Source: Tribonema minus
Taxonomy: Eukaryota; Sar; Xanthophyceae; Tribonematales; Tribonemataceae
Direction: 5' to 3'
DNA length: 64,000 nucleotides
Assembly: GCA_017506865.1 (NCBI GenBank)
Contig: JAFCMP010000114.1
Span: forward strand, 124,001 to 188,000
Positions within the stretch are counted from its first letter, which is position 1. Every line of letters starts with the position of its first letter. The notes under the pieces are model-generated. The model made no database searches, was not told where the DNA came from, and saw only the letters and a list, made by a program, of their open reading frames with translations. This document shows, piece by piece, positions 1 through 64,000 of this stretch. The translations under genes and the position numbers were made by a program.

Positions 1-306
1 AGGAGGAGCATGCATGTGTTGGCGGTGTCGGTGTCGTGGACCGGGTCATCCAAGAGGAGGAGCTTCTGGCAACAGCACAGGTGCACGTGCAACGAGTACA
101 TCAATCTCGAGTTTTAAGTGCCTCTGTCTGCAGATGAATGAAATGACTTCCTACTTTGTCGTCCAAACTGCAGCAAAAGCCAAGGCTTCCAGGAGTGATC
201 ATCCGCAAGCACGCAAGTCATACTGCTGTGGCCTCCATATTGCCGTCGCATTGGCGCTGACGCCAGTCGCCGCCGTGTCTGCGCCCGCACGCACGCGCGC
301 CCGCAG

Positions 307-3300
307 ATCTACAGCCTGGGACATCCCATGCACGCAGTGCCGCTGTCAACGCACACGCCCAGCCGCTTCGACGCCGCCACGCGCTGCATCGTGTGGGACG
401 ACGTGCTGCTCTTCCCTGTCAAGTACAGGTGAGAGAGTCCGGTCCACGCGCGGTCACAGTTGCAGCGCCAAACGTGAGTTGCCGGCAATGGCACAAGACC
501 ATCGCTTCTCATCCTCATAGCCTTCCAGGGCGCTGACGTCACGAGAATCTGCGTTCGCAGCGGCGAGCACTGCCGTCGCGTCTCCGCCTGAAGCACGCCT
601 TGCCGCGCGCCTCTGCATACCACACGCGGCAAATCCACCGCCCGCAGCAGCAGCGGCAGCAGCAACGCACGCGCGCGCACTCACCCATGCCCCGCCCCGC
701 AACGCTCAGGGACCTGTCGCGCGATGCGCAGCTCGTGGTGGTCGTCTGGGGCGTCGACGGCCGCGCCGTCGGCGCCACGCGCGCGCCGCTCTTCGCCGGC
801 GACGGCGCCGTCGCGCAGGGCCTGCAGAAGCTGGCGTTTACGTGGATCGAGCGCAACAGCGGCGCCGCCGCCGTCGCCGCCAGGCGCCAGGACCCGTGCG
901 CGCAGCCGCTGCACCTGTGGCTGCCGCCGGACGCGGAGGAAAGCGGCGGCAGCGGCGGCGGCGGCGGCGGCGACGATGACGCGTGCCAGTGCCGCGTGCA
1001 AGAGGACTACCGGTTCCTGCTGACCAAGGCGCTGGAGCGGCACGCGCTCGGGCAGTCGGCGCGCGTGGACTGGCTGGACGCGCTGAGCGTGCCGCGCGCG
1101 CAGGCGGTGCGTCACCTCTTGAGGTTGATGTCGCTGGTACCCCTGCGTCTATGTGTCATGGCCGAGAGCTTCACGTCTGTGAAGCGCGCTGCTGAACGCT
1201 GCTTCTCGGCGCCTAACCCTACCCCTGACCCTAACGGCGCGATGCAATGCTCCGGACGGCAATGACGGCCATGGAGAAAGCAGTGATCTTTGTGTCCCAG
1301 TCCTTTGAATACTTCAGGTCCCGGTCTGTGTGCAGTGGCTCGCGCCTACTTTAGCTACAACTGCTGAGCAGCAAAGCACATCGGGGGCAGCGCCGCACGA
1401 AGAGCTGCCGTGCGTGCGACAGTCAGCCCGTGGGCTCTCACGCTGGTGTCACGACGCTGCGACTGCGCCCGCAGACGCGGCTGGCCTAGTTCTTGCAGCG
1501 CACACCGCGCACTCGGCGCGTGCCACCCGTCTACCTTGTACTTCAACTTTGCACAGTTACCACGTGTACATCAACCTTCAATTTGTGAATCTGTGGGCCA
1601 CGATCGGCGACAGGACGGGCCATGAAGCCTCAGGGGCAGTGCTCACCCCCCCCTCTGACGCGCTGCCGGCGCCCCCCCGTGTCGCTGCAGATTATACGGG
1701 GGCAGGGGGCGCTTGGGGGGGCGGGGGAGTCCAGGGGCGAGGACGGGCGCGCGCGGGGAGCCTGGACCGTTCCGGAGCCGTACTTCACGCAGCTCGAGCG
1801 CGAGATGCAGGGCCTGGCCTTCATTGAGGTTGAGGTACGGCATTGAGGTTGGGATGCGGCCACGTGTGGTGCGGCGACTGCACACTCGTGTTGAGTGAGT
1901 TGGGGGTCTGCGTCAGGGACGGTGGCGGAGGCAGCCTCCACCCTATGTGCGTGTGGCGTCGTGCGGCGGTTGTATAAGCCCCCCTTCTGGCGGAATGCAA
2001 AATACACATTTTCTCAAGCTCCTCCAGCGTGCTGTGCTGCGCGGTGCTGCGAGCGAATGCTCGTTTCATGCTGTAGCTGTCAGACAGGCAGCAGCGCGTG
2101 AAGCCAATTCGGCCCACGCTCCGCGTGCCGGCGTTGCCGATGGCGCCAGAACACCAGCGCCGTGTGCAGGAGGATGCACGCAGCGCGCTAATGGTCACTG
2201 CTCGCGCGCGTTTCACCACACGGCTCAGTGCACCTCCGCCATACCTACCCTCCCATGCGCTCACGCGCCTGCGCAAACCCGTCTGCGTGCGCCGCCTGCG
2301 GAGCGCTGCTGTGCAGGGACACCAGGACGGAGCGCTGCACGCGCTCCACCACCGTCCGGCATTGAAGGACTCCGCGCGCTTTGAGCAGAAGTAGTGTTGC
2401 ACACTTCAAGGTGGTTGAAGTAGCTCGCGTCTGTGAGCACATGATTATAAGTCGACAGCGCTCTGTGAACTCGCACTTTTTGTTGACACCAGTGTTTTCA
2501 CAGCAAATAGACTGGAGTCAGTAGACTTGTTGCATTTTCATTGACATCAGTGTTTTGAATGCAAAAAAGTATGCGTCACCGGACAGCGCCATCGCGTTGC
2601 GGCTGACACGCTCGCTCCACGCCGCCGCCGCCGCCGCCGCGCGCAGCTGCCCGCCTTTGCGCACCCTGTCGTCCACGAGGAGAGAACCTACGACCTGGGG
2701 CTCGGTGGCGCGCAGCTGGGGGGGGGGTCCCTGGGGGGCGCACCCGTGCCCATACCCGACCCCGCCGCCACGGCCGCGCTGGACGAGGTAACCCTAACCC
2801 TACCTGTTTACACTCCGGCCTGCATATTTCGAAGAATACACTTGATTGAGGTAACCCTAACCCTACCTGTTGCATTCCGGCCCTGAAAGTACGTACCTCA
2901 ATGTGCATACTTCGAAGTACTTGATCGACGTGACCAATGTATATACTTCGTAGTACTTGGTCGACGTAACCCTAACCCTACCTGTTGCATTCCGGCCCTG
3001 AACCTACGTACATCAAAGTATATACTTGGTCGAGGTAACCCTAATTCTACCGTACCTGTTGCATTCCAGCCCGGAACCTACGTACACCAAAGCATATACT
3101 TGGTCAAGGTAAACCTAATCCTACTGTACCTGTTGCATTCCGGCCCTGAACCTGCGTACTTCAAAGAGTACTTCTTGGTCGAGGTAACCCTAAACCTACT
3201 GTACCTGTTTCAAGGCGTTGTGAACGACCCGGTCATGTCGAGCGCTGACAGTAACATGGCGGTTACGCGGGTTTCGCCCTCTCCGCGCTTCCGATGGCGT

Positions 3301-6300
3301 CATCGCGTCGCAAAGGTCTTGGGGTCCAGCGCTCACACTGCTGGGGAAGGGGGGGGGGGGGCTGCTGCTCCCTTTACCTACATCACTGCAAGCACTTCGT
3401 CGCGGGGGCACGGGGTAGGGACGGGGGGGGTTTGTGCCGGTTCTTCCGAAGGGGAGGCCTCGTACTTTTACTGCCTTCAATTGGGCAGCCCCAGTTTCTC
3501 TCAGTGTGCTCGCAAAGATGAATGGCCGGAGTTATCGGCATTGCAGAGCGTGCGCACTGACTTCCCTGACACCTGCGGCGCTGACGACTTGTATACTCGA
3601 CTCATCACCACAGTACATACATGCACAGCATGGACCGCGCATTCCCCTTGCAGGAGTAGTGTCGCGCGCGCTGCCCACGACTCCTGCCTCACCAATGACT
3701 CGTGCATTTGACTCGTGTACTTGACTCATCGCTACGATACATACCTGCCCTGCACGGACCACGCCGCGTCACCCCTTTGCGCAGGCGACGCTGGCCGCGC
3801 TGGGCGGCACGGCGCACATACATCCTGCCTCACTGACGAATTGTATACTTGACTCATGTACTCTTGACTCGTCAGTGACGGTACAAGCATACCCAGCACG
3901 TCACCTCCTTTGCAACAGGTGACACTGAGGCCGCTGGGCGGCGCTGCGTACACGCATCCTGCCTCACTGACGACCGATATACTTGACTCATGTACTCTTG
4001 ACTCATCGATGACGGTACATACATACCCAGCCTGTCACCTCCTTTGCGCAGGCGCCGCTCAACGCGCTGGGCGGCGCGGCGTACATTGACTCATCACTAC
4101 AGTACATACATACCCAACATGACTGTGTCGGGTCACCTCCTTGCGCAGACGACGCTGATCGCGCTGATCGGCGCGGCGCACATGCATCCTGCCTCATTGA
4201 CGACTCGCATACTTGACTCTTGTACTTGACTCATCACTACGATACATACTTACCAGCATGACTGCGGCGCGTCACCACTTTGCGCAGGCGACACTGAATG
4301 CGCTGGGCGGCGCGGCGTACATGGTGGTGACGGACTGGGAGACGGAGGAGGACAACCCCGTGGAGGGCAAGTACAGGAAGATGGCGCACGATCTGCTCAG
4401 GGGGCTGGTGAGAAGGGGCACGCCGTTGTATACTTATCTTTAAACAGCATGCGTTTCCACATGCATGTTGTACATACACTACAGACAAAAAGGGAAGATC
4501 GCGCACGATCTGCTCAGGGGGCTGGTGAGAAGGGGCGCGCCGTTGTACATTTGAAGCACGTGTCTGCACATACATGTTTACATTAGCGTTTGTACTTACT
4601 ACACAATAAGAAGGAAGATGGCGCACGATCTGCTCAGGGGGCTGGTGAGAAGGGGCGCACTTGAATACTTTTGAAACATAAGTCTGTACATACACGTCTA
4701 TATAGGTGTCTGTACATACCACACCCTAAAAAGGAAGATGGCGCACGATCTGCTCAGGGGGCTGGTGAGAAGGGGCGCGCCGTTGTGCTATTGAAGTGTT
4801 TGTCTGCCTGTGTGTACTACAAGTAATCATACTTTGAAGTACATGTGCTGTACTTGCATATGTGTGTGGTTAACAGCATCGTGCGCGCGGTAACTAAGGG
4901 CGCACAAGGGTACACGTATCTATGTGTAGTTGACAGCATCGTACGCGTGGTAACCAAGAGTGTAACCAAGAGGGCATATTTCTCGCATTTGACCCCCTGG
5001 CGCAAGGGGGGTTGCTTGTGTTGCATTAGCGATTGCGCATGGCCGCACTTAGCGTGTCGCGGGTCCCAACGTGGGCATTCCGCCATGTACCGGGACCATC
5101 ATGAGCACATGTGTGCACCTGAAGAGCGGGGGGGTGATATTTAAACATCAAGTTGTGGAGGCCCCGGCGCGTGCGAGCGGGACGCTGAGCGGCGCGCGCG
5201 CCGCACTTCAAGGCCTGTCCATGCTCGTCACAAGCACGCGCGGCTAATGAAATGAGCCCCCCGGTGTGGCAGCGCCGCGCACATGCTCAATGTCAAGTCA
5301 GCGTGTACACGCCTGATTTGCCCATCGCGCGTGCTGCGTCGCGCACGTCGACCCGGAGCTCAAGCCGAACCGCACACCTAACCCTCACCCCAACCCTGAA
5401 CCCTGACACTGACCCTGACGTGCCTCATGTGCCCGCGCGATACGCGCGCCGCGCGCGCCATGCAGGTGGACCCGACCGTTCTTCAGTTCGTAAACGTGTT
5501 TTAGAATCAGGCGTGGATGTCAAGTCAGCGTGTATGTACATGCGTGGTGTGCCCGGCGCGCGCGCGTCGTGTCGCGCAGGTCGACCCGGAGCTCAAGCCG
5601 ACCCGCATACCTGACCCTCACCCTTAACCCTGAACCCTAACCCTGACCCTAGCGTGCCTCGTTTGGTCGCGCGACATTCGCCGCGCGCGCTGCGCAGGTG
5701 GACCCGGAGCTCAAGCCGAACCGCGAGGAGCGCGAGCGGCTGGACGCGCTCATCAACAGCCCCGCGCTGGGCGACCACCTCAAGATGTGAGTCGGCGCCG
5801 CCGAGCGCTGCCGCAGGCGTGTTGCTTAGCGCTGCTGACACAGCGTCTGGTGTACCACGATATATGCATCTGTACTTACATATATACTGGTGTGAGTCGG
5901 TGCCGCCGAGCGCTGCTGCCGCAGGCGCGCGTGCGACGATGGCCGCACTCCCAGCGCAGCGCCTGGTGTGGTACTGCGTATACATGTGGATGTATACATA
6001 TACAAATATACATACTTCTATACTCCTACATATAAACTTCAAAGCGCTGGGCCACACCTCCAGATGTGAGTCGGCGCCGCCGAGCGTCGACGCAGGGTGT
6101 GTGACCGCAGCTGAGCGCTGCTGGCGCCGCGCTTGAGAGCGGCGGCGCTCGCCTTTCGCCGGGCGGCGCGGGCGCAGCGCCAACCAGCCGTGCCATCTCA
6201 CGGGCTCGCCTCGTTTACTCAGCGGCTGCAATGGAGGGCGGCAGCACGCGCGCGGAAGCGGGCACAGGGAGGCGGCCTGCACGCACGGCCGCGGCGCGAC

Positions 6301-9300
6301 AGCGCTGCTGCGCGCACGTGGCGCGAGGCCCGGCGGCAGCGCAGCGCGGGCGGTCCGGAAGCGGTGATAGCACGCTGGTCAGGGTTAGGGTCAGGGTTAT
6401 GGTTGGGGTCCCGGTCAGTTGTCCGTTGCGAACTGAGGCGCGTGCGCGCCGGCTGGGCAGCGCGCATCGATGCGCGTTCGATGTGCCTCTGCGAGCATAT
6501 GGAGCTAGCACATGAACGGCGCCTTGGTTAAGTGGGGATGCTGACATGACAGGGCTCAACCTGGCTCAAAACAGTGAAACATCAGCACGATCACAAGCGC
6601 ATGCTCATGCGTGCCCGCTGTCGCTGCCGCTGCAGGGAGGAGAAGGACTTGCTGTGGAAGTTCCGGCACTGCCTCACCGACAGCGAGAAGGCGGTTACAA
6701 AGTTCCTGCTCAGCGTGGACTGGTCCGTGGAACAGGAGGTGGCGCAGGTGAGGGGTGTTGCGCGCGCGGCCGTTGAAGTTGGCACCCGAGCACTCTGACA
6801 ACGGTTCCCAAATTGCGTTGAACATGAGCTGCTCGACCACATTGAACCGAGTATCGGAGCTGATAGATTCGGTGGTTGCGCTGGGGCAGGACCACATTGA
6901 ACGCCTTCAAATTATTGTCGTGCTGCTGCATGCACTTGAGGTTACAGCATCCAGCGCGGCGGCAGCAGGACGATGCCTGTGTCGGCAGCGCTGCTGCGGC
7001 TGAGCCCCGCCCTCCCTTGCCCTGCGTGGGCCTGCGCCTGCCTGCCACATGCGTCCCGCAGAGACACGCTGCGTGCTTGCACAGTGGCAGCAAGCAGCGC
7101 GCGCCCGCCGAGGAGTGCTGAGCAGTGCTGCTAGTCGAATGCTCGTGTTGCGCGCTACGCTTCTTCTCCGAGTATCACTCTTGTGGTGCCGTGGTGCCTG
7201 CCTCGCCGGCGCCGGCTGCTGCTGTGCGTGTGCCGCGCGGCGGTGGACGGATTTATCGTCGCAGCGGCAGCAGCACGCGCCCGCCGCCATACCCGCAGCC
7301 TTCTCTGGTGCTCATAGTCGTCATTGCTTGCGGCCGTTGTTTCTTGCGGGTGGCCGTGAGCGCGCAGAAGTTTTGCGTGACCCGCAGACTCACCAAACCC
7401 CCCCCCCCCGACCGCCGCGCGCGCTGCGCGCCGCCGCAGGTGGCCGCCCTGCTGGCGCAGTGGCAGCAGCGCGCGCCCATCGACGTGCCCGCAGCCTTTC
7501 CTGTGCTTATAGTCATGGCGCTCATAGTCAATGCTCTTTTGCCGGCGGTCACGAGCGGCAAACCAACCTTTACATATTCTGCCGACTCACCCCCCCCCCC
7601 GATTGCTACGCGCGCGCTGCGAGCCGCCGCAGGTGGACGCCCTGCTGGCGCAGTGGCAGCAGCGCGCGCCCATCGACGTGTCCGACGCGCTCAAGCTGCT
7701 GGGCAGGGAGAAGGCATTCCAGGCGGAGGTGAGCTGAGCGCTGATGCTGTTGTCTCTGAGCGCTGCCGCTCTCGTATGAGCACTGCTGCAGTGGCCTGCG
7801 TAGACTGAGCGCTGGTGCAGCGTGAACGTTGCCGCGGCACGAGCGCTGAGTAGCACGACCTGAGATCTGGCGCAGCCTCAGCGCTGGTGGAGGGTGAGCG
7901 CTGGTGTGTTTTGAGCGCTGCTGTGGCCAAAGTGGTGCTGCGACATGCGTTTTTGTGGTGCGCTGGTCTTGAGGACTGGCGCAAGCTGAGCACTGTCACG
8001 ACCTGAGCGCTGCTGCGGCGTGTGTGATGCTGCGGCCTGGGGGGCTCTGGCGCGAATCTGAGGGGCTGGCGCAGCCAGAGCACTGAGCATCAGCGCGAGG
8101 TGAGCAGCATCTACGCGTCCGAGCGATGGCGCGGCCTCCGCACTTGACGTGGCCTGCGTCAGGAAACGCTGCTTCCGCATGCTTGTGTACCACGGTTTGA
8201 ACCAGAGGCTGCTTCAGTCGACGTGGACTGGCTGCTCCGATGCTTTCCTCTTACCGACACCGAGCAGTAGAGTTGCATTGCTGCTTCCTCATGTGGATCG
8301 CTCTACGCGTACACACACACCTCTCACCAGCAGAACACATGCATGCATAGAGAAGGACGTGAACTTGTTCTGCTTCGCGCGGACGCTCTGCTCGTGTATA
8401 CCTCTCGCCAGCAGCCACACGTGAAGCATGGAAGAGCACATGAGTTTGCTGTGCGTCTGATCATGCGCGTGCGCGCCTCGCTGCCCCCTGTCCCGCCTGC
8501 TGCATGCAGGCGGTGCGGCGGTTCGCGATGGAGTACAAGCATGCACACAGAAGCACATGGGGTTGCCTGGTGTCTGATCAGAAGCGCGTGCGCCTCGCCG
8601 CCCCCTGTCCCGCCTACCCTTACCCTACCCCCAACCACCTGCGCAGGTGGTGCGACGGTTCGCGGTGGAGGCGCTGCGATCCGCGTCCGACGAGGAGCTG
8701 CTGGCCTACATGCTGCAGCTCGTGCAGGCCCTCAGGTATGCGCACTGCTCAGATTTAGGGTTAGGGTTAGGGTTAGACGTAGCTTGAGGTCAGGGTTAGG
8801 GTCAGGGTTAGGGTTGGGGTGGGTCTGAGGGCTGTCGCATTCAGTGCTGATGAGGTTGCTGTGGCGGAAATGCAGGAAGAGTTTTTATTTCCGACTTACC
8901 GCCGCCGCCGCCGAGCCCATGCGCCGCCAGGCGTGTGCCACTAACACCTCACTGGGACCTCACTCTACATCAGTGCATTCCGCGATCGCGCTCCACTGTT
9001 TCATCGGCACTGAAGCTCTTGCTGAATCGTGTGCGCAGGTATGAGCCGGCGCGCGTGCCGCCGCCGCCGCCGCCGCCGGGCCAGCTCGCGCCGCCGCCAC
9101 CGCAGCAGGGCGACGCCGAGCCGGCGCCGCTGACGCCGCTGGCGGCGTTTCTCGTGGAGCGCGCGTGCGGATCGTTCCACCTGGCGTCCTTCCTGTACTG
9201 GTACCTCAAGGTGCGTTGGGCGGGCGGGCGTCGTCACGTGTGCAGCGCGCTGCACATGTGCTCGCACACGGGGTCGGGGTCTGACAGGGGCGTAGCGGTG

Positions 9301-12300
9301 ACGGCGGGCGCAAAATCGAACCCGCCGTGTTGGATGTACACACGCGACGGACGCATGCGCGCTGCACAGGGGCCGCGTTGTTACTGCGCGGGACGTGCGA
9401 GCCTTGTCTGACCGTGCGTGCTGGAGTGCTGGATGTCATTGCCGGTGTGCCGCAGGGTGGCCCCGTGCCGCAGGTGCGCGGGCGCGAGCGGTACCCTGCT
9501 CCTGCAGCAGAATGCATGTGTACGGTACCGCTCGGCCGACTCAGGAGTCCGCCCGATCATGTACCTCTGCATGCGTATTGCCGTGACGTTGCGCCAGCGC
9601 ATGCCTAGCCCCGACCCGACCCTGGGCTTTGCTCCCGCTGATGACGTCACGTGTGCGCGGCGGCGGCGGCGGCGGCGTCCGCTGGGCACACCGGGTCCCG
9701 GCATTTGCAGCGTCTGCGCTCCCCGCAGGCGACTGCGCCCTGCGGCGGCTGCGGCATGTATCCTGTCGAGGTGGGGGCGAAGACAGTCATGTGACAGCCG
9801 CCGCTTCCGTGTTGTCGGGCGCTGTTCGCGTGCACCGCAGGTGGAGGTGGACGACAGCACGCACGGCGGCGTCTTCCGCGCCGTGTTCGACGGCTTCGTG
9901 CGCGCAATGCAGCGCGGGACGCAGCGCAGCGCGCACATCATCGGCATGCTGCAGGTGCGCGCGCAATCGTGTTGAGCCGTGTGGTCGCGAGCCGACGGTT
10001 TCGCGCATGGTTGCGAAAGCGCGTGACTGCGTGTGTCACCCTGAAAGCCAAGAGCGTCAAGCGCAGAGACACTCAACGGCCGCACGCCCACGGCTTGCTG
10101 GGGAGCGCCTGCGCCTGTGTACTTCAGGGAGAGCCTGCGTCTGTGTACTTCGATTCAAAGCTTTAGGGCGATGCTGCTGTGTGCACCCTGCAGTGCGATG
10201 GCATGTACAGCACTTTGCAGCACCATGTGTGAGCGGTGGAGGCACCCGCGGAAGCCAGCCTGCTTGCAGCAGTCATGTCCAGCATGTGCTGACTCTGCGT
10301 CAATTGTTCCACACCGCCAACGCACGTCTCCCATCACTGCTCACGTGTCCAAGAGCAGTGCGCTTCCCATGGCTGCTCAGGGTCCGGCTGCTCTGTTCAG
10401 ACAACACGAACGCATGCATAACGGCATGATCGGCTCTTGGGGAGATCTCTTGAAAGCGATTTCTGCTCTACGTATGCATGCATGACGATCAATGCAGAGC
10501 CGCTCATGCATGATCACACACGCCACCAGCAGTCAAAGCGCGGCGCTGCGCACGGCCCTGCGCCCGTGCACCTCGCAGAACGTGCAACGGAGAACCCCTC
10601 CTTTCGCACTCGCCGCCAGTCGTCTGCCTGCAAAGAAGCGCACCGAACGCGCGCCCAGCAGGCTCAGGAGGGCTACATCGGCCACGTCCACTCCGTCGCC
10701 AGTCTATGGCCTGCAAGATATGCGTACTAATGTGAGCCCATGCGTCGCACGCGCGTGCCCTCGCAGGCTCAGGAGGGCTACATCGGCCGCGTCGCGGAGG
10801 CTCAGCGGCTAGCGCGCGACGAGAAGGGCCGCAAGGAGGCCAAGGAGAGTCGCCTGCGCCAGCTACTTCAAGAGCCGCAGCTGGCGCGCGTGGGCGCGTA
10901 CCTGCGGCGCGACGGCGCCGCGCTGCCGATGCCGCTGGACCCCGGCGTGCAGGTGATAACGCTCAGTCGACTGCCGCACCTCGCATGCCTTACAGCGTGG
11001 CGTAGCAGAGGTTGCGCGCGCCGCACGGCCATGTGGCGGCTGCCTCACCGCTTGCACGATCCGCCCTCGATATCAAACCGAAGGTCGCTGAGCCGAGAGC
11101 GCGCTTGGCGCGGCGGTCAGCAGAAGACTGCCGTGGCGGCGGCAGCAGCAGCAGCAGCAGCGGAGCGCGACGCATCCTTGTTGGCTAGGGAGTCCATCGC
11201 GACCGCTCAACCGCACGCGCGCGTGTGCCTGCTGCGCGCGCTGCCGCAGGTGACGGGGCTCAACCCGCAGTCGGCGTTCATGTTCCGCTCCGCGCTGTAC
11301 CCGTGCGTGGTGGAGTTCATCGTCGGCGAGGACCGCGGCGCCGCGGCGGCGCAGCTCGACCGCAGCGGCAGCGGCAGCAGCGGCGGCGGCAGGAGGGGCG
11401 CGCACGCGCCGGCGGCGGCGGCATCTGCCGACAAGGTACGTGGCTCCGCCGCATGTTATCTGCAGCGCGCCGCATATTCAGTTGGGGGTGGAGGTTGCGC
11501 GCTTCGCCCTCTGTGGGCGTTCAAAGGGGGTGGGAGGTGGAGGCTGCAGCGGCGCTGCGGCGGCAGCAGCGGAGCGCCGCGATGCGTGACTTGCGCAATG
11601 GCTGCTGTGTCGATAACGTGTGAGAGCTGCATCGCCGCACAGCGTACTCTGACATCCAAGGCTAGTGGTGGTCCCGCGCGATCGCCGCCGTAGCACGAGT
11701 TTGCCTGTGCAACTTGCAGCTGGCGCTGAGAACCAGCATTCGGGGCACTGACCGCCTTTGAGGCTGCTTCGATCAGAATTGCGGCTGCGTCGATCAGGCG
11801 CGAGAGCCATGCCGTCGTGTGATTACTGTACAACCAACACCTCTGACATCTAAGGCTGTGTGGTGGCCCCGCGAGGTCGCCGCCGCTGTGCCAGTCTGCC
11901 TGTACGTCTTGCGACTAGCGCTGAGAATGTGCATTCGGGCATCCGCCGTCCCCGCTTGTTGCTAGAGCTGTTTCACGATGCACTCGTGCCGTGTGCGCGA
12001 AGTGCTGGTCGCATCAGCCATCAGGTGTCCGCATCGCCTCGACCAGTGCTCAGCGGACGCTGTTGCGTGTCCGCTGCCTCAGCTCAAAGACGAGTGCTGC
12101 AATGGAAAGCCGATGGCTTCCACCAGGCAGCGTAGGCTTGCTGCCACACGATCGCGATGTGTGCAGAGCGCGGAGCGTTGCTGTATGGCCCTCTTGCCTG
12201 ACCCTAGCCCCAACGCTTACATCACTGAGGGATTATCACTCATTGGCTCGCGGCTCGGTGTCTTGTGGTCCCATGAGCGCAGGACTCGCGCAAAGTCATC

Positions 12301-15300
12301 GCAGGCCGAGCAAGCGACAATACATCAGTGTTATAGTGAGACATTTGCTCTGTCGTTTGTGCCCTGCCTGCTATTCCCCCAGAGCTTGTAATAGCGTGAA
12401 TTTGTGCAGATCGCGGAGCGTTGCTGTATGGCCCTCTTGCCTAACCCTCACTTCAACCCTTACATCACTCATCGGCTTACGGCTTGGTCTCCTGTGGTCC
12501 CGTGAGCGCAGGACTCGCGCAAGTCGCCAGAGGCCGAGGACGCCAAGTCGTATAAGGTGAGTGCGCGGCGCCGCGCCGGAACGGGCGCCCGACGTTTGTC
12601 GCCGCAGCGATGGCGTTGACTTGAGCTGGTTTTGCTTTTTACCCGCGCGGAGGACCAAGAGAGATGTTGGGTCATAGAGTTGGTGCTGCCTTGCGTGCCT
12701 GCTACACTGGAGCAAGTGCCTTGGAAATGTACACAGAATTCATGGCAACGGTATTAGTTTGATTTGGGTCAACCTTGTCTTTTTTCTCAAAGAGCGTTTA
12801 TTGAAGAATGCCCTAGAGATGCAACTTGAAGTGGGGATCTTCTGGCTCAGCTTGTATGTGAAGGAGCACGAACTGGTGATGTTGTTCAAGATTACTGTTG
12901 ACCCTCGTGGGCGTGCATTGTCTCACAGCGCGCGTGCATGCGGGCAGGTCATCATCAGCAACCATCTTCAACGGGTGACGATGACCTGCGGCGGGGCTAC
13001 TTTTGACATGTATATTTGTTGTGTAGACGGCCCAAACATGATGTGTATGTCGTCTATGCGTACCATCGATCCTCACCGTGAAGTGCCTCACGGCGTGCGC
13101 GCGCACGCGTGCGGGCAGGTCATACTCAACAGCGGCGACGACCTGCGCCAGGGCTACTTTTGACACGTATACTTGTTGTATACATGCATAGCCCATACAT
13201 ATGTTCCTGTCATCTAGACGTACCGTTGACCCTCACTGTGAAGTGCCGCCCGACGCGTGCGCGCGCATGTACAGAAATCAGGCTAGTGAGCAACAGCTCT
13301 CTACGTCGCATCAACTTGTCGTACGTACAGTCCGTAGGTTTGTACATGTCACTTATACACACCTCACTGTGAAGTGCCTCGCGACGCGTGCGCGCGCGCG
13401 TGCGTGCAGGTCCTCTTCAAGAGCGGCGACGACCTGCGCCAGGACCAGCTGGTGATCCAGATGGTGTCGCTCATGGACGGCCTCCTCAAGCGCGTCAACC
13501 TCGACCTCAAGCTCAGGCCGTACCGCATACTGGCCACGGGGCCCAAGGTGAGCGACTGCGCGTCGCGCTGCGCAGAGCTGCAGACGGCTGAGGCGCTGTG
13601 GAGTGCATTTCTTCCTCTGAAACTACTGTGGACGTAGGCTGGCTTCCATGACGGCACGAATGTGGCCCCACCTCAGGTTTTTCATGTTTTCGATCAGGTG
13701 TGGGCTACTATCACTGTTTTCTTTTCTTCGACTTGCAGCTCAGCGAATGTCGGGCGTTGAAGTCCGTAGGGGGGCACTTTCTCTGACTTGCCTGCAGGCT
13801 CCAGCAACGCCACGTGCTCGACCTATGAAGACCGGCGTTGAACCGCCAGCGCTGCTCAGCAGCGGACGCCGGAACTGCAACAGAGCGTCCTTGCAGGCTG
13901 CGTGCACCGCGCACACGCCGACCATAGCCGCCGGGCCGTGTCAGTCGTCGCACGTCTCGGTGCGGCGGCACTGGGGGCTCTGCAGCCAACAGGCCGGTCA
14001 TAAAATGGGGGGCACTGGCAACACTTTGCAACAGATACTCGATTTCCCCCAGCGCCTGCCGCCCCCCGCATTGACTCCCAACTAATACCCGCCTCCGCCG
14101 CCGCCGCTGCCCCCCCCTCCCCCCAGGACGGCCTGGTGGAGTTTGTGGCGGGCAGCCTGCCCATCTCGCAGGTCCTGGCGACGTTCGGCAACAGCATCCT
14201 CGACTACCTGCGGCACCACAACCCGGACGCGGCGGGGCCGATGGGCGTCGCGCGCGACGCCGTGCTCACGTTCGTCAAGAGCTGCGCGGGGTACTGCGTC
14301 ATCACGTACATCCTCGGCATCGGCGACAGGTGCGCCGCGCGCTAGCGCGCGTGTGTGTGCGTGTGTTTGTGTGTGTGTGTTCGTGTGTGTGTGCATGTTT
14401 GTGTGTGTGTGTGTTGCTGGGGGAGGGGAGGAGTTGCTGCCCGCAGCACATCCGTGTCGTGTGTGTGTGCGTGTGCCGCGGCGGCCAGGGTGCGCCTCGC
14501 GAGCAGCAGCGGCATACGGACTGCATGCATCGTCGGTCTTTCGTTCGTCTTGCTGCGTGTGCTGCTTCCATTCGCATCTCTGCGCGCTGTTGTTGGGGTG
14601 GTGGCGGGACTGGTATGTAGACTGGCCGTCACGCTGCGCGTCGGAGTAGCGCCGCGCCGCTGCTGCGCGCCAGCGCCATCAACGACCTTACAGAGAGTCA
14701 ACGTTGAGTACGTGGTGCCCGTTGACTCGCGCTCGCTCGTTGTACGCACACGTGGCGCGCTGCGGCGCCGCCGCGCCGCCGCATGCGCCTTTCCATGTGG
14801 CGCCGCTGACGATCTGCCGCCGCCGCGCTGCGCCGCCGCCGCTGCCCCCTGTCTGCTGCTGCCGCCGCGAGCAGGCACCTGGATAACCTTATGCTGCTGC
14901 CGGAGGGCAACCTGTTCCACATTGACTTTGGCTACATCTTTGGCAGGGACCCCAAGCCCATGGCGCCGCCCTTCAGGCTCACCAGGGAGATGGCGGACGG
15001 TACGCGCTGCTGCTGCTGCTGCCGGCGACGCTCGTGCTGCGTTCATTGATGGTTGTTGCATGTGCATGAGATGGTGCGCAGGTCGTACGGCGCGTGCTGG
15101 GCAGTGCATGAGATGGTGCGCAGGTCGTACGGAGCGTGCTGGGCAGTGTCTCGGGGCCTTAATTGCAGTGCGTGCAATGCAGTTGAAGTAGGGTTTGTGT
15201 TTGCGACGGAGCGAGCCGTTGCGAGTGCAAACTGTGCAGTGATTCAAGTGCCTCAAAGTGATTCCTTGAAAACATACATCTATAATCTCGTGCAGGAGCT

Positions 15301-17908
15301 GTGTTGCAATTGCCGGTCGCTGGTGTGCGGGGCGTCCAGTTGTGCGGCTGCACTTCAGAGCGCGCACGAGCCTGTTGCTGACAGACGTTGCCCGCACGTG
15401 ATGCCGCTGCCGCTGCTTCCGGTGCCGCTTGACTCGCCGTTTGGTGCCGCAGCGATGGGCGGCGTGGAGTCCGAGTACTACGGGCGCTTCAAGACGTACT
15501 GCTGCCAGGTAAGATGCTTGTGTCGTGTGGACCGCGGCATCAGTCCGCAGTAGCCTCTCACACCACAGTAAAGCTTACGAACTCGGCACTCGGCTTGTCC
15601 GGAGCCGTGCACGCTGCATCAGTGGGTGTGGACTCATCCCCTGTTGCCTCGTTGCCGCGCGTGGTGCTTCCCTCCCCAGCAGCGCGCACGGCTACTTTTC
15701 GCTGCCACACATTGCAGCACAGACCAGTTGCCTTGGTGTCACAGCGGCCCGCCGCCGCGTCTGCGCTGCGGTCTGTGTGTGACACACCCGTGCGGCGCAC
15801 AGCATGCCACACACGCTGTCGCCGCGCGCAGTTTCGCCCTCGAAGTGCGGCGCGATGAGCGCGCAGCCGTGTTGGTGCCAGAGCGCATTCTGCTTTTGCG
15901 CAGCTAGGTCTGATCATGTCGTCAGGCGCTCCGCGCTTGTGGCATCAAGATGTGCTGAGTGCCCTGCGGGGGTTGCTGCAGCAGGGCGGGGGGCGTGCAC
16001 GCGTAGCAGCGCAATCTGCTGACGGCACGGCTGCGGAACTTGAAAGCAGACTTCTGCAACAAATGAGAGCTTCCGGCCACAGCTCACTGCTGGTAACAAG
16101 GGGAGCGCTTCTCAGTGCCAGAAGTACAGTGGGGAGTCTTGATTGTGACTGAAACGGGGAATCTTTGTCATGCTTATATTCCGTACCTCCATTTGCAATG
16201 ATCAACAGCAGCGTTGAACTGCGACGCGCACTCGACGTGACATTAGTACGCATATCAAAAGCCCCACGTTAGCTCAACGATCTTTTTGATTCGTTTTTCA
16301 TATGTGTAGTGTAGGCGCTGGAAATGCCCGACTTTGCAACTTTTCTTTTCCATTCAAAATATTTTAATGGAGCAGCTTCCTGCATGACTAGACAAGTCAG
16401 TCCACAGACAGCCCACATCTGCCTTCCCTTTCAAACTGCTGAGCCGCAGCTGACGATGATAAGAACCTGCACATGCCGCGACGGCACTGACCTCCCCCCC
16501 CATGTTGCCGGGTGCTGCGCTGCCTCATGGCTCTTTCGCCCTCACCTGGAGGCGCATTGCATCGCCTCACCGCCCCTCTGATCACGCATGTGCTGTGCCC
16601 CCCCCCCCCCCTGTCCCCCCTCCCCCCCGGCGCGCAGGCCTACACGTGGCTGCGCAAGAGCGCCCACCTCATCCTGAACCTGCTGAACCTCATGGTCGAC
16701 GCGGGCATCGAGAGCCTGTCCACGGACCCCGTCGCCGTCCTGGGGCGCGTGGCGGAGCGCTTCAGGCTGGACCTCAGCGACGAGCAGGTGACTTTCATGC
16801 GTCCGCTGCTCGACAAAGACGAATTCAGTTGTCGCCCCACGAGGCATCGAGATGTTTAGCGCTTTAGGTAGATTGATTGAAAATCATGTCCAAGGGCATG
16901 CGTGCACGTCATCAGGCTGGCACAAGTAATAGCGCCAGGCTTCAGCCGTGTCTCAAAGTACAGTATAGATTCTGTACCGTAAGCGTTGACATCAATCATC
17001 TAATATAGATTCTGTACCGTAAGCGTTGACATCAATCATCTGGGCTTTTCGCGCCCTGAGTGAGAGTCAATACACAGTACAGTGTGGCGTTTCTCGAAGG
17101 GACATGCAGGCGCGCTGGATGTTGAGGATGGCTGTCTGAGCGCTGCTGCTGTTGGACAGTTTCGCGGGGTCGCTGCGCGCCGCGAACAACGAGCGCGCCA
17201 AGTGCGCATTGTGGAAGTCACAGCTCACTTCGACGTGGCGGCATGGGAATGTTCTGGGGGTCGGGCGGCAGATGTGCCCGTGGTGTCATGGCGTGTTGAG
17301 CACAGGCGCTGCACGCCGCGCATGCGGTCGCTGTTGCGGCGTACCGCAGCCCACAGTCGGTTCGGCAGTATAGGACAGCGCGACCTGATGCATCAGGAGT
17401 GCGTGCTTTTGCAGTGGCCATTCTTTGCATTCGTGGCTGTGCCGCGCTGATGCCGGACAGCTCAAAGCCACAGCTGCATGCTGCCAGGCAAGTGTGCACA
17501 TGACTCGATTTTGACCTCGTCTCAAATGAGCAGCACCTCGCCATTTGGAGTTTTCGAATTAAAAGAATACACGAGCAGCTGCCGCGAACCAAAGCTCCCC
17601 GCGGCGCGGCATGCGGACGCGGACGTTCGCGCGACGCTATTCACCACCGCGTGCATCGCTGGAACACGGCGGCCAAATTCACTGCAACGCGCTGTGCCTG
17701 CGCTGCGTCACACACAGGGAGCGGCGTGTCACCGCAGCGTTTTGCTCATCGGCGGTCATGTGTGCGCCATCTGAACCGCCCTGCACGCGTCTTGCCCGCC
17801 TCTACGCAGGCGGACCACTTCTTCCTGTCGCTCATCGATGAGAGCCTGTTCGCCTTTGCGCCGCGCGTCATGGAGGTGATGCACAAGATAGGCGTGTCGC
17901 GGCGGTGA
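307..17908 (+). CDS. VPS34: Class III phosphatidylinositol 3-kinase VPS34 (5' partial, 19 exons visible)
   Basis: Makes PI3P from phosphatidylinositol on endosomal and autophagic membranes. Exons, all phase-consistent: 307-428, 710-1106, 1691-1834, 2647-2787, 4288-4407, 5698-5786, 6636-6747, 7633-7728, 8647-8735, 9039-9210, 9841-9954, 10767-10952, 11250-11435, 13410-13547, 14127-14329, 14875-14999, 15453-15508, 16638-16787, 17810-17908 (TGA). They give 912 residues; the start lies upstream. A C2 domain comes first ([26 protein letters not shown]), then the PIK helical domain ([43 protein letters not shown]), then the kinase: [11 protein letters not shown] near residue 660, catalytic loop GIGDRHLDN near 766-774, and [14 protein letters not shown] with its Asp near 787. 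All key residues are intact. Exon 2 carries Ser/Gly and exon 10 Pro-rich inserts. The C-terminus ends GVSRR rather than the usual aromatic tail. Introns hold exon-edge duplications. Family assignment is firm; the edge of exon 3 is least certain. Confidence 0.96.
2783..3215 (+). repeat. Minisatellite made of VPS34 exon 4 donor-edge copies
   Basis: The junction after exon 4 (GAG then GTAACCCTAACCCTACCTG) is repeated about six times at roughly 60-115 bp spacing (near 2785, 2849, 2966, 3033, 3106 and 3181). Most copies retain a (G)AGGTAA or near-match donor, followed by a telomere-like CCTAACCCTA, then CTGTTGCATTCCGGCCCTGAACCTACGTAC and a GTATATACTTGGTC-like segment. Only the first copy joins a usable reading frame. 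Confidence 0.85.
3575..4330 (+). repeat. Five tandem copies of the VPS34 exon 5 acceptor edge
   Basis: The polypyrimidine tract, AG and first ~35 nt of exon 5 (like GCGACACTGAATGCGCTGGG) recur after AGs at 3784, 3918, 4051, 4148 and 4287. Spacing is about 134, 133, 97 and 139 bp. Between them lies a shared spacer with TTGTATACTTGACTCATGTACTCTTGACTC and GGTACATACATACCCAGC. Only the last copy leads into the conserved coding sequence. Confidence 0.88.
4372..4775 (+). repeat. Four tandem copies of the VPS34 exon 5 donor edge
   Basis: The last 24 nt of exon 5 and the first ~11 nt of its intron (core GCGCACGATCTGCTCAGG then GGGCTG and donor GTGAGAAGGGG) occur at 4384, 4501, 4621 and 4741. The spacing is 117-120 bp. 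The 35-nt core is identical in all four, while the intervening sequence (CATACATGT/ACACTACA-like) has diverged. Only the first copy is preceded by an open frame. Confidence 0.92.
5270..5735 (+). repeat. Copies of the VPS34 exon 6 acceptor edge
   Basis: GTGGACCCGGAGCTCAAGCC, the first bases of exon 6 at 5698, also appears as GTCGACCCGGAGCTCAAGCC at about 5346 and 5581, and in degenerate form (CAGGTGGACCCGACC) at about 5463. A ~115-bp spacer with ATGTCAAGTCAGCGTGTA and interstitial CCCTAACCCT words is shared. Each unit carries a CAG- or AC-ending pseudo-acceptor. Confidence 0.85.
5775..6100 (+). repeat. Copies of the VPS34 exon 6 donor edge
   Basis: The end of exon 6 plus its donor (CTCAAGATGTGAGTCGGCG then CCGCCGAGCG) recurs as TGGTGTGAGTCGGTGCCGCC at about 5888 and CTCCAGATGTGAGTCGGCGC at about 6060. 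The following CTGCCGCAGGCG segment is shared too. Three donor-edge units therefore sit within ~330 bp. Confidence 0.82.
7072..7700 (+). repeat. Copies of the VPS34 exon 8 acceptor edge
   Basis: The start of exon 8 (CAG then GTGGACGCCCTGCTGGCG, CAGTGGCAGCAGCGCGCGCC) at 7633 is almost fully duplicated at 7442, where about 60 nt match. Shorter, decayed versions lie at about 7080 (CAGTGGCAGCAAGCAGCGCG) and 7260 (CGCAGCGGCAGCAGCACGCG). The 7260 and 7442 copies also share the downstream text GCAGCCTTTCCTGTGCTCAT, showing tandem duplication rather than codon convergence. Confidence 0.85.
7729..8110 (+). repeat. Degenerate GAGCGCTG repeat in VPS34 intron 8
   Basis: The donor GTGAGCTGAGCGCTG of exon 8 is followed by ten or more dispersed TGAGCGCTG(G/C)TG words (for example near 7736, 7757, 7807, 7841, 7895, 7912, 8005). 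It resembles an eroded minisatellite derived from the donor region. Confidence 0.55.
8500..8545 (+). repeat. Copy of the VPS34 exon 9 acceptor edge
   Basis: GCAGGCGGTGCGGCGGTTCGCGATGGAG matches the true exon 9 start (GCAGGTGGTGCGACGGTTCGCGGTGGAG at 8643). The preceding CTGCCCCCTGTCCCGCCT pyrimidine tract is duplicated as well (8480s and 8600s). The copy lacks the open frame of the exon. Confidence 0.75.
10645..10700 (+). repeat. Copy of the VPS34 exon 12 acceptor edge
   Basis: CAGGCTCAGGAGGGCTACATCGGC, identical to the first bases of exon 12 at 10767, occurs ~107 bp upstream at about 10660, together with the preceding GCGCGTGCCC/GCGCGCCCAG stretch. It then diverges (CACGTCCACTCC) and cannot substitute for the exon. 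Confidence 0.85.
11650..12545 (+). repeat. Two diverged duplications inside VPS34 intron 13
   Basis: A ~100-bp segment at 11654 (ACATCCAAGGCTAGTGGTGG) is repeated in diverged form at 11843. A ~130-bp segment starting CGGAGCGTTGCTGTATGGCC near 12171 is repeated near 12416. Both copies of the latter end in GAGCGCAGGACTCGCGCAA and AGGCCGAG. This intron (11436-13409, ~2 kb) otherwise shows no coding sequence. Confidence 0.75.
12940..13175 (+). repeat. Copies of the VPS34 exon 14 acceptor edge
   Basis: The exon 14 start (GCAGGTCCTCTTCAAGAGCG then GCGACGACCTGCGCCAGG) at 13407 recurs at about 13117 (GGCAGGTCATACTCAACAGC then the identical GCGACGACCTGCGCCAGG). A decayed version lies at about 12945. 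Both copies share CTACTTTTGACA(C/T)GTATA. The copied codons cover the ATP-site GDDLRQ motif of the kinase. Confidence 0.85.
14343..14425 (+). repeat. GT-rich microsatellite beside the VPS34 exon 15 donor
   Basis: GTGTGTGTGCGTGTGTTTGTGTG-type sequence starts ~15 nt after the exon 15 donor. No coding potential; an interrupted (GT)n tract. Confidence 0.85.
15058..15150 (+). repeat. Perfect-like ~47-bp tandem duplication in VPS34 intron 16
   Basis: GCATGAGATGGTGCGCAGGTC then GTACGGCGCGTGCTGGGCAGT is followed directly by a second copy differing at one position (GTACGGAGCGTG). It lies in the intron after the DFG exon. Confidence 0.88.
16964..17041 (+). repeat. Two perfect 38-bp copies, 40-bp period
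   Basis: TATAGATTCTGTACCGTAAG and the rest of a 38-nt unit ending CAATCATCT occur at 16964-17001 and again at 17004-17041 without mismatch. This is the last VPS34 intron (16788-17809). Confidence 0.92.
17033..17080 (+). repeat. Dispersed ~48-bp element, copy A
   Basis: CAATCATCTGGGCTTTTCGC then GCCCTGAGTGAGAGTCAATA closely matches copy B at 55093-55141, which has one extra T and a few substitutions. Both copies sit in the last intron of a large gene (VPS34 and the H+-ATPase). Confidence 0.75.
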
Positions 17909-19711
17909 CGGCAACGCGTTGCAGCGTCCTCCGAGAGCGAGTGGTGGTGACACCGCTAACAGCATGTGCATACATGACAAATACAGAAGAGTCGCCATGC
18001 GGTGGCCATGAAGTTGCGACCGAGGCCGCGAGATAGCGGCACTGCTCGGTCGAGGCTCGCCGTGTCGTCGAGGATAATATCGACATGATCAGCGCCACAA
18101 GCAATGCAACTGCCACGACGTTTTCAGACCGCTTTTGTGGCTGCTTGATCTATGTGCACCCAGGTTTTGTCGATGCAACGCAATCTTGGTAGGTACCTGT
18201 ACGACATTCGTCTTGCTTGCCAATGTGGAGACGGACGGATGTGCTTTGTGGTAGCATCGCGTGTGCCCTGTGCTTAGGGCTTGAGCAGTGACAAGTGGGA
18301 GTGTCACCTGCCTTGTCTGCACTTGTCACACTGTGTGTGAACAATGGACCACTCTTGCATGGGATCTGGTGGTGAAGCGTCTTCTTGCTGGCCAGTGGGC
18401 CTGCACTGCCCTGCAGGTGTATATTTCAACATTGGAGGAGTTTGAGGCCTACGGCGTGTATGTGAAGCTGCAGTGCTGTTTGTTTGTGACACCTCACCAA
18501 GATCACCAACACCAAGGTAACGCCCGGCAGCAGGGCCTGTTGTGGGGGTTGGCAGCCCAGTTCAGTCTACACACTGTATGGCATGGACCTTGATGCTCGG
18601 CAAGTGCAAGCAGCAGCAAGGCGTCAATGCTGAGTGTCAAAGTGATTAGACATTAAGCATCCGCGTGCCAGATTCTGGCATGAAATCAGTGTGGCAGATG
18701 CATGGCTAAGCGATGCTTTGCTTTTTAAATACTGCTTTATTCTGAAAGGAGAGGGTAGGGTGTGAAGTGAAAAATGAAAATGTCAGGAACTTTCTGTTGG
18801 CCGCAAAGAAAAAGCACTTTTTGAAAAGCACTTTTTTTAGTTTAGTTTTTTCTAAAGAAAAGCTTTTCAACGCACCGTAGGTTCATGTCAATGGTCATTC
18901 ATCGCTATTCACCGCTCGAGGCGGGGTAGCTGGTTTTCTGAGTCGAGGCATGATCATGACGCGAGATCTCCACACGGCTTTCGGGAGGTTAACGGGGGGT
19001 TGACACCGAATCACGTCTGGAAAGAATCATGAGAATCATGTCACCCCAGAGGCACATGAGAGCAGCTGATTCTGAGGCCTTGACAGTTGAAAGCGTGCAC
19101 CGCTGCCGTATGTGTCTCTGGCACCGCATCCAAACAAACAAAGGTTTTATACAAGGCTTAGCTGGCTTGGCACCACGCCGGCCATTACTCTGCATGTGTG
19201 CCACTGCCGAAGGTCAGGCGGACTTTGACTTCACCCCCCACCTCATGTCGAGGCATCGCGCATTGAAGCCTAGCAGTAGCACACAGCCACACTGTATGTA
19301 CAGGTGTCTTTCCCATGAAGAAGGTCCGACATCCTCAACTTCAACTTTCTCAATCTCGGCGGCATTTTCGTGTGTAGCCTTGTGTGTGTCACTGCAGAGT
19401 CGTAGACACGGCAGCGAGCTGCATAATTGCTGGCGGGTGTGTAGCACCTTTCCATGTCCAGACAATCCAGCACCATCAATGCTGTGCGCCTAGAAGACGA
19501 GCTCCGCAAGCTCTCAAGCTCTCGCGTTTTCCAGGGCATCGCCTAGAGTCGCCAGCGCGCTACGGGTGAACAAATCCAAGTTAGCTTCGGAAGATAACCC
19601 TACCAACCTACCACCGTCGAGCGGAGCACCCCGTGCGTTGCTATACCGCAGCCAGGCCAGGCGCAGCGGAACCGGCCTCTGAGCAAAGCATTGCACGCAG
19701 CAGCAGACTGC
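17909..19711. other. Intergenic region between VPS34 and the Gln-rich gene
   Basis: No coding sequence was recognised here. Around 18720-18860 there is an A/T-rich patch with a repeated AAAGCACTTTTT word, the likeliest place for VPS34 3' processing signals, though I see no clear AATAAA. Short open frames near 18288-18593 and 19029-19493 look like chance. Confidence 0.6.
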
Positions 19712-20231
19712 ATGTCGTCGTCGGCTTGCAGCGAGGGCGCTCACCGTCGGACACCGCCTGTCGTATACAAGGCCTCCTCCTCCCTCCCCGCAGCCACCGC
19801 AGCCGCGGTCTATGCGAGTCATGCGCGAACGGCTTTTAAAGCTAAGGTGGCCGCCACTCCGTATGCCAGCTCTTGGACGCCACATCTGAGCAGCAAACGT
19901 GCGCGCGACACCTCCGAAGACGACGAGGACCTGTGCCGCACGCGAGGGTCGTCCGAAATGATCGCGGCAAGCATGTGGCACGATGAGATTGACTGTCCGC
20001 AAAGCAGCGGGGAAGCGCACCAGCGAGCCTGTCAGAACGGCAGCTGCAATCTTCTGAACTTGCTTGCCACTGCGGCGGCTAAAGTTGAAGGTAGCGCGGT
20101 GACTAAGCGGGAGCAGTGGCAGCATGAAGTGGAGCCTGGTAACCGGATACTTCAGCAGCAGCGACAGGCTCCTGAGCAGGACCTGCAGCAGCAGCAGCAG
20201 CACCAGCACCACCACCACCAGCAGCAGCACA

Positions 20232-20262
<31 letters not shown>

Positions 20263-20308
20263 CCAGCACCACCACCAGCAGCAGCAGCAGCAGCAGCAGC
20301 ACCACCAT

Positions 20309-20340
<32 letters not shown>

Positions 20341-20782
20341 ATACGAGCATTCACAGCAGCGACAGCTGATGCAACGCCAGCTGCAGCATCTACAACAGCA
20401 GCAGCAGGAGGAGCAGCAGCGCCAGCAGGCACAGCAGCAGCAGCAGCATCATCATCATCAGCAGCAGCACCAGAGCCAGCACCAGCAGCACCAGCACCAG
20501 CAGCAGCAGCACTTCCAAGAGCAGCAGCGTGCTGCGGCGCTCAACAAGCGCCGCGAGCTGCAAGCGATGCTGAACAGCAGCAGCGGCGACGACGATGGCA
20601 GCGCGCGGCAGTCGGCAGGGACAGACCTCGGAGTGCCACACTTTGCAGGGCTGCCAGCACAGATTCGCTCGCTGCAAGACCTGCGCCAACAGTACACTCC
20701 GCCATCCGAGGCGGTCGCACAGTTCATTGCGCGGCAGCCCACACACATGAATGTCGTCGCGCGGCGCCAGCTGCAGCTCCAG

Positions 20783-20865
<83 letters not shown>

Positions 20866-21360
20866 GCAGCAGAACCAGCTGCACCGCCATCAACACGTGC
20901 CGCAGCGGCGACACGAACGGCAGGAGCACCTGTCGCAACACCGGCAGCACCAGCAGCATGAGCAGGAGCACATGAAGCTTCAGCAGCGCATGCCGCAGCA
21001 ACAGCAGGCGCTGCCGCCGCAGCAGCAGCACCAGGAGATGGTGACAAGCGCCGCTCAACAGCGCTCATCGCCGCTGGCAGCACACGCCATTCCGTCGCCA
21101 CATGTGGCGCAGCAGCAGCAGCAGCAGCAGCAGGCAGGGTCCAAAGAGCCGCGGCGCCATTTGGCATATCCCCAGGCCATGTGCCAGCAGCAGGGCTACG
21201 ACAGTCAACAGCCATTAGTTCTGACGCAGCAGCAGCAGCAGCAGCAGCAAGGAGGAGCCGCGCCGCCGCTGCTGCTGGTGCAGTACCCCCAGCCGCAGCT
21301 GAGGTACCTGCAACACAGCCCTGATAGCAGCAGCAGCGGCAGCAGCAGCAGCAGCAGCAG

Positions 21361-21401
<41 letters not shown>

Positions 21402-21523
21402 GCAGCAGGGCTGGCGGCGGCAGTGCCGGCGGCGGCAGCGGAATCAGCGGCAGCACGGACATGGTGCTGCACATGCAGGCCAGGCCACAGCAGCACCTTC
21501 ACCAGCAGCAGCAGCAGCACCAC

Positions 21524-21557
<34 letters not shown>

Positions 21558-21700
21558 TTCGGCAGCAGTCTCCTGTGCAGCAGAATTACCGGCAGCAGTG
21601 GGCGTGGGTGGCGCTGCCGCCGGCGTCGCACGGCTTCCCCGTGCAGCTGGCGGCAGGCCCGGCGCTCGGCGAGCACTACGTGGTGGCGGTGCCATCCGCA

Positions 21701-21735
<35 letters not shown>

Positions 21736-21826
21736 AGCGGTGGTTGCGCCGGCGCCACGCGCGCAGACGTTCCGGCCGCTGGGCTACGCGATCGCCGCCG
21801 GGCACGCGGCGCTGCCGCCACGCTGA
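19712..21826 (+). CDS. Gln/His-rich low-complexity protein, function unknown
   Basis: Single uninterrupted frame of 704 residues from ATG 19712 to TGA 21824-21826; an upstream TTG at 19691 is in frame but less likely as start. Residues ~1-145 are ordinary, with KRARDTSEDDEDL as a possible nuclear localisation patch. A Q/H-rich block then runs to ~280. A more ordinary island (nt 20550-20775, with RSLQDLRQQY and AVAQFIARQPTHMNVVARR) follows. After it come a pure Gln run of about 30, more Q/H, a Ser run, and an Ala run near residue 670. Polyglutamine coactivators and transcription factors can look like this, but no domain is recognisable. The CAG repeats open every frame, so the case for coding rests on the non-repeat islands and the GC-rich codons. 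It could contain unrecognised introns. Confidence 0.6.
20150..21570 (+). repeat. CAG/CAC trinucleotide repeat tracts
   Basis: Long imperfect (CAG)n and (CAC)n arrays encode the Gln/His tracts. The purest is at 20780-20865. An AGC-frame serine array lies at 21325-21405 and a GGC/GCG alanine array at 21700-21745. These are the classic unstable trinucleotides and the most length-polymorphic part of the window. Confidence 0.95.
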
Positions 21827-24106
21827 GGCGCCGCGGCGCACACCCGGCGGCGCCGCTGCACCACGCTCTCCGCGGGCAGTGGTGAGCGGCGGCGGCTCGG
21901 CCGGCTAATGCATCGTTTGCGAGGCGTGGTGCTGATGAGGCAGCGCTCAGCAAGTACTGGCTGCCTCCGAATGGCTGCCGGCGATTTGACGCTGCTGCTT
22001 CACGGCTGGCAGGCAGCGTCCAATGCGCAGCGAGCGCTCGTTCATAGGCCCGTTGCGGCGTGCTCTGCCTCCCATCTACACGTAGTGAGCAGCTCGCAGC
22101 TTGTTCATATGCAGTAAGGTACAGGCGCCTCGTGAAGCGGGTGACCAGTCTGCGACGAACATCGCCAGCAGTGTTTTTATTTGCAAATACATGGCCTTGT
22201 GCCCTCTATGTACATGTAAGTCTGCAAATTTGTGTCTATCTGCGCCGCTTCCGTTGGTGCGTGCACGTCGGTGTACGTAGCGCGATGCACGATGCACGCA
22301 GGCGTCTTGAGCATGTCAGTGACGGCGCTGCCGCAGTACGGGTGCATCCCCTGCTGGTCTGTACCTGCATGCCAAGCATTGTCGAGCGTCGCTTCTCAGC
22401 AAAGCAGGAGCTGCATCATTACATTCATTGCATTGCTTGTATGGCAACCTTGGGCGCTGTCCAGCCTGGTGTCATAGTTGTGGTGGCGCATGCACACCTG
22501 CAACTGTGCCGCACCACAAGTTGCTGGTGCATGACGTTTCACCGAATGTAGATGCAGCTGCAGCACCGGCGACTACCTTGCGTCCAATAGCTGCTGCGTG
22601 TGTACCATCAGTCCATGAAGTCGCGGCCATGACATGGAGGTCAGGTAATGCGTTGGCGACGTTGCAACACATGTATGATGTTCCAGGTGAAAGCTTTTGG
22701 TGAAGCAGCAAGAGGCGAATGACACTTGGACGGAGACGGCTGCTCTGCATTTACTGAGTGATGCAGCTTGTACATACACGTGTCTCTGTACAACATGCCC
22801 ATAACTTGCTGCAAACATCAAGGATGCACCGATGCTGCAGCAAACACGTGGCATGCAAGCAATGTGGCGCAAGCACCAGCAGACATCACTGATGCAACGT
22901 CCAATGCAGAAGACGTGCAGCGTCGTGCTGGCATGAGCTTGTTGAGACATGCGCACCGCGAAGGCCATCGCATACATTGCGTGCTGCCCTTGCGCCCTGC
23001 CGCAGCCAGTCTTGTGCCACTCGCGCTGCTGCGGCGCGCCGTCAATGGCCGTGCATACCAAACCCACATGACAGCAGCCACTACTGCGATCGGCGATCGA
23101 AGGCGTGCACGCAGGGGCGCGACGTGAGACATGGACGACACCGTGCATGGGTATTAGTGCTGCCGTCACGCGTCGCCAGCAGGCGAACGCCACTCCGCAA
23201 CCCAGCAGCAGTCACACAGCGTTCTGAGTGCGGATGCTCAACAGCTGCCGCGTGCGCTGCGACGGCTGGCGGCACTACAGCAGCAGCGACTGAGGCATGT
23301 TTCGGAGGTTATATCACGACAACATGAACCGCCCACTCAGTGGCTGTAGCGCAGTGCGCGCGCAGCCCTCCCACACCGCGGCGCTAGCAGCAGCAGCAAA
23401 GCTGCGGGTGGCGCCCGATGCAGCAGCAGCACGACTCAGCAGCAGCCTCATGGCCGCTGCGCAGCGACAGCGCCGTCGTCATCTGCAGCAGCAGAGCCGT
23501 GCTGCTGTGCGTGCGTGCTGCTTTCTGCGCGTCGATGGCTCCACGCGTCACTGCCTACAGCCGTGCCGTTGCCGCTTTCACAAGCCAAAGGCAGCTAGCT
23601 GGGCTGGCTGGGGGGTGGACACGTCATGCGCACACTACTGTAGCAGTCTGCCGCCACCACCGCCCGCAGTCGTTGGACGGCGCTACGGGCATTCAGCCGT
23701 GCACACAGTGCTCAGAGCGCGAGCGACGGAAGACTATATCAGGGCGCCAGCGGCGGAACGCGCCAGAGGCACAGCGCAGTTTGTGGCGTACGCCGTGTGC
23801 CTGCTCGCCGGACACGTGCGCTCATGCAGCTGAGGCGAGGCCGCGCGCGCACGAGCGCAGCGCAGATGAGCACTGGCGGCGGCGGCGGCAGCAGGCCGCA
23901 GGCCGCCTTCGACAGCGCGCGACCGCGCCACCCGACGCGCTTCCGTCACGGCAGCGTGAGCGCGTGCGCCGCTGCGCCGCTCGCACGCGCGCAGCGCATG
24001 CGACGTTGCAGCCCTCCGCCCCGCCGCTGCGCGTCCCCCCGGCGGCCGCCGTCATCACATCGGCACTGTCGCTCACCGCTGCGTCGGGTAGGTAGCAGCG
24101 CGCGGC
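21827..24106. other. Intergenic region between convergent genes
   Basis: Holds the 3' flanks of the Gln-rich gene (plus) and the PZP gene (minus). GC-rich, with many short open frames on both strands but no recognisable domain, tRNA or repeat array. Confidence 0.6.
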
Positions 24107-27100
24107 TCACGCCAGGTGGTGGCGCGCGGCGGCGGCGTGCCGGATGCGCGCGAGCTCGTGCGCCGCGAAGCCGAACGTGCACAGCGGCGGCGGCGCCGCG
24201 GTCTGCGCGCGCACGGGCACGAGCGCCGGCGCGACGAGCGTGACCAGGCGCCTGTGGCCGTTCGGCACCGTGCTCACGGCGGCGACGGCGTGGTGGCCGA
24301 AGACCGGCAGCGCCAGCGGCGGCGGGTGGCAGAAGAGTGGCGCCGCCGCGTCTGCTGCCGCCGCGGCACGCCAGCCTACGGGTTCGGCCTTTGGCGCGTG
24401 TGCGGTCGGCTGCGGCGGCAGGGTTGTGCGGAGGGGCGATGGCGGTGGCGGTGCTGCTGCTGCTGCTGCTGCTGTGACAGTGCTGCTGCGTGCAGTAGGC
24501 GCCGCCGCCACTGCAGTTGCAGGCGGTGCCGCCGTCGCCGTGTGGGCAGCTTTCCTCTCTGGCTTGTTGGGTTTGGCTGCTGCTTTCGGCTGCGCTCCGG
24601 CCGCTGCCGGCGTCGAAGCAGCGGCATCAGCGTCAGCAGCAGCGGCGCCGGCGCCAGCGGCAGCATGCAAGTGCGCTTTCCTCGAGTGTGCAGCGCGCAC
24701 TGCTGGCGCCGGCGCCGCTGCCGCCGCTGCTGCTGCGGGTGACGCCGCTGCGGTGCGGGCCCTGCGGCGAGTGGAACCGAAGCGTTGCTGGCACGTCAGA
24801 GTGGAGCTCTGCATCTGCGGTGCCATCAGGGCTTAGGATGACACAACGTGTTGGACGGCGAACGTGACCAGCTAGGCAGCGTCCAGTGGGCAGCACATTT
24901 GTGGTCTGCAATCAGGCGCCACGCACGCTGGCCTACGCTCATGTAATGGCGCGCCCATCGTGGGTGTGCACAGCGGTTTGTACTTCAAGTGTAGTCAGCA
25001 GCTGTGCTCATGTATAGTCCGCAGTGCCCAAAACGCAGGCTCAGGCACATTTGTCTCGCGTGCGCGCTGTCCGAACCGTTTGTGGCCAACGCATGCGATT
25101 CCTCCCTTGTACGGCGTGCACAGAACAGGTGCCCGACCCGCGCGGCCACAGCTGCGGACACGGTCCGCGCACCCACTAATGACCTCGCAGGCAACATCAA
25201 CGCAACAGCGCAAAGAGCTTTGGGCTCCCCGTTACGCCTTCGACGAAGCGCAACACCGACTGCGGCCGGTGCAGTCGACAGGCGGCCGCCGGCTGCCGTG
25301 TGCGCATGATACAAATTGCCGCTTCAAACGCAGAGATGCAACCAAAGTGCTAGCGGCGCCGCACCTGGGCGGCGGACGCCCCGCCTTTGTGGGCGTTGCC
25401 GCGCGCACCGGTGGCTGCGCTTTGGCCAGCGGCGCAGCCTTGGCCGCCGCCGCCGCCGCGCCAGCCGCAGCGTCGCTCACGCCCTTCTGTGGCTTGTCCG
25501 CCGCAGCGGGCTTGCGCTGCGGACTCGGCGTCGCGGCGCGCTGCTGCTGCTGCTGCTGCTGCTTCCTGCCGGGCAGCGCCGCTTCACTGCCGCCGGCACT
25601 GCGCTCCTCGCCGGCGGCGCTGCCAACACTGCTGCCGCTGCGCCGCCCGGGCTTTGTGGCCGCCGCCTCGGCTGCGCTGCCGCCTTTGGGCCCCTGCGCT
25701 GCCGCTGCCGCCATGGCTGGCGCCGCTGCCGTCTTCGCCATAGTGGCCTTTGCTGCTTTCTCAGATGCCGCGTCGACTGCTGAAGCCGGCGCTTTTCCCG
25801 CCGTCAATGACTTCGGCGCCTGCTTCACGCCGGCTGGCGCCTCTGGCTGCTTTGCCGCCGCCGCCGCCGCCGCCACGGCTTTCGCAGCGGGCTTCCGCTC
25901 CGCCACCGCCGCCGCCGCCGCCGCCGGTGCAGCCGCCGCCGGCTGCTTCTGCTTGCCCCCCGCCGCTACCGCCGCCGCCGTCATCGGCGCCGCCGGCGCC
26001 GCCGCTGCCGCCTCCGGCTTGCTTTCCGCCTCCAGGGGCTCTGCGTATGCGAGGCCGGCGGCGCGCACCCAGCGCACCTCCGCCTCGTCCGCGCGCGCGT
26101 CGTCGGCGCCGCGCAGCGACACGCAGTACGCGCCGCTGGCGGCGTTGTAGAACGTCACGGCGCCCTCGCGCATGGTCGCGGCGGCGGCGGCGACGGCGGC
26201 GGCGGCGGCGGTGCCGGCACGCGGCGCGAAGCGCGCGCGCTTGCTGGCGCGGTACGCCTCGCTGATGGGCTGGCCTGCAGCGCGTGTTGGTATATGCGCG
26301 GGGGAGAGGGGGGGTGGGCACAGGTGCACGCAGGGCGCGGCCATGTCAGTTATCAGATTGTGGAGCGAGGACACATGCGCGCCGCTCGGCGCGGAAAGTG
26401 CGGCCATGCAGTGCACAGCTGAGCCACTACCGCGCGCATGCAGATGGAGCGTGCCAATACCGCTGGTACAGGCCGGTCGGCACGCATGAAGAGTGTCGTT
26501 GTCATGCACCACGTTCGTGCGCTAGTCGCAGACGACCGCTGCTTTGGCGCGTTGTGCCGCTGCAGATGCGCCTACAGGGACCAAGCCAGGTGAACTAGGC
26601 TCAGCACAGTAGTAAGCAGACGGGCAAAGATGTCACATGGCGGGCGCAAGTGCGAGCATCTACGAGAGGCATCGCAGTGTGACGCGCGGGCCCAACTCAT
26701 GCGGCGCGCATACGCAACAACGCACACGCGCGCGCTGTACGCACCCGTTGTTGACCAGTGCACCTGCTTCCCGAGCAGCTGCAGCGGGTCGCGCGCTGCT
26801 TCGCCACCCCCGCCGCCGCCACCGCCGCCGCTGCCGCTGCCACCGCCACCGCCGTCGCTGCTGCCAGCGCCACCGCCGTTGCTGCTGCCGCCGCCCGACT
26901 CCGCGTGCTCCGGGCAAAGGGTGCGCCAGAACCGGTTGTCCGTGCCATCAGGCGGCGGTATCGCGGCGCAATCGGCCAGCAGGCCGCACATTGGGTGGAA
27001 CGCGTTCTTGCACTTGGCGTAGCAGTCCACAACGGCGCCGGCCTGTGCGCATGAGGCGGCGGGCACGTCAACTTCAATGATCAAACCGACATGCAAGAGG

Positions 27101-29415
27101 CGCAGAGGGTGAAGAGTGCAGGCACAAGGAATGCTGTCGCGCAAGAGGCGCTGTCAAGAGGGCCACGAGCGCTTCCGCGCGCGTAATGCACAGGTGGCAA
27201 ATCTGAAGGTGCCGCGGCTCGCAGGAGGGCAGCGGCGGCGGCACGTGCGCATGCAGCGGTGCTCCTACATGCACATCCGTTGAGGACCACCATAGCTTGA
27301 GCATCACCACCCTATCGCCTCGCAGAGGACCGTCAGTATGCCGCGCCCGCAGCTCATGCACCGCGCTGCGGTTTCGCATGGCGCTCTGCAGCCGCAGCAG
27401 CGGCGCGCCATTCAAGTCTCCACCTGTCGCTGAGCAGCGGGTAGGGCATGTGCTGAACGCCGCAATGTGATGTACGAAACCCCCGCTTTGTCTGCGCGTT
27501 TGGCGCCGGGGGCGCGCGCGCACTGGCGACCGACGCTGCTGCCTGTGACCAAGCGCCGTCAGCGCCGGTGGCGGCAGCTGCAGCGGCAGCGCTCACCTTG
27601 GTCCCGCATATGGAGCACCTGCGCGTGAAGCGCGACGCCAGCGCCGTCCCGTTGCCGCGCAGCTTCTGCACCTCGCCGCGCTTGTTGATGACCGCCACGG
27701 GCTCCAGGGCGTCGGAGTCCACGAACCTGCGGCAGCGGCGGCGCGCGCGGCGCGCGGGCGGCGCGCAGGCGGCGGCAGCGTCAGCGTGATGCGCAGGTTT
27801 CCGTGTTGCCTGGGGGAGGGGGTTAATAATCCAACAAGCGACCGCGCGCGCTTGTGCGCCCTCAACAGGACAACAGCATCCCCGCTTTGCGGCGGCGTCC
27901 GTACACTAGAGACACCGGGCACTGCGCTGAGCGGCGTGCACTGGGGCGCTGGGGCAGCGCCGCCCTCAAATGCACGCACACGCGCGCACGCGTCGCCGCC
28001 GCTGCTTGAGACACGGCACTAATCGCAGGCGCATGTATTATCGCAGGCGTCTTGTTTCCGTGCGAGCGCGGATGAGCTCGCGGGGCAGCAAGCCCAGCGC
28101 CCCTCGCGCGCCGCCCCCCTGCCGCAACAGGACAGCCACCAGCATCCGATCACGCCGCCCCCCTGCACATTATCTTCGCCGACGTGGTTCGCATGACAAG
28201 ACAGGATAACGCTCCCCCTCCCCCCCCCCCCTCTGCTGCGCTGCGCACCTGACGGCGGGCAGCCAGCGCGCGCACGTCACGTGCGCCCACGCCGACGGCC
28301 GCGACCAGTCCTCCTCCGCGTCCACCACGCACGGCTTGAGCGCGCCGCCGCGCACCGGGCAGAACACGCAGCGCAGCTGCGCACGGGGGGGCGCGCCCGC
28401 CGCCGCCGCTGCCGCCGCCGCCCCCTCAGGCGCCGCTGCATCCGCCGCCGCCCCCGCCGCTGCGGGGGCGGGGGAGTCGGCGGAGGCACGTGCGGGCGCC
28501 GCCGCGGCTGCTGCGCCGTCGCGGCACGGCGCGCAGTGCCAGGGCCCGTCCGTAACCACCTGCACGCCGTAGCACTTCTGGTGGACGCCAATCTGCGGCG
28601 GGGGGGGGGACGGGGGGGGGTGAAGGGCGGGAGGCATCTAATGAGGTGTTGCTGTCACGGGCCGCACGGCGATCCATGGCGATATCTGCCGAAGCTTCGT
28701 ACTGTGATGCGCTGTCGATTGGGGCGGGGCGGGCAGCTGGCACTGTGGACAGCATGTGCTGCACACAGGGGAGAACTGGCAAGCTCCGTGGAGGGCAGCG
28801 ACGTGCGCGCTTCATTCCGCAGGCAGCACGCCGCAGGCATCATGCCAAAGGTATCGCAAGCGATACAATTGAAATGTGCGCACAGCGGCAGCGGGGGCCT
28901 ACTATGATGAGGGGAATTCATGGACTGCTCGCAAGTCTGCACAATGCGTGCGCGCGGCCGGCACTCACGTCGCACGCGTCGCAGTGGACGATCTGGTTGT
29001 CCGGCTCATCGCCCTTCAGGCACACAGCGCACACAGAGCTCTCCGCAGCGCTGCGCGCTGCCGCATTCAGATGCCGCTGCTGCCGCGCCGCTGCCTTGCC
29101 CGCCCCACGCCCGCCCCCCCTGCCGCCGCCCCTGCTGCCTCCTCTGCCCCCCCGCGTGCCGCCCCCCCTCCGAGCGCCGCCGCTGTCGCCGCCGCCGCCA
29201 CCCTTGCCGCCGTTGCGGCCAGTGGTGCTGCTGCTGCTGCCGTCACCAGCATCGGCGACTTTGCCGGTGCTGCTGCTGCTGCTGCCGTTTGCAATGCTGC
29301 CGTCGACGCTGCCTCCGCTGCCTACGGCGAATGCGCTTCTCTTGTTCCGGCCAGCGGCGCTTTCGGCGCCGGCGCTGCTGATGGCAGCGTCGCTGCTCGT
29401 GCGCTTCCGCTTCAT
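24107..29415 (-). CDS. PZP-module chromatin reader (PHD, zinc knuckle, extended PHD), BRPF/JADE/AF10-like
   Basis: Probable histone H3-tail reader of a chromatin complex. Exons in transcription order: 29415-28969, 28592-28249, 27726-27597, 27042-26745, 26274-25365, 24761-24107 (TGA). Phases agree; 927 residues. Start is ATG 29415; an acceptor-like CCTGCAG near 29491 allows an upstream exon. The N-terminus has a basic KRKR patch and RGG-like repeats. The C4HC3 PHD is CAVCLKGDEPDNQIVHCDAC then IGVHQKCYGVQ and WHCAPC, split exactly between exons 1 and 2. After an Ala-rich linker comes the knuckle (LRCVFCPVRGGALK, WAHVTCARWLPAV). The extended PHD follows: CSICGTK joined across an intron to AGAVVDCYAKCKNAFHPMCG and LCPEH. 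All zinc ligands appear present. The long C-terminus is Ala/Lys-rich, with a possible Tudor-like stretch VTFYNAASGAYCVSLRG. Which PZP subfamily it belongs to is undecided. Confidence 0.9.
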
Positions 29416-30248
29416 GCCGGCACCGCCAACGGGGCGCGCCTTTAAGGGCTGCGATGGCTGCGCCGCGGCGGCTGCGGGCGTGCGCTTCACTGCAGGCGAG
29501 CGTGCCTTTGCGCCTGGGGAGGCGCGGACAAAATTGAGGGTACCGTCTCATAAAAAATCAATCAGGCCCATGATTTATAAGCAAGTGCTCTTGAGGAGTA
29601 GGGACAGGGATAAAGTGCCTGTACTGCAAGCAGGGCACAAAGGGTGGGGTGCGTTGATGTTTGGGCGACTTTGAAGCATGGCGAACACCACCACTCAGTG
29701 GCTGGCATCGGTAGACAATACTGGACTCTCAAAAGGTTCAAGTTCCTTCCAAGGTGCTGTCTGCTCTGTGACCTGTGGCCTACTCACATACTTCAATTCT
29801 GCAACGCTCGCACCGACGGATCAGCCGGCTGTGGGCGGCAGTATGAAAAATAAGAGGTCAGTTACGACATAATTTACAACAAGTCAAATGTATTTGATAT
29901 TATTTGTTTGATTGGTCAAGCCAACACAAAGACTAAAAGTTGTAAATAATAACAAATGTTTCGCGTTCAAGCCAAAGCCCAAAACTAAGATTGGGGATTT
30001 ATTAGCTGTGTAGTTGCTTTGGTAAAAAGTTAAGCCAATCTGGGTCAATTGAAACAAGCGCAGATCCTTGCAAACCTTTGCGCAAACAAGAACAAGGAGA
30101 CCAATGCAGCATGCTGACATATCCCGCCCTTTGCTGGGCACCTGAGCAGCAGCAACAGCAGCAGCCTCGCTGTGCAGCGCAGCATCTCTTTGTCGAAAAC
30201 CTATCTTCTGATAGCGATAGTAACAACGTCTGTGCGTATTCAGCTGCG
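29416..30248. other. Intergenic region upstream of the PZP gene
   Basis: No gene is established here. A 64-codon plus-strand frame (29678-29872, starting MANTTTQWLASVDNTGLS) has an ordinary amino-acid mix and an ATG in good context (AGCATGGCG), but nothing else supports it. From about 29870 the sequence becomes AT-rich. Confidence 0.45.
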
Positions 30249-30813
30249 CTATAAAATGAAAATTCTGCTGACGATGTGCATGGTTTGTTGTGCATGTGTG
30301 AATGCCCCCCTGCAGTGCACAGAAAAGAAGGATATAACGGGCGTAGTTGCATTGTTGTGCACACGAGGAAAGGGCGCGGCTGCAGCTAGTGAGCACAATG
30401 GAACTCACAGAAAGTCCACCCCAATCATTGACAAGATGGTAGTGACGACCATGAGGCTGACAACGCAGCTGGGCAGTGCTCCCTGCATTTCGCTGAAGAG
30501 CATCTTTGTTATCCGTAGATGGCCAGAATAAACGACGGGCGCTTGATATCGCCATGAGTTGAGCGCTGGTACACAGCGCGTTCGCACTCGGACCACATGA
30601 TGGTGTCTGTCACAGCACATGTTTCATGAGCCCAGTGGATGAAACGCATCGAGAATGCGACTGCGAGGCACCTGATGATCCTGTGAGTCGGACGGGGATG
30701 ACCTCTGCATCGCTAAAGGTCTCAAACTCCTCGATGGTGAACTCCTCGCCGTCGCCGTCATCCATTGCTGCGTCCGCCTCGCTGCTGTCGCCCTCATCGT
30801 CAGTTCCCGGAGC
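30249..30813 (-). CDS. C-terminal exons of an unidentified acidic membrane-type protein (5' end unresolved)
   Basis: Three minus-strand segments join in phase through good GT-AG sites: 30813-30672 (acceptor TTTTTCAG, donor GTGCCT), 30541-30409 (donor GTGAGT) and 30309-30249 (acceptor TGCACTGCAG, ending TAG). The first is strongly acidic (DDEGDSSEADAAMDDGDG, then FTIEEFETFSDAEVIPVRL). The second gives a basic stretch and a likely membrane helix (ALPSCVVSLMVVTTILSMIG). The last ends HIVSRIFIL. An in-frame ATG at 30765 could be the start, but the open frame extends upstream to the acceptor. I considered a voltage-gated channel S5 segment for the hydrophobic exon; the short remaining tail argues against it. 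Function unknown. Confidence 0.4.
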
Positions 30814-31340
30814 CTGAAAAATAGCAGAAAAAAGGCAACCAAAGGCACGAAGTTGAAGATCGCACCGGCAGATTCGCAGATTGGCATCTGCCCTTCGCAA
30901 CTTGATGCTTGATGCATATCCAACGGCTACTATACGACCCTGCGCACTGCAGTCCTGCAGCGGCAGTCGGTCTTCTTTCTCTGTAGAGGATTGTTCAAAT
31001 TCAACATGTGCACCAGCACGCTTGCACTGACCTGCATGCTGGCGCGAATCCTGGTGCAGCAACACTCCCTGTCCTACCAAATTGGTTTCTCGATTCTGTC
31101 CTTGCTTCCTTTGATAACCCGTGGAGTAAGAGTGGATCCACACACAACCCTGACCCTTAACCCCCCTAAGCAACTGAGCGCTGCTTCAACAGGTGACGAT
31201 GGCCCACTCAGCTCGGATGGCACACTCTCCCCTTTTTCCTGATGAACGGTAGCTCAAGATGATGAAGTTCAACAACAACGTGAAGTTGAAGCTGAAGTCT
31301 CTGCCAACAGAGAGGAGGGCGAGAGGGGGGGGGGGGAAGA

Positions 31341-31366
31341 GGGAGAGAGAGAGAGAGAGAGAGAGG
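31341..31366 (+). repeat. (GA)n tract just upstream of an ATG
   Basis: Pure GA dinucleotide run ending 7 bp before the ATG at 31374, preceded by a G run (31325-31336). GAGA-type tracts can act as promoter elements; here that is only a positional inference. Confidence 0.7.
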
Positions 31367-31373
31367 GTCAGTT

Positions 31374-34300
31374 ATGGAGTCTTTTCTGTCGTTGCCGCCC
31401 ACAGGGGATGGGCGTACGAGCCGGAAGCGGCAACAACTGTCAGCGACAATATCGGCTACAGTGGCAGAGGGGGAGGCGCGGGATCCCAGCCTTGCGCCAC
31501 TGCAGGAAATTGTGCGGGAGCAATGGCTTTCCCGCAAATCGCAGCGGCTGGACGTCGCGGCTGCTGCGACTGCCCTGACAGTCACACAGGCATCCGACCT
31601 CGGAGGCCATGGCCTTGTGGAGATCAGGGCGCAGACCGAGGGGCAGGTGAGCAAATCGATTCGGATCTTGCACTGCAAATGGCGGAGCATCCCACATGAT
31701 GGCGTCGCTGCATGTTTGCTGATGCAATTCCCAACTGCAGCTTCACTGCTCATGCAAAGCCCAAATGCTGCTGTTGATGACTGGTTGGGCATCTGCAGTC
31801 TGCGGGTGCACGATGTACACATGATTATCAGATCTTTTGCACGTGAAGGCCAAAACGTGCATTCAATGTCTTGAACATCTATGACACAGTTGATTTGAAT
31901 CATGTCGAACAACCCTTACAATGCAGGCATCAACTGGAACAGCGGCTTTCCGACCAAAGATTGCAAAGATCCATATCAAAAGCTTCTGGCGGATAGCTCA
32001 TTATAAAATGAACTGTGGTTCACAGCGCCCGCAACAGTAACTGTTGTAAATTACTCATTCTCACACGTCGCATCACCATGCCATCCTTGCAAAAGATTTG
32101 GCAGAACGCTACTCCTGCTCTCTCGCTCCGCTGACACATTCTGCCTTGTGAATGTGCAGGCCGCTGGCTATGCCTCGCAAGCGCAAGCCGCGGCGGCGGG
32201 TGCTCAGCCACCACCTGCGCCGTCGGAGACATCTGCCGCCGCCGCAGCACCCGCAGCACCCGCACCACAAATCGCACCAGCCTGTGATCGCCCTCGCCGC
32301 GCCAAGGCAGTGGCCGCTGTCGCCGCCGCCGCCGCCGCCGCCCGTGCCGACACCGCCACCAGATCCGCCGCCGTCGACGTTGCCGCCGCCGCCGACACCG
32401 CCGCCATCGATGCCGCACTGCAGGAAGCCGACGTACACCGCGCCTGCATTTCCGCCAGCCTTGCCGCCGCAGGGTCGGACGGCACCATCACACTGTTGCC
32501 GCACAACAGTAAGGACGGTGAAGGGCGCATCGCGTACTTTTAGACGCGAGCGGAGGCGGTCGCCTTCATCAAGAACAACCACGGCACCTTCGGCGGCGTC
32601 CCGCCCTGTCTGGACACCGTCCGCGCAGCGGCACTCAACAAGCTTTACGAAGGCGTCAACCCCATGCAGCTCCTGCTCGACGCCCACCACGGCGGCTACG
32701 CAATCGCCACGCGCAGCGCCGTGCGTAGCGACGGGAGCTGCAGCCCGGAGGTAGTTCTGGACCTTCGTTTGGAGCTGCGGCGGCGCGGCCGCGGCGGCAG
32801 CGGTACCGACTTCGTGTGCACGTGGGCTCAACTCCACCGCCATGAGCAGTCCGGCGATGGGCCGACAGATGAATGCGTCTTCGGCCCCATCGAGGAGGTA
32901 CTCTGCGGCGAGCCTGGCGTCGTGGTGCCGTTGCACCGCAGACGCGACGGCCTGAAGACGAGGGGATCTGGCGCTGTCGTGGGCCGCACCGCTGGCTCCA
33001 AGGCCGTCAAGGACGCACGGCGCGACGCAGCTGCGACCGTTGAGCGCTTCACGGGGCTCGACCACTTAAGCACCGATGAACTCGTGGCGCAGGCGGCACT
33101 GCGCTGCGCATACACGGTGGAAGGCGTACCGGTGGCGGCAGCGCAGCAGCATGTGCGGGCGGAGCTGGACGCGCGGCTGCTGCCTGACGGCCGCAGCCGC
33201 CTTGTGCCCGGCAAGCTGAAGGTGGCAGTCGCGTGCCTGATGGACGAGGCGGTTGCCAGCGCGGCCCACGCGGCGCAGGATTGGGTGATGCTGCCGGGCA
33301 ACGTGGCATGGTGCCCACGTGCCGGCTGCACGCGTCAGCGGCTGCCGCTCCGGCTGCTCGTGGCGGAGAGCAGGATGGGGGAGTGGTCAGCGCCGGCAGG
33401 CTACTTCCTGCAGACCAGCAGCGACGGCAACGTCAAGTTCACCACCATAGATCTTCAGACGTGGTGCCGCGCCGCTGTGTCGCAGGAGTGGTGCGGGCCG
33501 CTCTTTGACGCGGCGACATGCGTCTACTTCAAGACGGCGTCGGACGGCAGCGGCGACCACTCCTGGCAGCAGGAGCAGCCTGCAGATGACCTGGGTGAAA
33601 AGGAGCTGTGCATACGGGAGCTGCTGTGGCACGTGCTGCTGCACGGCGTCGTGGACCTGCACCCCCAGACCAAAGGGCACGGCGGGGCGAAGCACAGTGT
33701 CATCTACCGGCAGGGGGGGGGGATTGGCACCTTGCAGGCGCAGGGATCACGTAATGGTGAGCGTCATTTGTGTGTTCTTTGTGCTGTGTCTTGGTGCTGA
33801 ACAAGATAAGCAGTTGAGGTGACATGCGGTATGAGAGCACCACCAGTATTCAACACAGGCGCTGTGCTTGCGCAGATGCCTTATCAGCAGTGCTCAACAT
33901 GTGATCAAGGGGGGGGGGGGGGGGAGGCAGGTACGTTGTGCTGCAGAACACCAGTTTTCATAGCACTTGAGGTTGTGAGGGTCGGAGTGCTTGTGGTGTA
34001 GGCGAACCGCTGTGTGTGCCGGACACAGGCGCCAAAGGTATATCGATCTGCACCTTGCTCAGCGCTGTTGCACGCCACCTGCAGCAGTGCTCAACACGCG
34101 CTGTCGCCAGGCGCATGCTGTCGCAGTCGGGAACTTTGAGCCTTGACTGGGTTTCTGGTCGTGAACTCTGGCGCGTCACCTCACTCAAAATGCTGCCGCT
34201 GCCGCTGCTGTTGGAGCGCGTGCGGCTCTTAGGGTTAGGGTTAGGGTTAGGGCTGGTTTGTCTGATGAGCGGAGGCAGCGGCAGCAGCAGCGCTGGCGGA

Positions 34301-35576
34301 CCGCGCGCGCCTACGCAATTGAAGTTGTAATTGGCGGTTTGCTAGTTCACATTGAGGTTGAAGTTGTGCCTTGGGGGTTGAAGTCTGAACCGCAGGTGGC
34401 ACCTGACCTCTGCGTGCAGCCACGGCGCGCATCTCACTCTCTCTCTCTCCCAATCTCGTTCCTGAGTGCCCGCAGCCAAGACGTGCACCCTGGCGGACGG
34501 CAGCAGCGCCAGCTACCACAACCACAAGTCTGCACTGGCGGGTGGCGAGGGGGATAGAGCCTGGCGCGCAGCGCCCAAGAAGACTGCCGATGGTGAGCTG
34601 TCATGCATTTGACCAAGCACTGATGCGTGCACACACAGGGTTAACGGCCAACCGCGAGGCAGGGCTCAGTGGCATCAAGTTGAAGTTGTGTGTAGTTGGG
34701 ATTGTATCTGAGCTGTCTTCGCCAGCCACCTCGCCAGACGCCGGGGTGAGTCACCTGGCCTTCGCAGTGGCGCGCGCAGGCGCAGGATCTGCGCCGTGAT
34801 CACTGACAGGTCGCACTTGAGGTTTGTGTACGAGACACTGTGTCCTTCAATCGCAACATCAAGTCAAGCACATTGCGGGCTGCAGATCACCAGTCGCACA
34901 GTGTCATAGTCTACATAGCAGTTGAACAGTGCTGTTGTGCGCATAGCAGTTGAAGTTGTCATTTGCGGTGGTCGTCTCACATGGATAACCCTAACCCTAA
35001 CCCTGGCATTTGCAGTGTGCCTTGGAAGTTGAGGTGCCCGTTTCACATCATCAGCTAGGGGCTGTCAAGCCGTGCTGGTGAGCGAGGTCGCACAGAGTCG
35101 TAACACTGATGTTGTATCTGGTGCTGAGCGGCAACAGATCTGTCAGCTACTTCTCGTAGCGTCAAAAACTGCTGCACGACAAAGTGCGCGCCCCTTGTAC
35201 GTGACGCTCCAGTTGAAGATGAAGTGGGGGGGGGGGTTGGCGTGCCCTTGTATCTCGATCTGCACCTTGCTGCACTCGGTCGCCGTGACGGGTGCGTCAC
35301 TTCGTATGATATAACCACTGCAAGTGTTTGCGACACATTATGTACCGTACATTGTACCGTATCATGCCGCATTTTGTGGCAGATCTGACTCTGCCTTCGA
35401 CCTGTGCACCCTTCTCGACAGTCGGGCACTTCTTTACCAAGCGGCTGGAAACGCTGTGTACCCGGAAGCCGCTCGGGGTCGGACGCGTGACATTAAACAA
35501 AACACAGGAACAGAGGCGTGCTGCTGCGGAGGAGAGGAACTTGCAGCGCATGCGGGCTCGGAAACCGCTCAGCTAG
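31374..35576 (+). pseudogene. Unknown five-exon gene with one in-frame TAG (pseudogene, readthrough or error)
   Basis: Exons 31374-31646, 32160-33756, 34476-34592, 34726-34745 (20-nt microexon) and 35508-35576 (TAG) join with consistent phases 0, 1, 1, 0, giving 691 codons. Codon 219 (32541-32543) is TAG, between ...DGEGRIAYF and TRAEAVAFIKN... The frame on both sides looks like ordinary protein and stays open for >1.2 kb after it, so a CAG-to-TAG change is the simplest reading. The N-terminus is Ser/Ala-rich and an Ala-rich linker precedes the stop. The body includes DWVMLPGNVAWCPRAGCTRQ, FDAATCVYFKTASDGSGD and ELLWHVLLHGVVDLHPQ, with no recognised family. The tail is basic and coiled-coil-like (EQRRAAAEERNLQRMRARK). 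A 35-nt intron 32509-32543 would bypass the stop but needs the proline-rich frame upstream. Confidence 0.55.
34227..35010 (+). repeat. Interstitial telomere-like tracts and TTGAAGTTG words in introns
   Basis: TTAGGGTTAGGGTTAGGGTTAGGG lies at about 34228-34251 and CCCTAACCCTAACCCT at about 34986-35004, flanking the small exons of the TAG-containing gene. Between them TTGAAGTTG-type words recur (near 34320, 34362, 34678, 34951). Confidence 0.75.
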
Positions 35577-36263
35577 TAGAGGAGGACTGTTGTACTCTGC
35601 AGCGCTCTCGGCTTTTGCCAGTAGACATGATGACACAGCGGAGTGAGGATGGGGCGCAGCGCCAGGTGTGGCATGATTCATGCATTGCATACACAGAGCA
35701 GTTGCCAGGGCAAACACTGCGAGGTTTACGAGGTCGCCTGGGTTGGTGGAACACACTCTTGCAGGTCGTTTTTTGCTTCCTTCAAGAGCTTGCAGTGGGC
35801 GAGCTCCTTATCTCTGCTGTGTGCATTTGCGCTCTGCGCTGCTGCCTGGCACTAGCGCTGTGTGCCTGGCACGGGCTTCATGACGTGCACTCCGAGGGCA
35901 TTGATGAGGTGAAGGGTCTTAGATTGGGTGGCGTTTGAAGTGACTGTTGCCGCTGATGTGACATTGGTTTTCTGGAGCTTGCAGGCGACTGTGGTGCGGC
36001 AGCATTACATCTGATTTCTGCACTTTTGCTCAGCGTCGTCTGCTCGAACCGCGTGCGCTGACGTTTGTTTGGCGATTCAAGATGTTCAGGAAGCGCTACT
36101 TTAGCGGCAGACCTGTGTTGGTTTCCCGTCCCTGCCCACTATCTTTGTTGCGTATGCCGATTTCTTGCCTTTCTGCATGACGACATGATTTCTTGCTTTT
36201 CTGCATGACGACATGTGTGTGGACTGCGTTTCGGTGAAGCCCACGTTTAAGCAGACACACACA

Positions 36264-36325
<62 letters not shown>

Positions 36326-36437
36326 GGAGTTGAAGTACATCGTTGTTGCATGTTTCAGAGTATTGAAGTGCGTGCTTGAAGTTTGCCGCGATTATAACCA
36401 GCCGCGTTGTAACGAACGAAGAAAACGCAGAAGAGAC
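35577..36437. other. Intergenic region with a (CA)n microsatellite
   Basis: Between the TAG-containing gene and the DoxX-like gene. A pure CA tract at 36256-36322 is the only clear structure. No further exon was recognised; a frame running to 35938 overlaps the last exon in another phase and looks accidental. Confidence 0.6.
36256..36322 (+). repeat. (CA)n microsatellite
   Basis: About 67 bp of CA dinucleotides with one T interruption, ~115 bp upstream of the proposed start of the DoxX-like gene. Confidence 0.95.
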
Positions 36438-38119
36438 ATGGGCAGTTCTCTGCTTGTCAAGGTACACGATGGCCGCCTGGTGTTGGCAACGCAAGGATTC
36501 CTTACTACTTCCGAAGATGCGAACCTGCCGCACACCGAACAGATTCACGCCACACTCCTGTATGTACATATGCGCTGTCCAGTACAGATTATTGATTTAC
36601 ACACATACGAGCCTTAGCTGGAGCGATCCAGTACAGATCATTGATTTAAACACAGATGAGCTATCAGCTGGAGCTGCCGCGATAAAGTGATATATACCAA
36701 CCTCACTTGTCTCTTTGCCTCTCGGCGCCAGGTGGTGCATGCAGTGGCGGGAGTTCTGGCGATAGGGAGCATAATGGCAGGATTTGTCAAGCTTAGCCCG
36801 TTACTGAACAGCATCACTCACGAGGAGCAGGTAACGTACAAGAACGGCGCGAAAGATCTGATGTTTGCTTTTGCTGTGTGAGTATTATGCTGACGTATGT
36901 ACCTGCATTTCAAGGTATTGCCTTGAAGGCAACAAGACATGGTTGCAGTGATGAATTTTACGGGGACAGACATTGCGCCATCCTGCATATGAACAGCAAT
37001 TATCTTACGCGATGCATTGCTCATGCCATGCACCACGACGGTCACGACTGCTGGTTGAAGTGCCACCACACCAATGTGTGGAAAGTACATTGCGCAAAAC
37101 CTGCCGCCTTGTCACCGCCGCCACGCTACGCTACCATTATTGAACCAGCAAGTCTCTCACGCCAGCTCAGCTTGCATGCCAGCCCGCATTCAAATGACGT
37201 CAATGCGTGATCATGAAACAGGGCATGGCTCAATATCATCGTCACCACCATGTTGCTGTACAAATGTGAATCACACCCCTGCGTCACTCAGCAACTCATT
37301 TTTGCCACTGCTGCAGGTCCACAAATTTGCAACGGAGCTGTACAAGCCCTGGGATTTCCTGGGCCTGACGCCCGATCAGCTGAGGATGCTGGTCGGATGC
37401 GCGGAAATGGCGACAGGACTCGGATCGCTCGTCAAGGCCACGCGCCTCGCGTCATATGTTGTAATGGTTGTGATCTACGGTGAGGAAGTCATTGGCGCAT
37501 GAAAGACTTGGTGCCCACCAGAAGTATTGCCAGGCCAGCGTGTGCACTCATACTTATCAATTTCAACAAGGCAGTGCCCTCGGGTGCACCTCCTGCTCAC
37601 GTAATGATCATTTGCAACAGGCCGTGCTGTATATTCCCCATACGGTAAACTGATTGTGATTGCTCATGAGATAGCGTTTAGCTACCTGCTTGCTTGCATG
37701 CTTCTGGTGCATTGCACTGCGTTCACACTGCGCCTCGCAGGAATCACGTTGTCAAATCATTGTCAGATCACATGGGCCGCTCGTTGTGTCCAAAGACACG
37801 ATGCGCAGGCAGTCAATCGGCTGACGGCGACGCCCAGCTGTTTCAGCCTGTGTCAGGTGTGACGCTCACAAGTGCGGCACCCCCGGTAAAGTGGAGTCGC
37901 ACTGTTCCGCACACTCATCGTAGAGCTGCGCCACTTGACCGCGCTGCTTACTTCTCGGTGCGGCTTTCGCCCTGCCGCGCAGGTGGCGCCGTGCGCACGC
38001 ACTTTGCGCTCCACGACAACAACGTCGGCCCCGCCGCAGTCTTCCTCCTGCTGGCGTGCTTCTGCCTGGGCCTGACGCTCCGCGCGCCCGCCAAGAAGCC
38101 GGAGGCGAAGGCAGAATAG
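36438..38119 (+). CDS. DoxX/TMEM35-like small membrane protein
   Basis: Exons 36438-36461, 36732-36875, 37317-37479 and 37983-38119 (TAG) give about 155 residues in consistent phase. The first exon is only eight codons (MGSSLLVK) and is the least certain part. Hydrophobic helices are VVHAVAGVLAIGSIMAGFVK, VGCAEMATGLGSL, YVVMVVIYGG and AAVFLLLACFCLGLTL. The order of helix 1 with FVKLSPLL, a basic/aromatic loop, a helix with internal E-x-A-x-G (GCAEMATGLG) and two more helices matches my memory of the DoxX-like family including TMEM35/NACHO (GxxKL after helix 1 and GxxExxxG in helix 2). The tail AKKPEAKAE is charged. Members act in the ER or plasma membrane, some as receptor-assembly chaperones; the role here is not inferable. 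The third exon has a probable hydrophilic extension (YKPWDFLGLTPDQ). Confidence 0.62.
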
Positions 38120-39104
38120 AGTGCAACGTACACATCCTGCGGCGCATGGCGTCCGCCTCCGCAGCTACTATAGCAGTGCCGCAGGCGCCCCTGCCGCGCT
38201 GACTGAGTCGCCGCGGCGGCACCAGCGTGCGTGCGTATGGGGGGAGGGGGGGAGGGGAGGGGGGGAGGGGGGGGTGCACCATGCGCAGCATGAGCGACGG
38301 TAACACCGTCGCGCCGGGCACCATGCGCGTTCATTGGACGCGTGCGCGGGTGCCCAGCAGCGGCCGCAGCGGGGGCTGCGGTGAGGCTAGCGGCGGGCGT
38401 GGCGCACCAGCTGAGCCGTGCGCGCACTGCAGTGCGGCGCTCAGACGCGCGGAACAAACGAACCGGCGCGCAACGGTGGTCGCAGTGCGGCAGGCTGTGG
38501 CGCCGCGGCAGAGGCGAGGGGCTGCGACGCTCAACCGCAAGAACGACAACTGCAGTCTGTGTGAGGGTGCAAGCAATAGAGCGTACTTCAAGTATGTTTT
38601 TTTTTTCACCTGAAGGGGGCACCGTGCCCTGCTTTGCAACTTTGTGCTGCATCTGCTGTGCCATGGAAGGAGGGCAATGGAGCGCATCCACAGCTGTGTT
38701 CTGCTAAAAAGCTGAAATCGTACAATCGCACAAGAACTTGGCATCTTGTGCCTTGGCTCGCAGATTGAGATCAAACTGGCCACCATGTCATCTTGCTGTG
38801 ATGCTCATCGGCGGTTTCTGCTCTGTGTGTGGACACACGTCAATGTCACCATGCACACACCTGACATAATCCAAGATAACTGTGAAAGACAACATCCAAC
38901 ACTCTGAAGGACTCAACACTCTACTCGGGAAGAAGCTTTTCGGAGCTCGCACGGCAACTTCAACTAAGAGAGGATTCCGAGTTTAAGAGTTGCTTGCAGA
39001 GTCAAGTGGCCGCTATTCGTAAGAGGGGCGTAGCTTCCAGTTTGCCATCCAAGGCGTGTGTGGTTACACAAAGTGTACCCCCACTGCAGAGAGGGAGCGC
39101 CACC
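38120..39104. other. Intergenic region and presumed 5' flank of the H+-ATPase
   Basis: Contains a G-rich run at about 38238-38274 and a T run at 38598-38606. No gene was recognised. The last ~200 bp (AT-poor, with CACTGCAGAG and a Kozak-like CACCATGG at the start codon) presumably include the H+-ATPase 5' leader. Confidence 0.55.
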
Positions 39105-42100
39105 ATGGCCGACACTGGCGGTGGTCAGCCTGCAGATGCGCAGACGGGCCTGGCGGAAGAAGAAGTCGCCCAGCAACAGCGCCTGCAGCAGGCCCCCCAG
39201 GACGAGGACCCTGTGATGATCGTGGCCGGAAGGAAGTTGACCGACAAGGACGTCCGAGAGTGAGTCAGAGCTGGCGCGTGGGGCTTGAGGCGCTCAGGGG
39301 CTTGCTCATGAATCTCACTTGAAACCAGGCGTTCTTGCCCCACTCGCTGCGCCCTCCGCAACGGGGTTCCTAGGTGATGGAAGGTGGAGATGCGCACGGG
39401 AATAGCAGCTCACCCTGCCCTACCTCTTGCTCAGAGCCTCAAGCTAGCTTCGTGACTTGTGCTCGGGCGATCTTTACTCACCAACGCTGTATCCACGCAT
39501 GTTTTGTGTTCGCAGGCAACATGAGATGGAAGGTGGAGATGTGTACGGGATTAGCAGCTCACCCTGCCCTACCTCTTGCTCAGAGCCTCGAGCTAGCTTC
39601 GTGACTTGTGCTCGGGCGATCTTTACTCACCAACGCTGTTTCCACGCATGTTGTGTGTTCGCAGGCAACATGAGGGGGGGCTTGCTCATGAATCTCATGC
39701 CCATGAAACCAGGCGTTCTTGCCCCTCTCGCTGTGCCCTCCGCAACGGGGTTCCTAGGTCATGGAAGGTGAAGATGTGCACAGCAATAGCAGCTCAAGCT
39801 GCCCGACCTCTTGCTCAGTGCCTCGGGGCAGCTTCGTGAGTTATTATCGGGCGACCTTTGCTCACCTGCGCTGCATCCATGCATGATCTGTGTTCGCAGG
39901 CAACATGCGAACATACAGCGCCGCATGTCGGATGAGGATGTGCGAGACCGTATGAGCTCTGCGCGGCCCAAGGACCATGAGGTCAGTCACGACGCGCAAC
40001 GAACCGCGATCTTCGCAGAAAACCTGTTGACAACAGATTTTGCGATGATCCGCATCCGCCGCGGCCTTTTTTGTGTTCTGCTTTCACCACCACGAAAGCT
40101 GTTGGGCAACATACCTCAATATGTGTTTCATGTTGTTACATTCACAATAGCGAGGGCGTTGTTGTGACGCCCGCAAGCGTGTTGGCGAGGTCGCTGCGCC
40201 TGAACTTCAACCACTTGGTCACTCCTGCCGTAGCTGAAGTTTTCTGACTAGTGTTATGTGTTGGCAGCGACGTCGGCAACTGCCAGCTTCGAATAACAGT
40301 CTGCACACCCAAACCCCCGGCGACGCCATATCTCTTGTCCTACGGCACAGCTAATAACACATCCAATCGCCGTGCAGCACTGTGACGCCGACACTATATA
40401 TGCTGCCCCACTGATGCGCGACAGCTCGCGCGCAACTCAAGGTGCATAGTTTTGCGGGTGCGGCCCACGCACAGCGTGGGCGGGGCTGCTCATTTTGCGT
40501 AAATGTTTGCGGTCTGCGGTGTGACACGAGGTGCTCTGAGAGCAATGCCAAGTGCCCTGACCAAGCGCATGCCGCCATCGGCATGCGTGTCGCTGTATGT
40601 AACGCCAACCCCCTTCAGAAGGTTGCTGGTTGACGAATTTTCAAGCGCCACTCTCTTCTGTCAGTGCGCCATTTCTGCGCAAACATCAGGTCCCATCTCT
40701 GCGATGATCCATGCGCTTGCAGTCCTTCATCGGGTCCTGCTGGGTCAATTTTTTCTTCTTAAAATTCCACACCACCGAGCACATGAAACGGCACGTCGCC
40801 AATAGTGGTGTCGTCGCAGCGACATCCCCTCCTGCGCTCATATATAAGTGCTCTGCTCCGTTCACCATTGCGCTGGCACCATGCCCTTGTAGCAGTATGC
40901 GGCGTGTTCAAAGTGTCTGACGCTGGGAGCCTCACAACCGCTTTACAATTCACTTGCTGCGCGTGCGTCACTTTCGATTGTGCACAGACACGCGTGCACG
41001 AGGCGAAGGAGGAGTTCATACCCTCTAAGGGTCTCACCACTGCCGGTAAGCACGACGCGCCAATTTCGAGCAGCTCGCAGTTCCAATAGCAGGTCGTCGT
41101 GTACTGCACGGGTTGAAGTCGTCCGGTGGTCTGGACATGACGTTAATGGCGCATGGCACTCAGTGCCTCCAACATCGTCTTCACTTCCTTTATCGTGACG
41201 CTGTCAGGTCTTAAGATATTGGCCTGTCGCCGCATCACTTGAACGCTTAAGAGCTCTCTCTTGGATACTTCAAGTATGACTTCACGGCACGCGCTGCCCA
41301 CCGCCTGCGCCTGACGACTCAGAACCAGTGTGCGGCGCCACCGCTGCGTGCGCTGGCTGGCTCCCATGCGGTCACATTGTCTTCCTGTCTGTTGCTACGA
41401 TTTGTCACCATGCATTGCAATTTCTAGTCGAATCAGCAACACTTTTGAGCAGGCGACAAAGAGTGAATGGCTGCTGCACCGCGCAGCGCTCAATTTTCAT
41501 TCACAGGGCGCTGACTTATGCACACTGCTTGTGCTGCGCAGAGGCCGAGGAGCTGCTGATCAAATGGGGGCCCAACGCGCTGGAGGTCAGTGCGCGCGTC
41601 ACACTCTGCCCACCTCGGCCTGATGCCTGCACGCGCATGCGCGGGCGCGCAGAAGCGCGACATGGCGTGTGCGATGGCCCTGGGCAGGACGATGTCGACC
41701 GGTGTTGGCGGTCCTGTGTCGCAGCCTTCTGACAGCACCGCTGCCGGCAGTTGAAGTGTAGTTGAAGTTCATGCTTGCCATACGTACCCATGGCGATTTG
41801 TGGCAGTTGTAACGCCAACATGGCCAAAACGTTCCACGGCGCAACCCATGGCGGGCTTGAGTCTTGTGCCGCGCGCGCTTTCAGACAAGCTCCGGCGTCA
41901 ACGTTACGGTCCTGTGTGACAGCTGATGCGTCGGGGCTGCGGACTGGCCTTCCTATGTTTCATACCATGTGATCTACGGTGCCTTCACACCTCGTGCCAT
42001 AAGTACATGTCCAGTCCCATGTTGACGTTGTCATCTGGGCTCCATGAAGCCCAGTGATACAAGTATTCATCCTCCAAGTGGAATCTCCATGCGCTGGCGT

Positions 42101-45100
42101 GCTGCGCGGCGATGACCCCGCCTCTCCCCAAACTCTAACCCGTGCCCTTAACCTAACTCTAACAGCGCACGTATGCGCTCTCGTCTCTGCTGACAACGTG
42201 TGCATCGATTGCGTTTCCGAGCTTTGAATCTGGCACGGAAAATTCTGGTGTGCTTTGGGGCAGTCTACTGACGCGTCTTCTCATCTCGCAATCTCGTTTG
42301 CGCGCCGACAGGAGAAGGTCAAGTCCAAGTGGAAGATTCTGCTTGAGCAGGTCAGTTTCTCACACTGGCTGCGTACACCTGCGTCAGCAATCAGCTGGCG
42401 GGAGGCGCATCAGTGCTCGTCTGCTCCGTGCTGCATCGGCACGTGCTTTTTCAGGTCACACCTGCAGCACCATGGTGCTGAATTTGCGCACCACGTCGCA
42501 GCTGCGGCAGCGTGCGGGTAGCTGGTAGTCTTTGAATTCGAGGACGATGAATCGATGCAGCTCAGCAGCTGTGGCTTGCACCACTTAGGTGCCACCTTGA
42601 AGTCGCGTTTGCCTTTCAGTAGAACCTCAATTCTGTCGTTTGCCTTTCAGTAGAACCTCAATTCTGTCCAGGTTGTTTTCACCAAAGATGTTTGAAGTAT
42701 GGGTGCCTAGGTGTTGGATTGCCAGTCGCCCGCTGGACCGCTTGCTGCGTCAACCTGTCGTTCCCACACACCGCCTGTGCCCGCCAACACGATTGATGGG
42801 CTCAAACCCCCTAAACCCCCCCCTCCCCCCTTCCCCCACTGCCGTTCGCTGCTGCGGATGTGCGTAGTTCACGGAGCCCATGCCGTGCATGATCTGGGTC
42901 GCCATTGTCGTGGAATGCGCGTTGACCAACTGGGTTGACGTGGGCGTGCTGTGCGCGCTGCAATTCATCAACGGCTTCGTAGGTGAGTTGAAGTCCCATG
43001 TGAAGTTTGCACCTCATGCGGATGGTTCGGCCAACATGCCAGTACCTACTGTTTTTTCGTTTCCATGCCAGTTCTGTCGTGGCGCTGCAGTCCATCCACG
43101 GCTTTGTCGGTGCGTTGAACTCCCACGTGAAGTTTGCGTCCCAGGCAGGACGCTTCGGCCGAGGTATAAGGTGCCGTCCATTGTCGCCATAGAGGCTGGC
43201 GACGCTGAAGTGCTACTTTTCCGTGTTAACTTTGTTTGACGCCCAGATGGTACATCTGCTTAACGCAGTTTTAGGCCGCCCCGTTGTGCGCTGCAGTGCA
43301 TCAACGGCTTTGCCTGTGACAGTGTGCGTACGGTGGACTCCATGCAATAGAGCTCGCGCGCCACTGCTCCAGTGCAGCAGCGGCCGTCAGAACTCACACC
43401 GCTGGTGATCATCGGCGCGCTGCATGCATGGCCGAACTTCAAGATACTACTTCAAGATACACTAAAAAGAAAGGTACCAATTCAAGATACAAATGGCAGC
43501 CAGATTTGCATTGCTGCTGCCGCTGGCCCCGCCTCGAAGCCTATTCAACTAACTCCAACCCTACCTCTCACGCTACCCCCAACCCTGCGCAGGCTTTTAC
43601 GAGACCAACAAGGCCGGCAACGCCGTGGCAGCGCTCAAGGCCTCGCTCAAGCCCCAGTCGCACTGCAAGCGCGACGGGCAGTGGTGCACGCTGGAGGCGT
43701 CCAAGCTCGTGCCCGGCGACCTGGTGCTGCTCGGCTCCGGCTCCGCCGTCCCCGCTGACTGCATTGTACGTGCCGCGCGCTGCGCATTGATTGCTTGATA
43801 CACTGCACGCGCTCTCAACGTGTGATTGCTTCGGCGCTTACTACTACCTCTAAGCAAGATGTTATGAGCACGTGGACGTGAGAGTGTGCGGAGATATGGT
43901 GTGGCTACTGAGCGATGCTGCCAAGCTTGTGCCGGGCGACCTGGTGCTGCTCGGCTTCGGCTCCGCCGTCTCCGCGGACTGCATTGCACGTGTCGCGCTG
44001 CGCATCATGTTGCTTTGCGCATTGCGTTCGCTCATGATGTGTGGTTGGCTCAGCAGCACGTGCTGACTTGCCCGGCTTATCCGCAGTGCGCACCCCTGAC
44101 CTGAGCGCTGCTGCTGCAGTTTTGCCCCCCGCGCCGCCCGTGCACTCATTATTTCCATTCCGTCGCCACATGTTTGTCAGGTCAGACGCCATCGGGCGCC
44201 TCTCGTGGCTCACGTGATCTCTGTCACACCGTGCCCGTTGCTGCTGCCGCACGCACCGCCCGCTCGCCACTTCTGCTCGCTGATGTATGGCATTTGTCAT
44301 GGCATTTATATCTGCAACAGCTGCCGTGATGTTGTCACCTCTGTGGTCGAGCCACTGACATTCTTCAAGTTGACTCACGCGGCCTCCACCGCGTTGCGCG
44401 CGGGCCGCTGCCGCCCCCGCTCCCTTGCCGCGCGCCCGCACCATGCTCACCGCTGCTTTCCACTGCTCATACGCGGCTTCCCTACACGTATTCCGCCGCT
44501 GTGATGGCGTCGGCTCACACGCTGCCTCCGTCGTACATGCGCGCCGCTGCCGCCCCCGCTCCTGCCGCCGCTACGTGCACGCGTTGCAGATCAACGACGG
44601 CCAGATTGACGTGGACCAGGCCGCTCTTACGGGCGAGTCGCTCCCCGTGACCATGGGCAAGCACGACAACCCCAAGGTCAGTCACTCGCGACGCCAGCGC
44701 AGCATGCGACAGCATGTGACACTCATTCTTCTGGAAGGTGGAGTAGGCTCATCTGCAGTGCTGAGATTTGCTCGCAGTTTGACAGACGCCTTTCGTCAGA
44801 AGCCCTATGCTATGGGTTCCGGTGCCCCCCTTTGCCGTTGTGGACGCGAAGCTCCTGTGGCTTTTGTGAGAGCCACCTTCAGTAATAAGCATGGATCAGT
44901 TGTTGTGTTTTGTTTGTTGCAAAAAGGCTGGCTTGCAACGCATATGTACCACAACCATTCATGGCCTTGTCATTGTCGCTTTGCTATCACTTCATGCAGC
45001 ACCTCTTTTCCATGAAAGTTATCCAGCAAATGTGACAGGCTCAAGTCAGTCTGACTGAACTGACAAATTGATGTTGCGATATGTGGTGCAAATGCCTCTG

Positions 45101-46620
45101 TCATTTGCAAGCTCCTGCGGACTTAAGACCTCCTTCTCGCAGGACACGTCATGCAGTCATTGTGCAGCCCCGCGTCACATGGCGCCGCCTGCAATTCGCC
45201 GGCTAGATGGCATCTTGCTGCATGCGCGAGCACACCTGTGCCGCCGCCGTCGCGCACAGCATTTCTGCGCCTGGGTTCACTCTTGCTTACAGACGTGCTC
45301 TGCCGTCCACAAAAAGCGCTCATCCCATGTTGCACGCATTCTCGTGCCGCCGCCACCGCCTGCCGCACGTCCTCGCGTCATGGTGCACACGCTTTCGCGC
45401 CGCCGCCGCCGCCGCCGCGGTCTGCTGCGCACGCTCACCAAATGCCGCACGCGCTGCTGCCGCCGCCTGCCGCGCGTCCTCACCTCATGCTGCACACGAA
45501 TCTGCGCCGCCGCCGCGGTCTGTTGCGCGCGCCCACCTCGCGCCGCACGCGCTTTGCGCCGCTGCCGCCGCGGTGTGCCGCTCGCGGTCACCTCACTCAA
45601 CCCACACCGCACGCGCTCTCGTGCCGCCGTCGTCGCCGCGGTTTGCCGCGTCGCTGCGGTCTGCAGCGCGCGCTCACCTGGTGCCACACGCGCTCTCTCT
45701 CATGCCGCCGCTGCCGCCGCCGCCGCTGCCCGATCCGCGCGCGCAGATGGGCTCCACCGTGACGCGCGGCGAGGTCGAGGCGACCGTGGACGCGACCGGC
45801 ATGAACACATTCTTTGGCAAGACGGCCACGCTCATCCAGAGCGTCGACCAGATGGGCCACCTCGCGCGCATCCTGCTCAACATCATGCTCGTCCTCCTCG
45901 CCGTCTCCTTCCTGCTGTGCGCCATCACGCTCATCTACCTGCTCGTGTCGGGCGAGTCGCTCAAGGAGTCCATCTCGGTGAGTCATTGAGTCGAGTTGAG
46001 TTGCCAAGTCAAGTCAAGTTACATCGCCGGGCTGCCGCCCGCGCCGTCGCGGTTCTGCACACGCCATGCTGACCCGTGTCGCTGCAGATGACGTCTGACA
46101 TACAGCGTTGTGCCACCCTCGGTCCTGCTTGCGTCGGCTGGCCTGCGCAGAGGTGGCGGAGCCTGACGCAATGGCGCCCACGCGCTGATGGCGATCACGG
46201 CCCACCCCCACTCCCGGGCTCTCTGTGAAGCGCATGGCGTGGCTCCTTACATAACCGTAGGCACACGACGACCTCGCCCGAAATGCGTGGCAGTGCTCAC
46301 GTCCGTAGGCACGCACGACGATCTCTCGCGAGCAGACCAATCACCACAAACCTGTGACTCTCCCATCACCGCCGTCGCAGTTCGTGGTGGTGCTCCTGGT
46401 GGCGTCCATCCCCATCGCCATGGAGGTGGTGGTGACGGCGACCATGGCGCTCGGCTCGCGCAAGCTCGCGGAGATGAACGCCATCGTCGCGCGCCTCGCC
46501 GCCATTGAGGAGCTCGCCGGCATGAACATGCTCTGCTCCGACAAGACGGGCACGCTCACGCTCAACAAGATGGTCATCCAGGAGGGTGAGCAAGTCTCAT
46601 GCGCATCCATACATGTACTG

Positions 46621-46668
<48 letters not shown>

Positions 46669-49600
46669 CTATATACTTCAAATATATATGCGTGATATAG
46701 TGTTGTTGGCATGAACATGCTGTGCTCCGACAAGATGCTGCGATGAGGCCTGCGCGTTCAGCCCTCACCATCAAGCTGGTCAAGTCTTGGTCTGAGAAGC
46801 ATGTGCCTCGCCAAGCCCAACGCGGCGCATTGCCGCGTTCGCCGCGCGTGCGCTCCCGACGTCACTCACCCCTGCCGCAAGCGCACTTCAACCACGCCCT
46901 GCGCTCATCTGAGACCTGTTGCGCAGGTGTTGAATGTCGAGCCCGCGGACATCATCTTGTACATACGATGTACCGAGGTGTATGCACATACATGTGCATA
47001 TGCGTGATATGTGTTGCTGGTGTGAACATGCTGTGCGTCGACGAGACGGGCTTGCTCACCCCCCCCCCCCCCCCCTGCGTGCAGACTGCCCCGTCTTCAA
47101 GGACGGCGTCGAGCGCGCCGACGTCATCATGTACGCCGCGCTCGCCGCCAAGTGGCGCGAGCCCGCTAAGGACGCGCTGGACACCATGGTGCTCAACGCC
47201 GCGAACCTGGATGCGTGCGACGCGTACGAGCAGCTCGAGTACACGCCCTTCGACCCCACACTCAAGCGCACGGAGGCGTCGCTGCGCGAGAAGGCCACCG
47301 GCCAGGTCAGGCGCCGCCGCCACTGCGTTCGCTTTCACTATTGAAGTTGTCACGGCTGTGCACGCAGTGGGCCATCAGTAGGTTTCACAGGCGCTCTGTC
47401 TGACTGTCGTCCGGTAAGGCCTGTGGAGTGCTGTTTGGTTGACTTATACTTTTTACTCGTTTATACAGCTTCCAACGGAGGCGTCGCTGCGCGAGAAGGC
47501 CACCAGCCAGGTCAGGCGTCTGGCGCGCCGCTGCCGCAATTGGTGCTTCACTGTTGGAATGTTCAGATAATTTGTGCAGGCATGAGGCTGTCAATGGCCC
47601 TCTCAGGTGAACGTTGTTTGACCGTTACTGGGTAAGGCCAATGCTCGAGTGTTGTACGCTCTGGCTGTGTGTAATGTCGGGCCGCGCTTTGCGTCCTGTG
47701 CATCATGTGGAAGGCGAGCCCATCTCTTGTGTGCCGCAGGTCGTGCTCGTCACACTGTTGAGGCGTTGTTTCTTTGCCGCCTGCAACTCAGCCTCTTGTG
47801 CGCCACGTTCGCTTTGCCAACTGTCGCTTCATAGCCTGCGATTGAAGGTGGCTGCAACTTTCTGACGCAGCGCCAGCGCTCGTGCGCAGCGCTGCAGCTT
47901 TGCTCAGCGCACACTGCAGCAGCGCGCTTGTATTTGTCAAGCTCCCCGATCCGCGCTGTGGCCCTAGCATGCATTTGCCGCGCGCGCACTGACGCCGCTG
48001 CGTGCGCGTGCGCCGAGTGCAGGAGTTCAAGGTCACCAAGGGTGCGCCCCACATTGTGCTGGAGCTGTGCCACGACAAGGACAGGATTGAGCAGGCTGTG
48101 GAGTACAAGGTGAGTACAAGCAGCGAGTCCATGAGTACAAGCAGCTGCGCGCGTGCGCAAACGCGCAGCAGTGAATCGGTGTCACAGTCAGCCCTCGAGC
48201 GAGTGCAAGTGCAGGCTCGGCAACAACTGCATGAGTGGGCGTTGCGGTGCGCAGCTCCCACGCGCAGAGCTGCTGTTGCGCGTGCAGCGTGCACGTTTCA
48301 CGCGTTGCACATACGCGATTTGCACGCTTTGGCAGCAATGGTAGCGGGTGGCGCTCGCCATGGCCCTATTCTCATGCCGCTGCGCTTAGATGTGGTCTGG
48401 GGTCAGCGCGCGAGCGTGCTTCATTGTTGACTTGACGGGCTCAGGCGTACAGCGGCAGCAGGGGCACCATGTTTACCTGTGCATGCCGTTGGCGTCGTGC
48501 CCGCTGATCGATACCATTGTGTTGGGGGTGCTTCGTGACCGTTTAGTCCGTAACAGCAGCCGGCACGAGCCTTGTGCAGGCGTAGCCGTGCGATGTGGAC
48601 GCGCGCGCGCTGTGCGCAGAAGTAGTCTTTCAAGCAATGCCGCTGGCCCAATGACGCGTGGCTGGGTGGAGTACAGGCAGCAACAGTGCACTGTAGCATG
48701 CGCGATGGTGCCGCTGTGTGACTAATCACCTGCGCTATTGTCCGCTGCAGCATTCGACGCTGCAGCTCAGCCAGGCAAAACCTCGAGGTACTGCTGCCCA
48801 CTTGTTGGTACGGACCGGTTTCAGCAACAGTCGATTGCGCTGAGCACTGACATGCGTGCGTCGCGCACCCCCCCCCCGCCGCCCGCAGGTGCTAGAGCTG
48901 GCGGAGCGCGGCATCCGCTCGCTCGCGGTGGCCAAGACAGACGAGGAGGTGAGCATTTGGCGTAGGGTCACGAGCAACTGTACGGCTAGGTGTGGTTAAC
49001 GTTAGGGTTAGGGTTAGGGTTTGTCATGCTTGCACTGTGTTGAGAGCCAGGGGTGCATTCAGGGTTAGAATGAAGCATGCTTGCGCTGATGATGAGTGCT
49101 CTGCACTGCGCTCACATGCGACGCGGTGCATTCGAGCACCATGTGCATTGTGAGCGCGCTATCATCTGCCTGGGTGGCTTGGCAAGCAGAGTTGGTTGGT
49201 TTGTTTTGGTTCACATTTGACTTGAAGTTGAATTCTGTTGGCGTTTAGAGGGCAGTCATCACATGCAGCCTGGTCAACGCTGCCCTCTGTTACGCGCAGC
49301 GCTGGATCTATCTTACTTTGTTTCTGACTTCGGCATCGGTTCTCGAAGACGTTCAATCAAAGCTTCAATCTGATGAGTCGAGGAATCTGTTCGGCTCTGA
49401 ATATACAACCAAAGAGAGTGGATGAGTACGAAAAGCAAAACATCAGATAGTTCCCAATTGCGCGCCTCCTCGCATCAAGTCAAGCGCATCACTCAACCCC
49501 CCCCCTTGCGCCCCCCCCCCCCCCCCCCCCCCCCCGCTGCGCAGGGCCACTGGAACATGCTGGGCATCATGACGTTCCTCGACCCCCCGCGCCCGGACAC

Positions 49601-52600
49601 CAAGGAGACCATCCGCCGCGCCATGGAGTACGGCGTGGACGTCAAGATGATCACCGGCGACCACGCGGTGAGCGCTGCCACGCTTGCGCCTGTGACGCTC
49701 CCGCTTCCGCTGTGAGGACCTCCCCCCCCCCCCCATGCAGCTGGTGATCCAATCGGTCATTTGCAAGGCGCTATTCGTGAGTCAGACAGGCGTCAGAAAG
49801 GCACGCAACCCGCCCCCTTTGCCTCGTGCTTGGTGCCCAATGCCCAACGCCCTTCCTTCCCTCGATAATGTTAGCGAAACTCTGGAGGTTGGCGGCAGCT
49901 TGCCAGGCCGCCAACCTCATGTGGCACCGCTCAGCCCCTCTCCCCCCCCCCTTGACCCCCTCTTTTCCCATCTACCCCCCCCACCTTCCTCCCCCCAGGT
50001 CATTGCGCGCGAGACCGCGCGCCAGCTGGGCATGGGCACCAACATCCTGGGCTGTGAGAATCTGCCGTCGCTGGGGCCCAACGGCGAGATTCCGCCCAAC
50101 CTCGGCGACACTGTCGGCAAGCTTGCGTACGGATGCAACGGCTTTGCGCAGGTGCGTACTCACGCGCGCGCACCCCGTTTGTGACAGCAGTTACGAGCGC
50201 GGTCGCCGTAGCAGAGCAGGGGCGCGTCGGTCGCCAGCGCGCGCGTGTCGACGTGAGTTCTTTTTCTTGTGCTTTGGTGCTGAGCGTTGTCAATAGAGCG
50301 CGCGGAACCAGCGGGCGTTGGTGTGCTGGTGATCGTGGCAGGTGGTGAGGCAGTTGTAAGGTTCGGCACGCACTTGCAACTGCAGTGCTGTCGCCTACGC
50401 AATCTTTGGTATGCTGCACTTTTGTTCTGCAAATGCAAACTGGGATCTTTGCCTGCGCTGGCTAGGGTCTCGGACCTGCTGTGCTGAGAAGCGGCAAGCC
50501 TGTGTGGAAAAGGCCATGTTGTACATAGCGTCACCACATACATAGAATCTTCTCTCTACCCATCCGCCCGATAAACAGCAGCGCTCAACAGTCCAGCGGC
50601 CCCCCCCCCCCTCACCGCTGCCTCCAGGTGTTCCCTGAGCACAAGTTCCTCATCGTGGAGGCGCTGCGCCAGAGGGGCTTTGCCGTGGGCATGACCGGCG
50701 ACGGCGTGAACGACGCGCCCGGTGAGTCAGACTCATCGCAAATGCACGTTCGCTCAAGGCACAATCGATTGGGGATGTTGGTGACAGGTAGTGTGAGGAA
50801 GTGGAGGCCTGATTGCGACGGTTGGGGGCATTGGTGGTAGGTGGTGTGAGGAGGAAGCAGCTTGCTTGCGATCAAGTCTGCCTTCTGGAGATGCGTACTG
50901 GGTGCTGCATTTTGAAAGTGCGTGTGCAGCGTGCTCCGAGACAAGCGGCCTAATCGCGCCTCGAGCCAAAATGCTTGAAACATGAAGTGCCTGGCGCACT
51001 GTGCAAGTCGCTACGATCATGCCATTGCCCCGTTCGCCTTGCCCTCGGGTCGAAGCAATTAGTCCAGTGCCAGCCTTCGAGCAGGCTGCGTCGGTGTTGC
51101 CGCGCACATTGCCGCCCGCGCGGCGCATTTTTCTTGGCATGCTGTCGTTATGTACCCGTTGCTCGCATTGACGTAGTGCCGCACTCATCAGTGCCCCGCA
51201 CTCCAAAACATGCAGCGCTCAGCCCCCCCTTAATCCCCTGTCTCGCCAGCGGGCTGGCGATGTGCGTGTATCACCCACGTGTACATAGTGACCTACCCCT
51301 GCCAGTCACCATTCGATTTCATTCGGCACTATCACCTACCCCGCCCCCCCACACACACTCATGCCCCCCCCCCCCCCCCCCCTCGTGCCCTCCCCGCGCG
51401 CGCAGCGCTCAAGAAGGCCGACGTTGGCATCGCCGTTCAGGGCGCCACCGATGCCGCGCGCGCGTCCGCCGACATCGTGCTCACCTCGCCCGGCCTGAGC
51501 GTTGTGATAGAGGCCATTGTCATCTCGCGCTGCATCTTCGCACGCATGAAGAACTTCATCATCTACCGAGTCGCGTGCACGTTCCAGCTCATCGTCTTCT
51601 TCTTCATCGCGGTGAGTGGCAGCGCTTGTGTGCGTGTGTGCGTGCACGTGCGGCGCCGTGTCGGCATCCATTGAGACGTGGCGCACAAATAAGCGGCGGT
51701 GGTTCTACGAGTCGCACACGTGCTGCGCTCGTGGGCCTGCAACAGGGCCGCCGCCACCGCCGTGTGCGACGCGCAGCGTGCACGCGCCCTCAGGCTCACA
51801 TTTTCGCTGTGGCAGCAGCCTTGTTGAGCGCAGGGTCGCCTGTCGACTCGAGCTGCCCATGAGTGAAGCCTGATTGACGGAGTGCCACTGGGGTGACGAA
51901 ACCCATGGCAGTTGGCACTCGACACGTGACACTCTCTTTCTCTTCTCTCTGCTCCTGGGTTTCAGCTTTATTTTGGTGCCAGATTGCCAAAATTGTTGAC
52001 ATTGGCCTGACTCCCCCCCACGCGCTCGCCGCAACGCTCGCCGCCTCCTCCGCAGGTGCTCGCGCTGCACCCGAAGGACTACAAGACGGCCGCGTCGCCG
52101 GCGGACGAGGTGTGGCCGGCGTTCTGGACGATGCCCGTCATCGCGCTGATCCTTATCACCGTGCTCAACGACGGCACCATCATCTCCATCGCGTACGACA
52201 TCGTGAGTGTGTTGCCTCGATTTGCGCTGTGCAGCGATGAGTCACAACCTGTGGCCGGCTGTTGCATGTGCTGCAGAGCGCACTGTTGGACGGATTGTTG
52301 CCGGTCAGAATGCGGCGTTATCTGTTTGTGTTGCGCGCGCCGCAGCGGCACCGTCATTCGGACCCAGAGCGTACGTTGTCGCTTGTTGAAGTGCGGCAAA
52401 TACAGCAGCGTGTGGTGATCCAAGCACACAAAGTGCGGAGATGCTTGTCATGGGCCTCAGCGACATCGCCGCCATTGCTGCTGCACACAAGTTTATGGAC
52501 TGGCAGCAACCATTGCCGCTCTGATCTCAATAGCTGAGCCCATCAGCAGCACCACGGGTCTCCGTTGTGCACCCGCAAAGACTCTGAACAGCGCGATCAC

Positions 52601-55371
52601 CTGTGCCGTCCTCGGCGGGTAGTGCGTATGTCATTCACCATGCTGCGCACACAGCAGCACCGCACCTCAAGCCGCGCTTCACATGTAGTAGCAAACGAAG
52701 CCGCCGATGAATAAACGCGCAGTCCCTCCGCTGCCGCTGACGCGCGTGTCTCCCTCCTCCGCCGCCGCCGCCGCCGCACGCTGCCGCCGCCGCCGCCGCC
52801 GCACGCTGCCGCCGCCGCTGCCGCCGCCGCTCTCAGGTTGTCCCCAACCACCGTCCCGACGACTGGAACCTGCCGTCCATCTACCTCATCTCGGCCGTGC
52901 TGGGCGGCGTCGCGTGCATCTCGTCGCTCGCGCTGCTGTACATGTTCCTGGACTCGGGCAACAGCGACTCGCTGCTCGCCAAGTGGGGGTTTAACCCCGG
53001 CGAGATCTCGTACGACAGCATCGTGGCCGCCATGTACCTTAAGGTGAGGCGGCGGCGGCGGCGGCGGCGAGCACGGAGCCGTTGCTGAGCATCGCTGCAG
53101 TGCTGGTGCGGCGCCAGCGGTTCAGCTGCGCACAGATTTCTGGCGCCGCTCTTTGTGCGTAGACTAGCCATTGCAGACGTGGTTGTAGCATATAAACTGC
53201 CATCAGGTCACAGTGCTGCTGCGCAGACTGCCTCTCTATGTAGACTTTGAACGTCCGCAAAGCCTGTGCTTCGGCATTGCGTGCATGGAAGTGGGCGGCC
53301 CTGTCTGCTGTTAAGCGGCAGCAGCAGCGGCAAGCATTGCTAGCAATGCTGAACAGCTTGCAGTGGCACCTCCACACGTGTGCGCATGCTTTTTCTGCCG
53401 CCCCTTGCTGCTGCTCAAACGTGCCCGCTTCTGCGCTCGAGCCTCTGCAGCCGCTCTCCAATTCTAGCGTCCTTCTCCTTAGCATGTGGACCCCCCCCCC
53501 CACCCACCCCTCCTCTTACCCCCTCCCCCCCCCCCCCCCCCCCCTCCCCTTGCGCAGATCTCCCTCAGCGACTTCCTCACGCTGTTTGCGGCGCGCAACC
53601 GCGGCCCCTTCTGGACGGTGCGCCCCGGCAAGCTGCTCATGGCGGCGTTCCTGCTGGCCGTCGGCATCTCCACCACGCTCGCGTGCACGTGGCCGCTGGG
53701 CGAGGGCGCGAGCAGCATCGACTCGCGCACGTGCGGTGAGTCATGAGTCATCGCTGTGTTGCCCCCAGCGCATCGCGCGCCGCGCTGCAGCCGCTGCTTC
53801 GTCATGCTGTTTGGCGGGCGTGTCGGCCACGCTCATGCTGCATGGCGTGCGCGGTGAGTAGTTGGCAAGTGTCCTGGCTCCCTGTCTAGCTGCATGAGAC
53901 AGCCATGGATGGGAATGGCGATCGGAGGCCTACGTGCAATTGCTTTGCTGTGGTGCGAATCATGGCACCCATATGCTGTTGGCTTACCCCGGACACATCT
54001 GCCCCACTGGCGCCATTTGCCAGGGGCTTGAAGCTCTGAACACTTTACCCAGATAACAACGTGTGTGATGCGGGCCTCAGGCCTGTGCTCAGCTTTCCAT
54101 GCCGTGCGCGGCACACCATGCTTTGCTTCCAACAGTTGCACTCGCTGTCATTTTCGTTTCGAGTAAAGGAATGCGACGCGGACGACAACCCACTCATGCT
54201 GGTGTCATGTCGAGTGCATTCACGCATCAAATACCATCGTGACAATTGGACTCATGCATCACATATATCGAGTGCACTCACGCATCAAATACCACAAGGG
54301 CACTCATACCATAAGGGCACTCATACATAAGGGCACTCATACATCACAAATTGTGAACAACCGCTGCTTAACACATGTTCACCTGCTGTGTGTGCTGCGA
54401 CCCGTGCCCCTTGCCCGCGCAGCGCTGGTCTGGATCTACTGCCTCGTGTGGTTCCTGATCCAGGACCTGGTGAAGGTGGGGCTGTACAAGCTCATGTTCA
54501 AGTACAACATCCTGCACATCAACCGCCAGACGAGCCACGTGGAGAACTACGACGAGTCGCACTTCCAGGACTCGCGCCACCCCAAAGCCAAGAAGGGCCT
54601 GCACAGGTGCGCATCGGTCTGACGCATGCGTCTGGCGTTGAAGCTCAGTTGCTGCATGTAGCTCTCTATTTTCCACCCCAAGGCCAAGAAGGGCCTGCAC
54701 AGGTGCGCGCATGGGTCTGACGCATGCGTCTGGCGTAACAACGCTGGTTGAAGCTCAGTCACTGCATGTCCCTCGCTATCGCGCATGCTCACAGGTAGAC
54801 TCCGCAGACATGAGGGTTGCTAGCGAAACACAGTGTCATGTTCTTGAGTAGTGTCGCCTGGAGGCCATGAAGCACCGGCAGGTGCGCTGGTTTCATCCAT
54901 TTGTCCTTGATATTGCTGAAGTAGGACAGTCGCTCTGTTGTGCTTGCGCGCGCACCCAAGCCCTTGAATGTGCATGCCCCAAGACCTGCAACCAAGCACG
55001 ATGGCAGGCCTTTTCGCCAGCTTGGCTCCGAACCATTCATGACGGAAGTTTACTTTTGACAGTTTGCAAAGTACAACCTTACAGCTAGATGCCAATCATC
55101 TGGGCTTTTTCGCGCCCTGAGCGAGAATTAATAAAAAGTACAATCATGTCATTCGGGCACTGGCGGGCTCTGCTGAGTGCTGCTGCTCAGAGCGTCTCAC
55201 GCAACGCTCAACCCCTCCTATGTCTCCAAACGATCTGCATGCACATATTCGAATAACTGTTGCAACAGGCCTCACCTCGGCCACGGCAGCAAGCACAAGG
55301 CCGTCAGAGGCGAGGAGCACAAGGAGGACGCCGCCAACGGCGACGGTGAGGTGCTGCAGAGCGTGGTGTAA
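39105..55371 (+). CDS. P3A-type plasma-membrane H+-ATPase, 22 exons, complete
   Basis: ATP-driven proton pump that energises the plasma membrane. Exons: 39105-39259, 39900-39981, 40988-41045, 41542-41585, 42312-42350, 42868-42982, 43593-43765, 44590-44676, 45747-45977, 46381-46585, 47085-47305, 48023-48109, 48889-48948, 49545-49667, 49999-50151, 50628-50721, 51406-51611, 52056-52202, 52837-53043, 53558-53735, 54423-54606, 55269-55371 (TAA). All phases agree; 983 residues. The N-domain entry [20 protein letters not shown] is typical. Motifs: LTGES ~235-239 (actuator), CSDKTGTLT with phospho-Asp ~382, KGAP ~476, MITGDH ~555-559, TGDGVNDAP ~634-642. Membrane helices include [11 protein letters not shown] and the P3A signature [13 protein letters not shown]. 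The C-terminus is short and His/Lys/Glu-rich, ending LQSVV, without the plant 14-3-3-binding YTV, so plant-style regulation is not expected. Introns carry many exon-edge copies. Confidence 0.97.
39373..39915 (+). repeat. Tandem ~150-bp units duplicating the H+-ATPase exon 2 acceptor edge
   Basis: TGTGTTCGCAGGCAACATG, which leads into exon 2 at 39900, also occurs with its acceptor at about 39507 and 39654. Shared spacer words are TGCTCAGAGCCTC(A/G)AGCTAGCTTC, GGGCGATCTTTACTCACC and ATGGAAGGTGGAGATGTG. A further half-unit lies at 39373 and another duplicate GGGGCTTGCTCATGAATCTCA at 39298 and 39678. All lie in the first intron. Confidence 0.88.
42606..42668 (+). repeat. Tandem 32-bp duplication with two pseudo-acceptors
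   Basis: GTTTGCCTTTCAGTAGAACC then TCAATTCTGTC is repeated back to back in H+-ATPase intron 5. Each unit contains a CCTTTCAG acceptor-like site. Confidence 0.9.
42950..43330 (+). repeat. Three copies of the H+-ATPase exon 6 donor edge
   Basis: The end of exon 6 (GCGCTGCAATTCATCAACGG then CTTCGTAG and GTGAGTTGAAGTCCCA) is repeated at about 43083 (GCGCTGCAGTCCATCCACGG, then TCGGTGCGTTGAACTCCCACG) and 43289 (GCGCTGCAGTGCATCAACGG). The first copy also shares the following GTGAAGTTTGC and CTTCGGCC words. Confidence 0.85.
43680..44010 (+). repeat. Duplicate of the H+-ATPase exon 7 3' half and donor
   Basis: About 95 bp covering the codons for [22 protein letters not shown] and the donor GTACGTGCCGCG (43689-43785) recur at 43914-44006 with few changes (AAGCTTGTGCCGGGCGACCT). 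The copy keeps the frame but its donor is changed from GTACGT to GCACGT. Confidence 0.9.
45190..45740 (+). repeat. GC-rich minisatellite upstream of H+-ATPase exon 9
   Basis: Degenerate ~60-70-bp units of the form GCCGCCGCGGTCTGCTGCGC followed by GC-rich text and CTCACC...CGCACGCGCT recur from about 45240 to 45720, right up to the acceptor of exon 9. The 2-kb-scale intron 44677-45746 contains no coding sequence besides these units. Confidence 0.75.
46505..47060 (+). repeat. Copies of the DKTGT-encoding segment of H+-ATPase exon 10
   Basis: The exon text GCCGGCATGAACATGCTCTG then CTCCGACAAGACGGGCACGC (46516-46556) recurs in intron 10 as GTTGGCATGAACATGCTGTG, CTCCGACAAGATG near 46705. A second copy is GCTGGTGTGAACATGCTGTG, CGTCGACGAGACGGGCTTGC near 47017. 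The second copy ends against the poly-C tract of the next acceptor. Confidence 0.85.
46621..46666 (+). repeat. (GT)n microsatellite
   Basis: Pure GT run just after the H+-ATPase exon 10 donor region, between that exon and the first DKTGT-segment copy. Confidence 0.95.
47262..47535 (+). repeat. Duplicate of the H+-ATPase exon 11 donor edge
   Basis: ACGGAGGCGTCGCTGCGCGA then GAAGGCCACCGGCCAG and donor GTCAGG (47270-47311) recurs at about 47476-47520 (GAAGGCCACCAGCCAGGTCAGG), followed in both copies by CGCCGC(T)GCCGC. Confidence 0.9.
48998..49024 (+). repeat. Interstitial TTAGGG tract
   Basis: GTTAGGGTTAGGGTTAGGGTT in the H+-ATPase intron after exon 13. Similar tracts lie at 8755-8815, 6378-6400, 5380-5410, 5620-5652 and 42125-42165. 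Confidence 0.9.
54570..54745 (+). repeat. Duplicate of the H+-ATPase exon 21 donor edge
   Basis: CACCCCAAAGCCAAGAAGGG then CCTGCACAG and donor GTGCGCATCGGTCTGACGCA (54578-54638) recurs at about 54676-54735 (CACCCCAAGGCCAAGAAGGG), including the downstream TGACGCATGCGTCTGGCG and AAGCTCAGT(T/C)(G/A)CTGCATGT words. The copied codons encode [10 protein letters not shown]. Confidence 0.92.
55093..55141 (+). repeat. Dispersed ~48-bp element, copy B
   Basis: CAATCATCTGGGCTTTTTCG then CGCCCTGAGCGAGAATTAAT, the partner of copy A at 17033-17080. It lies in the last intron of the H+-ATPase. Confidence 0.75.
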
Positions 55372-56430
55372 GCGCCGCTGCGGCCGCCGCCGTGACCGCC
55401 GTTGCGCGCAGCGCAGCCCGTACGCGCGCTGTGTCCCCGTAGCACGCGCGTCAGCAGCGGCAGCGCGCGCCATCCGCTGTGCGCGCAAGAACACGATGGC
55501 ATTTCTCAGGTGCCCCACGCAGGCGCTGACTCGCAAGTAGCACAGTTCCGGTTGAGAAAATTGCGCCCTCCCCCGCCGGGCGCCACGCGCGCTCCAGAAC
55601 AGTCCCCGCCACCCTCTCCGTTGCATACGCTCCGCCCAAGATCGAACACCAGTACAGTAGCGACATTGGCACGCTTGGGTGCGTGTCGCGGCAATAAAAA
55701 AAAATTGCAACCACGGGTACAGGTACAGGAGCACGTACATTAGTGGGGGGGAAGTCGACGGATCCGCGCCGTTCTGTGTGCATTATCGTGCCGTGTCCCG
55801 CCCTTTTCTCGAGATCTTTGATGCTGCAGTCACTGTGCATGACTCGAGCAGTCGGCTGAGAGAGCGGGCAATAGGGGACTTGGATACCCCCCCCCCCCCT
55901 TTAGCTTCTTCCCCCCCCCCTCCCCTCTCCCTTCTCCCTACAGTTACCTACCGCAAGAACTGCCTGAATGTACAGAGTTTTTCCCTGTCCACCGGCCCTG
56001 GGATTGCGCTCTGTGTGACACAGTGTGTCAATGCCTGGCAGTGCACGTTTCAAAGTTTACACTCTCTGTTTGTTGCGCTTGCAGTGGTGAGCACTGCACT
56101 ACATGGCATAATGATTGCATATTCTTCATGCCATTGCCAGTGGTCTCTGTCCCCAGGCATCAAGAAAATGCGGAACAAGTTGAACAAATTGAAACTCAAC
56201 GTCATGATGATCTCGTCCGACTGCCCACAACTGTTACGGCTGGCCCAGTGGGAGCACTGCATGGCATGTGGCGAATGGCGCTGCAACACCGTGACGCAGC
56301 TCGTGTGCCACAGTGCTGTTGCGGCGCGCGAGCTGCAGATGAGTTGGTTTATGAAGGACTCTGTTCAGGACTGGCCAGCTGCTGGCACTGCGGGCTGGTG
56401 GTGGCTCACTGACACTTCAGGCTGACCCTA
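55372..56430. other. 3' flank of the H+-ATPase, transition to AT-richer DNA
   Basis: An AATAAA at about 55693, followed by an A run, is a candidate polyadenylation signal ~320 bp after the stop. C/T tracts at 55889-55930 follow. Two overlapping plus-strand frames end near 56412 and 56425. Neither shows a recognisable domain and I do not call them genes. Confidence 0.5.
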
Positions 56431-59400
56431 CTAGTAATCATCATGGATGAGACATCCCTTGGCATGCGGTACAATGTTTCTCCCTGCATACCCACTGTGA
56501 CAGCTCCATGAGAGGCGACATCACACATCCTTTCAAAGGAGGGCTGCCGCCGCTACATCATGTGTTCAGACCTGCTGCTGCACTGGCAACACAGTAACTA
56601 TAGTAATTGTTGATGCGGAAGAGTCAGACTCCGTCGCTCTGACTTTTAAGCTCAACTTAGAGCTTCAAATCGAATACTGGACCAGGTGCGCTAGGCGCTC
56701 GCAGCCAGACCGAGTACTGTGCATCTTGCACCTGCCAGTGCACTGACTCAGAGTCCCGTTGATGGCATATGTGCTGATTGATTCAAAGATGTGACAAACT
56801 TCAAGAAGTTCAAGGATCCGATGAGTCACCTTGTCAATGAGGTAATTCAATCCAGGATCCGCCCCGCAGGCACTCAGGCTGTAGGCTGTCACTTAAATGT
56901 TAACGCAGCTTACAGCTTTGAGTATCTGACCAGTCGGACCATCAAATGATTCAAATGACTTTTATTAAGAGGTACCCTCTTAGCCCCGCACGAAGAAGGC
57001 GCGGCGCGCGCCCGCTCGCGCTCGCGGCTCGCCGATAAATGAGTTCGAACGCGCCATTTCACTCTTGGTACATTTGCCACCGCCGTCGACGGGCTAGGCG
57101 CACCAGCAGCAGGCGCTCAGCGGGCCGCGAGGTCGACGTCGGCGGCACTTCACTTGACAATCAAACGGTAGGTTCAGAATCTGTGGACAAATAATTTTAG
57201 GCTTATGCCTGCCAGTGGGGCCAGCCGGACGGAGCCGGGCGCCAGCTCAGCCCTCATCTCTCTCATGCCCGCCGTTCTTCTACCACGCCTCACGCTGGTT
57301 GTTCAACAGAGCACACTCGACGTTGCCAGGATGATTGACCCGGCGGTGAGTGGCTTTGAACCGATCATTATTGTGCTCACCATCGATAATCAGATGCAGC
57401 CAGAAGCATCAGTGGACTCCAGGAGCATGGAGCATGCCGACTTGAATGGCTGGCACCATTCAGCGTCATCAACAGGCTCCCTGAGTGCTCGTGCTTATTC
57501 GAAGTTCATTACGCCGTCGGTCGACATTTCAATTTGAAAGTTACTTGAAGTGATTTACAACTTGAGACAGTGACTGTCACTGTTACACTTCTTGAATAAT
57601 CATTTGTTAACATGTTTTGACTTAGTCTAGTACTGCGGTACGCATGGACTTGTATACGGTACTATGACAGTCACTTTTGTTATTCACGTTGTCCCCACAC
57701 GCACGTCTCAGAGACAGGCTGCCTGAGGCTGCCCAGCCTGAGGCTTCAAGTTGAAGTTGAACCTTCACTCATGTCTATAGATCAGTAAGTTACTAATGCG
57801 ACTGACTCAGAGTTTACTAGTAGTAGTTCGAGTTGAGCCTCACTGTCACAGAGTCTGCTGCAGCAGCAGCTGCTTCAGCTGCTGCTTCACCGCTTCAGCA
57901 GCAGCTGCAACAGAAAATTTTTAATTGAAATTCTGACAGAATCTGATTCAGATGTTTGAACACAGAGTCACGGACACGCCGCCGGCGGTCAAGGTAACCC
58001 AGTTGGACGTGCAGCACCGCCGGCGGCGAGTGCCACTGACGGCCTCAGGCTCAGGCTCAGGCTGTTGCTGGGACATCACGGTCACCGTGATACTGACTGT
58101 TGCTGCAGCAGCTGCAGTAACGTTACAATTACTAAGTAGTACTGTAGCTGTTACAGTATTGTTGTTACCGTACTACCATAACGGTAACCGACTCAAACTT
58201 TAAGTACGGTACTACTACTAGTACTACTATAACTGTTACAGTAACTTACTAATAGTCTATAAGTTAGACTAGTAGTAACTTTGAAATGCCATCAGTCAGG
58301 CCTGGCCTGCAGTGCCAGTGTTATTAACTGTGTCTCTAGTAAAACAACTGTTACACTTATTAATTCATTGATCACATGACTCCATCCGATGTGACATCAT
58401 AACTTCAAGTTAGACCCGACGGCGTGCTGCACTGTGACAGTAGGACGCCGTGAATCCAACTTGAAGCGCGAATTCTGAACTCAGCCAGACTCTGCAAAGT
58501 TCTGTTACAGTACAGCGTGGCCGCCCTAGTTTTCCAAAAGTTTCACATGCGTGGCCAACTTCAAGTTGTTGAACACGCCGTCGTCACTCGCAGCGCTAGC
58601 GACCAGCGCAGGTACAGCCCTTCAGCACACCGCTCGTGGCACAGACTGTCAAGCAGTAGCCGCTCAGCTGTGGCTCGGTATCTAATAGTAACCAATGGCA
58701 TCGTGGCGCAGCACAGCCACTCTCGCGATGCCTGGGCGACGTGTTGAGTGACGCACGGCCAGCGACTCTCATCTGATTTACAAGCTGGCCCAGCGTTCTT
58801 CACGGCCCGTCAAAGGGCGCTGTGAATCCACTGGCATTTGCAATATGCCACAACACTCACGTGTTTGTCATCCGTATTAACGCAAAGCGCGCCAGGCTGC
58901 CAGTGAGCGCAGAACGGCCCTTGGACAAATTGAAGTTCAATGAAATGTTGTCAGTGAAGGTGTTGCCAAGTCTCAGAGTCTTGTCAAGAGGAAGTTCAAC
59001 TGCAAGTGCTGTTGTACTACTTGTACTGCTAATAGTCTGCTAGTAGCACGTACCAGTCACTGCAACTTGAATGATTGATCGAATCTTCCATGTCCAACTT
59101 GAACCTTGAGTTGAAGTTTATCATGAAGTATTACAACCGTTTACATTGTCATCATGATACAGGCACTCACAAACATGGCGTCGTTCACTGTCACACTATC
59201 ACACCGTGACGGTGCGCGCACTGCCAGGCTGAAGTGACCGAGCAGGATTTACCAGTCACTGTGGTGCTGCCGGTCCGGGATCGCGAAACGCGGAAGACCG
59301 CCAACTTGAAGTTGGAAATGGGTGACAACTTGAATCAACAACTCATTATTGAGGACGTCACGCATCATACTACGGTCACCACGGTGCTCCATCATGAAGA

Positions 59401-59473
59401 TCACATCATCAACGGCCACCGTGACCGCACCGAGTGAGTCAGCCTGGCAAAGTGCTTCTGGTTAGATTTCTGA

Positions 59474-59508
59474 ATCTGATTCTGAATCAGTCTGATTCAG
59501 AATCAGAT
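59474..59508. repeat. Perfect 17-bp inverted repeat
   Basis: ATCTGATTCTGAATCAG, one T, then its exact reverse complement. It would form a strong cruciform or RNA hairpin. Confidence 0.95.
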
Positions 59509-59840
59509 GACAACTTATTTAAAACTTCAATTTGGACATGATGCAGCGAACTATTCCAAACTTCAAGTTTAACAATGATTATCGTGGCACTGCGTTTTCT
59601 GCTAAATTTAAAATAAATTTAAAATGCAATCATCAAGGACCACTGGCAAAATTTATGCCACAGAAGTGACCACAGTAACTAATAGACTGAGTATGTTACA
59701 GTACCATCTCAGAGTCTGACTCAGTGACACTGTGAAAGTGATTTGAAGCCCTCAGGCTGGGCCTGGCCGTTGGCCTTGCCCAGTGGCATCGGCGGGGGAC
59801 AATTTGTCAATTTTTTATGGTATCTGGGCCAACACAGCCC

Positions 59841-59885
59841 GAGCTTGTCACTGACAAGCTCGCTCCTCACACACAGTGAGGAGCG
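59841..59885. repeat. Two abutting perfect hairpins
   Basis: GAGCTTGTCA-C-TGACAAGCTC at 59841-59861 is directly followed by CGCTCCTCAC-ACACA-GTGAGGAGCG at 59861-59885. Each has 10-bp perfect arms; the last base of the first hairpin is the first base of the second. Confidence 0.95.
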
Positions 59886-60984
59886 TGCTACTATCATAAT
59901 GAATCATGACGATCTATCCATTTGGCAAGTTTCAACTCGTCAACTGATAATCTGAACAACTCCAAGGCAGTGAGTCTGATTGTCAGTTTGTAACATAGAA
60001 ATTACTATAATAATAGATCCACTTTGAAATTCCAGTATTTGAATCCCAGGGCCTGAGGAATTCGCCAGGTCGTCACATCACTGCTGCAGTCACTGTGCTG
60101 GCACTGCAGCTGCAGCGCAGTGCAGCTGGTGCTGTGGTTCACAGCAGCTGGCGCTGCTGCGATTCGGACTTCGGAACGGTTAACAATTTACCCTTCAATA
60201 ATTTTACTAACTTTTTTCAATGGGCTAACTTACTAAAGCCTTCTGCTTTCAGTCTGTCAGTGAGATGAGAATATGTTTATCATATTATCTATTGTACACA
60301 AAACATAGATCATGGCTTGCCTGCCAGCAGCTTGAGAGGGCCTACCGCCAGCACCTCCTGTCAGTGACTCATAATTCACTGGCAAACTCAGCTTCAAGTT
60401 TTTGCTTGTCCAATTAAAGGGACGTCGAAGACTAAAGAATGATTTTGTCCTACATGTACGTAGCCGTCCCACTTTCGTCACCTCGTCAACAAAACGGTTG
60501 ACAATCGTCACCGATGACGCTCTGTTGGAGCGACGGCTTCTGGAAGGCGTTATATCAACGCGTCATGACATACAGTGCCTGCACTGCAGGCCCAAATGCC
60601 ATGTGCAGTCGCCGAAGGCGTCAACGCCTTGTCCTTCACTGGGACACGCCTTCGTGTAGGGCAATTTTGGCGTACACGTCTTACTGACGCCTCATTTTTA
60701 TCTCGGCGAAAAATCATGTCAAAATTTTAGCGGAACGCATTATTAAGCATGGCGTCAAGAGGTGGGGAGCAATGTAGTCGGTAGCCATGTATACGTATCG
60801 CTATGCGTATCTCTGCGTCCCGTATAGGCGAGTGATGCGAATTGAAAAACAACGGTTCTTGCAAATCTACCGAGGGGCGACTGTTATCGAGCGGTAGGGT
60901 TCAACAACGTCAGAACGCCATCAGAAACGCGTTAGAAGCACCACGGCAGGCCATATACAGCATGCGCATGCTAAAATAAGCCCA

Positions 60985-61170
60985 GACACGCGTTTCTGTT
61001 CGTTCATATGCGTTTTTGTATGCCGTCATATGCGTTTTCTATGCGTTCATCTGCGTTTTCTACACGCTCTGATGCGTTTTTAATACGTTTATAAACACTT
61101 AATATACGTTACTGAACGCTTTCTATACGTACATAACGCGTTGTGTATACGTTCATATGCATCTTGAGTA
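60985..61170 (+). repeat. Iteron-like array of ~21-bp units
   Basis: About eight degenerate direct repeats of the form CGTTCATATGCGTTTTCTATG in succession (units near 61000, 61022, 61042, 61064, 61085, 61106, 61127 and 61149). The array lies ~300 bp beyond the stop codon of the nuclease-helicase gene. It resembles replicator iterons or a minisatellite; no binding protein is implied by the sequence alone. Confidence 0.8.
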
Positions 61171-61479
61171 GGCGAAAAAGGCGTTTTAGTCTTCATAGGC
61201 CATTTGGGATGCGAGTGATGCAAATTGGAAACAAGCGGTTCAGGTATGTGAATCAAGGGGGGGGCTGTTGCAATGTGTGCCGCATGCGTTCACGTAAATC
61301 AACAGTGCTCATCGCAGTCAGCAGCAAGGGTTCGGCTGTCGCCAGCTTGTTCCATGCCTGCGCCAAGTTAAGCAACTTGCGAACAACAGCAAAATAAATA
61401 CAAATAAGACAAGAGGAGGAGCAAGTGATTATTTATATTTGTGGCAATGGCACATAAAATTGTCTATACTTGCGATGAC

Positions 61480-63909
61480 TTACTCGAGTGCAAGGTGACA
61501 GCCGTAAGGCATCTCATTCTTGACGTATTCAGCGAATCTGTGCTCCTCTGTATCAGGCTTCAATGTCCCATTTGCCTTCGCTTCCTTGTACAGTATGGCA
61601 TACTCGCCAAAGCGGTATCGAAACATTATCCACTCAAACGGAAAGGTATCCAGAGCAGACTTCTCATCAGGTGTCAGGGCTTTCCTTTTGCGCCAAATAT
61701 ATTGACACCATTGCCCAACATTGTGCCCATTGTACACTACATTGTACCGCGTAAAAGTAACACCCGCATCCACCGCGTTCTTGATGATACGAACTTTCTC
61801 AGCAAAAGAGTCCAAGTATGGCGGCCACTCTACTGACTCTACTGACGCACATTTCAGCACAACTGTAGGCTCAGCGTCTGCATCGATCACACATTGTGGT
61901 TCATACACCAGATCTTCCGCACCTGCGTCCACCAGCTCTTGGATTTCACGGTCGGTAAGCTCATCCTTCAGCCATTTCGTTGTTTGTGTGCTGTACCACT
62001 CTCCTAGTTGACGGCCATTGTACGTGGACCCGTAGTCAAGCGCTTTGAAACCGTACCTGCCAATGAACTCAGCAAGCGAGTTCACCCACTGGTACCAGCC
62101 CCACAGAACCAGTGAGACGACACCAGGGCTGTTGATGCTATCTCTCACAATGCTGGCGGCCATTTCACGCGCTGCCCTTGTGGAAGCATCATCTTTAGAC
62201 CGCGCCGCCGCTGCAATGTTGGTGTTGGTGCAATAGATGGTGTGGGTGCGATTGATATAAGATTCAGGGCAAGCCCTGACCACCTCCTCAGGTGTGCAGA
62301 AGAAGGCAATCGTGCAGTGCGTTTTACCTCTGTAGAGTCTGTTGGCTCTACACGTCCTCTGCAACATAGTGGCAGCGTTGCCCACGCTTGAAATGGCCAC
62401 ACCATTAACCCTTGGAATATTCAGCGACTCGTTGAGTGTGTGTATGGAGACGATGCCGCGAAACTCGGTGTCAGGGCCTTCTGCAAACCACCTGAATATC
62501 TTCTGCCGCTCAGGATCGGGTGTGTAAAGGGTGATAAGCCTGAACTCAGCCTTATAACAGAGATCGTCACAAAGCTCTCTCTGTATATGCTCACGCACCT
62601 GCTTTGCACCAGCTACAGTGTTCCAGTAGAGAAGCACACGTCTACAACCACTTATGGTGAACACAGAGGCCGCAAACTTCGCAAATAGCTCTGGCTGAGA
62701 GCCTGCATCTTCCACCTGGGCAAATGGTGTTGTGTCTACATAGCTTGGGAACCAGTGTTGTTGGGGCACGACGTAGCCTTTCTCTTCAGCTTCTGTAAGC
62801 AACATTGTGAATCTATACTCTGGGTCTATGTATCGTAGAAGGTCTTCATGAATGTACTGCCACATTCCAGACACCAAAACAGTGAGAAAACTCCAGTGGT
62901 AAAGGTACTGGTCGAAGTTCATCACCTCTTGGTGATGGGCCTCATCGTAGAAGACAACAGTATTCTGACGCGTCATCCCCCCATGAACTTGGTCAACCAC
63001 GATTTCCATGGATTTGAAAGTGCTCACATAGACGTGTGGCTTAGCCGGCGGCTCTAGCTCAAGTTCGAAAGCTGTGCTGCCATCCATGCTGATGAGGGTT
63101 GAAGTGATAGCTTCACCGAAGAAAGAAGCGACGGTCTCATACATCTGTGTGGTGGAGGACCTGTTAGGGCATGCGATAATGCCGTAGCGCACACCCCGTT
63201 TGAACAGTTCACGCATGGCCAAACACATGATGAATGTTTTGCCCGTACCCGGAGGCAGGCCGATAACAGAGTTCGTGTGGCTCACGGTATTGGAGAAGGC
63301 TTTCATGACGGTGTCCACGGCTGCGAGCTGGTAATCACGTGGGACCAAGTCGGCTATGGATGAAGTTGCAGCTGTTTCTGCAGTAGCCATGTCAGTTTTG
63401 GTGAGGAGAAGCTGGGCCTCACTCATATTGATCACGTCAAAGTCAAAAGTCTCTCCCATATCGTGCACACTCCCTACAGCTGTTGCTGAGGTAGTGAGAA
63501 GATAGCTTTTGTCAAGCTTGCTCAGCTTCTTCGCCTTAGTAATTGCATGTATAAAGGTAGCGAGGTGTTGAGAATTGACGTCATGTGTGTAGTCCTTGAC
63601 CTGTGTGAAGCCGTACCGAGTGATGTCATTGACAGGCTTGTACACAACTATGCCGTCAATGCCGTACTGATCTCCAGGAATCTTGCCACTGCGCCGGATG
63701 CGGTCCTGCCTGGCTTCACTGTAGGAGCTTATAGCACCGGACTCAACGAAGACCTTGAAGGGAATGGCATCGTAGTGATACGAGTGAAAGATGGTGTCTA
63801 CAAACCAGCCGATGATCTGGCAGGCAATGATTTCCATTTGATACCACTGCGGCGTTGGCTTGCGCTTTTTCGCGCTTGGCATGCATGATTGCTCTGCCAG
63901 CGCGCTCAT
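61480..63909 (-). CDS. Mrr-like nuclease, SF2 helicase and helicase-associated (HA) repeats, single exon
   Basis: 809 residues, ATG at 63909, TAA at 61482, no intron. N-terminal restriction-like fold: GIDGIVVYK with Asp ~85 and TQVKDY with Gln103-x-Lys105, an Mrr-type variant of PD-(D/E)xK using Q instead of E. Helicase: LVPRDYQLAAVD ~188-199, Walker A GLPPGTGKT ~217-225, DEAH box ~322-325, motif V IPRVNGVAIS ~498-507, motif VI QRTCRANR ~517-524. C-terminal HA-type repeats begin WGWYQWVNSLAEFIGRYGF ~603 and again ~697-760, each with a YNGRxLGxW-like core (YNGRQLGEW, YNGHNVGQW). The layout resembles type I/III restriction motor subunits and HA helicases common in algae, bacteria and large DNA viruses. 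Lack of introns and lower GC than neighbours suggest lateral or viral origin. It may serve defence or replication of a mobile element; activity is inferred only from motifs. Confidence 0.92.
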   Translation of the reverse strand: MSALAEQSCMPSAKKRKPTPQWYQMEIIACQIIGWFVDTIFHSYHYDAIPFKVFVESGAISSYSEARQDRIRRSGKIPGDQYGIDGIVVYKPVNDITRYGFTQVKDYTHDVNSQHLATFIHAITKAKKLSKLDKSYLLTTSATAVGSVHDMGETFDFDVINMSEAQLLLTKTDMATAETAATSSIADLVPRDYQLAAVDTVMKAFSNTVSHTNSVIGLPPGTGKTFIMCLAMRELFKRGVRYGIIACPNRSSTTQMYETVASFFGEAITSTLISMDGSTAFELELEPPAKPHVYVSTFKSMEIVVDQVHGGMTRQNTVVFYDEAHHQEVMNFDQYLYHWSFLTVLVSGMWQYIHEDLLRYIDPEYRFTMLLTEAEEKGYVVPQQHWFPSYVDTTPFAQVEDAGSQPELFAKFAASVFTISGCRRVLLYWNTVAGAKQVREHIQRELCDDLCYKAEFRLITLYTPDPERQKIFRWFAEGPDTEFRGIVSIHTLNESLNIPRVNGVAISSVGNAATMLQRTCRANRLYRGKTHCTIAFFCTPEEVVRACPESYINRTHTIYCTNTNIAAAARSKDDASTRAAREMAASIVRDSINSPGVVSLVLWGWYQWVNSLAEFIGRYGFKALDYGSTYNGRQLGEWYSTQTTKWLKDELTDREIQELVDAGAEDLVYEPQCVIDADAEPTVVLKCASVESVEWPPYLDSFAEKVRIIKNAVDAGVTFTRYNVVYNGHNVGQWCQYIWRKRKALTPDEKSALDTFPFEWIMFRYRFGEYAILYKEAKANGTLKPDTEEHRFAEYVKNEMPYGCHLALE

Positions 63910-64000
63910 TGTATGCTACTAGTTGTGAGAAGGTACTGTTATACAGGGATGGTACATAAAAATTTCGCTGCATTTAACGCAGGCGTGGACTTGAAGTCGT
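63910..64000. promoter_or_regulatory. 5' flank of the nuclease-helicase gene
   Basis: Only 91 bp are visible upstream of the start. They are AT-rich, with TTTTTATGTACC on the minus strand ~40 bp from the ATG as a weak TATA-like candidate. No firm promoter call. Confidence 0.2.

Follow-up and report, generated by a model that had tools for sequence, protein, structure and literature searches.

VPS34 exon edges are duplicated in tandem

The window analysed in this study is a 64,000-nucleotide stretch of the Tribonema minus genome (G000:C114:124001-188000; assembly of 158 Mb in 554 contigs). It contains a VPS34/PIK3C3 gene, whose 16 internal exons (710 to 14999) join on splicing into an open chain of 785 codons. 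Since a Pfam search with two short exons gave no match, the chain was identified by a PDB search instead, in which its helical and kinase parts aligned with human PIK3C3 (E = 5e-115), in agreement with the name VPS34 given in the first-pass annotation. The window gave no match to Rfam. Light-harvesting genes are numerous (92 exon matches), and the PDB relatives of two of them are named FCP, ACPI and LHCI. From these relatives and the RuBisCO small subunit, which was not found in the assembly, we infer that the host carries a red-lineage plastid. Long GCA/CAG repeats lie at 20185-20511, 20768-20883 and 21326-21568, inside a 711-aa open frame (19691-21826), and two pairs of perfect repeats, of 40 nt at 16964-17041 and of 31 nt at 42606-42668, seem to have arisen by very recent duplication.

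The VPS34 exon at 4288-4407, exon 5 of the first-pass annotation, is flanked on both sides by tandem copies of its own splice edges, as the annotation had proposed. Tandem Repeats Finder reported repeats at 3767-4085 (period 134) and 4375-4796 (period 120), and a second repeat search recovered these copies as well. On the acceptor side, the working junction (4287/4288) is preceded by four clear copies and by a degenerate one, which was read by eye only, at successive spacings of 139, 97, 133, 134 and about 130 nt. On the donor side, the working junction (4407/4408) is followed by three copies, at spacings of 117, 120 and 120 nt. Thus, of the five acceptor copies originally claimed, four are clear and the fifth is degenerate, and the fourth of the claimed donor copies is the working edge itself; the claimed periods of about 97-139 and 117-120 bp match those measured. 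Each clear copy carries 34-36 nt of exon on the acceptor side and 32-33 nt on the donor side, where 24-35 nt had been given. All seven clear copies retain AG or GT, and whole units are 63-93% identical among copies. The copies cross the exon-intron junction, with the innermost pair surrounding the exon, as had been described; the units contain intron sequence, and for this exon the donor and acceptor edges lie in separate arrays.

A genome-wide search with a 90-nt donor-edge query and a 231-nt acceptor-edge query matched this locus only in each case, very common words being skipped and the match counts being lower bounds. Units common across the genome, one outcome considered in the annotation, were thus not found. 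The other, an assembly artefact, is unlikely given the divergence among the units and the recurrence of the pattern at other loci (see below). The implied view that this exon is special is not supported, as 9 of the 34 VPS34 junctions (Table 1), together with junctions of kinesin genes, carry junction-spanning copies.

Table 1. Exon-edge copies and arrays along the VPS34 gene (window coordinates).
Feature	Position	Strand	Remarks
Donor-edge array, exon 2647-2787	2780..3212	+	Telomere-like CCCTAA runs; exon part just 8 nt
Acceptor-edge array, exon 4288-4407	3586..4323	+	Copy junctions before 3785, 3919, 4052 and 4149; degenerate copy near 3654; working acceptor 4288
VPS34/PIK3C3 exon	4288..4407	+	120 nt; open chain and PDB match
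Donor-edge array, exon 4288-4407	4375..4807	+	Working donor 4408; GT copies at 4525, 4645 and 4765
Acceptor-edge array, exon 5698-5786	5290..5724	+	Three copies
Donor-edge copies, exon 5698-5786	5764..6131	+
Acceptor-edge copy, exon 7633-7728	7260..7684	+	Exon part 52 nt
Weaker acceptor-edge copy, exon 8647-8735	8435..8670	+	Below the junction-copy criterion
Acceptor-edge copy, exon 10767-10952	10648..10793	+
Acceptor-edge copy, exon 12512-12556	12157..12538	+
Acceptor-edge array, exon 13410-13547	12928..13443	+

Junction-spanning copies recur in kinesin genes and are local

To assess how general the pattern is, we assembled 51 homology-anchored introns with 102 splice junctions, 17 introns from VPS34 and 34 from kinesin genes. 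The kinesin loci were chosen by exon matches (132), not by repeats, and 25 of the 40 loci requested were sampled; these gave 57 pairs of adjacent exons, of which 13 lacked a junction call and another 10 were lost when calls were filtered, so that 34 introns remained. We found junction-spanning copies in the adjoining intron at 27 of the 102 junctions (15 acceptors and 12 donors; 49 copies, one to four detected per junction), as compared with 0 of 102 when the introns were reversed. VPS34 and 10 of the 25 kinesin loci had such copies, which together lie on ten contigs; the remaining 15 kinesin loci showed no copy at any junction kept. Duplication clusters were present in 26 of the 51 introns. 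At kinesin locus L018, the donor kept (4083) turned out to be a duplicate of the true one near 3937. It is still included in the counts over 51 introns and 102 junctions and in the cluster, cross-locus, intron-length and G-run/GC/AGGT analyses, and was dropped from the 50-intron cluster count, the exon-side screen and the intron-window, distance-rate, divergence, indel and splice-score tests.

In the 314 kb of all sampled sequence, 77 tandem arrays were kept, with units of 60-400 nt (80-239 nt in 65 of the 77). Of 55 non-coding arrays lying beyond the 51 introns, 48 adjoined coding signal, where 24.8 were expected from random non-coding intervals. The value for the full set of arrays (63 of 70, 31.5 expected) is biased upward, as the count excluded 10 match pairs wholly inside the 51 introns and an uncounted set of arrays near locus ends; the argument rests on the former comparison. 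An exception to the exon-anchored rule is the tandem array at 39297-39910 of the window, whose 149-nt units are up to 96% alike and whose coding signal is below threshold at both ends. Three other arrays of the window (43701-44005, 47270-47518 and 54577-54779) have coding signal on the left only and are perhaps edge copies of exons yet to be identified. A ceiling of about 70 nt on the exon part, seen in the 51 introns, was discarded as a fixed limit, since other loci reach about 126 nt as judged from match ends.

The copies are local. Junction-spanning matches numbered 50 in the own intron and three elsewhere at the own locus, one of these being the true L018 donor. The 48 matches at other loci comprised 22 to triplet-repeat sequence, 22 to kinesin exons of those loci and four weak ones. 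When the 25 kinesin loci and the window were compared, 5 of the 51 introns matched other loci (25 of the 34 matches listed), so that the likeness of introns across loci expected of introners was not found. Among the matches listed, one of these introns matched via a dispersed repeat of at most 151 nt and the others mainly via short exon-derived or repetitive pieces. Dispersed repeats and introners were accordingly rejected as the origin of the copies, since both the genome-wide and the cross-locus searches show the copies to be local. A dispersed repeat shared by the 4009-5083 intron of locus L020 (gene strand), locus L019 (7489-7632) and the window (55077-55141), with 151 nt at 83% and 65 nt at 100% identity, contrasts with the private exon-edge arrays.

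Duplications concentrate at splice junctions

The first-pass annotation had suggested that introns grow by slippage or unequal exchange centred on splice junctions; of this, growth centred on junctions holds statistically across the VPS34 and kinesin genes. In 50 introns, 25 of the 32 clusters of duplications cross a junction, as compared with 8.3 expected from random placement of units (p = 1.5e-10), and the kinesin genes alone gave 16 of 21 clusters (5.8 expected). When clusters were scored over all 51 introns, five of the seven classed as interior either ended about 60 nt or less from a junction or crossed one by too little to be counted. Copies were found at 27 of 102 junctions, versus 154 of the 2884 interior points that lie outside junction-linked spans and 513 of 3798 when every interior point is counted. 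The contrast is weak in the loosest crossing test (26 of 102 junctions versus 830 of 3580 interior points), as the interior points there include the copies themselves.

A possible concern is that constraint on exons keeps old junction copies visible for longer. Windows lying wholly in introns answer this, as they contain no exon. A copy deeper in the intron was found for 64 of 224 such windows near a junction versus 111 of 984 far from one (28 introns, paired p = 0.001), and the corresponding values without VPS34 were 40 of 152 and 49 of 684 (19 introns, p = 0.005). The duplication rate fell with distance from both intron ends, the reversed control giving 3 of 998. Introns with copies were also longer (median 869 nt, 22 introns) than those without (584 nt, 29 introns; p = 0.0009), a difference that fits growth by copying, its direction being unproved.

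Copies decay in aggregate and mostly look splice-competent

Eighteen arrays were found via intron sequence alone, and in the 13 of these with an exon part, divergence was 9.3% in the exon part and 14.7% in the spacer. The ratio of 0.63 is close to one half, the value predicted when changes accumulate in the copy alone, showing neutral decay in aggregate. An initial reading of special conservation, based on pairwise averages of 11% in the exon part and 38% in the spacer, was dropped, since those averages are biased by having found the copies by their exon part and the intron-found arrays give a nearly neutral ratio. Each of the 11 indels seen in the exon-derived parts disrupts the reading frame. 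Differences at the three codon positions (50 of 562, 41 of 563 and 76 of 560) show an excess at the third, suggesting that the working exons changed too. The idea that the oldest copy lies farthest from the exon was rejected, as no consistent gradient was seen.

Two arrays look non-neutral. In the donor copies of junction 4407, the 32-33 nt derived from the exon show 1, 0 and 0 changes, and the aligned spacers differ by at least one third. At kinesin locus L031, a 66-nt exon edge (5362-5430, gene strand; copies at 5595-5663 and 5895-5961) has two copies with 2 and 0 changes and a third that is 82% alike, with homologous flanks about 73-83% alike. As read from these alignments, both arrays would fit gene conversion or constraint, and the L031 array suggests that the exon edge may convert its copies.

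GT or AG is retained in 42 of the 49 copies, as against about 38-39 estimated from average identity. With a matrix built from the working sites, 39 of 48 copies scored above the 5th percentile of those same sites. Use of a copy as splice site was predicted to cause a stop or frameshift in 44 of 48 cases. As the copies look splice-competent and yet would mostly be disruptive, the choice of the inner pair probably rests on exon definition.

Possible triggers

A G4 or GC-rich trigger was considered and found no support, since neither G-runs nor exon GC differed between junctions with and without copies, G-runs being no commoner at the former. In a set of seven tests, copies were associated with lower intron GC (p = 0.011) and a larger exon-intron GC step (p = 0.009). 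AGGT was present at 44% of the junctions that have copies and at 49% of the others. The GC content of the kinesin loci was 0.51-0.66.

Telomere-like CCCTAA/TTAGGG clusters numbered 98 in the 314 kb, as compared with 6-28 for six control hexamers. In both orientations, 32 of them lay in the 51 introns, some being copies within one array, and none in 22 kb of kinesin exon matches. Their association with copies was not significant (p = 0.07). In the window, such runs occur for example at 1212, 2789-3190, 5377, 5633, 6381, 8755-8820 and 12440, and the donor at 2788 itself runs into telomere-like sequence. In mammals, break repair is reported to insert telomere-like runs (PMC2246262 and PMC7215372), and together with the runs in these introns this makes break repair our best guess for the trigger, weakly held. 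Two of four young, near-complete duplications had no overlap at their breakpoints, so that no repair signature was established.

Discussion

We consider it likely that recurrent tandem duplication across splice junctions, hidden by splicing and known as exon stuttering, accounts for the arrays. As the anatomy shows, a segment across the exon-intron border, mostly of 80-240 nt, is duplicated in tandem; repeated rounds build arrays holding two to about six copies, and every copy brings along a splice site together with roughly 8-126 nt of exon. Splicing presumably keeps the pair of sites enclosing the whole exon, as under exon definition, leaving the protein unchanged; the other copies would stay inside the intron, and in aggregate they decay like neutral DNA. 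As the duplications cluster at junctions, introns would lengthen from their ends, and duplications wholly within exons would be purged, so that only those hidden by splicing remain. The trigger may be a break or a stalled fork close to an exon edge, with repair by fill-in or template switching. A broader proposal, which we advance tentatively and with more doubt than conviction, is that in some eukaryotes exon edges may be generally prone to tandem duplication, independently in birds and this alga, so that exons would seed intron growth; duplications would go unseen within exons only through selection, and some working edges may rewrite their copies by short-tract gene conversion.

Untargeted tandem duplication, falling evenly over introns and tolerated where it spans a junction, with such copies recognisable for longer because the exon edge is constrained, would explain the neutral look of the copies in aggregate and the weak contrast under the loosest filter (interior points including copies). 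By this reasoning, an exon side decaying half as fast could bias detection up to about twofold. We nevertheless think this rather improbable, as three times the expected number of clusters span a junction, windows free of exon are still about 2.5- to 3.7-fold enriched near junctions, and the rate declines with distance from both intron ends. Smaller still, in our judgement, is the chance that the copies are functional decoys, that is, extra splice sites under selection, regulating for example splicing or nonsense-mediated decay. The retained dinucleotides, the strong site scores and the unusual conservation of the copies at 4525-4765 speak for such a role. Against it, the retention is close to that estimated from identity, exon-derived divergence fits neutrality in aggregate, and copies present in 22 of the 51 introns, from unrelated genes, are many for specific control; the frame-breaking indels weigh in the same direction, though a decoy need not keep frame.

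That the arrays record the birth of introns, either by insertion of introners or by tandem genomic duplication of AGGT segments in exons, seems to us very improbable. Such duplication is a described route to new introns (PMC4974935) and AGGT stands at nearly half of the junctions, but it is no commoner where there are copies, few of the introns sampled match other loci, and the repeated unit already holds intron sequence, so that the intron came first, which speaks against intron birth for these arrays. Hardly any weight falls on an assembly or polishing artefact: assemblies are error-prone at tandem repeats, but the copies are diverged, with private changes, and are spread over VPS34 and the ten kinesin loci on ten contigs.

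Intron lengthening is usually ascribed to transposons and random drift. About a quarter of the splice junctions sampled show a lengthening route that is local and anchored on exons, each array being a record of past duplications. In a single-celled host, if culturable, the trigger could be put to the test. The site scores reported above also warn that strong decoy sites confront gene finders and splice predictors here.

Among known systems, intron gain by tandem genomic duplication (e.g. PMC4974935) shares a duplication with splice motifs whose product is concealed by splicing; it makes a new intron from an exon, whereas in the alga an existing intron is lengthened. In polyubiquitin genes, dual-specific AGGT sites (PMC10809524) also form tandem splice-like sites within a gene, but those, by that account, delimit coding units and are used. 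Staggered-break repair has been invoked for newly gained introns of Daphnia (PMC4202315). Repair of this kind would yield local direct duplications near breaks. The Daphnia repeats are reportedly short and flank the newly gained introns; the algal copies are instead exon edges.

The first-pass annotation knew of no term for the pattern, but one exists: exon stuttering, described in 2026 on the dot chromosomes of birds, in chicken (Hron et al., PMC12954441). As reported there, exon parts that reach the border (median 36 bp) recur with their splice site along the neighbouring intron; 190 of 5,572 introns on dot chromosomes (3.4%) are affected, with a median of 4 and up to 44 copies, and more than 90% of matches are border-reaching. 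Features given include intron-length variation among individuals and very GC-rich small chromosomes, and gerbil genes are mentioned, with data not shown. In literature searches, stuttering terms appeared in that paper only and, judging from search listings, no report from an alga or protist was found. We modelled an exon-side screen on it, with 120 nt of exon side per junction and a threshold of 42.1 bits, and without manual review; as the query was always 120 nt, it enters the previous intron where exons are shorter. Fourteen of 50 introns were positive, with 27 of 30 matches at the border and a median of 42.5 nt, and a shuffled control gave 0 of 50.

Judged from its sequence, the algal pattern is exon stuttering in anatomy. 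As far as the published description goes, the two systems share a lateral exon part with its donor or acceptor, repeated imperfectly in tandem through the adjoining intron and of local origin, similar border-reaching shares and exon-part lengths, introns in which imperfect repeats, tens to hundreds of bases long, are expanded locally in tandem, and an intact coding region, which in the alga was checked for VPS34 only (the 785-codon chain). They differ in that the algal host is photosynthetic, that its cases lie on ten contigs and are tied to no single chromosome class in the sample, that 14 of 50 introns are affected as against the 3.4% of chicken dot-chromosome introns, that detected copies per junction are fewer than in birds, and that in the alga most clusters are exon-anchored. 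What is new here is thus the host, the frequency and the exon anchoring, the kind of phenomenon being already known. Its occurrence in an alga as well as in birds, with gerbils mentioned in PMC12954441 (data not shown), suggests that the mutational process is shared and not peculiar to birds.
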